In this document: positions 1-64,000 of the stretch, one piece after another
Layout of the letters: every line of letters starts with the position of its first letter
How positions within the stretch are numbered: the stretch's first letter is position 1
NCBI RefSeq assembly: GCF_000226095.1
Contig: NC_016476.1
Location: 2,976,001-3,040,000 of the forward strand
Direction: 5' to 3'
From: Thermothelomyces thermophilus ATCC 42464
Taxonomy: Eukaryota; Ascomycota; Sordariomycetes; Sordariales; Chaetomiaceae
DNA length: 64,000 nucleotides
Program-made: the position numbers and the translations under genes
The notes under the pieces: generated by a model
The model's database searches: none
The model's input: only the letters and a program-made list of their open reading frames with translations
What the model was told of the DNA's origin: nothing

Positions 1-602
1 CGTGTCAGAATGTTGGGAAGCGAGAGACTGCATAGGCTTGCGCGGGTGTTTGCTGTTTCGGTTTCTTGAGCAAGGATAGGGCCAAGCTTTGGGCCACTTC
101 ACATACCTATCTTATCGGCCGTCCTGATAGACAAGGGCGCCTGATTGGGCACGATGCGCGTGAACCGGCCTGGTGACCTTGGCAAGCCACGGGCGCTAAA
201 GTTTAGTTAACGTTATGCTTAATCGTCCTCTAGAATGTGGCTGGAGCTACCCTTGTTCTGCCGCGATTCGCGGCAACAACAACTGGGGTCGAGGTGGCGG
301 GGTCCAACCTGCGTGCTATTGTCAGGCAAAGAGCGCTTTCCATAAGCGTCTCCCATCGAAGGCACTTAAGGCATATCTTGCCGGGCATTTTTCCAAGTAA
401 CCGGGTGTTCTGGTTTTTGTAGGGCACTATCAACCCAAAACTTCAATTTCACCCAATTTCGCGGGAACAGCCAGCGGAACATACCAAAGAACTCCAAACA
501 GCCTAGGACTCCACTCATTCAACTCACCCCTTTCGAAAGGGTCGCTGGCGCCCACCTTTACTCTCACACTTGACCACGTCTCCCTGTCCAAACATTGCCA
601 CA
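1..602. other. Upstream region without a supported gene
   Basis: No convincing coding sequence was found here. Short ORFs of about 60 codons overlap in several frames and resemble nothing I know. The last 100 bases before the ATG at 603 are rich in C and T, as is common in fungal 5' leaders, so the promoter and leader of the geranylgeranyltransferase gene probably lie here. Confidence 0.5.
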
Positions 603-2189
603 ATGGCCGACACTTTAATTACAGAACACCCCGAGCCCATGCTCGATATTGACCGGCACCTTAAATACTGGAAGATGTGCCTGCAAGCTCCGCTACCCAA
701 CCACTATCTCCCTAATGAGGGTGTGCGCATGACTTTGGTCTACTTTGTTGTCAACTCGATTCGCATCCTCGAGGGAGGGACCTCCTCAACACCAGAGAAA
801 AAGCGACCTCCGCTAATTCCTCCGCAAGACCATCGCCGACTCCGCCAATGGATCCTCTCACACCAGCAGCCCGGCGGCGGATTCGTTCCGTCCTCGACCC
901 TCCTCTACCCCTCTCAGGGGTACCAGGCCTGGGAGGCCGAGTCGGGCGCCGAAGAGAGGGAAGGGGCCGGACTGGCCAACCTCCCGGCCACGCTGTTTGC
1001 GCTGCAGCTGCTCGCGTTGCTGGCAGATGATGATGATGATGCTGATAATGGTGGGGCCAGGAGCGCCTTTGACGGCGTCGATCGGGCGCAGACGCTGAGG
1101 TGGCTGCGGCGGTTGCAGAGGCCGGATGGGAGCTTCGGGGAGGTATTAAAGTTGCTTCCGGGGAAGGGGTGGTTTGTGGGCGGGGGATATGACATGCGGT
1201 ACTGTTATATCGCGGCTTCGATAAGGTGGATGTTAAGGGGAGATGTGAAGGAGGGAGAGGAGGGGTGGGTGGAGGATATCGATACGCAGGCGTTGACGAG
1301 GTACATTCTGGGCAGCCAGGTATGTCTGATTTGCGACCATCTTCCTCTCTCTGCTGCGCTGCAGGTCAATGGGGCTGACTGGTTAGACCTACGACGGTGG
1401 CTTCGCTGGCAGCTCTCAGGAGGAACCTCACGGTATGCTGCCCCTTGCCTTTGTTCGCTAGCCAGCAGACTGAGTTAACATGCGACATCACCAGCCGGCT
1501 ATGCCTACTGCGCCATAGCCGCCCTCTCCCTGCTCGACCGCCCTCTCACCAACAGTACCGCCTTCCACCCCAACGCTATCCTGCGCTCGGGCATCCGTGA
1601 CATGCCCGGCTTGATCCATTGGCTCGCATCCCGTCAGTTCGTTTATCTCGAACCACCACCCCGTCCCCGGGAAGACGATGGCGACGATGAGGACGAAGAC
1701 GAGGACAACTTTGTGCTCCCAGCTAACCCTGCCGACCTCGCCAATGCCCCGGCTCCCGCCCTGCGCCACGTGGCCTGTAACGGCCGCTGCAACAAGGTGG
1801 CTGACACCTGCTACACCTGGTGGGTAGGCGCGGCGCTGGCGAACCTGGGGCACAAGGAGGTGCTGGACTGGGCGCCATCGAGGCGGTTCCTGCTCGAGAA
1901 GATGGCGCACCGCATCGGCGGCTTCAGCAAGCACCCCGGCGGACCGCCCGACGTGTACCACAGCTGTTTCGGGCTGGCGGCGCTGGCCGTCATGGGCGAA
2001 CCAGGGCTGGCCGAGTTCGACAGCGCCCTTGCCGTGCCGGTCGCGACTGTGAGGGTCATCGAGAAGGCGAGGGACGCGCTGCTTGAGAGGGCGAGGGGAA
2101 AGAAAGCGGGGTTGGTCAAGGGCGCGGTGGAGATGGGACTTGCCATGAATGGGTCAAAACCGGCGTGGTTGGGTGCCGGAGAGGTCTAG
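603..2189 (+). CDS. cdc43: Geranylgeranyltransferase type I, beta subunit
   Basis: Predicted beta subunit of protein geranylgeranyltransferase I, which with the shared alpha subunit adds geranylgeranyl to C-terminal CaaX cysteines of Rho/Cdc42-type GTPases in the cytosol. Three exons are inferred: 603-1319, 1387-1432 and 1495-2189, giving 485 residues. The start is the first ATG in frame (MADTLITEHPEP). The prenyltransferase repeats read YDGGFAGSSQEEPHAGYAYC across two introns. The NKVADTCYTWWVGAAL segment carries the expected zinc-ligand Asp and Cys, and DVYHSCFGLAAL carries the zinc-ligand His. Two acidic inserts, an Asp run near residue 145 and a DDGDDEDEDEDN stretch, lengthen it compared with yeast Cdc43. 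These inserts lie between helical repeats and are probably surface loops. It converges on the M20 peptidase gene, with only 57 bases between stop codons. Confidence 0.9.
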
Positions 2190-2246
2190 CGATTATCAAA
2201 GTACCCTACGCTACGCTGGAATCTACGCAACCGAGGGTTATCATCA

Positions 2247-3760
2247 TCATGAAGACCCCACCGCATGCTTGATCAACCGCTTGTATCCCTCCACCGAGTC
2301 CTCGAGGTCTTTAATCTGCAGCCCCTCGTTATCGCCATGCGCCACCAGGATGCTGCCCGGTCCATACAGGTACTTGACGTGGTTGCCCTTGAGGTTGGGG
2401 ATATCTGTTCCATAATTTGCAACCACGGTTTCGAATCCTATTCTTCATTAGCATCCGCACCCTCCGGTCTCTCACAAGAACATGGCGAGATGGCAGAGAC
2501 AGAATGGCAGAGAAGGAATTTGGAAGAGGAAGGTGTTGGAGAGCACGAGGAAGAGGAAGAGGGGAGAGAAAAGGGGAGGGGGGGAATAAGAGAAACAGAG
2601 CAAGGGGTCTCACCATCAACCTCACACTCGCACTCCACCGGCCCAACCCCTGACGTAATGTTCACCTGCAACGCCTCCGAATCTACGTCCTTTATCAGCT
2701 TTTTGATCCGCTCGGCGACGATCTGGCCTCCCGTCGTCTGATTGCCCACGGCAACCCTCGCGGACACCCGGGCGCTGGCCGCGGGGGCGATCACATTGGC
2801 CGCCACACCGCCCTCAATCAGGCCAACGTTGACCGTCGTGTTCCCGTACCGCTCGCTCGACCCCAGGTCCTCCTCCAGCAGCCTGTCGAGGGCGCGGATC
2901 AGCACGTGTATCGCCGACTTGCCGAGCCACGGATAGCCGGAATGCCCGGCCTTCCCGACAGCGGAGACGGTGCCGCCCGTGACGCCCTTGTGGCCGCAGG
3001 CGAGCTTGTTCTCGGTCGGCTCGCCAAAGATGGCGGCCCGGAACTGCGGCCGCACCGGGTACGCGGAGCTGTTGGAGAGCGAGTCGGAAAAGTGCTTCAT
3101 CCCCGACCCGGAGTTCTCCTCGCCGACGACGTAGAGCAGCACCACGCTGTCCGGGGAGATGGCGCCCTCGCTCAGGAGGGCGTTGGTCGCCGTGATCTGG
3201 GCGGCCACGCTCGCCTTGGCGTCGACGGAGCCGCGGCCCGAGATGAGCGTCGTGGGCGGGAGCGCGGCAAAGTCGACGACCTCCGAGGGCGGGACGGTCT
3301 CGTTGTCGATGGCGTAAGGGATGTAAGGGGGCACCACATCGATGTGAGAGGTTATGATGGTGCGCTTGTCCAGGGCGCGGCTGGCGTTGCGGCCGGGCCA
3401 GGCGAGAACATTATACCTGGTCGGACGGTCGTCGGGACCCTGACCGGCCTCGCTGGGGGGAACGGGCTGCAGCTCGACGGTGTAGTTGAGGTCTTTGAGG
3501 AGTCTCTTCAGAAGCAAGCCGACCTCTCCTTCAGAGTCGCTGATGGAGGAGACGTTGACGAGGGCGCGGTGGAGGGTCAGCAGAGGGACCCGGTACGGGG
3601 GGGCATTGTCCTCCGGCTCCTCGCCGCGAGAGAACCGCGTGCGGACATGCAAACCCGGTAAACGGACAAAGGTTTGCTGTTGGTATTCAAGACTCGCGTA
3701 TGCCGACGCCTGAGCGCTCAAAGCGCCGAGCAGCAGCAATGACTGAAACGAGACTCTCAT
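2247..3760 (-). CDS. Secreted or vacuolar M20-family carboxypeptidase
   Basis: Zinc metallopeptidase of the M20/ArgE/carboxypeptidase family with 445 residues. Two exons are inferred: 2614-3760, then 2247-2437 on the minus strand, joined as [14 protein letters not shown] across a 176-bp intron. The protein starts with a hydrophobic signal peptide ([20 protein letters not shown]) and has several N-glycosylation sequons, so it enters the secretory pathway. The metal-site motifs are all visible: SHIDVVPP (HxD), GSVDAKAS with the bridging Asp, GEENSGSG with the catalytic Glu pair, FGEPTENK, and a terminal LVAHGDNEG with the last His ligand. The final His and C-terminus are only recovered if the intron is removed, because the unspliced frame runs into low-complexity sequence. 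The exact peptide substrate cannot be read from the sequence. Confidence 0.9.
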
Positions 3761-4344
3761 CTTGATCTGTTGCTCGCTATTGTAGATGAAGTCTTATGAA
3801 CATCGTGAATGAAGGGACCTCTGTTTATGAATGAAGATCCCTCCGATTGCGAAAAGAGCCGACGCAATGAGATCATCGCGAGAACGAGGGTTGAAGAGGA
3901 GCACCCCCGTAACCGCCAAGCCCTAAACGGCCGGAATAGGTAGGTATGTATGTACGGAGTACGGTAGATGCATCCGTATTACTCCGTCCCCCACGCGCAA
4001 AGCACACGCCGAGTATGTACATATACTAGTAAATAGGGTACATAGGCGGCAAACCCTCGAGCCTGTGATCTTTGCTCAATCCATATGTAGCAGATCAGCA
4101 AGGGGTAAAAGAGAGCTTAATGCGAGAAACATGGCGGAGTCTGCGAGCAAAGCTCAAGTGTATACCGCCCCATGTTGGCGGAATTGTCGATGGTGAGACC
4201 CTCTGTGCTTTTATGGCTGTAGGACCCTACAACGCTGCAATAAAAGCAGACCATAAAGCCAAGTCTAGAGGCAGAAAAAAACAACAACTGCCCGGAGCCA
4301 GCTCCGACACGCGTGGCTTCACACGCCTTCTTGCCAGCCAGCCG
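3761..4344. other. Intergenic region, promoter side of the M20 peptidase gene
   Basis: The 584 bases between the peptidase start and the MRI1 stop hold no supported gene. They include an exact TACGGAGTA at 3953-3961 and an imperfect relative (ATTACTCCGTCC) just after it, part of a motif that recurs in gaps across the window. Confidence 0.4.
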
Positions 4345-5637
4345 TTACCATCGCCACCTCTCAGGCAACACCTGGCTGAAGTTGAACCTGCCATCCGCCC
4401 TCTTGACCACGGTACCCCTCTCGGTGACGATAGCGTCAATCAGCGCATGTGGCGTGACATCAAAGGCCGGGTTCCACACGTCGATCCTCTGGTCGGCGAT
4501 CGCGACCCTCGCCGCTCGGCTGGTATCGACAGTCCCATCGTCATTGACCACCGCTCCGCTAATCTGTGTCAGCTCTTCCGGCTTGCGCTCCTCGATCTTG
4601 ATCCCCTCGCCGCTCTCCGTCTCGAGGTCGATACTCGTGGTTGGCGCCGCCACCACAAACTTGATGCCGTGGTGCCGCGCCAGCACGGCTAGAGCGTACG
4701 TGCCAATCTTGTTGGCCGTGTCGCCGTTGCGCACGACCCGGTCGGCACCGACAATGACGGCGCCGATGTTCATGCGCTCGCGGTGCAGCGCGAACAGCGC
4801 CGCCGCCATGCTGTCCGTGATGAGCGTTGCCGGGATGCCCTCAAAGACCAGCTCGAACGAGGTCAGCCGGCTGCCCTGGTTGTAGGGGCGCGTCTCGGTG
4901 CAGTAGGCGTGCTTGAGGAGCTTCTGGGCGTGCAGCGTGCGGATGATGCCGAGCGCGGTGCCGTGGCCTGAGGTGGCGAGTGAGCCGGTGTTGCAGTGGG
5001 TGAGTACCGAGAGGGGGCGGTCGGGAGTCGCGTTGTATTGTTGCTGTAGCCAGGCGGCGCCGAAGGAGCCGATCGACGTGTTGTTCTCGAGGTCTTTGGC
5101 GAGGATTTTCTCGGCGGCTTCTATGTACGAGTTGAGAATGGCCTCCTTAGCTTCTGGGTGGCCGAGCCCCTCAATCTTGGCGGCACGCGCGGCTCGTTTA
5201 AGGAGCGTAATAGCGTTGGAGAGGTCGACGGCGGTGGGGCGGCTCTCCTTGAGGTAGTCTAGCCGGGATTCAATGTAGGCAATGGTGTCCTCTGGTGTTG
5301 TGGCGGCTGCCAGACGTCAGACCAGGACCGATTCAACAAGGATTGAGGGGCCCATAAGGACTTGGTCACTTACTGCAGCCTCCGTTGTGCAACTCGACGG
5401 CATGGGCGAGAGCGGCGACAATGGCAATGGCGGGAGCTCCTGGGATGCGGTTAGAGACCGAATCAGCAAAACAAATCATTCACACAACTAGTTACCTCTC
5501 ACTCTCATCGACCGAATGCAGTCAAATGCTTCCTCTGCAGTCGATACCTCATCGTAATGGTGCTCGTGGGGCAACCTGAGCTGGTCGAGGACTAACAACT
5601 TGCCCCGCGAATATTTAATTGCTTGGAGAGAAGCCAT
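4345..5637 (-). CDS. mri1: Methylthioribose-1-phosphate isomerase
   Basis: Converts 5-methylthioribose-1-phosphate to 5-methylthioribulose-1-phosphate in the methionine salvage pathway. Three exons are inferred on the minus strand: 5496-5637, 5374-5439 and 4345-5306, giving 389 residues, the usual length for fungal Mri1. The N-terminus reads MASLQAIKYSRGKLLVLDQL, and the first splice restores RGAPAIAIVAALA. The eIF2B-alpha-like isomerase fold shows its catalytic cysteine in THCNTGSLAT (Cys174 by my count) and the catalytic aspartate in GADRVVRNGD (Asp258). The family signature NKIGTYALAVLARHHGIKF follows. I see no lesion. It shares a 579-bp divergent promoter with the Trs130 gene. Confidence 0.95.
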
Positions 5638-6216
5638 GATGAAGAAGGTGAATACGGGGTATCAGAAACAAGATCAAAGAGCGTAAGACGGGTATATTTT
5701 TAACACTATGAAATAATCTTCTTGTCGTTTCGAGGCACCCCCGGGAACGAGGAAAAAAAGGAAATGAAAAGCTTGTTTCGGTGGTAAAAATGTCGCTCCA
5801 GCAAGACCGTGAGATCGCGACATCCATGCCCCGCTTCACCTTGGTGGGGTAATAATGCTAATACACGGGTAGCTTCCAGGGTCTCAGCGTGCCAAGACGG
5901 CTGGACCGGGGAGCGGCAGGGGCGCAGGCGGTGAGAGCCGCTACACTGCTGCAACGGGCACATTGTACGGATTACAGTACCTAAGTGTGCCCGACGTGTA
6001 ACTACTGTACAGTACTGTACATATTTGGTACGCCCGGATTACTGTACTGCTGCATACGCTGCGTATAAACTACATACCTAATACATTACTTACCTTACAT
6101 ACTGTATTGGTATAAAACCTGAACTTGGGAGCTCGCAGAGCATCTGCCTTCTCCATTGAGCGCCTCGACAGCTTCGACGAGGGTCATGTCATAATTGGCC
6201 GCCCCCGCTGTCCAGC
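5638..6216. promoter_or_regulatory. Divergent promoter between MRI1 and TRS130
   Basis: This 579-bp gap separates two genes transcribed away from each other, so both promoters must lie here. The stretch 5985-6110 is AT-rich and full of TAC/GTA steps (GTACTGTAC-type motifs), including a perfect 16-bp palindrome at 6006-6021. No coding sequence is supported. Confidence 0.5.
6006..6021. repeat. Perfect 16-bp palindrome
   Basis: TGTACAGTACTGTACA reads the same on both strands. It sits about 200 bases upstream of the Trs130 ATG and 370 upstream of the MRI1 ATG. It could be a dimeric factor site or part of a simple GTAC-rich tract. Confidence 0.6.
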
Positions 6217-9200
6217 ATGGAACAGCCTTTCTCGTCGTCAAAGGTGACTGGTAGGCACACAATCCCATCTCATTTTGTTTCTAGCTTCAGTCCTCGTTGA
6301 CCCTTTCCCGCGCAACCTCGGTTCCAGTCGAGTATTTCGATCCTCACGATGTCTACAAACTCCTTGCACCGGGCCTGATCCCCCGCCTGCCGCTGCGCGA
6401 CCTCAACTGGCAATCGCACGCCGGTCCTCTGCGGTCGATCAGCACTCTTCATATCGAACTCGTCCCTGCCGGAGTCGACTACTCGGCCATCGTCACCCCG
6501 CAGGCCTCTCCCAACCCCAAGACCCCAGCCGCGTCCGACACTGCCTCCACGGCTAGCCGCGACGATGGTTTTCAGACTGCAGCAGTTGGTGCAAGGGCTG
6601 GCTCGACGGAGCAGCACGCGGATCCCGCCGGAGGCACCCTGCGTCCCCCGCCCACGGGCGCTGCGAAGGAACGGAGGCACCAGATCCCTGGCTTGCGCAG
6701 GACCCCTTACCTCAAAGTGCTGCTGGTGAGGTGCGACGACAATGAAACGTACAAGTCGACAACAAGGGCCGAGATCCGCGAGTGGATCAAGGCGAACACA
6801 GCTGGCTCTCAGGGGAAGACGGGCAGCAACGCAGAAAACCATGACGCCTTCGAATGGCTCATCGTCCACGTCGTGCTGCCTAACTCGACCGCCGCCACAC
6901 AACCGCGCGTTTCCGGAAGATCACCAGACTCGGGTTCCGACGGCAAAACGGCATCCCGCTGGCGCGGCGGGTCGAGTACCCTGCTGGAGAAGCTGCGCGC
7001 CGACTTCAACAGCTCCGCCAAAGGCGCCGTCGACCGTGTCTGCCAGATCCGCATTGGCATCAACGATGTGCCGTATAACATGCTCCCTCGCGTTGTTCCG
7101 GCCGTTCCAACCGGATACACCGAGACCGAGCAAGACGCCGAAAAGGCCTGGGCCGACCTGATTGCCAAGTTCAAGGAACTCATTCTGTTGAGCTTCGATC
7201 GCCGCGTCACCCAGTATGAGGAGGACATCAAGGAGCGAGATGCTCAGAGAAGTCTTCCCGGCTGGAACTTTTGCACTTTCTTCATCCTCAAGGAGGGCCT
7301 GGCTCGCGGCTTCGAGAGCGTTGGCCTGGTTGAAGACGCTCTCGTCGTCTATGACCAGCTAAGCGTCGGTTTGGACAACATCATCCAGGAACAGGCGATT
7401 GCGGGGTCCGCGGAGGCACACGGCGGCGCGCTGCTGAGCTACACCCAAGATCTTAAGGAGCGCGCGCAAAAGGCCATGGCTGAGATTGCCGGCGGACATC
7501 TCGAGTTCGAAGAAAGCGAGGCCGTCGACCTCCAAGCTGGCGAAAAGAAACGGCTCGAGAACGACAGCATCCCCATTAGCTCGTCAAAGAAGCCGTACCG
7601 AGATCTCATCCTGGCGAACAAGGTGTCGCTGCTGGACTTTAGGTGCTATATCTTTGCCCGCCAGATCACGCTCCTCCTCCGCCTGGCCAATGCGTGGTCG
7701 TCGCGCGAGGAGCTCCTGGCCAAGTTGAAAGAGCAACAGGAGCTCGTTCCGAAGGGGGTCGCGCCGCGGACACCGGCTCCCAAATTGACTGAGGAGCCCG
7801 AAAATCTCTGGCACCTGGCAGAGATCTGCAAGCGGACCCTTGAATTCGTGCCCGCTGTGTCGTCCGTCATGAGGAGCGACATCATAGCAGCCATGGAGTC
7901 CGAGGCCAAAGACGAAGGAGCCAAAGCAGACTCCGAAGTCTCCTCGGACCCACTGCTATCGGAGGTCATTGACAACATGGTCGCCTCGTTCGCTTTCTCC
8001 GTTGCCCAGCAAATTCTCGCACAGACGTCCACAAAAGCGCTTCCCATCCCACCTTCTACCCTCGGGGGGCCCGATTCCGAGCAGAAGGCCTCGATTCCGG
8101 AGCCAAAGACCATGATGCACCCGGCACGGAGCTCGTCACTTCATACGCAGGGCCCTCAGGCTCCTCCACGAAGTCCTATCGGTTTCCCTGGGCCCGGCCG
8201 CTCTGAGGGTGTTCCGGCCCCCCCCTATGCAAAGGCGGGCCTTGAGGAACTTGCCGCGCAACGGGCAGAGCTATGCGCTCTGTCTAGAAATATTCTTGAG
8301 GAGTGCGGAAAGAAGAGAGGATGGACAGATGGCTGGGCATCCGTGCCGACCGTGGGCGAGACCGGTATTGCCGATTTCGAGGACGTGAGCTTAGCCGACG
8401 GTGACGGCGAATCCGAGCCCAAGCGTGAGGCTCCTGAACGGCTGCAAACCTCGGTGGCTGGCGTGGACAACGCCCTCTTGCGAACGGCCCTCGACAACAA
8501 GGACGACTTCTACCGCCTGTACGAGACGCTGGTTGATAAGACACTGCGTCACTACACGGTGGCCAACCACACGCATGCGGTCCAGGCCAACATGGCCGAC
8601 CTTGCGGTCCTCAAGTTCCACCTGGGCGAACTCAAAGAGGCTGCATTCTACTTTTACAGGGTCATACCCTTTTACGGCGACAATGGATGGAGTCTCCTTG
8701 AATTGTCCATGCTTGTCATGTACGCGCGGTGTCTGAAGGAGCTCAAGAGATTAGACGACTATGTCAACAAGGCATTGCGCCAGCTTCTTTGCAAAGCGGC
8801 GGCCGCGGAGAGGGATAGGCGACAGCAGGGGTCGCAGTTCCGGCTCAGCCTCACGTCACCTACCCAATATCCCGAGCCCTCAGCGATATCCGGCTTCCTG
8901 GCCGACTTGTTGGAGGTGTCGGCATCTCTTGAGAAAGAAGTCAAGATTCCGTTGACGAATCTCTTTTGCGACTTGAGTCTCGACGGCCCGCCTTTTTACG
9001 AGGACGGTCAGGACTGCTTCTCCCTCTTCCTCGACCTCAACAGCTTGCTAGTTGACGAGTTCGAGGCGACTTCGGTCAGCGTCCGAATATCGAGTCCAAC
9101 TGCGGCGAATAAGGAGATCTGGCTGCAGACAAAGGGCCCCGTAACCATCCGGCCCGGGCCGAACAAGGTGAAAGTGCGAAGCACTGTAATGATGACAGGC

Positions 9201-11006
9201 GCGTTTGAGGTGGACCAAGTCCGCTTGGTCAGCAACAAGGTGCTTCTGCACTATGAACGAGACGCTTTCCAGTCCGTGGAAAATGACTCGGCGGTGCTCA
9301 AGAACCCGCGTGTCAATCTGTATCAGCGCGCCAGTTGTCTCGATGTACAGCTTTTGGCGGCTCGAGACATCCAGCTGGATAAGAAGAAGTCGTTAGACCT
9401 TGAGGTAACGACAGGGTGGAACGAAATCACAAGCTGCGAGATCAAGATCAAGTCTGCCACTGGCGGATTGAGGCTGGTCATGAGTGAGGCGGAAGTGATT
9501 GGGCTGCCGCAGCCAACAGCTTCGCAAGGTGGCACCTTCACATTCGGCTCGATTGGGGCCAACAGCTCGATCAAAATCAGGTTTCCATTTACTGTTGAGA
9601 CCGACGTGATGGACGTGACAGTACGAGCCGAGGTGACATATACGACCGCCAAAGGCACCTTCACCTTCTTCAAGGCATCGTCGGTACCGATCTCGCTCGC
9701 TCTGGAGGTCAACGTCCAGGACATCTTCAAACACGAGGCCCTCTTCTCGAGGTTCGCCGTGTCAACCGCCAGCGCCAGTCCGCTGCGGCTGCTCAAGAGC
9801 GAGCTTCTCGGTTCGGACCTGTTCGAGTCGCACTTTGGCCAGCCCTCGAGCCACCCGGTCGTGGTGTACCCGAAGCAGCCAGCCAGCCTCCTCTACAAGA
9901 TCACGCGCAAGCCGGAGGTGAAGCTCGGTCCCAAGGTCCAAAAGACGCTGTACCTCAAGCTCTATTATACGGTGGTCCGAGACGAGATCGAGCTGCTCTT
10001 TAAGCAGGCTCTCACCGCCGCGCTCGAGTCCACGCCTCTGAGGGAGTTCTCTAAAGTGCTCGTGTCTCAGGTTCTCAGCGCCGTTCGGAATGACCTCTCC
10101 GCAGATGACCTCGAACAGGCCACCCTCCTCGGCGAGCTCCCTACATCGTTTCTCTCAGGTATCAACTGGGAGAAACAGCTCCCCAGCCTCGGTGCTAGCA
10201 GCGATAGCGGCACGCCCAGCTTGCCAGCCTTCTTTCGCAGTTGGCTCCGCGCCCACCCTAGCTTGCCGCTCCCGCACCCTTCCTCCCCGAGCCCTTCGGC
10301 GCCGGAGGTTACCAACACGATCCTCATCCCCGTCGACATCCCGTCGGTATCCGTCGTGCACACGGCCGACCTGCGCCTGCAGCAGCCCCTGCCGACGGTG
10401 ACCTCGAGCTTGGGGGAAAGCGATGAGGGATGCCCGACCGTGCTGGTCAACCAGCTCCTGCCGGCAACCCTGCAGCTGAAGTGGACGCGCATCTGGGACA
10501 CGGCCGAAACGGCGGCGTCCAACCAGCCATCTGCCGTGGCAGACCCGGCGACAGTGGCATCAAGAGATCGCGACCTGGAGTTCGAGTACGAAATTGTCGC
10601 TCCGTCGGATACGTGGCTTGTGGGCGGCAGGAGGAAGGGGCATTTCGTGATTCCCGCTGTTGAGTCTTCATCTCTGGCCGATGGTGAGGTGTTCGGGATA
10701 AGCTCGACACCGGAGACGGAGGCGGAGATCCCGGTGACCCTGATCCCCTTGAGGGAGGGCTACTTGCCGTTTCCAGGGGTGGAAATCCGGGAGGTCGATG
10801 TTAGCGGGCAGCGCGATGGTGGTGGTGAAGGCAAAGCCGGGTATGGCCAATGCGAGACGGATTTTAGGAACCTGGGTGAGACAGTCCGTGTAGTGGCAGA
10901 TAGGGGGAAGGTTACGGTGAGCCTGGATGCAAGTGGGACGTCCGGGGGCCCGTTGGTGCTCGAATCTGAGGGCTGGGCAGGGAGTGCGGGCAGCGTAATT
11001 GTTTGA
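6217..11006 (+). CDS. trs130: TRAPP II complex subunit Trs130/TRAPPC10
   Basis: Large subunit of the TRAPP II tethering and GTPase-exchange complex that acts in late-Golgi and endosomal traffic through Ypt31/Rab11. The inferred gene has a 34-nt first exon (6217-6250), a 77-bp intron and one long exon (6328-11006), for 1570 residues. Splicing creates the N-terminus MEQPFSSSKVTVEYFDPHDV, which matches the start typical of fungal orthologues. The long ORF alone begins with intron sequence. The N-terminal half carries the family sequence (LPGWNFCTFFILKEGLARGF, ANMADLAVLKFHLGELKEAA) and is mostly helical. The C-terminal part, from roughly residue 1000, is beta-rich and ends in SEGWAGSAGSVIV. A low-complexity Ser/Pro segment near residues 600-650 looks like a linker. 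No frameshift is evident. Confidence 0.92.
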
Positions 11007-12061
11007 GCGTGACGGATATAAGTGTCGAGCCTCGATTTTGGAGTGTTTTGGAGAGTGTCTAGACGGTGATGGGTACCATGAAACGGACGATACCGATTTC
11101 AGAGACTAAAAAAAAAAAAAGAAAAACGAAAAGAAATAAACCTCCTGCTAATCTCATACGGAAGGAGACTTCTACCTGAGTTCCCAAAGTCGAAATCCCA
11201 CTGGTCCGTCTTCTCGAACGACTGGCGAAGGAAGGGGGGCGAGCGACGTTGGGAAACGACGAAAGGGAAGGCTTATTTGACAAAAAGAGGAAAAAGGAAA
11301 AAAAAAAAAAGGGAGTAATCGTACAACTACATACAAATGATCTGGGCAATGTGATATGCCTTCTTTGGGGACCATATCCCAATCACCCCTCCCGACCTCT
11401 CGCGTACATACATATGCATACGGATTACATACGTGCATACATACAGGACTGTATCGCGCAAAGAAGCTTCGGCAGCGGCCAACTCGGCCAATGCCAAGGC
11501 CAGATAACGTCAAGAAACCCTGAAGGGCATGACGTCACATCTTTTGCTATGAGCCGTAACTTTGAACAAGCCAACTAGAATTCAATTGAGGGAGCACGCA
11601 CTTTGGGAGCGACTCCTTCGGGCTGTCCCCAATGGAAAAGTAAAAGGTTCGGCCAGAGGTGCGATGCAACCGTCGTTTTTGCTGGCAAGCTCCGCACCGT
11701 TTGCGCTACAGGATCGGGCCCGGGCCGTTAATAAAGCAGTATTGCGTCCTGGCTTTTTTTGGTTTCCGAGATGATGACGGCCTTGGGAGTGTAATTGCAA
11801 AGTTGTCCCATCCTCAGGTACCTTTTTCATTCCATTACATGCCTTACCTGCCTTGCATACAGTGGAAGCCGTTCTTAGGTAATTCCCCACTTGGCTTCAT
11901 TCCGCAACAGCGCCAACAACGAGACGGAATGCTTTCTCCAGTCGGCGACGGTCAGCACATTGACCACAGAAGTGGCAGCAAAAGCCACAACACCCCTCGT
12001 CTCTGAAGAGCCGAGGTGTCGGCACAGAGACCAGTGATGGCGAATACCCCTCCTCAGGCAA
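11007..12061. other. Intergenic region with A-rich tracts
   Basis: About 1.05 kb with no supported gene. Poly-A runs (around 11108-11120 and 11301-11310) follow the Trs130 stop and may mark its 3' end. The 11400-11450 stretch is rich in ACATAC steps. The last 250 bases should hold the promoter and leader of the C2-domain gene. Confidence 0.4.
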
Positions 12062-14127
12062 ATGGTTCAGCCAAACCTGCAGAAGAAGCTCATGCCGAGT
12101 CAGACCATGGAGGCATCCGGCGACAGCAAGCCACCGCAACCCAGAGCGATCAACCGGATCCGCGACAAGCTCAAGACAAAGAAGGGGAAGCTGGCCGACA
12201 GAAAGGAGCAGCTCAAGGAAATGTCCAAACCACCCGGGGGATTCGACGCGACTCCGCTGCCAGACGCACCCCAAGGGTACACGCTCAAGTTCACGTTCCA
12301 TCGAGTCTACGACCTGCCCGCCGGCGACCTCCACAGTTCGTCCGACCCCTTCATCCACGCCACCCTGACCGCGCCCGTCCCACGGCGACACAAGGAAGAC
12401 CCGCCGCTTACCCGGCGCACCCGGACGGTACGGCGCACGACCGAGCCGGTCTGGAACGAGGACTGGATTGTGGCCAACGTGCCCGCGTCCGGCTTCACGC
12501 TCAAGTGCCGGCTCTATGACGAGGACTGGCCCGACCGCGACGACCGTCTCGGCACCGTCACCGTCCGCGTCCCGCATGTGGACGAGAACTGGGAGGGCCT
12601 GGGCCCCGAGGAGCACGTGTTCGAGGTGAGGAAGCGCACCGGTAGCAAGCGGGCCTACCTCATCCGTGGCGCGTCCGTCGCCACGTGTGGGAACGGCAGC
12701 GTGACCCCGCGCCTGCACATCAGCATCCGGGTGCTGGGAAAGTCGGACCCGCCGCACGCCCAGATGTACACGGTCGGGCCGACGACCTGGGTGAAGCATT
12801 TCAGTCCCATGATCGGCCGGCTAGCGGGCGTCAAGGTGAACCGAGACGAGGAGCGCGATGCGGTGGCTGGGGGTGAGCAGGAGAACGATCGGGGAACCAA
12901 GAAATACGAGTGCGTTCTCTTCTTCTCTACCCGCGACAGGCAGGCATTTACGCACGTCAGTGTGCTGACGGGCAGAGTAGCTTTCAAGCCAACGAGATCC
13001 AGCTTTCCGGCCCCGTCCCGCCCAAGCTCTACCACCGCTACGTCGAGTTCAGGCCCATGATCGGTCGCATGTTCTCTTCCCGGGGGTTACGTGGCCGAGT
13101 CCTGCACAAGGTGCTCCAGAAACAGCACAAGCGCATCTACAACTACGACTCCAGCACCGAGTACGGCTCCTTCGCGCCGTGCAGCGAGGAGGCGACGCTG
13201 CAGTTTCTGCGCATGGTGCACTTTGACGAGGGCGGCCGCATCTTTACCTACCTCATCACCCTCGACGGCATGATGCGATTCACGGAAACGGGTAAGGAGT
13301 TCGGAATCGACCTGCTGAGCAAGCACACGATGCACTCGGACGTGGCCACCTACGTTGCGTGCGCAGGCGAGTTCTTTATCCGCCGGCTCGCGCACCCGGT
13401 GAGCCACGCCGGAAAGGCAGATGCGCCCTTCAGGAGTCACCAGGGCTCCTCTACCGAGCGCGCTTCCCTGCGCGCTTCCCTTTCAGCGTCCTCCTGCCGC
13501 AGCGGCCAAAACAACAACGAAAACACTAGCCCGGATGATGACCAACCCACACACCCTCCAGAGTCCCCGTCGAAGGGACCCCTTGCCGGGCCACCTCCTC
13601 AGAAGCCCAACCGCTACCGCCTCACTATCGATAATGACTCGGGCACCTACCGCCCGGACGCCTCGGTCCTGCCCGATCTGCAGGCCTTCCTGTCGCGCAA
13701 CTTCCCCGGCCTCGATGTCGTCGCCATGCGCTGCGGCGACGACCGCCTGTCGGCCATGAAGGCGGCGCAGACGGAGGCCAAAAAGCGCAGCACCGGCGCC
13801 GGCGTGGTCCGCATGGTGCCAAACCGGAACCCGTCTAGCAGCAGCTTCAGCTCCGGGGACGAGAGCCGGCTCGGGACCCTGGATCGTCTTTCTCCTGCTC
13901 CCGGGACGGGCGGCGATGTTCCCGGGGAAGATGCCGGAGGGGGAGAGGGAAGGGCGGCGCCGTTGCGGAGTAAGAAGGAGAGGGCTTTCGACCTCGCCAG
14001 TGAGCCCGGGAGATGGAGGGAGGTCCTCGGGCTAACGGGGCCAGAGGGAATATGGAAACGGAGAATGAAGAGGATTAAGAACAGTGGAGGAGGGCGGGGA
14101 GGCCAGAAACAGGATGGTAGAGGATAA
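12062..14127 (+). CDS. C2-domain protein of unknown role
   Basis: Two exons (12062-12909 and 12981-14127) joined by a 71-bp intron give 664 residues, with a junction reading KKYD-FQANEIQLSGP. A basic helical lead (INRIRDKLKTKKGKLADRKE) precedes a C2-like domain at roughly residues 60-200: YTLKFTFHRVYDLPAGDL, SSDPFIHATL, TEPVWNEDWIV, LYDEDWPDRDDRLG. The acidic loop residues suit calcium-dependent membrane binding. A second conserved block after the intron (PPKLYHRYVEFRPMIGRMFS, RIFTYLITLDGMMRFTETG) is typical of fungal homologues I recognise only as uncharacterised. The C-terminus is Ser/Pro-rich, then basic. The start is the first in-frame ATG. In-frame ATGs 30 and 45 bases further on are possible. 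I assign no enzymatic function. Confidence 0.8.
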
Positions 14128-15283
14128 GAATACGGAGAGTGGGAGGAAAGGGAACCTAACCAATGGGAAGGGGAGGGGAAGATAGGTATTTTTGCACTTT
14201 GACTGCGTTGGAACAGTTGGCGTTTGGTTGTTTGGGCGGCTTGAAGAGCCTTCACTATGATGATGTACGATACTTTCGTTGTAAACTGTGTACTAAATTC
14301 ACAAGAGACTTGAACGAGCGACCTCGGAAAGTAACAGCAATCGAGTTTGCTGCATATTCGGTAGTGTAGCCATGGCTCCCCCGTAGTGTACTGCGCAGTG
14401 AGAGGCGGGTGGGCGCAGAGACAGGGGCCGGGAATTCGACCCACTTCGACCCAGATCCCCCTGAAGCTTGGCGCCTTCTGCTTCTGGAAGGATGGCCACC
14501 GGATCGGGGCCCAGAAAAAGAAAAATTGAACGTTTCTTAAACGGTTTTCCAGGTTTCACGAGTAGGCCGCCTCGACCGCCGCGCTACACTTGCTTGCATT
14601 TCCACTATCAACGGCGGGCCGCCTTCGACGCCCACGACTTTCAACCCCGGCGCTCGCAAGCACGGGATCCATAGAGAAAGACCCTAAATGCTGAAGCCGC
14701 TGGTGTAACTTAGTCTGTACCGTGCACTAACCAGGATCCCCACTACGGAACCATATCCTCCCCCCCGCGCGCCCCCCCCAAAACCCAAAAATCCACCAAG
14801 CCCGCCCACGCTGGAGACTCCGACTGGGTCCGCCGGACACGCTAACAATTTTTGGAGCTCTGGCCCGAGACCTCGTTCCACATTCGCGTCTCCAGCTTCG
14901 GTCAACCACTACCAAGACGCATCGCCTCGTTCTCCAAGCCCTCTTCATCTCTACGATTCCAGCGACCCTTGTCAGATCCGGTACCAGTGCTGAGGCTCTC
15001 GGTCCTTCCCGCTTACCAAGAACACCAAGAACTCCAGCGACTCGCCAGCTGCTGAGCCACTGCCACCCTTCCCTGGAGCCGGTCGTGAACCCGGCTTGCG
15101 ATCCTCCGAGCTCCCGCCATCGCTCGTGTCGTCGACCGCCGACCCCTCATGCATTGGCCGAACTCTGTTGTCGATTGACTCCGGCCCGGAAAGAGGGCAC
15201 CGCAAGAGCACCATACCGTCAGCAACCATCTCAAAACGTACCCCGCGGATGACGACCGGGCCTCGTTCGACCGCGGCGGAGGG
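14128..15283. other. Intergenic region and probable long leader of the kinase gene
   Basis: About 1.16 kb without a supported gene. Short ORFs overlap on both strands but resemble nothing known. The last 500 bases are CT-rich and could be a long 5' leader for the kinase that follows. Confidence 0.4.
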
Positions 15284-18200
15284 ATGCAGTCGACAAACGT
15301 AAAGTCCGAAGCCCTCGGGCGGAAAGCCAAGGCAAGTTTACGGCTCTGTATTGCATCTCTAACCTTCTTCTTCCTGTCGCTGACCGGCTCGGCCATCTTT
15401 AGCTCGCCCAGTCGTACCAAGAGCTCCTCGAGTAAGAACGAAACCGTCTGAGCGCATTCCCCCGACTACTCCCCGCGCTAACCGCGCTTCGCAGCGAATT
15501 TTCCGACAAGGAACTCAAATCGGTTGGCAACTATACCCTGGGTCGTCTGATAGGCAAAGGATCGTTTGGCAAGGTCTATCTGGCCACCCACAAGCTTACC
15601 AATGGCTCAAAGGTGCGCGCTATCACGGCCGCCGCCGCCGCCGCCTCCACCATCACGCGTTGCCATCTAACCACATCTAACCACTCTGCTAGGTCGTCCT
15701 CAAGTCGGCCAACAAGGACGACTCGAACCTCGCTCGAGAGATTCACCACCACCGCCAGTTTGTCCACCCCCACATCGCTCGCCTGTACGAGGTCATAGTG
15801 ACCGAGACCTTGGTCTGGCTGGTCTTGGAGTACTGTCCAGGTATGATGATGGAACCTGGCCGGGATGGTGACACGCTCTCGCTAACCCCCCTGCCATCCT
15901 CTCCTCAGGTGACGAACTTTACAACTACCTCCTCAAGCATGGCAAGCTGCCCGTCGAGAAAGTTCAGAAGATCTTCACACAGCTGGTCGGCGCTGTGTCC
16001 TACGTCCACCGGCAATCCTGCGTTCACCGCGATCTGAAGCTCGAAAACATCCTGCTCGACAAGCACGAGAACGTCAAGTTGTGCGACTTTGGCTTCACGC
16101 GGGAGTACGAGGGCAAGGCCAACTACCTACAAACTTTCTGCGGCACGATATGCTACTCGGCACCAGAGATGCTCAAAGGGGAGAAGTATGCTGGCGAGAA
16201 GGTGGATGTATGGAGCTTAGGCGTCATCCTCTACGCGCTGCTCTGCGGCGAGCTGCCCTTCGACGACGATGACGATAACGTCACGAGAGATAAGATCCTC
16301 AACCATGAACCCCACTACCCGGACCACATCCCCCCAGACGCCCTTTCCCTCCTGAAGAGCCTGCTCTCGAAGCGTCCCCTGCTCCGCCCGACTCTCCCCG
16401 AAATCCTGGCCCATCCGTTTCTCGCCGAGTACGCGCCCCAGCAGCAGGAGATCCTCAAGCTCGAGCGCCCAGAACCGTTCTCAACGCCCCTGGAGAAGGA
16501 AACCCTACACAGGATGCGGAGCGCCGGGGTAGATACCGATTCGGTCATTGAGAGCGTGTTGGCGCAGAAGTGCAATGTTTTGGCAGGCTGGTGGACGCTT
16601 CTGATCGAGAAGGAGGAGCGAAAGCAAAGACGGAGGGAGCGGAAACGCAAGGAGAGAGAGATGGAGAACAGGTCGTCGAGGCGCTTCTCTCAGGCCTCTA
16701 GCCGGTTGAATGCCTTGGCCACTGTCGAGGAATCGTTCGTCAAGCTCTCCGACCCGCCGGCACCGAGGCCGCGAGGTAGGAGTGAGCGGCGGAGCGGCCA
16801 CTATCCCAGTCTGGTCATACCGGATATGCCCGATCTTTCCGATCTGGCCAAGGTCGCGAACGGCAATCTGAGCCCCGACAGCGAAGCACCACCTCCGCCT
16901 GTCGACAAGGACTCGATCCGGTCCGTCAGCTCTTCGAGGCACCCCAAGCCGCTGCCCCCGCCAAAGGAGGGATTGCTGCGGAGCGCCCGTTCCCGTGGCT
17001 CAACGCTCCATCTGATGACCACGGGCGACGTGATAGACGCCAATGGCGCCTCGCACGCCGACGACCCGAAGAAGGTCAAGAAGCGGCCATCACACGCAAT
17101 CATTGCCACCTGGAAGAACTGGACGCACTGGCTGTATGAGAACACGAGGCGACACAAGGGAGCGCATAAGAGGGGCAGCCAGTCGACGCCGAACCTAGCC
17201 GGCAAGTCGGGGAGCGGAAAGGAGGGGAAAATGAAGGAAGATAGCCCGCGGCCGCAAACGAGCAAGTACCCGGCGAGCGGTTCCGCATCTAGCCCCCAGA
17301 CGGTCAGCCTACCGAAGGGTGTCGTGGCCAACGGCTACGCCGCCAAGGGCGCATCGTCCACCGCGGGCGCCTCCTCTTCGCGCGCCGCGGCCCCGTCCGG
17401 ACTCACCACTCCGCCGATCCCCGGCCACAACCCGCGCCTGCAAACCTCGGGCTCCTCCTACAAGCGCCACTCCCTCTCCCCTTCGCCGATAACCCCGCGC
17501 TCGACAGTCCGCCGTTTGTCCGGCCCGACCGGCCTCCGTGGCCGCAAATCCACCTCGTCCTCTGTCTCTTCCGTCCGTTCCCTGCACCACACCCACCACC
17601 ACTCCCATAGCAAGGCCTCGTCCACCTCTTCCAACGGCTCGGTATCAACCTCGGTCTCCAAGACCCCGATGCAGACCACCCGCTCTCCGCACCACTCGGT
17701 CAAAGTCCTCCCCGCCACCCCAACCGCGGGTGGCTTCCCCGGGTTTCCCAGTAACATCCGACTCGTCCGCGACCGCTCTGGTCCGCCGCTAAGCATATTT
17801 AACGAGAGCCTCCCCGGCTCTAGGTCTGCCATGGCGGGCGAGAGTCCAGCACCGGGGAGCCCCAACCCTTTCGCCAGCGGTGGTGCGGGTGGAATTGGAG
17901 GAGTGATGTTTGCCAAGCGGAAGAGGAACCTGTTCAAGGGGCCTATGCTCAGTCTGTCAGGACATCATCACCACCACAACGGAAGAGAGAGTGGAAAAGG
18001 CGGGGTTGCCGGCCGAAATGGTTCGGGTGGGAGCGGAACGGGGTCACATTCGAGAAATGCGAGCGCTAGTGGGCTGGGCAGGAGGAGCGGGGAGATCACG
18101 ATCGAAGAAGTCGACGAAGACGAAGAGGAAGAGGAGGGAGGGAGATTTGTGATGGGGGGCGGGGCGGTCCGGCCGCATGAGGAGTTTGGTGCGATGGGAG

Positions 18201-18397
18201 GGGCCATGGAGCTCGGTGGGGCTGAGGTTGAGGTTGAAGAGGTCGATTCGTTCGCTCCGATCGTAAAGCGGCCGGGAGAGGTCGTCGAGGAGAAGATCTA
18301 TGAAGAGGGGGAAGTGGAGGGGGAGGGTGGAGGGCAGGGCGTCGTCGGGCTGCAGCCCGCCGCGACTATCAAGTCGGCTAGCGAGGCGGGCATATGA
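15284..18397 (+). CDS. Serine/threonine protein kinase, Kin4-like (CAMK/SNF1-related)
   Basis: Five exons are inferred: 15284-15331, 15403-15431, 15495-15612, 15693-15840 and 15909-18397, for 943 residues. The N-terminus MQSTNVKSEALGRKAK leads into LAQSYQELLDEFSDKELKS and a complete kinase domain. Its parts are the glycine loop GKGSFGKVYL (46-55), the ATP lysine in VVLKSANK, HRDLKLEN with catalytic Asp156, DFGFTREYEG with Asp174, and activation-loop/APE region TFCGTICYSAPEML. A very long Ser-, Pro- and Lys-rich tail follows, with His runs and an acidic EEVDEDEEEEEGG segment. The domain resembles fungal Kin4-type kinases (the A. nidulans relative is KfsA), implicated in spindle-position or septation control. 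That assignment is from memory of the family and is tentative. The first intron begins with GC rather than GT. Confidence 0.88.
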
Positions 18398-19834
18398 TGC
18401 TCTCTTGGTTCCGGTGCTTATCGGAATGACGAAGTCGAATCCTGGAACATCATGGCTCGATTTGGTTTTTGTTGAACAGAGGTATGCTGGTTGTGTACGA
18501 AGGAGAGTATTTTTTTTTCTTCCCCGTGGGAAATGTTTCTCTGTTTATATCATCATCTTCATCTGTGTAATGATTAGGGATACCACTTGCCAATCAATAG
18601 TTTGGTTTTCTTTTCTTTCTTGAAAACCCAAGCGACAGTTAGAGGCCAAATAATAGATATTTAAAGGATCCCAGTTGCGGAAATTGTGTCAATGCATGCC
18701 GCTGGGAAGTGGGTTTGTTCAGGCGGTTGACGTTGTTACCCAGCCAAACCGAATCCAAAACCTACCTAAGCTCCCGTATGGAACACACACTCTAAGTGCC
18801 CGAGTCACCTACTCTCTATCTTACCAACCCTCTCGTTCCTTCTAATCTCAACACTTCCCAACATCCTCGGCAATGCTAGCGTGGGCTCTCATGTATTACC
18901 GTTTTATTTACTATGATGCTACCAACTAGCTACCCACCCACCCACCCCCCAAAAAAAAAGAAATAAATGAAATAAAATTAAAAAAAATAAAAAGAATATA
19001 AAAAGAACACATCAATTTAACTCCAGAGCTGCCATCCATTCGAGTTTTTTTATGATTCATGGTTATCTCGACTCGGAAGGTTCTTTGTGGTTAATTAGGC
19101 CTAGAATTCCAGTTGAACTTGATTAATTAATTATACCTCGACTCTTGGATTTATAATCCGTAGATCTTACGGGCTGCCTGACGCCCACACTTGGCCGCGA
19201 TACCAGCCCATTGATTTATCATGTCTTCTTATCATTTTATATACATCGGACAAGAAATGAGAAGGACAAAAAAAGGAAAGTTTGAGGAAACCCTGATAGA
19301 AGTCTTCTCACGACCTAACGCACAAACCGTGTATCAGAATACCTACTTAGGTGCAATTGCTGGAAGCAGCAATTGCGGCGTCGCTTTTGCAGTTTCACAC
19401 CGTGATAAGTGCGTGTTTTAAGGCAGCAAATTATAAGTGGTGTTGATCGGTTGGTGACAAGGCACCCCTCAGTACGGAGTACCACCTAGTCTAAGCCAGA
19501 ATCTTGGGAATCAATTCCACGATGACGTCGGCAATACGCTACTTGCTTATCTCTACAGCTACACTATAACTACCTCGAGGGCTGTGCTTGAAAGTTTGCA
19601 TCATACATAGGCCGAGCTGAGTATTAATAAGTGTAGCCCCTGGCCACCTGCGAGACTACATTGATCTGCCTTACTTTGGTTACCTATGAAAACCAGATCC
19701 AGCGTCACTAATCAGGTCTTGTCCAAATCTGGCGGCAATTGACGTGGGACAACAGTATCTTCTGCAATTTGATTAATTAATTTTTGACCAGCGAGCTCAG
19801 TATCATCTCCAGCACAAGCCAACAAGAAAAAAAC
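18398..19834. other. AT-rich intergenic region
   Basis: About 1.4 kb, clearly more AT-rich than the genes around it, with poly-A/AAAT tracts at 18951-19000 and TTAATTAA-like sequence near 19100 and 19770. It contains the hairpin repeat at 19331-19390 and an exact TACGGAGTA at 19473-19481. I see no supported gene. Confidence 0.5.
19331..19390 (-). repeat. Dispersed hairpin repeat, copy A
   Basis: Read on the minus strand, this 60-base block closely matches 41925-41998 on the plus strand: GCAAAAGCGACGCCGCAATT, then CAGCAATTGCACC, then GGTATTCTGA. Its centre is a near-perfect hairpin, with arms GCAATTGCTG (19353-19362) and CAGCAATTGC (19367-19376) around a GAAG loop. Two copies 22 kb apart in opposite orientation suggest a small mobile or once-mobile element. 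No coding capacity is seen. Confidence 0.6.
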
Positions 19835-20373
19835 ATGGACTGGGCTAGAGATCAGTACAACAAGCAATACAACGCCTGGGTACCATGGCTAGAGGACCTC
19901 TATCTCCGCTATTTCACCCGCGACAATAAGGCGAGCTACACCACGCGCAGTACGTGATTGACCAAAAATCAGATGGTCTCCCCCCCCCTCCCCTGGACGT
20001 AGTGCATTACGCACGCTTTTCCTCCCTCCCTTCCTTGTCGCCTTTGTTATTTTGTCTCTCGCGTACTATGCTGCGCCAAGCGGCTGTTAACTAGGGGATT
20101 GTCCTAGATAACCTCGGCAAGACCAAGGTAACAAACGTGTCCCAGGTAGACGCCCTCCAGGACTCGGCCAACGACGTCGTCGCAGACCAGATCGGGCAGG
20201 ACGGGCTCGGCCGGCCCGTCGGCGACCACGTCTCGCACGAGGGCATCAACCGCGTCGAGAGGGAGGGCAAGGACGACAAGGGCCGCTACGTACCCGCGCC
20301 GGAGGGTGTTAGCGGCCCCCTGGAGGCGGTTTCCGGAGCAGGGAATGCTGTCGTCTGCGGGCTTGTCGACTGA
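19835..20373 (+). CDS. Small conserved fungal protein, function unknown
   Basis: Two exons (19835-19949 and about 20108-20373) with a 158-bp intron give about 126 residues. Exon 1 reads MDWARDQYNKQYNAWVPWLE followed by an aromatic, charged stretch (DLYLRYFTRDNKASYTTR). Exon 2 has LGKTKVTNVSQVDALQDSAN and a polar C-terminus ending GNAVVCGLVD. I recall similar small hypothetical proteins in filamentous ascomycetes with the same N-terminal tryptophan/tyrosine pattern, but no function. The acceptor is not certain: an AG 13 bases earlier keeps the same frame phase only if four or so extra residues are included. There is no signal peptide or membrane segment, so a soluble protein is likely. Confidence 0.65.
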
Positions 20374-21300
20374 GGAAGGCAGGCTGCCGGTGCGATTGGA
20401 GGCTTGGTTGGGCGATAGACATGGCGGGCACGTGGGAAAGGGTTTATGGGGAGGTGGGGAGGTTCAGGTATTAAAGGGCGGACTCTTTTTGTGCGCCTGC
20501 CTAATAGCGCGTTTCCAACCTACCTTAGGCAGGTTTAAACGATGGTCGCCTGCAATTGGAATACTTGGGGGACCGAAAAACGATATTTCACAGTATTGTG
20601 GTGGCAGAGATACCTGAGATGATTAGCATCGAGCCCTCTTGTTTACCCGATGACGCATTTGCCACTCTTTTATGCAGCACGGTCGTGCCATTCAGGAATG
20701 CGATGTTGGCTTGACACTACATCCAAGGAGGGATTCACGACTTCAAGCTGACTACTTTGGAGCAAAAAGATCATGTTCTTGCATGCCCCGTTCATTTTTG
20801 GGCTCTGTTTCTAAACATGGTCACTTTGCGGCTGCGTTTGTTTGCCCATTGATCGTGTAATTAGTGTAAGTGTGGATGTGGCCCTCAAGGTGCGTATCGG
20901 CTGTATACATTTCACTATCTAGGAAGCCCAGTCGAACAATGCAACCCAGGACCCCGCAGTGCGGCTCGCCCTGTGGGTTCTGGGCCTTCCCCGTCTCAGC
21001 TTGCCTGCAGGAACGAGCAACGAGCTCTCCCACCGGACCCCTGTGGAATTACGCTTACCCCTGCGCTCTGACCACCAACGCAGCACATCCGACGCTCATC
21101 ATGCCACCGAAACCTCGGTGATTCTAACATTCCATATTTTTGTGTACTCAGTTCAATCGTTCCTTCACTTTCACTTGTGCAGTCTTAAATCGAGTATTCC
21201 CCCGGGCACGTTACTTGCCGGCCGGTTTTTTTATTAGACCCCTCACCGCAGCACGACCGCACCGGCTACCTTTTGCAGACCGTGGTTCAAGACGAAAGCC
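20374..21300. other. Intergenic region
   Basis: About 0.93 kb without a supported gene between the small conserved protein and the Erv2-like gene. The final 150 bases are CT-rich and probably form the leader of the latter. Confidence 0.4.
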
Positions 21301-22104
21301 ATGGCGCGGCGGCAGCATTTGACGCTGTCCCTTTTTGCCTTTATGGTGTTTCTGGCATTGACGTACTTTATGTCGACTGGAGATTCGAGAGTCGAGTACG
21401 GCCCCGTTGCGAGACCCGACGACACCTTCAGCCATGCAGACCATAGCAGCGGGAGCAGCACCAGCAGCGAAGTCGCAAGCGAGGGCAACCCGGCGCCGGG
21501 AATCTCTGAGCGCATTCTCACAGGCGGCTCCATCGCGCCGAAACTCGAGAATGCCACGGCAAAGTACGCCCATTCCTCACCCGCCTTTTTTTTCCCTTTT
21601 AATTCTGAGTTTTGCTTTCTTCTTGCCGTTCTGCCTAAATTGACTCTCTTCCCCTCCCGACTATACAGGGCCGAACTGGGCCGTGCCTCGTGGAAGCTCT
21701 TCCACACGATGATGGCGCGCTTCCCCGAGGAGCCGACCGCCGACGACAGCCTCGCGCTGCAGACCTACATCCAGCTCTTCGCGCGGCTGTACCCTTGCGG
21801 GGACTGCGCCGCCCATTTCCGGAAGCTGCTGCAGAAGTACCCGCCGCAGACGAGCAGCCGGAACGCCGCCGCCGGCTGGGCGTGCTTCGTGCACAACGAG
21901 GTCAACAAGAGGCTCAAGAAGGAACAGTTTGATTGCAGCAAGATCGGCGACTTTTATGATTGCGGGTGTGGTGAGGAGGACGCGAAGGCCGCGAAGAAGG
22001 ACCAGGGTGCGGAGGGCACGGCAGCGGCGGACAAAACGGAGGAGTTGAAGGGGTGGGAAGGTGTCACGCTTGAGAAGGAGGAGGGATTGACTCGGGGTGG
22101 TTAA
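21301..22104 (+). CDS. erv2: FAD-linked sulfhydryl oxidase, Erv2-like
   Basis: Predicted flavin-dependent thiol oxidase that makes disulfides in the secretory pathway. Two exons (21301-21563 and 21669-22104) give 232 residues, joined as ENATAK-AELGRASWKLFH. The N-terminus MARRQHLTLSLFAFMVFLAL is a signal anchor, which favours Erv2 (ER) over Erv1 (mitochondrial). The Erv/ALR domain is complete: ASWKLFHTMMARFP, the redox pair YPCGDC (Cys131 and Cys134), WACFVHNEVNKRL (FAD-binding HNxVN) and a cysteine-rich end CSKIGDFYDCGCG. The Lys/Glu-rich tail has no HDEL-like signal. The intron is exactly 105 bases and has no stop, so an unspliced reading frame runs through it. The homology junction and GT-AG borders favour splicing. 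Confidence 0.9.
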   Translation: MARRQHLTLSLFAFMVFLALTYFMSTGDSRVEYGPVARPDDTFSHADHSSGSSTSSEVASEGNPAPGISERILTGGSIAPKLENATAKYAHSSPAFFFPFNSEFCFLLAVLPKLTLFPSRLYRAELGRASWKLFHTMMARFPEEPTADDSLALQTYIQLFARLYPCGDCAAHFRKLLQKYPPQTSSRNAAAGWACFVHNEVNKRLKKEQFDCSKIGDFYDCGCGEEDAKAAKKDQGAEGTAAADKTEELKGWEGVTLEKEEGLTRGG

Positions 22105-22833
22105 GGTTGAAGGGCGGCCAGTTTTCGGTAGCGAACGAACGAGCAAGGGGACGGCTTAAGTTAGACCTGGCGAGGAGTTGCGGCGTTCTTTAGGTTCAAA
22201 TGGTTTTGAATCTGGCATTGTTTGGCATTGGCATTTCCTACATAGAGTATCAATCATTGGGGCCAAGACGGTCTTGGGAAACCCAGAAGTTATCCCGGCG
22301 AGGTTATTCTCGAGAAGCTCTTGCCGGTTGGGGAATGAGGGGTATTAGCCCATGAAGGAGCGCCTCGGCAGGATCGTGGGTACAGAATGGAGGGACTCCG
22401 TACTGTAGACGGACCATTGAACAGGTAGATATAAGACCTATTTTGGTTCCAAAGATCTCGAGCCTAGAGTGACTCTGAGTTACTCGCATTTTGAGAACAA
22501 ACCTTACCAGCTTCCTGCAGTATTGGTACCTTTACATTAATTGGCCCACACTGTTATTCGTTGGCTCGACAAGCCGTAGTAAGTCGCGATAAGATACGGA
22601 TGTTAGTGGGGCTCAGTCACGTGAAACGCCTCAGCCTAGTATTGGATGATGCTGCAACGCACGCGCGTCTGAAGCTGCCTTGAGCTGGAGCTCCAAGCTC
22701 GCCAACAACGCTCGCCCACCATACCCTGCGATTCTCACACTCCGATTACGCTACCGCCGCTTGGACTTGCGAACCACGGAAACATTCGTCCCGAATTGTC
22801 GTCACAATCCCAAGATACCTACAGACGCCCAAC
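22105..22833. other. Intergenic region, promoter of the proteasome gene
   Basis: About 0.73 kb without a supported gene. It contains an ACTCCGTAC-type motif at 22395-22403 and CT-rich leader sequence just before the Pre3 ATG. Confidence 0.4.
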
Positions 22834-23795
22834 ATGGAATTCGGCAATACAGGCTCGCTGAGTGAAGGTTTGCAGCCCGGCGTTGGGTCGCTGCTCCACC
22901 TCGATGTCCCGCGATTGCGACTAACCATTGCGCGGTGCAGATGGCATCCATCTGGACATGGATCGGTTGAAGAAGGGCGAGGTCAAGTAAGTCATGCTTA
23001 TCCGAGCCCTACCTATTCCTTCAGGGCGTCTGCTAACCGTTTCCCCCCACAGCCTAGGTACCTCGATGTGAGTCCCAACTGTCGACGCAGCGACCCGCCG
23101 ACCCCCACCCTAACAATGATGGCAGCATGGCAGTGACTTTCAAGGACGGCGTCATCCTCGGAGCCGACTCGCGCACAACAACAGGTGCCTACATTGCGAA
23201 CCGCGTAACCGACAAGTTGACCCAGGTTCACGACACCATCTGGTGCTGCCGCTCCGGGTCTGCCGCCGACACACAAGCTGTCGCCGATATCGTGAAGTAC
23301 CAACTTGAGTTGTTCGCAATGACCAGCGGCAAGCCGCCGACAACCCAGACGGCCGCCGCTATCTTCCAAGAGATTTGCTACGCCAACAAGGACCGGTTAA
23401 CGTGAGTGTTCACATGGTAGCATGGGGTAATAATGTGCATGGCCGGGAGCGGGGGGCTGACCAAGACTCCCGACAGAGCCGGCCTCATCATTGCGGGGTG
23501 GGACGAGCGGCACGGCGGGCAGGTATACAGCATCCCGCTGGGCGGGTCGCTGCATAAGCAGCCCTACGCCATCGGCGGGTCCGGGTCTACCTACATCTAC
23601 GGCTTTTGCGATGCCAACTGGCGTGAAGGCATGGAGGAGGCCGAAGCCGTCAGCTTCGTCAAGGAAGCGCTCAAGGAGGCTATCAAGTGGGACGGCAGCT
23701 CCGGCGGTGTCATCCGCATGGTTGTCCTGACCGCCAAGGGTGCTGACAGGCACCTCTACTTGCCGGACACCGACTACAAGGTACGGCATCAGTGA
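22834..23795 (+). CDS. pre3: 20S proteasome subunit beta type-1 (caspase-like)
   Basis: Catalytic beta-1 subunit of the 20S proteasome, cutting after acidic residues. Five exons are inferred: 22834-22867, 22941-22986, 23053-23067, 23126-23401 and 23477-23795, giving 229 residues. The propeptide [20 protein letters not shown] ends at KKGEVNLG, and cleavage before Thr30 yields the mature TSIMAVTFKD. In mature numbering Thr1, Asp17 (GADSR), Lys33 (VTDK) and Arg45 (WCCRSGS) are all present. Arg45 is the S1-pocket residue of caspase-like beta-1. The 15-nt third exon codes the catalytic threonine. The C-terminus ends in [13 protein letters not shown] further splice after DYK is conceivable but gives a less plausible tail. 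Confidence 0.93.
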
Positions 23796-24483
23796 GAATC
23801 GGGTGGGTCTCGGTGTTTTGGGGTTATGAGCATGACGAGTCCAGATCCGGAGTGACTGGGCTCTGTACAACAATATCATTTCCGGTTGGGTCAGCGCATC
23901 AGGCCCATCTCCTAGGAGCATGGGAATCGTGAAACTGCTCTGATCAAAGTGAGAGGGCCTTTCAAAGTGAAGCCCCGGCTGGAGAAGAGGCAGTTCAATA
24001 TACAGAACAGGCGGATGCCTGCGCGCCGTTGACATCATCAAGCAGTGTATCGTACCGGCCACTGGAAGGCTGCCTGCGACTTGTATGGTCTGCGTGAAGG
24101 AAGAGGGGCCTTGCTGGGACTGAAACCCTCCACCATGGAAATCATCGGCTTATGAGACAAAGTGAATCTGCCACAATTTTGGAGAAATTCATGCTACTCT
24201 ATAGCGCCTTTCTCTCTCGAACTCGCTTCTGCGCCATCCTTTAAACGTACTACTACCTTGGCTTGATGCGCACTGTAGTACAGCCCAATGTTTACATAGC
24301 CGATCCGGAATAAACACCATCACGCTCCATCCCATTTGACCTCTCTCGCACCCATAGGCACCCACTCTGTCCTCCGACATCCCCTCCTCTCGCGGTGGCC
24401 TCCTCCCCGGACCGCCGACTGCCCAAGACGACCGCGACAAAATCAATCCCGAGGAACCCCGCCGTCGCCTGACAAACCCTGGT
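23796..24483. other. Intergenic region
   Basis: About 0.69 kb with no supported gene. Long antisense ORFs over the end of the proteasome gene are shadows. Confidence 0.4.
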
Positions 24484-25710
24484 GAACAAAGGCCGCAAAC
24501 TACCTCGCCAGCCGGACGGCTCGAGCTGGCCTCGCAGGCTTTCGCGTCGGCGCTCGCCCTGTGCGACGCCCACCCGGCCGTCTATTGTACCGAGAGCTCG
24601 GATGGCCCCATCCTCCCCAAGTCGCGGTTCTTCTACGGTCGGGTGCTGCTGCGTCGGGGCAGGAAGCGGGAACTCGCGCTGAAACAGTTCAATCCTCGGC
24701 CGGTGTTCGTGCCTGGCGTCGGGGTGTCGTGACGCCGTGCATGGACGTGTGCAAAGAGCAGTCGGGGGAACATTGCGGATGTCGGCGCGAGATGGTCGAG
24801 GCCGGCGCGGACGTGACTATCCTCTGCGCCAACGGGTACATCGCTCTTGAGCAGGCCATCTTCAGCGGCACCGCAGGGCGTACGCAGAGGCACTGGCTGC
24901 GGACACTGAGAAGAGCGCTTTGTCTGGTCGTCTTAAGTGATTTCGACATATACCGACTTCAAGCAGTTCGGCCGCCTACCGCGGCCCAGAGATGGGCTGG
25001 TTCGGACCTTTCAGCTAGAGAAGCCAGGAGAGGAAAACGAACTGGGCGTTCTCATCTTCTCTTCCTACCGCTGGCTCAACTAGGACCGAAGCCTCAACAC
25101 GCCCGACGATCCCGCGCGCACGCAATGCTGACAAAAAATATGCGCAACAGAGATGTACCTAGGGCGAAAGCCAGCTGTCGAGACGGACAAGCTGTGTATT
25201 TGGATGGTACATTTGTCCAAGACGAATCAGAGAGAAGAGTATCAAGGAAAGATTGGAGGTAACAAGCAGAACGAAATCAAACCTTTGATTATGGTGGTCT
25301 TGCTGACTTCTTCCACCTTCTACTCAGGACTTTGCCTGCACCGCGAAACCAAGACAACCCGGGCACCGGCGTGTCGGGCCTCCCTTTGATGATAATCCAG
25401 TGTGACGCTATGATTAGCCTGGTGGACGAGAAGTACTACGAGCGGGCTTGGTGCTACGCCGAGGCTGTGATGATCAGCGGGCTGGACGTCTCCTCGAAAC
25501 GCCAGAGTGCCCTTCGATGGTTTTGAGGACATGCATGCGGGCGCGCTTGCTCTGAGTGCTGCGGCTGCTGGTAGCACCGGGATGGGTGGTTATCAAGCCA
25601 GCGCGACCGGGGAGTGGACTCTGGAGAAGGCGCGCGACTTGGTGATTAAGATGAATGACAAGAAGCTGATGCACGAGCAAGACTAGCCCAAGGCTGCGGT
25701 ATTTAGCGGT
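24484..25710 (+). pseudogene. Broken ankyrin/TIR-like fungal protein gene
   Basis: Recognisable pieces of one protein family lie in order but in different frames. First comes a SRFFYGRVLLRRGRKRELAL-type stretch, then an ankyrin-like MVEAGADVTILCANGYIALE, then ELGVLIFSSYRWLN, TEMYLGRKPAVETDKLCIWM, CDAMISLVDEKYYERAWCYA and GEWTLEKARDLVIKMNDKKL. The later blocks resemble the TIR-like cytoplasmic domain found in some fungal ankyrin proteins (FISYRWL, a DKLCIWMD-type strand, YYERAWC). The gene is broken in several places and looks like an old relic rather than an active gene. The family call rests on remembered motif patterns. Confidence 0.6.
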
Positions 25711-28547
25711 TCAAGCACCTCGAGGAAAATGGTGCAGGCTCTCAACGCCATGGTTTGATACCCTCTAGACTCTTTCCGTACAGTACTAGGCGTCCCCTTT
25801 GAATGGAAAAGGTGCTACAAAATACCTAGGCACCCATATTCCAATGCTTTCTCTCCGCTATGCCTCATTCGGCCGGAGCAACTGTCCAGTTGCCGTGTAT
25901 TGTAAGGGGGGGCAGACTGCCGCGGAGCGGCTCGGGGCTTTTGCGACGATTGTTCTAAATTGCGACCTCGATCCCCTATCTCTCGGAAACAAAGTGAGCA
26001 CGCAGCGTTGTTGTAAGGAAGCATCCGAGGCACTGGATTCTGCATCAAGATTAATCTGGCTCAAACAGGAGGGGTAGAATTGTCGGTGAGTGACGAACCC
26101 CCGCTCCGGTCGCCAACACCGCCCTCCCCGTGCGCGACTTCCGCCATCAGATTGGCTGCACCCAAAACGCTCGACGGCCGATACTGTTGGGCTCGAATAT
26201 ATTCGGGTAGCCTGGTCGCTACCGTACATCCAGGGTGCTGCTCCAGGGCAGGGCAGCTCCCAAACCGGGCCACGCGAAATTCTTCGCATGACGTGAGAAG
26301 ATGCCTTGCATGCGAGGAATGACGATGATCAGAGGACACGCAAGGCAGCAAGCAAACATGCCTTTCGCGTTTTTTTTCCGGGTTCGAACCTCACCAATTC
26401 TCTTCCGCGGCCCTACGAGGCTGAGAAGGCGAGTTGATACTAGCCCCTGAAGCGGTGTAGTCGCAACGTCGTTCCAGTACATGTGCCGATTAATCATCGC
26501 CAGTATACGGAGTAATCGAGTCGGAATGTCGTGGAGTGGTTTGGAGCGCCAGACGAGACAGCTGCGGGATGCTAGTGCAGCGGCTGGACCCCACCAAGCT
26601 GAAGGGTGGAGTAACTAGCAGGATGACGGGAGAGAAGCAACGGCTGGTTGCAGTGGGTCTGCCTTCCCAGATCAACAGTCCGCTTTCTGTATCAGTCCAC
26701 TGCAGACAAGAGCCCGAACTGGCTCGATCGAGTATGTGGGCAGCCTGACTAGGTTGTCCTGCCGGCCGTTACCAGATTATTGCGGAGATACGTCGATGCA
26801 CATCTGCCGTTCTCGCAGGCGACGGGTGTGGACGCAAACACTGTTTGTGCGGCGAAGCCTAGCAGGACGTTCATGATACACTCCCCAGGTAACTTCACTG
26901 GGTTGGTCGTGTATAGGGGGACACTGCTTTGCGTGGTGAAGGTTAGGTATGTATGTACAGTACTTGCTAGGGTGCTTATTACTCCATAGCGTCCTTCTTT
27001 ACATGGGCCACCTGGGGAGCCCGAACGGGCGAGTGGCAAGTTCCCAGGTCCATCGCGGCTCCTTCCAGGGCTCATGCCCACCAAATTCGCTTTGGCCACT
27101 CCGAAGCTGTCTGGAGAGCGAAGATACCCACACGTGGCGGAACTGGAACACTGAGAACGCGATCCCGGGCCACCGTCGTCATCTGTGCAGCTGCGCTACT
27201 GCGTACTTGGTAGGCTCACCAGACGTTATCGCACGAGACCTTGAACTCCGCCCACCTGCAGGCCCAGAACCCCCATTCGTGATACATGTATTTCTTCCTG
27301 ACCTCGACCTCTGGCCCCTCGATTTCAGCGTCGTTTCAGTTTCTTTTGCTTCCTTTTGGCTGCCCTCCGGGACCGTCTGGGGCTGGACACGTTAAGTTTT
27401 ACACGCCGTCCAGATTTTGACTGCGCGTTACCGGCCTCCAGCGTCGTCTCCCTGTCTCAACCTCCAGCCTCTTGCTCTGGCCGCTTCTTGGCATTGCTTC
27501 ATCCGCTCTTGCTCCCTCCTGCGTTGATCCAACCATCCCGCCATCCACCCGGTGCCACCTCTGATCTCCTTTCTGGCCTCGCCACAAGGCCGTCAAATGC
27601 GTACTCAAGTAGGAAACCTTCTGCTCCCGACCACCAGCTCATGTAAAAAAAGACGATTACCTTTCATCTCTTTTCTGGCCCGCATCTGAGAATTACGCGC
27701 CCATCCGACCGCGTTCCATCCGCTTCATTTTCTGTTTCAGGTTCCGCGAGTCCGCTTCCTGAACGCTTTTTCCTCTCGAGCAACCGTTTTGGCCGTTCCG
27801 CATCAAATTCGCTTGACACCAAGCCTGGCACTTCGAATGAGCAGCATTAGATCTTGGGTGAGCATCTGCCATTTCCCTCACTAGTCATCGTGTCTCGTTC
27901 AGCCCATCCCCTTGTGACGCCGTCGCCCCCCCCCCCCCCCCCGGGGCTCCCCCCACGAGACCGGTTTTTGTTCTGTTTACCGGTGGCGCTCGCACTCTGG
28001 GCCCGGCTTCATTCCATGCGCTTGCTTGCTCGACGGGCAACGACACGTACTGCGACTGCGCTGCGTCGGGTGGCTGGCGCTGGGGCATGTCACTCGACGG
28101 TCTACAACCCACCCGAGTGGGTTGATTGTGGGCACGCCGCTTGCATCCACCGCTCGCAGCTAAAAGCTGCCGCTTTGCCTAACGCTTTTTGCTCCTTGCT
28201 CAGCCCCATGTCAACGTTCTGCAAATGCGCAGGGTGTCGTCTGCGCTCTTGCATTCCCAATCCATCATCTTTTTCTTGTTGCACTTTGGTTCCCTTCTCC
28301 GAATTTTTGGGTCGCTGAGCGCCTCGGCAAGTCCCGGGTCTGTTTTCTCGCCTGAGGCCCAGAAAATTACCAAACTCCGGAGTAACTAAAACGATAACCC
28401 GTGCTAATTCTCCGCTATCTGCAAACACAGCCACTCTCCTCCCCCCGGTAGTCCCTGGGTTCCGCCCGCCGCCGCCCGATAACATCACCTCATCCCTTCC
28501 CTCGGCCGACAACAACCGCCGAACAACCACCAGACGGCGGCGACAGC
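25711..28547. other. Gene-poor gap and probable long leader of the cyclin gene
   Basis: 2.8 kb without a supported gene. 25711-27250 is a patchwork of short overlapping ORFs that I cannot match to anything, with an exact TACGGAGTA at 26506-26514. 27300-28547 is CT-rich, with a run of 17 C at 27926-27942, and probably contains the promoter and a long 5' leader of the PHO80-like cyclin. Confidence 0.45.
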
Positions 28548-30312
28548 ATGGCTGCCATCATAGGCGATGTTTTCGCTGATTCGCAATCGCGCTTTCATGG
28601 TATGATCGGAGGACATTCGCACGACATCCATTACCAGAGCCGATCAGCCAGCAGATCCCGCGACAGGGATGTTCCGTCCCACCACACGCCACGCCCGACG
28701 ACCGCGAGCCCTCGGCGGGCATCGACATGTGTGACCGCTGCGCAGAATCAGACGCCCAGTCGGCGGCTCTGGGACGAGCAAACACAAGAAAAGACGCCAG
28801 CGAAACAGCCTAACCCCAGCCGCCCCGCTACCGGCAACAAGGCGCGACTGCCCTCGCCGCCGTCCTCGTCCTCGTCTTCACAGCCATCATCTGGTGGCAA
28901 CCAGCCACGCGACGGAATCTCTAGAGATGGCGGCGCTCAGAATCCCGCCCGGGCGTTTTCTCATCCCGCGTCAGAGTCAGGCGCATCGTCAGCGAGTACC
29001 ACCACGACGGTAATACCGCCGCCCTCGAGGGCCATTCCTTCCCCCGATTCCGACAGCGGACCGCAGTGGGACTCTACCCATCCTCAGGCTGCCGGCACCT
29101 CATCTATCCCTCCTCACCTTGACGACCCACCCGAGTCCCCGATACCAACCCAGACAACGATCCGAGTCCGCGACCTCGCACACATCCAAAGTCTGGCAAA
29201 GGCAGACCTGCTCACCGGCACGGGGCCAGGAGTCGTCAACGAACCCCCACTACAACAGATGAAGTACGAGATTAGCGGAATGCCCATCGGCGATATCATC
29301 GAGATGGTCGCCGCGCTGCTCACCAAGATCACGACGACCAACGATCTCCAGCACGACGCACTCAACCGCAACGCCCACCACCTGCGACAAGCCCAGGCAC
29401 AAGCGCGGGGCGAGGAAGGTTCCGGCGACAGCAGCATGAGCCCGCTCAGCAGCAGCGTCCTGGCATTCCACGGCAAAAATGTACCTGCCATTACCATTCT
29501 AAGCTATCTCACCCGCATCCACAAGTACTGCCCGACCACGTACGAGGTCTTCCTCAGCCTGCTAGTGTACTTTGACCGCATGACGGAGCGCGTGAACGAC
29601 ATGGTTATGAAGAGCGAGGAGGCGCGGCGCGCACAGCTCGAGGCACAGCAAGCGCAGTCGCAACCGCAACGACCACTAGTACCCACGGACGCCGAGAAGG
29701 ACACAGTTATGCGCGACCCGGATGATGACGAGAGCGTTGGTGACGGTGACGAGACCGAAGGCGATGATTCGAGCGACGCGACCGAGACCGACTCGGATCT
29801 GGCGGACTCGACGGACGGAGACGACAGCCCTAGCGCGGCGGGGAAGAAGACATCACCGGCGGCGGACCCTGCAGGTGCTTCTTCCGCGGCCGCGGCGGCA
29901 GCAGCAACAGCAGCGCAGCAAGCCACGTACTTTGTGGTAGACAGCTTTAACATCCATCGCCTCATCATTGCTGGCGTAACCTGTGCCAGCAAGTTCTTTT
30001 CCGACGTCTTTTACACCAACTCGCGGTATGCCAAGGTGCGTTTTAACAATTTTTTTTTTTTTTGGACTTTCCCTCTTCGCGGCTTGGTCCCCTGTCGATA
30101 AACATCCGAACACAGCGCTGACGCCTCATGCGCATCCGCAGGTCGGCGGTCTCCCCTTACCTGAACTCAACCACCTGGAGCTGCAGTTCCTGCTCCTTAA
30201 CGATTTTCGTCTAGCCGTGCCGGTTGAGGACTTGGAGGCGTATGCCACCATGCTGGTCGAGTTTTATGTGCGGGAGGTTATCGCACTGAGGTCGCGCCCT
30301 GGCGGTGAATGA
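28548..30312 (+). CDS. preg: PHO80/PREG-type cyclin, phosphate regulator
   Basis: Cyclin partner of a PHO85-type kinase. The Neurospora orthologue PREG restrains the phosphate-starvation factor NUC-1. Two exons (28548-30035 and 30142-30312) give 552 residues, joined as TNSRYAK-VGGLPLPELNHLE. The first 230 residues are Ser/Pro-rich and disordered. The cyclin box begins at MPIGDIIEMVAALLTKI and continues with NVPAITILSYLTRIHKYCP and YEVFLSLLVYFDRM. After a low-complexity insert of about 110 residues (acidic Asp/Glu/Ser, then poly-Ala) it resumes with VVDSFNIHRLIIAGVTCASK, FFSDVFYTNSRYAKVGG and the LEYF-like end EAYATMLVEFYV. The break in the box matches the loop between cyclin helices, so the fold is probably intact. 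Confidence 0.9.
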
Positions 30313-33300
30313 TGGAGAATGGGGATCGACTTAGACGGTATAGCATGATGGAGGGATCAGTTGACGAAGGGCATGAGTCAAGCTCCAGGATTTCTTAATG
30401 TCTCTTTTGATCGGGGGGTTCTGCATGGCGTGAACAGGCAGACGCGGGGCGTTATACTTCCCTGGGTTCTATTAAGGCGGTGGTCTTGCATCACGCTACG
30501 GATGCAGCATGCGGGAGCGAAGCACGGGGGAGATGACGATGGACACAGGAGGTATAGAGGTGGGAGGAGGGGGGCTGCGGCAGGATAACCTATGTTCTGC
30601 CAACCGGCTGTTAGCTGCTGGTTGGCTGTTAGGACCTCTTTCTCAACCAACCTAAGTACCTACCACCCACCTTGATCAACTGCCTACGGTACCTGTAGGC
30701 ATTCCAGCATGTTATGATGTTTCTGGGAATGCTAGCGGGCAATTAACGGAGCAGATGTTTTTACCTCCGTAGGGTGCCTACCGATCTAGCGCCTGTCCGA
30801 CTTGCCTTCAAAGCTCTTCTTCCCCGGCGCCTGACTTGACTCCTTGAGCACAGTTTTCGTTCGCTTCCTGCCCCTTAACTCGAGAATATGAAGGCAAACG
30901 GTTTTAGACATAGTTGTTATCCAGTTAATATTTTCTTCAGGAGGCTGCTGCTGCGAAAGAAAACCAGTGTCTCTCATCGCTGCCCCAGTTCCCTTAAAAA
31001 CGTACGAACTAATTAATAATTAGTGTATTAGAGCTTTCGGACCAATCCTGTTCTGCTACAAGATTGCTTGCTGCGTCGCTGACGAGAGCTAGCTTCGTCT
31101 GACTTGATGCTCCGAGTTCTCTCTGCATCGGTTATTCTTGGGTAAATTGATGCCACGCGCGTGCCGCCCCGGGTTCAATGAAATATTTCTTTCCAGTTTC
31201 TTCTTCTTTGCCCTTTTGAAATTTCAAGATCGGACCACTTCATACTTGCAAAAAGAAAAAGGTACTTAGGTATGACTACGTCTCTTAGTAGGAGCTCCTT
31301 GATACTTTGTCAGAAGCGAGGGAGCTTCCGAGGCACTAGCTACGGGCTAGCCACAGTATGTATTAATATGCTTACAAATGCTTAGGCCATTTCCTTTACT
31401 ATATATATCACTATTCCGTCTCCTTTATAGATAGTTTAGCAAGGTACCTTTTGTTCCTTTAAGCTAATTCCTACTATAATTAAGCTCTCTCGATTGCTCA
31501 CTCGAGCTTGCCACTGCGTTCGACAATACTCGTGCCTTGAGCCGGCTTACGGCGGCGTGGATCGGTAAGGCTCTTTGCTACGTACAGTACGGTGGGATGG
31601 TAAATACTGCAATGCAGATAGATGATCACGGTGGATTGGGCGCTGTGGCAGGCACTTTGTAGATTTCTTAGTATGAGCCTCAGAAGTGGTGGTAAAGGAT
31701 AATAATTATTCCCGGCTGCCAGAGGCATGGGAAAGGCACTTAGTCCAAATACACTCATGGACCTGGGTGGACCTTGCTGACGGTTGAGCGGTCAGAAATG
31801 ATACCAGACTCCCTGTCAGCCCGGTCCTGCAACACTCTGAATTAATACATGTGTCAGGCCTTGTCTTGCTGGATCTGAGGGGCAGCTGGCCCCCGGTAAC
31901 GGACAACCCGTGGTTGCGGATTGTTTTGTGTCCATGGGGGTTCACCGAAGGGGTGTGGTCTGGTCACCGGCAGCTCAAATTGGGACCTTGCAGAGACTCG
32001 GCGGGGTTGCACACTTACGTGATTACTCGCTCCTGCAATGAGATCTTGATTTCTCACTGAGTATCTGGTCCCGTTTTGGGTCAGTTATATCATAGCAATA
32101 CAGGCCTGCTACCAATCTCCTTTGGGACGAGAGCTTCGTTGTTGTGACATGCTGACAGGGTTGGTTATGACGGACAAGACTGATTTGGGTGTCGCCATCG
32201 TCTCGTTTAGGTGCTTAACTGGCTTCCTATTGGGTCAGTTGCTCGATAATGAGGACAATGTTTTCATTAACACGTAAATATCAGCCTTTCCCCCCCCCCC
32301 ATATCACAAGGGGCTTTGTAAGATCCTCATTCTGTAGTAACCGATCGCTTTCTAAGTTCAATGCCCACGTCTGCGTGCCATATTTGGCTGTACTGAATGA
32401 AGCACAATATGCTCAAGTCCTTCGTGATGACTTGAGAAACTTGTTTTGCCAATGGGTGGTTAAGCTCGAGTTAACCTAGCTAACGTACCTGGTGACAACG
32501 ATTAATAGCTACTAATGCTTGTAACAATAGGAATGATATGCGTTGATGTCACTAGATCGCTTCATGACCCAGCAAAACTTGTATGTGATCACGGCGTAGC
32601 ATGACATGTAATTACCAAGCCCTCCTCGAGAGCACTGTCAGTCCTCGTTCATATGTAGCAGTCTTAGACTTCCATACCTCACCCCCAAGGTGATCAGGTG
32701 ATCCTATACCGTACATATGCAGTTCAGACCGACTCAAATGCTATGTTGAATTGGAGCGATAGGTTTCCTCCACTTAGCAAGAGAAAAGGATAAAATAAAG
32801 AGATAAGAGAAGATGAAGTGGGATACCTACCTACGTAAAGAGGATCGAGCACTAACGCTTGCCTGTTCGTTAGGCATAACACAAGTTTCGAAGGCAACCG
32901 CCGCGCTTGGAAGCCCAACTGCGGGTCCTGATATCTACCTGCACAGCTTCAGGTACTTTCATTACTTGGCATAGAGGTAGCTTTCCCTCCTTCTCGCCCA
33001 CGAAGGTGAATCGATGAAGCACACGACTCTGTGACCCATGGCCTGAGCTGACCAAGTATTATCTGCTACTAGTAGGGCGGTGTCGCTCTTGACCCCGCTG
33101 GGACCACGCGAAACTAAGGAAAATGAGGTAAGGTCCCTGAGGTGATTTTCTTGCGCTCTGGCAAGGTACCTTAATATTTGCGCGCGCAGGGGGAGGTCAA
33201 GAGAGCCGTGCCCAAGGCCAGCACTAGAGAGGATAACCATGTGGTTAATCTGTGGCATCCTGTGGCCATCGTCTTCCATACTACGAAGCCTCCTGTTCTT

Positions 33301-34507
33301 GAGCCTGGAGATATGGCCGCAGGTTTACGTGTTTTACTGCGTATTCATTCAATGAAACGGCCCCCGGGAGAGTAACCTTGTTATTTGCCTTAGCTCAGCC
33401 CATCCAGCTTTCTCCGCTCCCAACGGCTAATTAGGTAGTCCCAGTATATCCCAAAAGACAATTGTTGAACTTGGAAGCGCGTCATGGTTGCCATGTCAAA
33501 TGATAGGTATTCTGTTAGGGGATGATCGAGCAAGCAAGTCGTTCAGTGTCAAGCACACTACCAAGTATGGCTTCCCCTCCCTGTCTGTTGTGTGTGGAAC
33601 CAGACACGCAGCACCACGGCAACAGATACAGTACAATTCATGAGAGTGGAGATGCTCATACTCTAGAATTGCAAAGGTGTGCGGAGTAATTACATAATAG
33701 TACTCGCAGCCGGGAGAAGGGGATACCCCTGGAATCGAAAAGGTTCTGGAATCGGGTTGAGGTTGAGGTGTTAGGCGTGGAGGGCAAGGGTAAGGAGTAA
33801 GATCGGGTCCTGGTTAGGGAACATGAACGTACTAAGAGGGAACACGTCAATTCGATCTTCAGACAGGGGGCATGCGGCTTTTTTTTTTGCATGGTATGTT
33901 CAACGTTACGACATGTGTCGAAGTTTTTTTTGAAACCCCGACATATCAACAACCCACTAGGTGCCTACCTAGTCTAGGTAACTAGCAGGGTATATCTCTT
34001 TCCCCATGATGAGAGCAAGTAAAAGAGATCTCCGCTGAAAATCTTACCTAAAGTGCTTGAATAATCCAAGTTCTGGCATTCGAGATACCGATCTCAGAGC
34101 ATCGTGTTATTCTACAGGCTGTTTTTCTCCACAGCACATCGAGTGATTGTTAGGCAACTCTATCACGCCTGGAGTCAGAGTATACTTGAATTCTGAAAAC
34201 TTTGGTTTTGCGTGGGATTTGTGAACCGGTAGCAGAGCCTGATGAGGCCGTCGGGTTTCCTGACGCGAAGAACATTCCTGCCATCCAATACCGTCGGTCG
34301 GTGAACATATACCATCTACGCTCTAATACACAGGATGCTGTGCGGTACTGAGACAAGTAGGCGTAGGACACAACTCTTCTTGTCCGGCGTTTGGTAGCTC
34401 GCTCGCCGTATGGTGGAGTCGCGTGTCGGTCAATGAGTCTGGACCTCGTCGCGTTCGACGACTGTCAAGTCGGTGTGTGGCTCACATCTAGTACGCCGCA
34501 CTAATCC

Positions 34508-34663
34508 GTACAGAGTAATCCGTACTATATTGGCATGCAGGTCGATTTGGAGCGGGCCATTTTTGCACAATAGCACATGGTTGACCCCGGATCGCAGCGG
34601 AGTGTGCGCGTTCTTCGCAGGAAAAGGGGGTGTAATTGCCTGGTACAGAGAGTAATCCGTACT
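34508..34663. repeat. Direct repeat pair
   Basis: GTACAGAGTAATCCGTACT at 34508-34526 recurs at 34643-34663 with two extra bases (an additional AG). The copies start 135 bases apart. They could be flanks of a small insertion, or two instances of a common intergenic motif. Confidence 0.5.
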
Positions 34664-35559
34664 CAAACCCTCGTCTCACGTCGAAATCCTTCAAAAGTTG
34701 TGCGGGGTTCATCCCTCGAAATTGGACCCACCCAACCCCAACTCCTCGCATCGCTGAGAGGACAAGGTCCAATGGAAAGGGAGGTTGGGGAAAGGATTTT
34801 ACTGAAACCCGACAATCTGCCGGGCATGTGACTAGAAGGAGAAGAGGATTCCCCAGTACATCCGCCCAGCATCGGTTCTTGGCAAGTGCGATGCCCGTTT
34901 CTTCACCGAATCCACCTCAAATGGTGGGTGAGGAGCAGAGGGGCGGCTCCAGAGAGGGGAATTTTCCAAATGCGGGGAAGAGACCCGGGGGAGCTCACTC
35001 AGCACTGGAGAAAAAAAAAATATCTGGGGTGGTGGTGGGGTTTGAGCTGGGGTACAAACACACCGTACGTAGCTCAGTACGAATACTGTAGCATGCAAAC
35101 GGCGTCTCCAGTCTGCGCAGGCGGGGGATTCCTGTCAACTTGCGAAACGGCTTCCCCGAGCCACCCACAGCCCGCTCTCGAAACATGCAGCACCAGGAAC
35201 CAGGCACGGATCAAAGTACGTATGTCGTACCCGAGCTAAAGGGCTTCTCTTCTCCTTGTCGCCGCTCTTGGGTTTTCTCTTGATAATCGGCGTCCGATCG
35301 GCCACTAAGGTGTAAATGTGCCCCGACCTTGCAAGGGCTGCGGCAGAACGTCGGCAATCCAGAGAACAGCCTCGATTTCATCGGACCGATATCCCCCCGC
35401 AACCCCAGACCCCGCGACCCCCGGAGCTCGCTGGAGCTCGCGTGAGCGTTTGAGCGGCAGGCTTGCTGAGACGTCAGCCAAGCCAAGGCCAAGAGTGCGG
35501 CACCGAGTGCCAATGCGGCGCGGCAACAGTCTCTGCCGTGCCGGTGTGGGATACAACAC

Positions 35560-35571
35560 TAGTGTACACTA
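35560..35571. repeat. Palindrome TAGTGTACACTA
   Basis: A perfect 12-bp palindrome inside a longer run of CACTAGT and GTGTAC words. The same 12-mer forms the core of the palindrome at 36117-36130. Confidence 0.5.
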
Positions 35572-36116
35572 CACTAGTCTAGCGTGTCGTCAAGTGTACT
35601 AGTAAGGGTCCGGGGTTTCCTGAAAGGTGTGCAGAACGGGCAATCGTGGCGCGTGAAACAACAAAAGACTGACAGGCGATGCAAACGACCGTTGGAACTA
35701 GTCTCGGAAAGATAAAAAAAACAACAACATAAGCGGACTTGCCAGTCCAGACAAACGCAACACTAACGATCGGCGGAGCTAGCGCCATCCACAGTAGAGT
35801 TAGCGTACGGATTACTCATCTGTTCTCCGTATAATAAGCTCAAACAGGTATCAAGAGAGCTCCACAGAACAGCCGAGACAGATCCGCAGCCGCGTGCACG
35901 ATATCGAGCAGGCTCAGCAGGCCCTGCTGGCAGGGTAACGGTGGTGGAGTGTACAGTCCAGCATTGTGCGGTCCAAGCGGGGGCAACAGGGGCCAACCAC
36001 TTTTTGGCTGAAGCCCTCGGACTTCCAAGAGCTTGCCTGCCGGACTATCGGAAAACGGCACAGGAACCTTGCATGGTTCGATGGCGCACGCTAGCGTGCC
36101 GGGATGTGGTGCGGTC

Positions 36117-36130
36117 GTAGTGTACACTAC
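36117..36130. repeat. Palindrome GTAGTGTACACTAC
   Basis: A perfect 14-bp palindrome about 475 bases upstream of the sugar-transporter ATG. It shares its 12-bp core with 35560-35571. Confidence 0.5.
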
Positions 36131-36603
36131 ACAACTGCGTACCTTGATTCGCCCCCGGACCCAGTGGCCAGGACCCCGAATTTGAACCTCTGCCAGGCTA
36201 TGCTGCACCATTGGCGAGCTGTCGATCACTTTCATCTCCTGCCTGTTGCGGGGAGTTTGTGTGGGGCGGCCTTATGGCAAGACACAGCTCGCTATGTTGT
36301 TGACGAGTCGACGGGGCAGGCCACACCCACGCCACACGCGGCATGGTTGCACCGCACCTCAGCGCCATGCATGGCGACAGCGGCCGACTGAGGTGGAATA
36401 ACTAGGGTGCCGGGCCCAGCATTTTTTTTGCCCGGCTCCTTGGTTCTTGTCATTCTCGCCCTCTTGTCTCTTGTCTCATCATCATCTTCCGCTCCGGCGT
36501 CCCCGGTGAACGCTCTCCCGACAAGTCAAGCGAAGCGACACAGATCTCGGGCTTGCCCTTTTCACCCGCCAAAGAAGAAGAGGCAGCCTCCTTTCCCGCA
36601 GCC

Positions 36604-38881
36604 ATGGCCGACAGCGGGAGCTCAGATAGCATCCGGCAGGGCAACGAGCAACCGTACGTGCCGGCTGCTCTGACCCATTTTCCTCCCGTCCTCGGAACGA
36701 GACCACGGCTAACACGACGGCCTCTTTGCCCTCCAACAGCAAGGGTGTTGCTGGAACCTCGCTCGAGAAGGGCTTCTCGCACACCGAACATGTTAACCTC
36801 AACGCCAATCTCGAGGCCAGGTGAGTTATATGATTGATAATTTAGACCATGGTGAGCCGAGGTGTGTGTATTAGCAGTTTCTCACTAACGCGTGCCCCTT
36901 CCCCCTCCCCGCGTTCAGGATCAAGAATCCCTTAGAAGGCATCCCTCGCGATGAGCTCATGAGCCGGGTCCATATTTTCGCCGAGGAGAAGGGCCTAACG
37001 GAGCATATTGAGTTGCTGCGCAAGGGCGCCCTGGTGGCCCAGGACCCCGAGAACTTTGAAAACATCGATGGCGACGAGGCCCTGACCGAGGAGGAGAAAA
37101 GCGCCCTCCGCAAGGAGGTCGAACACAAGTGGCGCCTCCCTGCCAGGCTCTTCCTCACCATCATCACCTGTTCAATTGGTGCTGCCGTCCAGGGATGGGA
37201 TCAGACCGGCACCAACGGCGCCAACATCTTCTTCCCGGAAGTCTACGGCATCGGTAGCGACAGTACGCACGACACCATCCTGGTCGGCCTCCTGAACGCC
37301 GGTCCCTACATTGGCAGCGCCTTCCTCGGCTGCTGGCTGTCCGATCCCATCAACAACTTGTTTGGTCGTCGCGGCGTCATCTTCATCTCGGCTCACTTCT
37401 GCATCTGGCCCGTCATAGGCTCCGCTTTCTGCCATACTTGGCCGCAGCAACTGGCTTGCCGGCTTCTCATGGGCATAGGAATGGGCGTCAAGGCGTCCAC
37501 CGTGCCCATCTACGCCGCAGAGAACTCGCCAGCCCTCATTCGCGGTGCCCTTGTCATGTCTTGGCGTGAGTTTCTCTTCCTTCCTGAGCTGGGATATTTC
37601 ATAAACGCCGGGTCACGCTAACCAGAACGATCCAGAGATGTGGACTGCCTTCGGCATTTTCCTCGGAACCGCGATCAACCTCGCCGTCTGGAACACGGGC
37701 AAAATCAACTGGCGGCTGATGCTGGGTATGATGAGACCTGCCCCCCATGTTCTCTTTAATGAAAGATTGCTAACATGCCATCCATCTGCCCAGGCGCCCC
37801 TTTCATCCCCGCTGTCCCTCTCCTCTGCCTGATCTACCTGTGCCCGGAGTCGCCTCGCTGGTACATGAAGAAGAATCGGTATGCAGAGGCCTGGAAGTCC
37901 ATGGCGAAGCTCCGCCACCACCCGATCCAGGTCGCGCGCGACATCTTCTACATCCACTCTCAGCTCGAGATCGAGTTCCAACTCCTCCACGGCAGCAGCT
38001 ACTTCAAGCGCTTCGTCGAGCTGTTCACCGTCCCCCGCGTGCGTCGCGCTACCCTGGCCGCCTTCACCGTCATGATTGCCCAGCAGATGTGCGGCATCAA
38101 CATCATCGCCTTCTACTCGACCACCGTCTTCAAGGAGAACGGGTCGAGCGATTTCCAGTCCCTGCTCGCCTCCTTCGGCTTCGGCCTGATCAACTGGCTC
38201 TTCGCCTTCCCTGCCTTCTGGACCATCGACACCTTCGGCCGCAGGTCCCTGCTGCTCTTCACCTTCCCCAACATGGCCTGGACCCTGCTCGCCGCCGGCC
38301 TGTCCACCCTCCTGCCCGAGGGCTCGACCCAGCGCACGGCCGTCGTCGCCCTGTTCGTCTACCTCTTCGCCATGTTCTACTCGCCCGGCGAAGGCCCCGT
38401 CCCCTTCGCCTACAGCGCGGAGGTGTTCCCCCTGTCGCACAGAGAGATCGGCATGGGCTTCGCCGTCGCCACCTGCCTGTTCTGGGCCTCCGTGCTGGGC
38501 ATAACCTTCCCCTTCCTGCTCAAGAAGGCGGGCGTCGTGGGCGCCTTTGGCGTCTACGCCGGCTTCAACGTCGTTGCCCTGCTCATGATCTTCTTCTTCG
38601 TCCCCGAGACCAAGCAGCGCACCCTCGAGGAGCTCGACTACGTCTTTTCCGTCCCTACCCGCAAGTTCGCCAAGTACCAGGTGACTGAGGCCCTGCCGTG
38701 GTTCATCAAGCGGTGGGTGTTTTGGCAGCGCAAGGCCGAGCTCAAGCCCCTGTACCAGTTTGACCATGCCAAGAAGGACGAGGGGGAAAAGGCGCAGGTG
38801 CGGGCGCAGTCGGGCTTGCTGGACGCTGAGGACAAGAAGGCCGATTTGGCGGTCGAGAACAAGAAGCTGGAAGCCCAGTAG
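36604..38881 (+). CDS. MFS sugar/polyol transporter (SP family)
   Basis: Twelve-helix plasma-membrane transporter of the sugar porter family. Five exons are inferred: 36604-36653, 36740-36820, 36919-37565, 37636-37725 and 37794-38881, for 651 residues. A cytosolic N-terminus of about 110 residues ([40 protein letters not shown]) precedes the first helix [18 protein letters not shown]. Family motifs are clear: NLFGRRG after helix 2, [17 protein letters not shown] before the central loop, [14 protein letters not shown] in helix 7, [10 protein letters not shown], and [13 protein letters not shown] after helix 12. The C-terminal tail is Lys/Glu-rich. The extended N-terminus places it in a filamentous-fungal subgroup whose substrate I cannot name from sequence. 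Hexose, polyol or inositol are all possible. Confidence 0.92.
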
Positions 38882-40580
38882 ATTAGAAAGCCGTCTGGTG
38901 TAGGGAGGTGTTATCTTGTGCCATAGCAAACGGTTTATGGTTCGCCTCTGCTATTAGTGTGTTTTCAAAAAACAAGGGGAGTGGCGGAGGGTCGGATTAT
39001 AGTGAGCAGTGTCGGGTTTGGTCGGGATTGCCACGGTATTTAGCCGTGTCAGGTACGGCCTGGCAGGTCTCTGGACTGATGATCATTCATTTTTTTTCTC
39101 TACTTCTTGCCTACGGGCCCCAAGTACGCTTGGGAATATAACGAAGGATATTCGCGACGGCAACTGCCGCTGCCCATAATCAGTCAGTCCCGTGCTTAGC
39201 CAAAGTCATTCTGCTTGCTTGTGGTTGTGAGTCTGTTTGAATATAAGCATAAAACGTGGAGGTCATGCCTCTGGCCGCCTTGCGTTCTTTGTGCGGGGCG
39301 GGGGGCAAACGTGTTCCGTTGGTAAGCTCCCTTTGATATTAGTTATTATTAGACGTCTAGCAAACATCGCTGCTGTTTTAGGAAGCGAAACGTTTGGGTG
39401 TAGGCAAGTGACAGAAAAAGGAACCGGAGAGGATTCACGCTGCCGTTTGTGCTGCGATTGCCCGTCCTAGCTGTTGGACAATTGGGGACAACATGTGTGT
39501 GTGTTTGTCCAAGCTGCATGCCTTGATCATTGTGATTTCGTAAGATGGCCCCGGGACGTGGTCATTTGCAATATCAACTGTTACAGTATTTGACTATCTG
39601 TGGGTCAGATCTGACTGACCCACCAACAGGGATGACGAGCCAGGGTGTTGACATGTATTTAGACAGCATCTTCGAGTGCCTCTGGCACTTAGAACAATCA
39701 ACGCTTTTATCACCTACTTCTGCAGACCGTAACAGTTGGTCCAGGAGTGCCGCCCACGGCGCGAATACCGCTGTGGTGTCGTACTTGTTTGCAGCCTTCC
39801 AGAGCTGTACTGATTGCAGCCACCGAGCTGTAGCATTAGCTCCTTCCTGGCTGTGATTGGGTTTGAGTCAGGAAGGCAGCGTGAGGCATTCTCACGCTCC
39901 TTCCCTTCTTCCCTTCCTCGTCGATGAACAGACTTCCGCTTGTGACTAGTCCCTTACCAGGATGGCGGCGGTTTTGTTTCGTTGGCTGTCTCTATTCGTC
40001 CAGAATGCGGACACATTGCAATTTACCATCAGTACATTTTAAAGTTTGATGAAGTCGTCTCGTTCAATTTGTCAGTCATGGACATTCTCTGAGATAGTCA
40101 AGGAAAAGAGAGAATGAATTCGTACGATCTCTCGGAAGGAAATCACATTCGAAGAACCCCGGCAAGTGCAATATATTATTCTTGTTGCATGGTCTAGCAC
40201 GTCTTAGGGCCGCAACCGTTGCCATCAGATGATAAGAACCTTTCCATCAATCCGTTTCGGCCTCATGGTCGGGGTCCCGCCCAAGGTCAGTTTGGGCAAT
40301 GTCGCGATTAGCACGCCCACCTCTCGGCCCCGTCGTGATCTAGTGGGACTACGGCAAAGCCGTAGAGTGCAGAAAATTCGAGCGCATTGGAACCCCCCCC
40401 CCCTTTGCCCTTCTCACGGCCGTCACCCAAAGCCGCGTTATCGGTTGGATCACTGTCCGGGTGTACTGTGGTGTGTAGGTTTGTTGAAGCTATGGTTCAG
40501 GCTTACTAATCATATCAGATCGGCAACGTAACTGCCGCGAAGATGCCGACACACGAACGTGATGGCAAACCAGGAGCAGT
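38882..40580. other. Intergenic region
   Basis: 1.7 kb with no supported gene between the transporter and the broken oxidoreductase gene. The first 300 bases presumably include the transporter 3' end. Confidence 0.4.
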
Positions 40581-41616
40581 TCACAAGTGACAGTCCTGCG
40601 AACTGTTTACCACAGCGCCGAGCCTGGTCCAAATCCCTTCAATCCCCATGTCCTCACGGCCGCTATGTCGGGGATGTATGTCAATATTGGCGACCAGAAG
40701 GGAGACAAAGGCGCCAACCAAGAGGCACTTACTCATTTTTGAACTTGATCAACGGTTTCAGTTTCCCCCGCAGCAGTGTCGGGGTTACGAAAGACGACAC
40801 TGCGCGTCTAATTAAAGGGGTACGTGGCAAGTCGAGTACTACAGTCAGCTCACACAGCCCAAGCAATCACTCCGTCCCCCCCCCTTTTCCAGAACAGTAG
40901 CAAAAACGAAAGAAAGAAAGAAAGAGAAAGAGAGGCAAGAAAAAAGAGAGGTTATCACTTACCAGCCCGAGGATCAGGTGTATGCCGGAAGGCGCGATGT
41001 TCATCTTCCCGGTCGGTTGATGGCCTTCGATTAATCTCGCAATGTTGCGCCCAGCAATCACGGCCTGCATCATTCCAGGTTGCGCGGCCTTGTGGGCACC
41101 TGAGTCGGCGATATCACCGACGGCAAAGAGATGTGGATACCGCGGGTCCTGGAACTGCATCGTCGGCAGGACGCGGACGAACCCGTTGGCCGGGTTGACC
41201 ACTTCGGACCCGAGCCCGGCGAGAAACTGGTTGTTGGGCGTCTGGCCGCTCGCCTGGATGACAAAGTCGGCCGGCAGCACCCTCACGTTCTGCAGCCGGA
41301 CCTCGGCCGGGACCCGGCTCCCGCCGCCGCTGCCGCCGCCGCCGACGACGATGGATCCATCCACCGACCGGCAGCCAATGTGTTAACCGTCCGCTGGCCG
41401 TAAACTCACTCGGTGGGTTGCTGGAAGGAGCTTGGCAAGCTCTCTGATCGTACTCTGGTTTTCGAAGCAAAGATGTAAGTAATCAATACCTATTTCAGCG
41501 ACTTGCACGCTCCAGGGTTTGGAGGATGCATGAAAAAGGGGTCAGGGGCGGCTTACCTTGCCAACATATGAACGTCCAACGACTACTACGTTTCGGAGGG
41601 CCGCAGAAGCTATCAT
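40581..41616 (-). pseudogene. AMID-type FAD/NAD oxidoreductase gene with internal deletion
   Basis: On the minus strand the start of an AIF/AMID-family gene is recognisable: 41557-41616 codes MIASAALRNVVVVGRSYVGK. After an intron with good borders comes TIRELAKLLPATHRV. Intact relatives continue from there through about 200 residues of FAD- and NAD-binding sequence, but here the next family-like sequence, under 70 bases on, is already the C-terminal part: VRLQNVRVLPADFVIQASGQ, FAVGDIADSGAHKAAQPGMM and AGRNIARLIEGHQP. Further exons with RNPDTAAGETE and REDMGIEGIWTRLG follow, ending at 40581. The gene has lost its middle and cannot make a normal enzyme. The Gly-rich nucleotide motif reads VVGRSYVG where relatives have a GGSYVG-like sequence. 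Intact family members act as NAD(P)H:quinone-type oxidoreductases. Confidence 0.7.
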
Positions 41617-42619
41617 GATATTGCAAAGAGAGTGTCGAACGTAGTGGCAAGCTCGAGTAAGCATTCGAGAGAGCTTTATAGCAGGTGGCTTAAAGTTCTG
41701 AAAGATGCCTTGTTAGACTATCTATATTTAAAGGAGAAAAACCAGTGATATTTATAGATAAAGGAATTGGCTAAAGCATTTGTGAGCGTGCTACACGCTG
41801 TAGCTAGCGCGTGGCTAGTGCTTTAGAAGCTCTAGTGCTTCTGACAGAGAGAAACACCGTCTCCGGGGCCTTGGAGGTCCGGATTCAGGGTTGTAAGGGC
41901 CGGCTGATACCAAAGTGTCGAAAAGCAAAAGCGACGCCGCAAGCGACGCCGCAATTGCCCGCCAGCAATTGCACCTTAAGTATGGGTATTCTGACACAAA
42001 GACAATACGTAGGATGAAGATGGGAAAATGTATATTGAAGATAAAAAGGACAATGGAAAAAGAAATGTCACTTAAAAACCACACGTTGTTTCTATAAGTG
42101 ATATCAATCTCTTTGTTTCTTACGGAGTATTGCTTTAGCGGTCACCTAGCTTTATCTGGTTATCGAAATTATTGGCCCTTCGGCAGAAGGTTGCCCAAAG
42201 AAACTGTGGTAGTCCATGGTATATTATTTTGCTAGTTGAAAGATGGACGGTTCTCCCCTGCAAAAGATGGCCCGCAGGCCCCTAATAAATACCCCCGTCT
42301 AACCACTCTGCCGACCGTACCTTCTTCAGCCCCTCGGTCTCGGCGCTACCGGTGGATTGCCTTTTAAGTTACGTCTTGGGCATACGTGTATGTCTGAAGT
42401 CCGAGACTCCAGCCGATGATCCCGGCAGTTTCACAGAAGTTATGGGGCATGCCCGATCTCCCTTTTCGGATGTAGACGGTGAACTGGATTTGGGGTCACA
42501 TCCTCTCAGAAATACCCGAATGTTACCAAGAGGTTTCGCCCTGGTCGTCACCGACGAGATGAACGAATTCCAACTTGTTCTTTGGTCCTCTTATAATTTG
42601 TACCATAATATACCACTCT
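41617..42619. other. Intergenic region holding hairpin repeat copy B
   Basis: 1 kb without a supported gene. It includes the hairpin repeat at 41925-41998 and an exact TACGGAGTA at 42121-42129. The stretch 41700-42200 is AT-rich. Confidence 0.4.
41925..41998 (+). repeat. Dispersed hairpin repeat, copy B
   Basis: Matches the minus strand of 19331-19390. Here the unit GCGACGCCGCAA is tandemly doubled, and the hairpin arms are GCAATTGC at 41951-41958 and 41965-41972. The following TATGGGTATTCTGACAC matches GTAGGTATTCTGATACAC in copy A. Weak similarity seems to extend some 20 bases upstream (GTGTCGAAAAGC against GTGTGAAACTGC). Confidence 0.6.
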
Positions 42620-44070
42620 TTAAGTCCTCAGGTACGCACACACGGCCTTCCCCCATCTAACACACCCTTTGTACACCCACATGCCCGGGGCATTGCCAGT
42701 TTTCAACCCTTCGATGGCGTCGGCCAGCTGCGGCCCGAGTCCGTCAGCTTTGATCTCGTCGAGGGTATACAGATACGTCTTGAAGCTGAACAGTATCGCC
42801 TGCGTCTCGGGCAACCGGGTCAGAGTTTGCAGCTCCACCCGGAACCTAGCCTTCTCGACGTCGATCTCTTCATCTTCCTTGACGTCCTCGCCCACATGAA
42901 CGTGGTTTCCGCTCGGTGCGTAAAGGTTTGGATGAGTTTGGACGGCCCACTGATCAGTCACGCCCGGCCGTGTCAGTCAGGCACGACGAAGAAGAATTCG
43001 TGAGACGATGAAGAAGCAAACATAGAAAACAAGATCGATCAGAAACGAAACAGACCACCAAAACCAAAAAACTAATGCCAGACGACGATGCAATATGTGG
43101 AGGTTTAAATTAGGTTTAAAAGAGGGGGCGGGGAAGAGACATACGTTCATTCTCTTTACGCTCTTGCCCACCTCCAACCGGGCAAAGTACCTCTCCATAC
43201 TCGCTCCAATCTTCGAATACGCGGGCACTGGAGAGTGAATCTCGGCCAGCCGCTTCCCCAGCTTCTCGGACGGATCAAACCCGGACGGGTGACAGCAGAC
43301 GAACGCCACGGCCCTGTGCTCGCCGCCGTCTGGTTCGCGCAGGAGCAAGAACATGTCGTCTTCGACCGTCTCCCCCAGAGCTCGGAGCATCGTGGATGCT
43401 TCAGAAGGCGGAGGAACCAGGGGTAGGCTTCGGCCTGTGACTTTGTTACGGAAGACAACCTCGGACGGGCCGGAAGAGGGGCGGACGAGGCTGAACATGG
43501 TTGGGTAGCGACGTGGTAGGTAGGTGCCGAGGAGGTACGAGTACAGTTCCCGAACTGCTGTGTAGCCGGATGGAATAGCACCCATTACCGCGGACTGGCG
43601 CTCATCTATGAGCTTGCGGCGTGACATTACTCGGTCGTGGTAGTTTCTGTCCATGACGATGAGATCGGCAGGGGTGCTGTTCTGAAGTGCTGTGAGGTTT
43701 TATATCGTATTAGTCTTCCAGTACTTAATACCAACTCCCGCTTAAGTCTCGCATCAGTTCCCGTTCTGAACCTACCCATTGTGATATGATACGTTGGCTT
43801 GATCGGCCTCAGCTTCAACGGCGGTGTGGCGTCCCAGACGAAGTCGTCCAGGGGTTCGATTCTCGGCTCCCAGCGGACAGACGCCTTGCTCTCTTCTCGT
43901 CCCGCTCCATCTTTGGCCGAGCTTGATCCCATCACCTCAACAACATCCCGGCTGCCCGCACGCGAAGAAGATATCGGTCGTTGACGAGGAAGAAGTCGCC
44001 GAAGGCGACCAGCAATTGTTGCCACAGTCAGTGACACAAAGAACAACAGCAGGACAGTGAGAGATGTCAT
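42620..44070 (-). CDS. DUF3445 protein (heme-dependent oxidative N-demethylase-like)
   Basis: Three exons on the minus strand (43776-44070, 43145-43689 and 42620-42949) give 389 residues. The protein has an N-terminal hydrophobic anchor (MTSLTVLLLFFVSLTVATIA), a Ser-rich linker, and then the DUF3445/HODM-like domain. This starts at PTYHITMALQNSTPADLIVM, a junction made by splicing, and goes on with MDRNYHDRVMSRRKLIDER, AFVCCHPSGFDPSEKLGKRL, IHSPVPAYSKIGASMERYFA, NWAVQTHPNLYAPSGNHVH and RVELQTLTRLPETQAILFSF. Bacterial relatives are heme-dependent oxidative N-demethylase subunits. The fungal proteins are single-pass and their substrate is unknown to me. The C-terminus AVCAYLRT is where relatives end. 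Confidence 0.85.
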
Positions 44071-45441
44071 TTTCCAACGATGGTAATGTACGTATAATTA
44101 CGTCTCGGTTTGGGATTTCAATCGACTTTTTTTGAGGCTCTCTTATTCCCTACTGTGTAGTGGCTTTACTTTATCAAAGTCGGTGTCCCTGATAACCCCC
44201 TCGGCCCGAAACAGCCTAATAAAGGGTCTACCCCGACGCCTCAAGTTTATCTAATGGCCATATCCATGTTAGCGGCATGTTGTGGTGATCTCTCGGCCTG
44301 GTAAAGGGCCCAATGACAATCGGCGAATTGCGCCCCGCCTGCAGCTTCCACCGGCCGCCGCCGGGTACCGACAGCCGAATCGGAGCAACTCAACTTTGAC
44401 CAACCTCTGGGGGGATTTTTTCGTTAATTCCACTTTATCCTCATTAGTGTAAGAATCCAGGGCACCAACGATCATATGTTTTCTGTTACTTAAACGGAAA
44501 GCGATGCGGACCGCGATGCTCACCATGACCCCAAGCTCGCCAATCAGGACCTGGACCCCGCCCCCAAGGAGGACGGTGAGCTGCTATTCACTCATCCTGG
44601 ACTTGATCCGGTCCACAGAGGATTCTATCGCCGTCCAGAGACCCAACGATCCCCAGATCCTGCACTCCATTTTCGGCGGCGTTACGTACAAGCACGAGGG
44701 GCTGCCAGAACGGTCGTGGCGGCCAAACCCCAGCGGCGAGGTCGACGTCGTGGCCATCGTCTACAGGCCCAAGGCGGGGCGAGACGAATCCCTTGATCAG
44801 GTTCGGGGCCCGCTGGGGCCAGGGGCGCATGACCAATGACTTCGGCAAAGTCCCCTGGCCGGCCGTTCAATCGCAAGATGTGGACCGGCTATTTCCGTTT
44901 TGACGGCTCCAAGTGCGTGCTGCGGCCCGCTCGAGATTCCCTGGAGCTGGCAGTGAGGCTAGGTAAAGAGGCTCGTGCATACTAGAAGCTCTGCTGTCAC
45001 GCGGTGGCTACGTCGAAGTGAGCTATCTAAGCGTACCTCTCTGACCTACCATCTCCAGGCAGTGGTAAGTATTCCACCCCGGTATGTACTGTACATGCTG
45101 TACTGTGCATACGCTATACCCAGATAGCTAGTTTTCTGGCTGCTAACCGGCGGGTGTCAAGTGTGAGGTCAAACATACCATGCGGTATTAACGCAGGTGA
45201 GAAAGAAGCGCTCTCTCATGTACCGGGTCGAAAGCTTTGAAGTGGGTTACAACTACTTACTGTCCAGCTTAAGGTCCCTTACTCATGTGCCTTCTTACTG
45301 GTACCCCGTCCTACCTCCCTATGAGCGATAGAACAAAAATGATGCAGGTGCTGCGGGACTTGTGGTCTGGGCCTTGAAGGAAGTTCCAGGCACGCCGGTA
45401 CACGCCTAGCACGAAACGTCATACCGGAATAGACGCCCTCG
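44071..45441. other. Intergenic region with a possible gene remnant
   Basis: 1.37 kb between the start of the DUF3445 gene and the end of the hydrolase gene. Apart from the possible remnant at 44480-44960, I see no supported gene. GTACTGTAC-type words recur near 45080-45110. Confidence 0.4.
44480..44960 (+). pseudogene. Possible remnant of an unrecognised gene
   Basis: A possible exon reading HHDPKLANQDLDPAPKED ends at a GTGAGC donor. A good acceptor (GGTCCACAG) about 45 bases on leads into EDSIAVQRPNDPQILHSIFG, then VTYKHEGLPERSWRPNPSGE and VDVVAIVYRPKAGRDESLDQ. This looks like real protein-coding composition rather than noise. The frame is then lost, although another frame offers MWTGYFRFDGSKCVLRPARD. 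I do not recognise the family. Confidence 0.3.
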
Positions 45442-46917
45442 TCAGCCCGCGGTTCCTTGTATTAGAGATATCGCAAATGCTCTAACGGCTTCCCGGAGCG
45501 TGGACACGACATTGCGCTGCGCCCAAAAGTGATCCGCACTCGAGACCTCGTGAGCACGAAATTTGGAGTGCTGGATGGCTTGTAGGCGAGATGCCCAGTT
45601 TCGGAGCTTTCGGACAGGCACGAAGCCGTCACGGTCACCGTAAATGGCTAAAGTGGCGTTCTTCACCAACTTATCTTCAGCTTCCCCTAGGACGGCTCGA
45701 GGAAGGGTGTCCGGTCCCGAGGGTCCGGATGAGACGGGTTCTTTGCCGCCACCTGTAGCAAATCGAGACCATGCCCTTCCGGACAAGCTGAATAACGGCG
45801 GCAGAGACATGGTGGCCAGATTCGTGACGAACCCTTGCAGAGGCGAGACGAGCAGGTATGCCGGAACGAAGGAGGTTCGATCAGCAATCGGAAGTAAGTG
45901 ATCGGCGACAGCGTTACCACCTCCAACCGAGGCCGTCGGCGCCTGGCCCCTCTCGTTAAGCGACAGCCTGTGACCCTTCTTAGTCCGCGCCACGAGTTCC
46001 GCGACTCCATGTCGGATTGCTTCCTCAAACTCTGTCGACCGAGAGCGGCGCGACTCGTGGCTCACGCGGCGTTCCTCGTCGCCACCAACCCTCAAGCCGA
46101 CATGTATGCGAGGAGACTTTGGCCGAGAAGCAACGGCAGCGGCTTCCCTTGCACTCGCTAGCACGACATTCTGCTTCCCCGCGAGATATTGCGCGCGCAG
46201 TCGGATCTCGGCAGCAGGAGTCCCGCACCCCGGGGCATGGAACAACCCGAGTATTGTCTCAAGCGAGGGAAGCTGGGAAGCAATCATGGAGCCGTATGAG
46301 TAACCGCCCAGCAGAAGGATCGGCACAATATCTCGGGTCGTCGGCTCTGACGATGTTGGTGTGGCCGGCCGTATGCGGATTGGGCACGCTTCACCCCCAT
46401 CCGCCCTCAGATCTGTACCATCCTCATCCTCATAGGTACCTTCGACTCTACTTGACGCGCTCGCGTTAAACGGATCGAGAAAGTGGACGTAGTGGCATAC
46501 AAACCCGACGACCGACATGTAGTCAGCCCGCTCGGCTTTGGCCGTCCACGAGGTCCTGCCCGCAGAACCATGGGCACCCCTAATAATGCGGGTATCAGTG
46601 AGCACTATTTCACGCTGTAACGGCAAACCTTGGAGAATGAAGGACAGTCCGCACCTGAAATTGAAGGTGCCGACGAGGAAACCCAACTGCAGCAGGGTCC
46701 CGGCCACCATGTCAACAACTGGATCGTCATAGCAGCCGCCCAAGGGCGCATATGGATGTGCAAATATGGCAGCGTGTTTCCGCCACGGAGTTCCGTCGGG
46801 AACAGCGCCCAATGAGGCTGGGTGATAGATTCGACAATCGAGCGGGAGTCCGTCGTGGAGACTTGGGATGGTGAAGGTCAAGCTCGGACTCGGAAGCGCC
46901 GCCGAGGGCAAAGCCAT
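45442..46917 (-). CDS. Alpha/beta hydrolase-fold protein
   Basis: Two exons on the minus strand (46655-46917 and 45442-46579) give 466 residues, joined as LVGTFNFR-GAHGSAGRTSWT. The fold is seen in HAAIFAHPYAPLGGCYDDPV (oxyanion-loop HPY/GG) and VPILLLGGYSYGSMIASQLP with the nucleophile serine of GYSYGS. The acid residue is probably in LAIYGDRDGFVPVRKLRNW, and the catalytic histidine in VSSADHFWAQRNVVSTLREA. A segment of about 130 residues between nucleophile and acid is rich in Arg and Ser and is probably a lid or disordered insert. No signal peptide is seen. The substrate is unknown. Relatives are conserved fungal proteins near the prolyl-oligopeptidase/esterase group. The 75-bp intron is a multiple of three with no stop. 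Confidence 0.82.
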   Translation of the reverse strand: MALPSAALPSPSLTFTIPSLHDGLPLDCRIYHPASLGAVPDGTPWRKHAAIFAHPYAPLGGCYDDPVVDMVAGTLLQLGFLVGTFNFRCGLSFILQGLPLQREIVLTDTRIIRGAHGSAGRTSWTAKAERADYMSVVGFVCHYVHFLDPFNASASSRVEGTYEDEDGTDLRADGGEACPIRIRPATPTSSEPTTRDIVPILLLGGYSYGSMIASQLPSLETILGLFHAPGCGTPAAEIRLRAQYLAGKQNVVLASAREAAAVASRPKSPRIHVGLRVGGDEERRVSHESRRSRSTEFEEAIRHGVAELVARTKKGHRLSLNERGQAPTASVGGGNAVADHLLPIADRTSFVPAYLLVSPLQGFVTNLATMSLPPLFSLSGRAWSRFATGGGKEPVSSGPSGPDTLPRAVLGEAEDKLVKNATLAIYGDRDGFVPVRKLRNWASRLQAIQHSKFRAHEVSSADHFWAQRNVVSTLREAVRAFAISLIQGTAG

Positions 46918-48664
46918 TGTCGCAAATCCACAAAGACCTCCCAGAAGACTTGAGACAGGTCACAGCCCGGCAGGCGGCGGGGATTGCCGTCACCTCAAGA
47001 AGGCAGGTTTAGGCATGTGAAGGGCGCGCATGCCCAACCCAAGCATTCGAGTTGGTTTCAATCCAGTGGTTTTGCAAGCATACTGAGTACCCAGTAAGTT
47101 GGCAGAGCTGCCGTGGCTGCTCAAGATTTCCTCTTGGCAGCCTGGCCTGGTGGGGATGCCCACCGTCTGACCAATCGCACTCGTGTATTACTCAGCAGCG
47201 CCACGTTGCCGTTTCCATCTCACGGCAAGGGGCCCAAGAGCCTGCCTCTTCGGTCCCCTTCTCCTTCCTGCGTTTCTACTTCCTGAATTATCTTCGTTGC
47301 TGAGTGCTAAATTATTATAAAAACCAGTTTTACCAGGACTTTCCCAGGAAGTCGGTGATGGATGGAAGCACATGCAAGGCTTTTTCTTGAAAACGCGGTT
47401 CAACCACCACCTTCATGCTGTGAAACCAGCCTATCCCGCCATTGACCACGCTTACTCAGAGCATGACCCCGCGCTCACACACCATCCGTTACCCTATACT
47501 GTTTTTGGACATCGCGACATGTGATAGAAACCATACACGAGCGACTCGACTGCAGCTCAGGAGTTGGATAACAACGCCGCAGCCCGTTCGCTTCATAAGT
47601 ATGATGGTCTGTTGAATACATCAGACACGCTACTAAAGCGGAAGCAGGTCCTTCCGTCGGTCTCTCTGGAACTGACTCGTGGCATCAACGGAAGTCGCCC
47701 CTGGACATTTAACTCCTCGTGGGGTAATTGGGTTTCAGTCGTGTGTCACCCCTGCAGGGTGGTAGGCTCTTCGAGAATATTCTCATCAGGGATGAAAGGC
47801 ATGTTTTGCAAACATCCCCAGTGTCAGGGTCGCTTGTAGTCTGAACCTAGAGTGCCGAAATTCGGCCTCGGAGAGGTGCCCGGGAGCCCCTGCTGCCAAG
47901 CCGCATTTCTCTACATTTGAAAGAGTATGGAATTTGAAGGCCAGCGAAACTGCTGCCCACGTTCAGAAATCGCAGCTTTCCGTGAAGCCCGAGAGCCACT
48001 CGTGCCCTTTCCTCCATGCTGCGCGTTGGGCTGCTCCGGAACTCGAGAAAAGATGGACGTTGGCTGCTTGGTGGCCCGGCTTCTGGGCCGTGCAATTACA
48101 CACAGCCCCACCATGGAGGATTTGCAACCTGCTACCCCACAATTTTAATGTGCCTGCCGTTGCGCTCTCGAGATCCAATGTGGGGTACCCCACGTTCCTG
48201 GTTGCCAAGTTTGGTTGGGATACAAGGGCAGGATCCCCGTCATGTGGCCTTCTCAAGTGCTCGCGGATCGGACCATTCGAATAGAACAAGAAAACAGCGC
48301 GGAATCGAGGAAGTCCGAATACCTCCCGCCCTTTACTCTTCTTCATTTACCTCGGCGCTATCAAAAACATCCTAATACGTCTCTATGCTGAGACTTTAGC
48401 TGCAACAAATGCTTAGAACTTGCCAAAGTACCCACGCCAATCTTACGCCAACCTGACCCGCATATCCGACGCACCTCACGAATGATCGATACGTCATACA
48501 GGGCTTCGGGTCTTCCCTTGATTGAACATCAGGCCACTTCTGCGAACTCGATCATCCTTCTGAGATAGGCCGTCTCAAAAAGATATTGCTACCTCGGCAG
48601 CTAAGCAGTGGAAGGGCTCCCCCAAACCCCTTCCATTATCGTCTATCCTTCCATTACCATCGTC
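46918..48664. other. Intergenic region
   Basis: 1.75 kb with no supported gene, between the start of the hydrolase gene and the start of the lipase gene, so two divergent promoters lie here. Overlapping ORFs around 47900-48150 occur in four frames at once and match nothing I know. Confidence 0.4.
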
Positions 48665-51264
48665 ATGCCCGACCTCCTACTCCATGAACCACGAACCATA
48701 CAGGCCACGACCGCAGGGCTTGGTTCAGCGACGCCACCACTCCTTGACCCTACTAAGCTTAGGAGGAAGAGGAAGAATGCCGACCATGGCCTGTTCGGGA
48801 CATCGCGTCTCGTCCGGAATGTCGGTAATCTTGCCCTGTCACTGAGAGATGGCCTGTCTGCCTCGGAGCGTGAAGAGATCAGAAAGAAGGAGGAGCGAAG
48901 ACAAATACTGATTGCCCGAATGGAAAATGTAAGTGCAGGGCTCCCAGGTGCCTTTCTCGCCAACCACTGACAGCGCGGACATGGCAGGCATCGACCTATA
49001 AAGCCTGGTACGAAGCCGCTACGGAGCTGGATCAGCTCGAGGGCAACGACAAGTGGAAACTTGACGACTCGACCGGTGAACCCGACTACCGTCCTGACCT
49101 GATCCGGTCTTCACTGAAAGAACTGGACACCGCCCGGACCAACTGCGACATCAACGCCATGCTGTATCTGCTCAGAACTGCATTATCGCGGGACATTGGC
49201 GGCATGGGGCACGTGGAGCTTTACCGCCACTCTTACGTTGGGACAAAGGCGTTGATCGAACAATATGTCAATTCGGCCCTTCAGACCATCGAGTCGTTGG
49301 TCGACAAGTCCGTCTCCCAGACCGAACTGGACCCTAAAGACCTGCTGGAAGGGATGGTCTACGCGAGACAAAACTTTGGTAGGAGTGCTTTGCTTTTGAG
49401 CGGAGGGGCAACGTTCGGCATGGCGCATGTCGGGGTGCTGAAGACGCTTTACGAACAGCAGCTTCTCCCCCGCATCATGTCGGGAGCGTCTGCTGGGTCC
49501 ATCGTCTGCGCCGTGTTATGCACTCGCAAGGACGAAGAGATTCCCGAACTGATCGAAAAATTTCCGTATGGCGACCTACGCGTTTTTGAGGGCGAAAACG
49601 AGAGCCTCACGACCCATCTCCACAACCTTTTAACGAAAGGGTGGTGGTCCGATATCTCAAACCTGACCAGGGTGATGCGTTCCTGGCTCGGCGACGTGAC
49701 CTTTCTGGAGGCTTATAACCGGACGCGGCGAATTTGCAACATTTGCGTGTCGTCCGCCTCTATCTACGACGTGCCCCGGCTTCTCAACTACATCACCGCT
49801 CCCAACGTCCTCATATGGTCGGCTGTCGCCGCCTCATGTTCCGTGCCCCTGATTTTCAAGGGCCAGCCCTTGCTAATGAAGCACCCAGTCACCGGCGCCC
49901 ACGAGCTTTGGACCCCGACGCCGCAGCAATTCATTGACGGCTCCGTCGACAATGACCTTCCAATGACCCGCCTCGCCGAGATGTTCAACGTCAACCACTT
50001 TATCGTCTCTCAGGTTAACCCGCACGTTATACCTTTCCTCCCCAGAGATGAGCAGGTCATCCCAGGCAAACTGAGTCACGAGAAGCCGGCGCGTGGCCTC
50101 GCTCGTGAGTTGCTGATCAAATTCGGGTCTATTACGAAGGAGGAAGTGCTCTACAGAATGCAGTTTTGCGCGGAGATGGGCATATTCCCCAATCTTCTCA
50201 CCAAGCTCCTTGCGGTAATGAGCCAGAAGTACTCGGGCGACATCAACATCCTGCCTGCCATCTCAAGGAGCGATCTCCCGCTCATGCTGAAGAACCCCAC
50301 CCCCGAGTTTATGCTGCGCAGCTGCGCAGTTGGCGAGCGAGCAACATGGCCGAAACTAAGTCGCATCCGCGACCGCCTCGCCATCGAGTTAGCCCTTGAT
50401 CAGGCTGTTCACGCCCTGCGCGCCCGGGTGGTCTTCAGCAGGAGCCAGGTCAACCTCCGCCGCGCAATGGGCGTACTCAGGCCCATGGCGTACCGACCTC
50501 CAGGCGGTTCCAGGGGCAGGCCGGCGACGTCGGGCGAACCGAGCCCGTCGTGGGGGGCTATTTGCGTCGTTCAACCGCCCAACTCCGGTGAGACTACGCC
50601 GTCGGACGAAAAGACGTTCGGGAGGCGGCGGGGGTCGGGCGCAAGTATCCAGCTCGTGGTGGCCACGAAGCACAAGAAGCCGCTACTTCAGGACGACGAC
50701 CAGTCGGACGACGACGAACAGCTAGAGCTCAAGTTTCGGCCGTCACGCTCAAGAGGTGGCCCGGCTAGCGGTAGTGGGAGTGGGAGCGGGAGTACTACTA
50801 CAACTGGCGGCAGTGGCGGTGACGGTGACAGCGGTGTTGCCAGCGGCAGCAGCAGGGGCAGTGATGTCAGGCTCCCGCGGTTAAGGAGGAATGCCAAGAG
50901 CCATGGACATTTCCGCTCCGGTAAGCCCGCGCCGGATTTCTATCCTCGAGATCGGGTCCGGCCGTTTGTGGGCAGCGGGACCGCGTGGACCGGAGAGCCG
51001 ATGACCTCGGGCTCCGGGTCAGGAGGGGCTGAAGTAGGGGACGACGCTGGTGATTCAACTACTGCTGCCGAGGACGAACCAGGGAGTGCATCATCGCCTA
51101 TCAGAATACACATCTCTGCGCCCTGGGATGATGACGGAACAGATCAGGCTTTTGAAGGCTTGCAGAGTGATGCGGACCCATATGCTGCTGGGCCGTCCAG
51201 TCATTTTCGGGCCGAATCGCGAGAAAGAGACTCTCCGTCCAAGCTGCGATATTCTGAATCATGA
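48665..51264 (+). CDS. Patatin-like phospholipase/triacylglycerol lipase
   Basis: Serine hydrolase of the patatin family related to yeast Tgl3/4/5 lipid-droplet lipases. Two exons (48665-48928 and 48988-51264) give 846 residues. The N-terminal domain includes ASTYKAWYEAATELDQLEG and LYLLRTALSRDIGGMGHVEL. The patatin core has the glycine-rich oxyanion loop LLLSGGATFGMAHVG, the nucleophile elbow MSGASAGS (Ser256) and the catalytic aspartate in FIDGSVDNDLPM (Asp405). HFIVSQVNPHVIPFLPRDE follows, as is typical of the family. The last 200 residues are Ser/Gly-rich and low in complexity, with an acidic stretch, and look disordered and open to regulation. The start is the first in-frame ATG (MPDLLLHEPRTIQ). 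Confidence 0.92.
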
Positions 51265-52129
51265 AGCACGGAGTTCGAGGGCGTAAGTATCACAGCGCTG
51301 ACAGGCTGGTTGTGATGGGTATCCAGAAAACAGCTTCAAAGGCACGCTGCATTTTGGAAAGGGTGGTTTGATATACTTACGGAGAGACGCGATAGAGGGA
51401 GCTACTTAGAGGTAGCAGGGTGAGAGTTTGGTACGGGATTGAAAAAGTAGCACGTTGGCAAGTTGGAAGACAGGGCGGTGCATAGAGCGAGGACGAGTAT
51501 AAATTAGAAAGAGCATGTTAAAACACACTGTGTCCTTTGAACTCAGCCGACCGGCATTGGCAATGGCCTTTCCGTGCGCTGAGTGGTGTCCGAGTAGGAT
51601 AATAGGGTGCGGTACGTCAATTCCCAGGCACGATGGTATAATTATGTTCTGTCTATCAGACAGCGAAACGTCGCTCTACTCTGACTGGGAGCTCTGTGGG
51701 TTGTTTTCAACACATAGCAACGCTTCATTGTCCTCAAGCATTCAAGCATTCAACGATAGTGACTCGTAAATGGAACGACTTAAAGTCAGCGCTGCTGCAA
51801 GTTTAAAGGTTCCGGCTATATTTATCCAGAGACGGCCGGGAGTTTGAACATACGCTCGATTCGCTAAGATGTGTATTCGGAGATTTAATTACTCATTAAA
51901 TTCCCTACTCTGTACTCCCTACTCCGTACTCCGTACTACCCCGCCGAAACTTGGAACTATGGGTTGCAACTTCCTATGTACATACACTGGCATAGAACGC
52001 GCCTTCTGCTCTGCCGAGTAGACAAGGTACACTCACGACAGACATACGTACCTACACGTACTTCCAAACGACAAAACCAGGAATAACCACGACCTGCTTG
52101 TCTTTAGCCCAAACACAAACTATCCCGAA
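51265..52129. other. Intergenic region
   Basis: 0.87 kb without a supported gene. It carries two overlapping exact TACTCCGTA motifs at 51920-51928 and 51927-51935. The last 100 bases should include the promoter and leader of the dehydrogenase gene. Confidence 0.4.
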
Positions 52130-53557
52130 ATGGCCGATACACCAGCCCCCCCAGCCCAGTTCACTCCCCGCTTCCGCACGGATATCTATCCATTCATTCA
52201 TCCTTCCAAGTTTAGAGGTACTCTGCAGGACAAGGTCGCCATCATCACAGGTACGTGCTTGATATTCCCCCTTGCTGTGTGATACCTTGTTTTATTTTCC
52301 TTCAATGTGTCTATTGCAAAAGTCTTACTGTCGATCCTCTCAAGGCGCTGCGGGAGCCATAGGCCAAGCTCTCGCCGAGTCATTTGCTGTGGCAGGCGCG
52401 AAACTGGTGTTTACATACCACAATACGCCGCCGCCGCCCGAGTTAAAAGAAAGGTGTATGCGGTTCGGGGCTGCGCAGGTGGAGTTTGTCAAGTGCAACG
52501 TTGCCGAGCTGGAGGGGTGTGAGTCGCTGGTGAAACAGGTGAGTCGCCCTCTCCCGTACCCAATCTCTCTCCTCCGGGAATAGGCAGATCGAGAATGCGA
52601 TCAGGGGTTGACATGGACAGGCGTTTGACCTCTATGGAAAGGTCGATATACTCGTCAACAATGCCGGCGCGAACGGCTTGGGACCGGTAAGGGCCTTCTG
52701 TCCATCCGATCCATCCACCCAATCCACTCTTCCACACGGGGTCCCCCAATGTCGAATGGCCAGAGGACGACTAAAAACAGCTGCAGATGTATGCTCAGGA
52801 TCCGCGCGACTTTATCCACGACATTGCCGTCAACTTCCACGGTCCGTACTACCTCATGCGGCTGCTGCTCCCGCACTTCCGCGAGCGGCGCAGCGGATGT
52901 GTGCTGAATATTGCGTCGCGCGCGGGCACCGTCGCCATCCCGTACAGCACGAGCTACTGCGCGAGCAAGGCGGCTCTCATCAACCTGACAGCGTGCACGC
53001 AAAAGGAGATGGACGTCGAAGGGCTGGATGACGTGCACCTGTACGCGCTGCATCCGGGAGGCATCAAGAGTGCCATGACCTTGAAGAGTTCGTTATGTCC
53101 TTTCTTTTTGTTCTTTACATACATACCTGTTATCCTTGCCCGGATTGGATACCAAATAACTAAAGGACCTACTGGGAGGGTTGATAAGGGAGGAACGTTT
53201 GGGCTGACTCGGAGAAACACAAATCGGGCAGAGTACGCCAGCGAGTCCGTGTCCTCCCTCCCGCCTCAGGCACAGTCCATCTTCGCCAACCAGCTCGACA
53301 TCTACAACGACTCGCCGTACCTGAACGGCATGGTGTGTGTGGCACTGGCGACGGGTGTGGGCAAGCGCGTGCTGCGGGGCAAGTACTTTGACGTCGGGCA
53401 GGACCTCGAAGACGTGCTGGCGCAGGAGGAGGCCCTGAAAGCGGATCCGGACCTGTACACGTTGCATACCAGCTTTCTGGGCGACTTGACAAATGCCGGA
53501 GTGCCGCGGGGGGGCTATCATGCGGAGGAGGTCAAGTTTGCGTTTCCCGGTTTTTGA
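52130..53557 (+). CDS. Short-chain dehydrogenase/reductase
   Basis: NAD(P)-dependent oxidoreductase of the classical SDR family. Five exons are inferred: 52130-52250, 52345-52538, 52621-52686, 52787-53087 and 53232-53557, giving 335 residues. The cofactor motif TGAAGAIG is assembled across the first intron. VDILVNNAGANGLGP (NNAG), NIASRAGTVAIPYS (catalytic Ser) and YCASKAAL (Tyr184 and Lys188) follow. The C-terminal region, ending VKFAFPGF, is about 80 residues longer than in a minimal SDR. The substrate cannot be deduced. Two splice points are uncertain. Exon 4 may begin six bases earlier at an alternative CAG. The last intron uses a GTTCGT donor that I inferred from the protein junction TLKKYASES; this intron is 144 bases with no stop, so the unspliced frame is also open. 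Confidence 0.85.
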
Positions 53558-54626
53558 GTCGGTTGGGGGTGGTGGTGGTGGTGGAGGATGGTTTTTCGTC
53601 TATTGGATATCCTCTAAGCGGGTCTTAGACGTGCCTGCGACGGCGGCAAGGCAGGTTGGGGGGCGGGGGGAGGGGCGGTACTAGTAGGGAATGTCAAAGG
53701 GTTTTCGGCTTTTGGTTGCCCGAACCGCCCACGGGAGGGTGAAAGAGATGTTGGTTCGCATCTTGCGCAGTATGCATGCACATTACCGCGCACTGGTGAC
53801 TTGCGGCATACGTGTATTGAATCCGAAACCGGATGGAGCAAACCGGATCGCTTGTGTAACTACCTCTCCTCGAGTTCCGAGCAGCGGCGGCTTCCCTCGG
53901 ATAATGGACCCCTGTTCACTGATAATCTGATAAGATGAGTCTGCAGCACTGTGGGTCTCGTGTGGATGCGCAGGAGCGGGGGTTTGGCGGGCGTGGGCCC
54001 TGAAACTGTGTACGACCCGTTCCGGTTGGTTCACTGGAGAAATGAACCAAAAAATGGCAACCAAAGCTCGAAACGAAGAGAAAGCGGTAGGTCGGTTCGA
54101 ACGGTTGCTCCTCCGATCCCGGCCGCGTCCTAGCATGTCAGAAGACGGGACGAAGGATTCGTTCCACAGCTCGGCGTTCTTGGCCCTCTGGCAACACACA
54201 CGAAAGAGCCAGGGGAAGGAAAGCGTACTCGTCACAACCCACACTAACAATTTCCACCCTTGGCACGAGCAATCGAACGAAAACACAGCTGAGAGCCAAC
54301 TGAGGTGGGGTAGTCGTTCGCTCGTCAGAAGCCCTCCCCTGGGATCGGTTCCAGGGTGGGCTGGAATGAAACGGTCCGGGATGCTTTCTATGAACAAATT
54401 CGAAAATGGCTGTATGTAGTACCGACCCCCCGGATCCTCCTTCTTTTTTTTCCTCTCCCATCGCCTCAAAGTCCCCTATACCTCTTAGATGCCGCTTCGC
54501 CATCGTGCTCTTGGGCACCTTTGGAGCACCTTACGGCGTAGACCCCGCCGAGCACTATCCTGGTCGTGTCAACCCCAGCAGCAGCCCGTTGTCAAGTTGC
54601 AACCATTCTCAGGCTCATCAGTCGCC
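53558..54626. other. Intergenic region with an iron-GATA-type site
   Basis: 1.07 kb without a supported gene, between the dehydrogenase and the AIFM2-like gene. The ATCTGATAA site at 53925-53933 is the notable element. Confidence 0.4.
53925..53933 (+). promoter_or_regulatory. ATCTGATAA GATA-factor site
   Basis: Exact match to ATCWGATAA, the extended GATA site preferred by fungal iron repressors of the SreA/Sre1/Urbs1 type. It lies about 690 bases upstream of the AIFM2-like ATG. A shared role with the sites between the siderophore genes is inference. Confidence 0.45.
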
Positions 54627-56196
54627 ATGGGCTCACTTTCCGGTCTCCAAATGCCGCAACCGTTCAGGGTTCTCATAGCCGGCGGCTCGTACGGCGGTCT
54701 CTCGGCCGCGCTCAACCTCTATGACCTCTGCCGCGGCCTGCCTCCCCGGTGCGGCCCAGCGCCGGCCGAGGGTGAGGACCTGCCGGAGACGCCGCAGTTT
54801 GCCGTCGACATAACCGTCGTCGACGAGCGGGATGGCTTCTGTGAGGCTACCAGTAGCGCCTCCCTACCCTTGCTGTGCTAATGATTTCCAGACCACCTCA
54901 TCGGCTCGCCCCTGGCGCTGGCGTCGGAAGCGTTCACCGAAAAGTGTTGGGTCAAGTATGACGACATCCCCGGGTTGCAGTCGCCCAACATCCACGTCGT
55001 TCAGGGCAGCGTCAAGTCGGTTGACCCGGCGCGCAAGGTGGCTACCTACCTCCCCCACGGCAGCACTGCCGAGCCTCAGGAGGTGCGGTACGACTACTTC
55101 GTCGCAGCCTCCGGGCTGAGGAGGGCCTGGCCTGTCGTGCCTCAATCGCTGCGCAGGAAGCAATACCTGTTCGAGGCTGGCGACCACATCCGTGCTGCCA
55201 CAGCTGCGAGACATGGAGTTGTCATCGTCGGTGGCGGTGAGTCACTCGTCTCTCTTTTTCGGAGCAGCAGCATAAACAAGGAGGACATCATGACTGATCA
55301 ACCCTAGGCGCTGTCGGCATCGAAATGGCCGCCGAGCTCAAGCTCGTCCACCCGCATCTCAACGTCACACTGGTCCATTCGCGCGACAAGTTGCTCTCCT
55401 CGGAAGCGCTGCCCGACGAGGTCAAGGACCGCAGCCTGGAGCTGCTGCGGGAAGCCGGCGTCGACGTGCTCATGTCGCACCGGCTCGACCGCACAGAGGA
55501 GGTCAAGGACGACAGCGGAAACAGCTGCCTCAGGGTGCACTTCACCAACGGCCACAGCATGCTGGCCGACCAGGTATCCCTCGCCGTGTCGAGGAGCGTT
55601 CCCACGACGACGTACCTCCCGAACGACGTGCTCGACGAGCAGGGCTATGTCAAGGTCCAAGCCAGGTATGTAACGCTCCCCTTTCTGCTGCTCCCTCCAA
55701 GTCAACCCTAACACTCGCACGCAGCCTTGCGTTCCCCGAGCAATCGCCCAACTCGGCCTTCCACTTCGCTGTCGGTGACTTGGCCAAGTGGTCCGGCATC
55801 AAGCGCTGCGGCGCCGCCATGCACATGGGCTACTACGCGGCCCACAACATCCACCGGCACATGCAGTTGCAGACGCAGACAGAGGGTCAGGCTGCTCAGG
55901 CGACTGACAAAGGGGGGATCCCGAAGCTGCTGGAGCTGGACGAGATTCCGCCCATGATCGGGCTGGCGGTGGGCAAGAAAGCCGTGGCCTACTGGCCTGA
56001 GGGCGGGATGATGTCGGGTGAAGATGTGATGAAGACCTTCTTTGGTGACGATCTCGGTTTTGCGAGTGAGTCGCCCCTGTTGAATCCACTTTTTTTCTCT
56101 TCCTCCTTTAGCCTTTTTTCCTTGAGGCATAAGTGTACTGACACGGATGCAGTCTGTTGGAATCATCTTCGACTCGGGGGCGATAAGGTCCAGTGA
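54627..56196 (+). CDS. AIFM2/AMID-like FAD-dependent oxidoreductase
   Basis: Pyridine nucleotide-disulfide oxidoreductase of the AMID/FSP1 group, predicted to move electrons from NAD(P)H through FAD to a quinone or other acceptor. Five exons are inferred: 54627-54840, 54892-55236, 55308-55665, 55725-56065 and 56153-56196, giving 433 residues. The FAD-binding motif is VLIAGGSYGGLSAALNLYDL. The spliced DERDGFYHLIGSPLALASEA follows. The NAD-binding motif VVIVGGGAVGIEMAAELK spans an intron. The second FAD contact is FAVGDLAKWSGIKRCGAAMH. The last exon is only 44 bases, and the intron before it (87 bases) has no stop in frame. The protein ends RLGGDKVQ. It converges with the SidF-like gene, 256 bases between stops. 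A broken relative lies at 40581-41616. Confidence 0.88.
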
Positions 56197-56452
56197 CGTA
56201 TGGTATTGCATTGCAGGGCGTTTTGGCCGGATTTTTCTTCCTTTTTTTTTGGACATGGATATGCAGAAAGCTTTTAGCACTTTCGGGTTCTGATATGATG
56301 GTATCTACACAAGTGAAAAGAAAAATAACATGGGATGGAGCAATAGCGGAATGTTGGTCCCACCCAGGTTAACCGATGCATCTTTCCGAATCGCATCCAA
56401 GTTTTTTTTGTTATTATTATTATTCTTTTTTGGGTTCGTCCTACATTCGGGT

Positions 56453-57927
56453 TTACAACTTGGGCACCAAACCGACCCCGGTACCGCCCATGACCTTCTC
56501 GTTATCGTCCAAGGGGCACAGCTGGAAGAAGCGCTCGCGGGAGCAGCTCACGAGGGCGGACCGCTTGTCGGGCAGGTCGATGAACTTGTGAAGCCCAAAC
56601 CCGTGGATGAGGTCGTACATGAGGACCGACGTGTTGGTATACTTGGGCTCGCCGACCACGCTGGCGGTGCGGGGGTCGTCGAGGAAGAGGTAGTGCATCA
56701 GGCTCGACCACCAGGCACTGACGCGGTGCGGGCCGCGGTACCGCACGTCGCCGACGAGGCTGTGCCGGCCTCGGTCGTAGTCGCCCGCCGCGTAGTAGGA
56801 ACCGATGCGGTCCTCCTGGGTTCGCAGAAAACCGCGTCCCATGCGCATCAGCATTACGCAAAGTCTCGAACTGAGGAGAGAGAAAGAGAAGGAGGAGAGA
56901 AAAGAGAGCAACTCACCTTTGCCCAGTAGACTTCAAAGTAGGCAAAAAAGGTGTCGTCGAACCGCGCAAGCACGGCTAGCCGGTGCGGGTCCTCGTGCAC
57001 CCTGGCCAGATACTGCCGGTGCTGCTCGCGGGTGCCCGTCACGTTCCAGCCCTGCGACACGCGCGGGTCGTTCTGCCAGGCGTGGAACAGCTCCACGTGT
57101 GCCGGATCGGCGGCGTCGAGCGCCACCATGCTGAAGGTCTCGCGCAGGTGCGGGATGTAGCGGCTGTAGATGACGGACCCGGGCTGGGGCTTGGCCCGTC
57201 GCCGGGGGTGCCAGGCCGAGAGGGCGGCGGCGGCGGCACCGGACCCCGGAGCGGAGGCGGTCATGGTGTACTCGGGGGGCGGGAGTGGGTAGGACGCGAA
57301 GTCCGGGTCCTGCGACTCGGGCGCCCAGACGGGGCGCGGGCCGAAGGGGGAGGCGGCGCCTTGCCAGAAGGCGCTCCGCGAGACGAGGAGCTCGGTCGTG
57401 CCGGGGCCGGACTGGGCAGCGTCCTGGGGGGAAGGAAGCGGCGGCGGCGGCGGCGGCGGGTGGGCGGTGGCCAGGCCGAGCGTCTGGAGTTGCCGGGCTA
57501 GGCGGGCCGCGCCGGAGCCCTGGGCGTCGAGGCGGAACGCCTCCTCCCGCGGACGCAGGGTGAAGACGGCATACGTGATGAGCCAGAGCTGACCGACCGT
57601 AGGGGCCTGGGCTCCCGTCCAGCTCACTGCCACGGCAGGACTGCGTCTGGCTCTCGCCCATGGCGTGTTGTTTGACTCGCTTGGACGGTCGCTCGATTTG
57701 AGGTCTTGGGGTTCGGAGAAGAAGACGGAGGCGTTGTGAAGGGGGCTGGGGAGCGGCTTGTTGTCGCTCGATTGGATCTCGCCAGGAGTGAGCTGGAAAC
57801 GATTGGAGTCGCCCGTGTCTCGGACGACGAAGTAGGGTGTCTGGTAGGGGTGTGGCAGCTTCAGGATCGGGTCTGACGAAGCTGCGTAGTCGGCAAAACG
57901 CCGTGGTGTTCTTGTTGGCGAGGACAT
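56453..57927 (-). CDS. SidF/SidL-type hydroxyornithine acyltransferase (siderophore biosynthesis)
   Basis: GNAT-fold transacylase of the fungal siderophore family. SidF transfers anhydromevalonyl, and SidL acetyl, to N5-hydroxyornithine. Two exons on the minus strand (56917-57927 and 56453-56815) give 457 residues. The N-terminal half is a variable domain with a poly-Pro tract. The C-terminal GNAT domain reads [80 protein letters not shown] and [20 protein letters not shown]. The protein ends in PKL, a PTS1-like tripeptide. Because SidF works in peroxisomes and SidL in the cytosol, and because the divergent neighbour is a SidI-like ligase, SidF is the better call, though both share this fold. 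Its promoter carries GATA iron-repressor-type sites. Confidence 0.82.
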
Positions 57928-58376
57928 CCCAATGTGTGTATAAGGGTATGTGTTGTATGTTATGTGTATGATTGTGTGAGTGCTCGATTGGGCGGACAGG
58001 AAGATGCGTCCAAAACTTAGACAGGAATCACAAGGTCACGAAAGCAGCAACAATACCAAGGAGATATGATCGCTCATCACATGCACGACCAAAAAAAAAA
58101 AGGGAAAAAAAAAAGGCAGGCCGTTGACCCAAACAAATTGCATCCAAGATGTGGGTATTCAATCAAACACCTACATCTGCATCCACTTTGGCAATGACCA
58201 GACGAGAGAGAGAACCGGGGTCCTGGATGCTGGGTCACGTTTCGCGGCAGAAACCGGTTTCACAGCTTCTGTGGGTTATTTCGTTTTCGCGAGACACCGC
58301 GTGTTCTTCCCGTGGGATGTGGATGATTAACCAATGAGCGACGGGCTAGGGTCCGAGAGGAGTCGCCCGGGTTCGG

Positions 58377-58419
58377 ATCTGATAACTTTACTCGAACGCC
58401 AAGAAAGCGGATCAGATAA
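58377..58419 (+). promoter_or_regulatory. Paired ATCWGATAA sites
   Basis: ATCTGATAA at 58377-58385 and ATCAGATAA at 58411-58419, with starts 34 bases apart on the same strand. This fits the extended GATA site of fungal iron repressors. The pair lies about 450 bases upstream of the SidF-like ATG. Confidence 0.6.
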
Positions 58420-58825
58420 TTCTGCGTAGCACCTCCTTGGCGCCCGATCTCGGAGGTCTAGATTCTGGCGTGGAGTTGTTCATTGCCGTCCCGATTCATT
58501 GCCCGCACAGCCATCAAAAGGCTACGGACGGGTATCCCGAGAAAAAGGACAGGTGAAAGAAAGAGAAGAGAAGAGAAAGATAAACATTACATATGGTAGC
58601 AGAGATCACTCACCTACCGTCAAATCAATACAGTATCAGCTCCGACCGAACCAACGATCCCAGGTCAATGGATGAATAACACGGGTAAATGTGCCATCTG
58701 CCCTCGGAGAGTGCAGAAACAGCACAAGAGGAGAGACACTACCCGACACTAGCGAGAGGTAGCTGCTGTGTACTACCACAGTCGTCGCTTCCCTAGCCAG
58801 AAATTGAGGCTTGGCATGATTCATC

Positions 58826-58834
58826 TTATCAGAT
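58826..58834 (-). promoter_or_regulatory. ATCTGATAA GATA-factor site
   Basis: TTATCAGAT on the plus strand, ATCTGATAA on the minus. It lies near the middle of the divergent promoter. Confidence 0.55.
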
Positions 58835-59280
58835 CCCGAGGACTTCGGCTCTCCAGTGGCCCCCTCTGCGGCATTTTACCAGGGCAAGGGCGGCCCACCA
58901 CCATCGCACCACTCTGTGGCACTTTCGGTTAACAGATGGCGGAGGAGCAGCGACCTTGCCCCGCCAAGTGTGCCCGCAAAAAGAGAAGAAAAAAATCTGA
59001 TCCGTTTTCTGGCTCCATGAGTGGAACCGCTTTTCATGACAACCGAGAATGCCCATCGGTCACGCCTTTCAGTACCTACTACACTAGGCCGAGCCAGCGG
59101 TGCCTCCGGGTTGTATCCGCGTGTCCTGTGTGGTAACCGAAGAGCGAGCGATGCAGCAGACCGGGGGCCCAGCTATGATGCACCACCGTCCCTCCTCGGG
59201 CACATTCTGGGCCAATCCGCAAGGTTCTCTTGGAATAGCCGAGAGGCTTCTGCTGGTGCGGGGCCCTGCTTGAATGCATC

Positions 59281-59289
59281 TTATCAGAT
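59281..59289 (-). promoter_or_regulatory. ATCTGATAA GATA-factor site
   Basis: TTATCAGAT on the plus strand, about 430 bases upstream of the SidI-like ATG. Its immediate context CATCTTATCAGAT is the same as at 58826, suggesting local duplication or a longer preferred site. Confidence 0.55.
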
Positions 59290-59719
59290 TAGATGGAGCA
59301 AGGTAACCCTACACTAGTGTACGCGAAGTATTCCGTACCTACCCACGAATCCACACATTCGGCTCCGTACATACAAGCAGTGGAGCGGGCTGAACTCTGG
59401 AGCTCGGGTGCCTGTGTGGGTAGCGTGGCTCCCTCGCCAGTCGGTCTGGTACCGTCGCGTCCCGTCATGGTTTCTTTTTCTTTTTTTTTTTCTGCCGGTT
59501 CGCCCCGGCTATGCGGTTCCTAAACCCTCGCCCAACGCACTCGCTCAGTTCCTGTCCGTAGGTAGGCACCTAGGACATTGCCCCAAACCAACAGCTCCCT
59601 CTCTCCTTTGTGTTGTAACGGCTCAAGAAACTGCAAGTCGAAACATCCAACCATACCTACCTCGAGCGCCGTCAGAACTCAGAACAGAGGCCCGACATTT
59701 TCAAAGCGGTCGGTAGGCC

Positions 59720-61698
59720 ATGTCTGTTCAGACCCCAGCTCACCATCCGCCCGAGGACGGCCTTGTCCTCCCTCAGCCCCAGAAACCGTCGCTCCTCTTT
59801 GGCCCGACAGACCCGCCTCTGGTAGACCTGACACTCGGGGAGCTGCTGAACCTGCAATGCCTTCACCACGGCACGCGAGAAGGGATCGTGATCCCGTGGA
59901 CGGGGGCGAGATGGACCTACAACGAGCTTAACCACCACAGCCGGCTGCTGGCGGCCGCCCTGTTGGAGATGGGCATCGGCGTTGGCGACAGGGTGGGCAT
60001 CATGGCAGGCAATTGCGAACAATACGCCGCCGTGTTCTTCGCCGCGACAAGGATAGGCGCCATCCTGGTGATCCTCAACAACACGTATACCCCGACTGAG
60101 GCGCAGTACGGCCTTGACTTTTCCGGTATGATTTTTTTGTTTTTTATTGACGCACCATCCCCTAGTTTTTTTCTTTTCCCTAATTTGTTGTTTTTCTCTT
60201 CATTTTTGCTTCCCATACCGTGCCTTAGCCTAACACTCGCTGTCGCACAGAGTGCAAAGTGTTCTTCACCACGAAGAGGATAGGGCGGCTCGATCAAGGG
60301 CCGCTCCTGGACCAGCTCGCGGCGCGGGCGACGGGCCCCAAAGTCGTGATTCTGCGGGGCGACTCGGAGGGGTACACCAGCTACGGGGACTTGCTGTCGC
60401 GAGGCTCCCGCGTCGACCCGGACCGGCTCCATCATGCCGAGATGAAGGTGGTTCCGCACCTCGTATGCAACCTCCAGTTCACCAGCGGCACCACCGGCCT
60501 GCCCAAGGCGGCCATGCTAACTCACCAGTACGTCCTGTCCTGGCCGTGCTCCCGCGTCTCTGTCTCGTTGTGTTTAAACGCCTGTGTGTGTGGTTATGTA
60601 TATTTGCTAACACGTTATTCTCCCGTGTGTTCCAGCAACATCGTAAACAATGCCCGCTTCATTGGCGACCGGATGCGGCTAACCCCCGCCGACGTGCTGT
60701 GCTGCCCGCCGCCGCTCTTCCACTGCTTCGGCCTGGTGCTCGGGCTGCTCGCGGTGCTGACGCACGGGGCCAAGATCGTGTACCCGGCCGAGGTGTTCGA
60801 CGCGCGGGCGACGCTGGAGGCGATCGTGAAGGAGCAATGCACGGCGGCGCACGGGGTGCCGGCCATGTTCGACAGCCTGCTGGCCCTCCCGGAGGCGCGG
60901 CGCCTACGGGCGGAGGACCTGCGCCTGCGCACCGGCATCATCGCGGGCGCGCCGGTGCCGCGCCACCTGATGGAGCAGCTCGTCTCGCGGCTGGGCATGG
61001 CCGAGTTCACTTCGAGCTACGGGCTGACGGAGGCATCGCCGACCTGCTTCAACGCCTTCACCGACGACCCCATCAGCCTGCGCCTGACCACGGTCGGCAC
61101 CCTGATGCCGCACGCCATGGCCAAGATCGTGGACCGCGACGGCCAGATCGTGCCCGTCGGCACCCGCGGCGAGCTGTGCATCGGCGGCTACCAGCTGCAG
61201 GCCGGCTACTGGAACAACTCGGAGAAGACCAACGAGGTCATGGTGCGCGACGAGAGCGGGGTCCTGTGGCTGCACACGGGCGACGAGGCCGTCTTTGACG
61301 AGCGCGGCTACTGCTCCATCACCGGCCGCTTCAAGGACATCATCATCCGCGGGGGCGAGAACATCTACCCGCTCGAGATCGAGGAGCGCCTGGTGGCCCA
61401 CCCGGCCATCGCCACCGCCGTCGTCGTCGGCCTCAAGGACGCCCACTACGGCGAGGTCGTCGGCGCCTTCCTGGGCCTGGATCCCGCCCACGGGCACCGG
61501 CCGCGGCCGGGGGCCGAGGAGGTCAGGGAATGGGTGCGCCGCAAGCTGGGCAAGCACAAGGCGCCCACCCACGTCTTCTGGCTCGGCGTCGACGGCGTGC
61601 CCAGCACGGTCCCCCTGACGGGGAGCGGTAAGGTGCGCAAGTTCGAGATGGCCCGGCTGGGGAACAAGCTCCTCGAGGAGGCAAAGGCGAAGCTCTAA
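59720..61698 (+). CDS. Acyl-CoA ligase, SidI-like (mevalonyl-CoA ligase candidate)
   Basis: Adenylate-forming acyl-CoA synthetase. In Aspergillus, SidI activates mevalonate for the fusarinine/TAFC branch, upstream of the hydratase SidH and transacylase SidF. Three exons (59720-60125, 60251-60527 and 60636-61698) give 581 residues. Motifs in order: the AMP-binding loop TSGTTGLPKAAM, VLCCPPPLFHCFGLVLGLLA, SSYGLTEASPTCF, LHTGDEAVFDERGY, GRFKDIIIRGGENIYPLEIE and the C-terminal catalytic lysine region PLTGSGKVRKFEM. The protein ends in AKL, a standard PTS1, so it is predicted to be peroxisomal. I see no N-terminal PTS2. Related fatty-acid ligases (ACSF2 group) share these motifs, so the SidI assignment rests on family resemblance, the divergent SidF-like neighbour and the shared GATA-site promoter. 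Confidence 0.78.
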
Positions 61699-62214
61699 GA
61701 AAGAGAGAGAGAGGAGGGAGAAAGGGAGCGGGGAGAAAAGAAGCGATGGCTGATTATTAATTACCTGCCATATATTCATGAGTCGGTTCAATTGATTTTG
61801 GGAAACTCGAGGAATAAAGGGCTAAGTAGCGAGGGTTTAATTAACGTACAGACAAGTATCTGTCAATTCAAGATTTTTGATAAATGTAGCATAAAGCTGC
61901 TTGATAGAGGGCGCCGATAATATGCGCGCTCCTAGACGTCGTCGGGGCTCAATGGGATTGTAATTTACTCTACGTATGTACTGTGACATATATACATACA
62001 ATTACAGTTCCGTACGTGAAGTGTGTGTTTGCGGTGGGTGCTAACACCGCAGGGTGCCGGTATCTGTCAGGCCGAATGAGGTATTGCGAGTTTCGAGAAT
62101 TAATAACGAGAAAGGGGCATCTGCTGTTGATGTTGCGTCGAAACTTCTTTCCATGCGACACTAAGCGCTAATCCTACAAGAATGGATGCTACCAATTGCC
62201 AGATAACAACTGCT
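61699..62214. other. AT-rich intergenic region
   Basis: About 0.5 kb after the ligase stop with TTAATTAA- and TATATACATA-like sequence. No supported gene. Confidence 0.4.
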
Positions 62215-62315
62215 GGTCGACTGGTGTAGTGGTTATCACGTCTCGTTCACAATAGGTGAATACAGCTGGAGTAATTCCACCGAGAAGGTGCCAGGTTCGA
62301 TCCCTGGGTCGATCA
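62215..62315 (+). tRNA. tRNA-Val(CAC) with a 28-nt intron
   Basis: The acceptor stem GGTCGAC pairs with GTCGATC (one G-U pair), and the discriminator is A at 62315. The D-arm contains TAGTGGTTAT. Anticodon stem TCTCG pairs with CGAGA, with anticodon CAC at 62248-62250. The T-arm CCAGG-TTCGATC-CCTGG pairs perfectly. An intron at 62252-62279, directly after the base 3' of the anticodon, contains GTG (62256-62258) that can pair with the anticodon as in known pre-tRNAs. The mature length is 73 before CCA addition. Confidence 0.9.
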
Positions 62316-62599
62316 TCTCTTTTTGGTTTTCCTTCTTGAAATAGCTGCTTTATTCTCCCCCGAGCCCCAATTTGTGCTCCTTCGTCAGATGCACGCTTAT
62401 TAGTATGTATAAACTTGAATTTGGGAGCTAGGCAGATCCTGTAGCGAGATTAATATGGGAAAGGGCTACTAATACTAATAATGCATTCTATTGCTGTAAA
62501 GATGCCTTCCTAGAATAGAGCTTGATGTAATTATGATAGCTAATTACAAGGCAGGTAGCTAGCATTTAATACTAGATAAATACTTTCCAATTTTATTTT
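62316..62599. other. Short AT-rich spacer
   Basis: 284 bases between the tRNA and the sulfatase stop. The stretch 62400-62580 is AT-rich with many TAAT words and could be a decayed repeat. No gene is seen. Confidence 0.35.
62320..62324 (+). terminator. RNA polymerase III terminator
   Basis: A run of five T starts four bases after the tRNA end, as expected for Pol III termination. Confidence 0.7.
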
Positions 62600-64000
62600 T
62601 CAAACCCATTCGCTCCATCTCGCCCCGTGCCGATACACCAGCCCGTCCGTCTCGAACTGGGGCCCCTCGGCATCTAGGAGGTAGCCCATCTCGCAGCGGG
62701 TGAAGCTGACCTTCTTCTGCTGCTGCTCGTAAAAGACGTCGAAGCGGGGGTTCAGGGCGTCGTGCAGGTTCTGGACGTTGCCGGCCGGGTGCAGGGCGTG
62801 CCACGGCCGGACACAGGTCTGCCCCTTGCACGACTTGAGCACAAACAGCAGCGAGTCCAGACGGGCAACAACCTTCTCGAACGGCACCCCCAGCAGGGTG
62901 GCGGGGGGCTTGGCCGAGTCGCGAAGGAGGTTGTTGAGCTGGTAGGGGTCCGTCTAATAATGAAAATAATAAACCCCGAAAGAGAGAGACGATTGAAAGT
63001 CAGCAGGCCAGCCAGCCATGCAAGAGTCTCAAGAATAGAAGAAAAGAAGAAAAGAAGGAGGTCAGGGTGCTCGTACCGTCAAGTCGTAGAGCTCGTGCTC
63101 GTTATTGCACCACACGGCATAATACAAGTTATACTCGTCGCCGATGACGCGCAGGGCCTTGTACGTGTTGTTGCGCAGCAGGCGCTCCTCGTGGCCGGGA
63201 AAGGCCCTGCCCTCGGACAGGGCGAAGCCCCAGAACTCGACGGTGACGTGCTCGTGGCGGGAGCGGGCGGCGGCGTCGATGGCCGGGCGGGAGAGAGGGA
63301 TGGCCTCGCCGTCGAAGCCGTAGTGGTCGCGGAGGCGGGCGGGGTCGACGCCGGCGAGGCGCAGGATGGTCGGGGCCAGGTCGACGTGGGCGGTCACGAG
63401 GCGGTCGGCGACGTGGGCCGGGGCGACGCCGGGCCCGCGCACGATGAGGGGCACGTTGATGTCCTCCTCGAAGCCGCACTCCTTGCCCGGCTGCAGGCGG
63501 TGCTGGCCGATGTGGAAGCCGTTGTCGGTCGTGTAGAAGAGGTACGTGTCGGCGAGCAGGCCGAGCTGGTCGAGCCGGCGCACCACGGCGTCGACCAGCT
63601 CGTCGACCGACTGCAGCACGCGCAGGCGCTGCCGGTAGAAGTGGTCGTTGAAGGCCACGTTGGCCGCCGTCTGCGGCGGCAGCTGACGCAGCCACCCGGC
63701 ACCCCATGTCGCCACCGCCGGCTCGGCCGGGTTGAAGTGCGGCGTGCGCGGCACCACGGCGTCGGCGAACAGGTGCGCGTGCCGCGCCGCGGGGATCGGC
63801 GGCGTGAAGGTCACCCGCGACTCGATGTCGTCGTAGTCCCCGTCCTCGTCCCAGCCCCCGTCCCCGTCCGGCGTCGGCGCCTGGGCCACGTTACTGTGCG
63901 GCGCGACGGGCGCGATGCCGAGGAAGAAGGGGCGCGGCGACTGCGAGGCCTCGTCCAGGAAGGAGAGGGCCTTCTGGGTCAGCACGTCCACCGAGTGCTG
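62600..64000 (-). CDS. Sulfatase, C-terminal part (gene runs off the window)
   Basis: Arylsulfatase/GlcNAc-6-sulfatase-type hydrolase. Two exons are visible on the minus strand (63077-64000, continuing past the window edge, and 62600-62953), joined as HELYDLT-TDPYQLNNLLRD. The visible chain includes PFFLGIAPVAPHSN, DTYLFYTTDNGFHIGQHRL (metal-binding DNG and His), GFEEDINVPLIVRGPGVA, VTAHVDLAPTILRLAGVD and RNNTYKALRVIGDEYNLYY. These are typical of the C-terminal half of the alkaline-phosphatase superfamily sulfatases. The formylglycine signature (CxPSR) should be upstream and is outside the window. The C-terminal domain with paired cysteines (SCKGQTCVRP) suggests a secreted enzyme. The signal peptide cannot be checked here. 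Confidence 0.88.

What the first reader, a model, noticed from the sequence alone, without database searches (positions are those of the whole stretch)
56453..61698. Divergent siderophore gene pair under a four-site iron-GATA promoter
The SidF-like transacylase and SidI-like ligase face away from each other across 1.8 kb holding four exact ATCWGATAA sites (58377, 58411, 58826, 59281). With four 9-mers counted over both strands, about one match is expected by chance in 64 kb at even composition. I noticed five, all within 53.9-59.3 kb, though my scan of the rest of the window was not exhaustive. ATCWGATAA is the known site of SreA/Sre1-type iron repressors. The simplest reading is a two-gene iron-repressed module for the anhydromevalonyl siderophore branch.
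Basis: partly seen in the sequence, partly recalled or inferred. Interest (0 to 1): 0.75.

Follow-up and report, generated by a model that had tools for sequence, protein, structure and literature searches.

The report
Iron-controlled fungal siderophore gene pair
Two fungal genes that make the special acid part of an iron-scavenging molecule sit back to back around four copies of the known iron-repressor binding site, which is an ordinary arrangement, but a neighbouring gene related to a human anti-ferroptosis enzyme may belong with them and also has such a site upstream.

Summary
The window holds exactly five ATCWGATAA sites (0.37 expected); four lie in the 1,792 bp between the two start codons, where none of 20,000 random versions held more than two. 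The left gene is a SidF-type transacylase: full-length match to Aspergillus fumigatus SidF (E 1.4e-124, 199 of 421 aligned residues identical), catalytic His present, PTS1 PKL. The right gene is an acyl-CoA ligase of the class that includes SidI, with PTS1 AKL as in Sordariomycete SidI. Published SidF and SidI accessions are consecutive in Neurospora crassa and Podospora anserina, so the pair is known; in Chaetomium globosum and Gibberella zeae they are not. Iron repression is inferred; the SidF/SidL and SidI/ACSF2 trees could not be run. New lead: the gene convergent with sidF is an AMID/FSP1-type NAD(P)H oxidoreductase, the fifth site lies 555-693 bp upstream of it, and AMID, SidF and SidI are three consecutive accessions in N. 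crassa and P. anserina. The fifth site shares a 13-base form, ATCTGATAAGATG, with two intergenic sites. No NRPS, SidH or siderophore transporter was seen among the scanned ORFs. A good instance of a known arrangement, with one testable lead.

The parts
56453..57927 (-). sidF-like gene: N5-hydroxyornithine:anhydromevalonyl-CoA transacylase, 457 aa, one intron (56816-56916), C-terminal PTS1 PKL, His355 and Glu393 of the GNAT domain
59720..61698 (+). sidI-like gene: acyl-CoA (mevalonyl-CoA) ligase, 581 aa, introns 60126-60250 and 60528-60635, AMP-binding plus C-terminal domain, C-terminal PTS1 AKL
57928..59719 (.). shared intergenic region between the two start codons, 1,792 bp, with four exact iron-GATA sites
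58377..58385 (+). ATCTGATAA site, 449 bp from sidF ATG, 1,334 bp from sidI ATG
58411..58419 (+). ATCAGATAA site, 483 bp from sidF ATG, 1,300 bp from sidI ATG
58822..58834 (-). ATCTGATAAGATG (core 58826-58834), midway: 898 bp from sidF ATG, 885 bp from sidI ATG
59277..59289 (-). ATCTGATAAGATG (core 59281-59289), 430 bp from sidI ATG, 1,353 bp from sidF ATG
53925..53937 (+). fifth site, ATCTGATAAGATG (core 53925-53933), 555/693 bp upstream of the two candidate AMID start codons
54489..56196 (+). AMID/FSP1-type NAD(P)H oxidoreductase gene, five exons (introns 54841-54891, 55237-55307, 55666-55724, 56066-56152), 479 aa from 54489 or 433 aa from ATG 54627; convergent with sidF. Its membership of the iron unit is a hypothesis

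Best explanation
This is the sidF-sidI pair of a fungus, probably a Sordariomycete. SidI joins mevalonate to CoA, SidH (not seen here) dehydrates it, and SidF moves the anhydromevalonyl group to N5-hydroxyornithine, giving the building block of coprogen- or fusarinine-type siderophores; the C-terminal PTS1 signals send both proteins to the peroxisome. The two genes diverge from one intergenic region in which an SreA/SRE/Sre1-type GATA repressor binds four RATCWGATAA sites when iron is plentiful and shuts both genes down. Shown here: the genes, their families, targeting tripeptides, conserved GNAT residues and the excess of exact sites. Inferred: substrates, repressor binding, co-repression, peroxisomal import.
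For: SidF: full-length hit to A. fumigatus SidF 7qf6, E 1.4e-124, both domains, 199 identical of 421 aligned query residues; N-terminal-domain construct 8kd8 at 4.7e-32. His355 and Glu393 are 38 apart, as are Sib3 His248/Glu286 and MbtK His130/Asp168 (PMC11424930, passages). SidI: AMP-binding 2.8e-88 and AMP-binding_C 1.3e-13; top NCBIfam match PRK12583, 504.6 bits, below its 832 cut-off. The AKL (SidI) and PKL (SidF) tripeptides equal those of P. anserina and M. oryzae in Table 1 of PMC3709128, whose text says Sordariomycete SidI has PTS1 in contrast to PTS2 elsewhere. Consecutive accessions of SidF and SidI in N. crassa (XP_959825/XP_959826), P. anserina (XP_001905331/XP_001905332) and Phaeosphaeria nodorum. 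Sites. ATCWGATAA averaged 5.4-fold more copies upstream of 49 putative SreA-regulated genes than in the whole genome (PMC2610380, passages); (G/A)ATC(T/A)GATAA is present in the promoters of the Histoplasma siderophore cluster and is said to be bound by Sre1 in vitro (PMC2275787, passages). sidF and sidI are induced in low iron in Scedosporium and Paracoccidioides (PMC5932178, passages; PMC4144954, passages).
Against: No expression or binding data for this organism. No SidL or SidI reference sequence was available, so paralogy was not tested by a tree. Gene order is not universal: in Table 1 the SidF and SidI accessions are far apart in C. globosum and G. zeae, where SidF is instead consecutive with SidH. 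No NRPS, SidH or siderophore transporter among the ORFs scanned (27 of the 33 in the list, plus 3 further ORFs; the pair itself); the window ends 2.3 kb past sidI. The middle site is 885-898 bp from both starts, near the edge of the 1 kb of upstream sequence used in the Histoplasma study. One-mismatch sites are not enriched. PTS1 alone does not separate SidI from peroxisomal fatty-acid ligases.
Confidence: 0.9

Rival explanations
1. The iron-regulated unit is a three-gene neighbourhood: AMID/FSP1-type oxidoreductase, sidF and sidI, with the fifth site serving the AMID gene. AMID would supply quinone reduction or membrane protection linked to iron status. (This extends the best explanation rather than replacing it.)
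For: AMID, SidF, SidI are consecutive accessions in N. crassa (XP_959824/5/6) and P. anserina (XP_001905330/1/2) and adjacent here. The fifth site has the same ATCTGATAAGATG form as sites 58822 and 59277; these three are the only exact copies in the window. GATG follows 3 of 5 exact sites and 0 of 80 other GATAA, Fisher p 1e-4.
Against: One site outside the pair is not improbable by itself (0.37 expected over the window). The extension was noticed after looking and rests on three sites; for GAT alone the contrast is weaker (3 of 5 against 3 of 80, p 0.002). AMID is described as a cell-death oxidoreductase; in N. [quoted passage not shown] Neighbour genes can stay together without shared control. 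AMID accessions were seen for two species only, and accession order is not a map: NcAIF is XP_959841 and NCU05850 while NcAMID is XP_959824 and NCU06061. The SidF-SidI link itself is absent by accession in C. globosum and G. zeae.
Confidence: 0.3
2. The GNAT is SidL-like (acetyl transfer for ferricrocin), not SidF.
For: SidF and SidL share the GNAT domain and the conserved His and Glu (PMC11424930, passages).
Against: Full-length match to SidF at 47%, the same value as reported for Scedosporium SidF against A. fumigatus SidF; PTS1 present, whereas SidL is described as cytosolic; partner is a ligase of the SidI class. No SidL sequence appeared among the 7 structures matched, so this hit cannot choose between them by itself.
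Confidence: 0.04
3. The ligase is an ordinary peroxisomal fatty-acid or other ACSF2-type ligase and the GATA sites serve only sidF.
For: Its matches among solved structures are general fatty-acyl, aryl and related CoA ligases and luciferases, and its top NCBIfam match is a fatty-acid CoA ligase family; PTS1 is common to such enzymes (recalled).
Against: [quoted passage not shown] site 59281 is 430 bp from sidI and 1,353 bp from sidF, and site 58826 is midway; SidI sits next to SidF by accession in two Sordariomycetes.
Confidence: 0.05

Closest known systems
sidF and sidI of Neurospora crassa and Podospora anserina
   Same: Same two enzymes, consecutive accessions, PTS1 on both; P. anserina has the same AKL and PKL tripeptides
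   Different: Orientation and promoter sites in those species were not seen here; N. crassa SidI ends SKL
Histoplasma SID4-SID1 and Paracoccidioides sidI-sidA divergent pairs
   Same: Acid-CoA ligase gene diverging from a siderophore gene over about 1.0 kb (1,036 and 1,005 bases), with the iron-GATA consensus reported in the clusters' promoters (passages)
   Different: The partner there is the ornithine monooxygenase, not SidF, and the pair lies inside a larger cluster with NRPS and transporter genes
Scedosporium apiospermum sidD cluster
   Same: sidF and sidI close together and down-regulated in iron excess (passages)
   Different: There with sidD, sidL, sitT and mir; by locus number the mir gene (CDS2804) lies between sidF (CDS2803) and sidI (CDS2805)
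Aspergillus fumigatus sidF and sidI
   Same: Same enzymes; sidF is in the SreA regulon (sidI is not named in that paper)
   Different: Far apart by locus name (AFUA_3G03400, AFUA_1G17190); SidI uses PTS2
N. crassa AMID (NCU06061) and vertebrate FSP1/AIFM2
   Same: Window FAD gene: five exons and 433 aa from ATG 54627, against five exons and 434 aa; best PDB hits are AIFM2/FSP1, E 4.2e-19

Membership tests
SidF (N5-hydroxyornithine anhydromevalonyl transacylase) | Two-domain protein alignable over nearly its full length to A. fumigatus SidF | tested here: met
   7qf6, residues 19-439 of 457 aligned, E 1.4e-124
SidF (N5-hydroxyornithine anhydromevalonyl transacylase) | GNAT catalytic His and partner Glu/Asp | tested here: met
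   His355, Glu393, 38 apart; reference residues from PMC11424930, passages; placed by spacing and context, not by an alignment with Sib3
SidF (N5-hydroxyornithine anhydromevalonyl transacylase) | C-terminal PTS1 | tested here: met
   ends PKL; Table 1 of PMC3709128
SidF (N5-hydroxyornithine anhydromevalonyl transacylase) | Groups with SidF rather than SidL in a tree | not testable with these tools
   no SidL or fungal SidF set reached; genome contigs gave 54 bacterial loci, viral contigs none
SidI (mevalonyl-CoA ligase) | ANL adenylating enzyme with both domains and core motifs | tested here: met
   PF00501 and PF13193; TSGTTGLPK and TGSGK read in the sequence (motif roles recalled)
SidI (mevalonyl-CoA ligase) | Peroxisomal signal, PTS1 in Sordariomycetes | tested here: met
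   ends AKL; Table 1 of PMC3709128
SidI (mevalonyl-CoA ligase) | Groups with SidI rather than fatty-acid ACSF2 ligases; acts on mevalonate | not testable with these tools
   no SidI among the 60 of 66 PDB matches shown
SreA/Sre1-type iron regulon | RATCWGATAA sites upstream above chance | tested here: met
SreA/Sre1-type iron regulon | Iron- and repressor-dependent expression | not testable with these tools
   no expression data
Siderophore gene cluster with NRPS and transporter | NRPS, SidH or siderophore transporter nearby | tested here: inconclusive
   none among the ORFs scanned; 3 of the 33 listed ORFs and all ORFs under 90 aa or failing the codon-bias filter were not scanned, apart from 3 added by hand; right flank only 2.3 kb

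The most novel reading that the evidence does not exclude
The fungal AMID gene, described as a cell-death oxidoreductase and related to the ferroptosis suppressor FSP1, is a linked member of the siderophore neighbourhood and of the iron-GATA regulon in at least part of the Sordariales, so that quinone reduction or membrane protection is switched together with iron uptake. The repressor there prefers an extended site, ATCTGATAAGATG.
Probability: 0.25. Interest if true: 0.55.

Novelty: new member of a known kind. Interest (0 to 1): 0.35.

Why it matters
The pair is one more clear case of divergent siderophore genes with clustered iron-GATA sites. The AMID link, if real, would join two lines of work that did not meet in the papers seen here: fungal AMID/AIF cell-death studies in Neurospora and Podospora, and fungal iron regulation. 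It would make an iron role for a fungal FSP1 relative directly testable in N. crassa, where amid mutants exist and the iron regulator sre has been isolated (reference seen).

Tried and rejected
Whole-genome count of the motif: no genome is held. Relatives for synteny or a tree: the search for related loci in genome contigs gave 54 bacterial GNAT relatives from 59 candidate stretches and no locus with a fungal title; viral contigs gave none (1 stretch, not confirmed). A tblastn of SidI against those 54 loci gave only weak general ligase matches (24-28% identity, 7 matches in 6 loci), so no sign of a bacterial sidF-sidI pair within the DNA held. Rfam on the whole window: no match at gathering score. 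ARAGORN without introns: no tRNA; with introns: one. HapX/CCAAT control: four CCAAT boxes in the intergenic region, one at the sidF start codon; not pursued. A search for N. crassa SRE and ATCTGATAA (15 of 72 papers listed) showed no paper with that 9-mer among those listed. Literature on a sidI/sidF head-to-head arrangement: searches (20 of 1,826 listed, mostly unrelated; one paper, PMC3709128) gave nothing specific. AMID-iron link: searches (12 of 22 listed; 10 of 421 listed) showed no title or abstract making it; a weak negative. The 12-mer ATCTGATAAGAT or its reverse complement was found in one zebrafish paper (listing only; motif logos in figures are not held). Structure prediction, fold search, RNA models and padloc/phrogs scans were not used. 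Considered and rejected: chance GATA sites, SidL identity, fatty-acid ligase identity (see rivals).
Full report
What was checked. The window has GC 0.567 and spliced genes; the seven introns modelled here (1 in sidF, 2 in sidI, 4 in the FAD gene) begin GT and end AG. The organism was not identified; the PTS1 pattern and gene order point to Sordariomycetes, perhaps Sordariales (inference). No genome is held for it.

The sites. Dinucleotide shuffles of the window give 0.37 on average and never five (0 of 100). For the 1,792 bp between the start codons, 20,000 first-order samples gave at most two sites and in 19,655 cases none; four are observed. All five fit RATCWGATAA, the form described for Histoplasma (PMC2275787, passages). 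GATAA as such is only mildly raised in the interval (5 against 2.4 expected), and one-mismatch sites are near chance (19 against 12.6), so the excess is specific to the exact extended site.

The sidF-like gene runs 57927 to 56453 on the minus strand with one intron and codes for 457 residues. Its best hit among solved structures is A. fumigatus SidF, 7qf6, E 1.4e-124, with 199 identities over query residues 19-439. Pfam gives Acetyltransf_8, 2.3e-50, and a sub-threshold DUF2868 match (25.5 bits, cut-off 26.8) of no clear meaning; NCBIfam gives nothing. His355 and Glu393 are 38 residues apart, as the essential His248 and conserved Glu286 are in S. pombe Sib3 (PMC11424930, passages; there Glu286 was dispensable). 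The protein ends PKL.

The sidI-like gene runs 59720 to 61698 with two introns and codes for 581 residues ending AKL. It has AMP-binding and AMP-binding_C domains; its top NCBIfam match is PRK12583, below that family's cut-off. Solved relatives are general acyl- and aryl-CoA ligases and luciferases, so the sequence alone says 'ligase of this class'; SidI is the specific reading because of partner, targeting tripeptide and published order.

Published context. Table 1 of PMC3709128 (section 6 read whole) lists SidI with PTS1 in its five Sordariomycetes, and AKL for SidI with PKL for SidF in P. anserina and M. oryzae, as here. In the same table the SidF and SidI accessions are consecutive in N. 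crassa and P. anserina, and in Phaeosphaeria nodorum; they are far apart in C. globosum and G. zeae, where SidF is consecutive with SidH, and for M. oryzae the accessions are of different series and cannot be compared. Divergent siderophore gene pairs with the iron-GATA consensus in their promoters are described for Histoplasma SID4-SID1 and Paracoccidioides sidI-sidA (passages). ATCWGATAA had on average 5.4-fold more copies upstream of 49 putative SreA-regulated genes than in the whole genome (PMC2610380, passages). In Scedosporium sidF and sidI are induced in iron starvation (PMC5932178, passages). The pair with its sites is therefore a further instance of a known arrangement.

What lies around it. 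Pfam was run on 27 of the 33 coding-like ORFs of at least 90 aa listed, plus three further ORF pieces and the two proteins of the pair, which cover three more of the 33; three of the 33 were not scanned. No NRPS, enoyl-CoA hydratase or siderophore transporter was found; the one MFS gene (36875-38878) matches the sugar-transporter family best. The right flank ends at 64000 inside a sulfatase gene, so a cluster further right is not excluded.

The neighbour. Convergent with sidF, with 256 bp between the stop codons, is a five-exon gene, 54489 or 54627 to 56196, whose best solved relatives are AIFM2/FSP1 (E 4.2e-19). N. crassa AMID, NCU06061, also has five exons and 434 residues (PMC3314617, passages); from the second ATG the window protein has 433, and a published N. 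crassa amid primer reads KRCGGAM in one frame, close to KRCGAAM here. NcAMID is XP_959824 and PaAMID1 is XP_001905330, directly before SidF and SidI in both species. Consecutive accessions suggest, but do not prove, adjacency; the numbers do not always follow locus order (NcAIF XP_959841 is NCU05850), and only these two species were compared. The fifth iron-GATA site lies 555 bp upstream of the first candidate start and 693 bp upstream of the second. It and sites 58822 and 59277 read ATCTGATAAGATG; GATG follows 3 of 5 exact sites and 0 of 80 other GATAA in the window (Fisher p 1e-4), GAT follows 3 of 5 and 3 of 80 (p 0.002). This extension was noticed after the fact and rests on three sites.

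Mechanism. Iron-replete: a GATA repressor of the SreA/SRE type holds both genes off through the shared sites. Iron-starved: repression is lifted, SidI and SidF enter the peroxisome by PTS1, and with SidH make the N5-anhydromevalonyl-N5-hydroxyornithine unit. The enzymatic roles follow from the named families; the control step is inferred from sites alone.

Judgement. The AMID link is the part worth a second look.

Noticed in passing
54489-56196 (+): AMID/FSP1-type NAD(P)H oxidoreductase gene convergent with sidF; accessions of AMID, SidF and SidI are consecutive in N. crassa and P. anserina.
   Followed up: partly
53925-53937, 58822-58834, 59277-59289: Three of the five sites share the 13-mer ATCTGATAAGATG; none of the 80 other GATAA counted in the window is followed by GATG.
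   Followed up: partly
62214-62317: tRNA-Val (CAC) with a 28-base intron between sidI and the sulfatase gene, found by ARAGORN only with introns allowed.
   Followed up: yes
62603-64000 (-): Sulfatase-family gene running off the window's end.
   Followed up: no
42623-43699 (-): Gene with haem-dependent oxidative N-demethylase alpha-like domain (HODM_asu-like), two ORF pieces.
   Followed up: no
40870-41382 (-): ORF with a weak Pyr_redox_2 match (1.5e-06), possibly a second FAD oxidoreductase gene in the window.
   Followed up: no
24730-36874: About 12 kb with only one ORF (31788-32057, no Pfam hit) in the filtered list of coding-like ORFs of 90 aa or more; gene-poor or fast-evolving stretch.
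   Followed up: no
L001-L054: Bacterial loci encode GNATs 36-51% identical (best segment) to the SidF C-terminal half, in some loci aligning from residue 137-176 on, so part of the N-terminal domain is shared too.
   Followed up: partly
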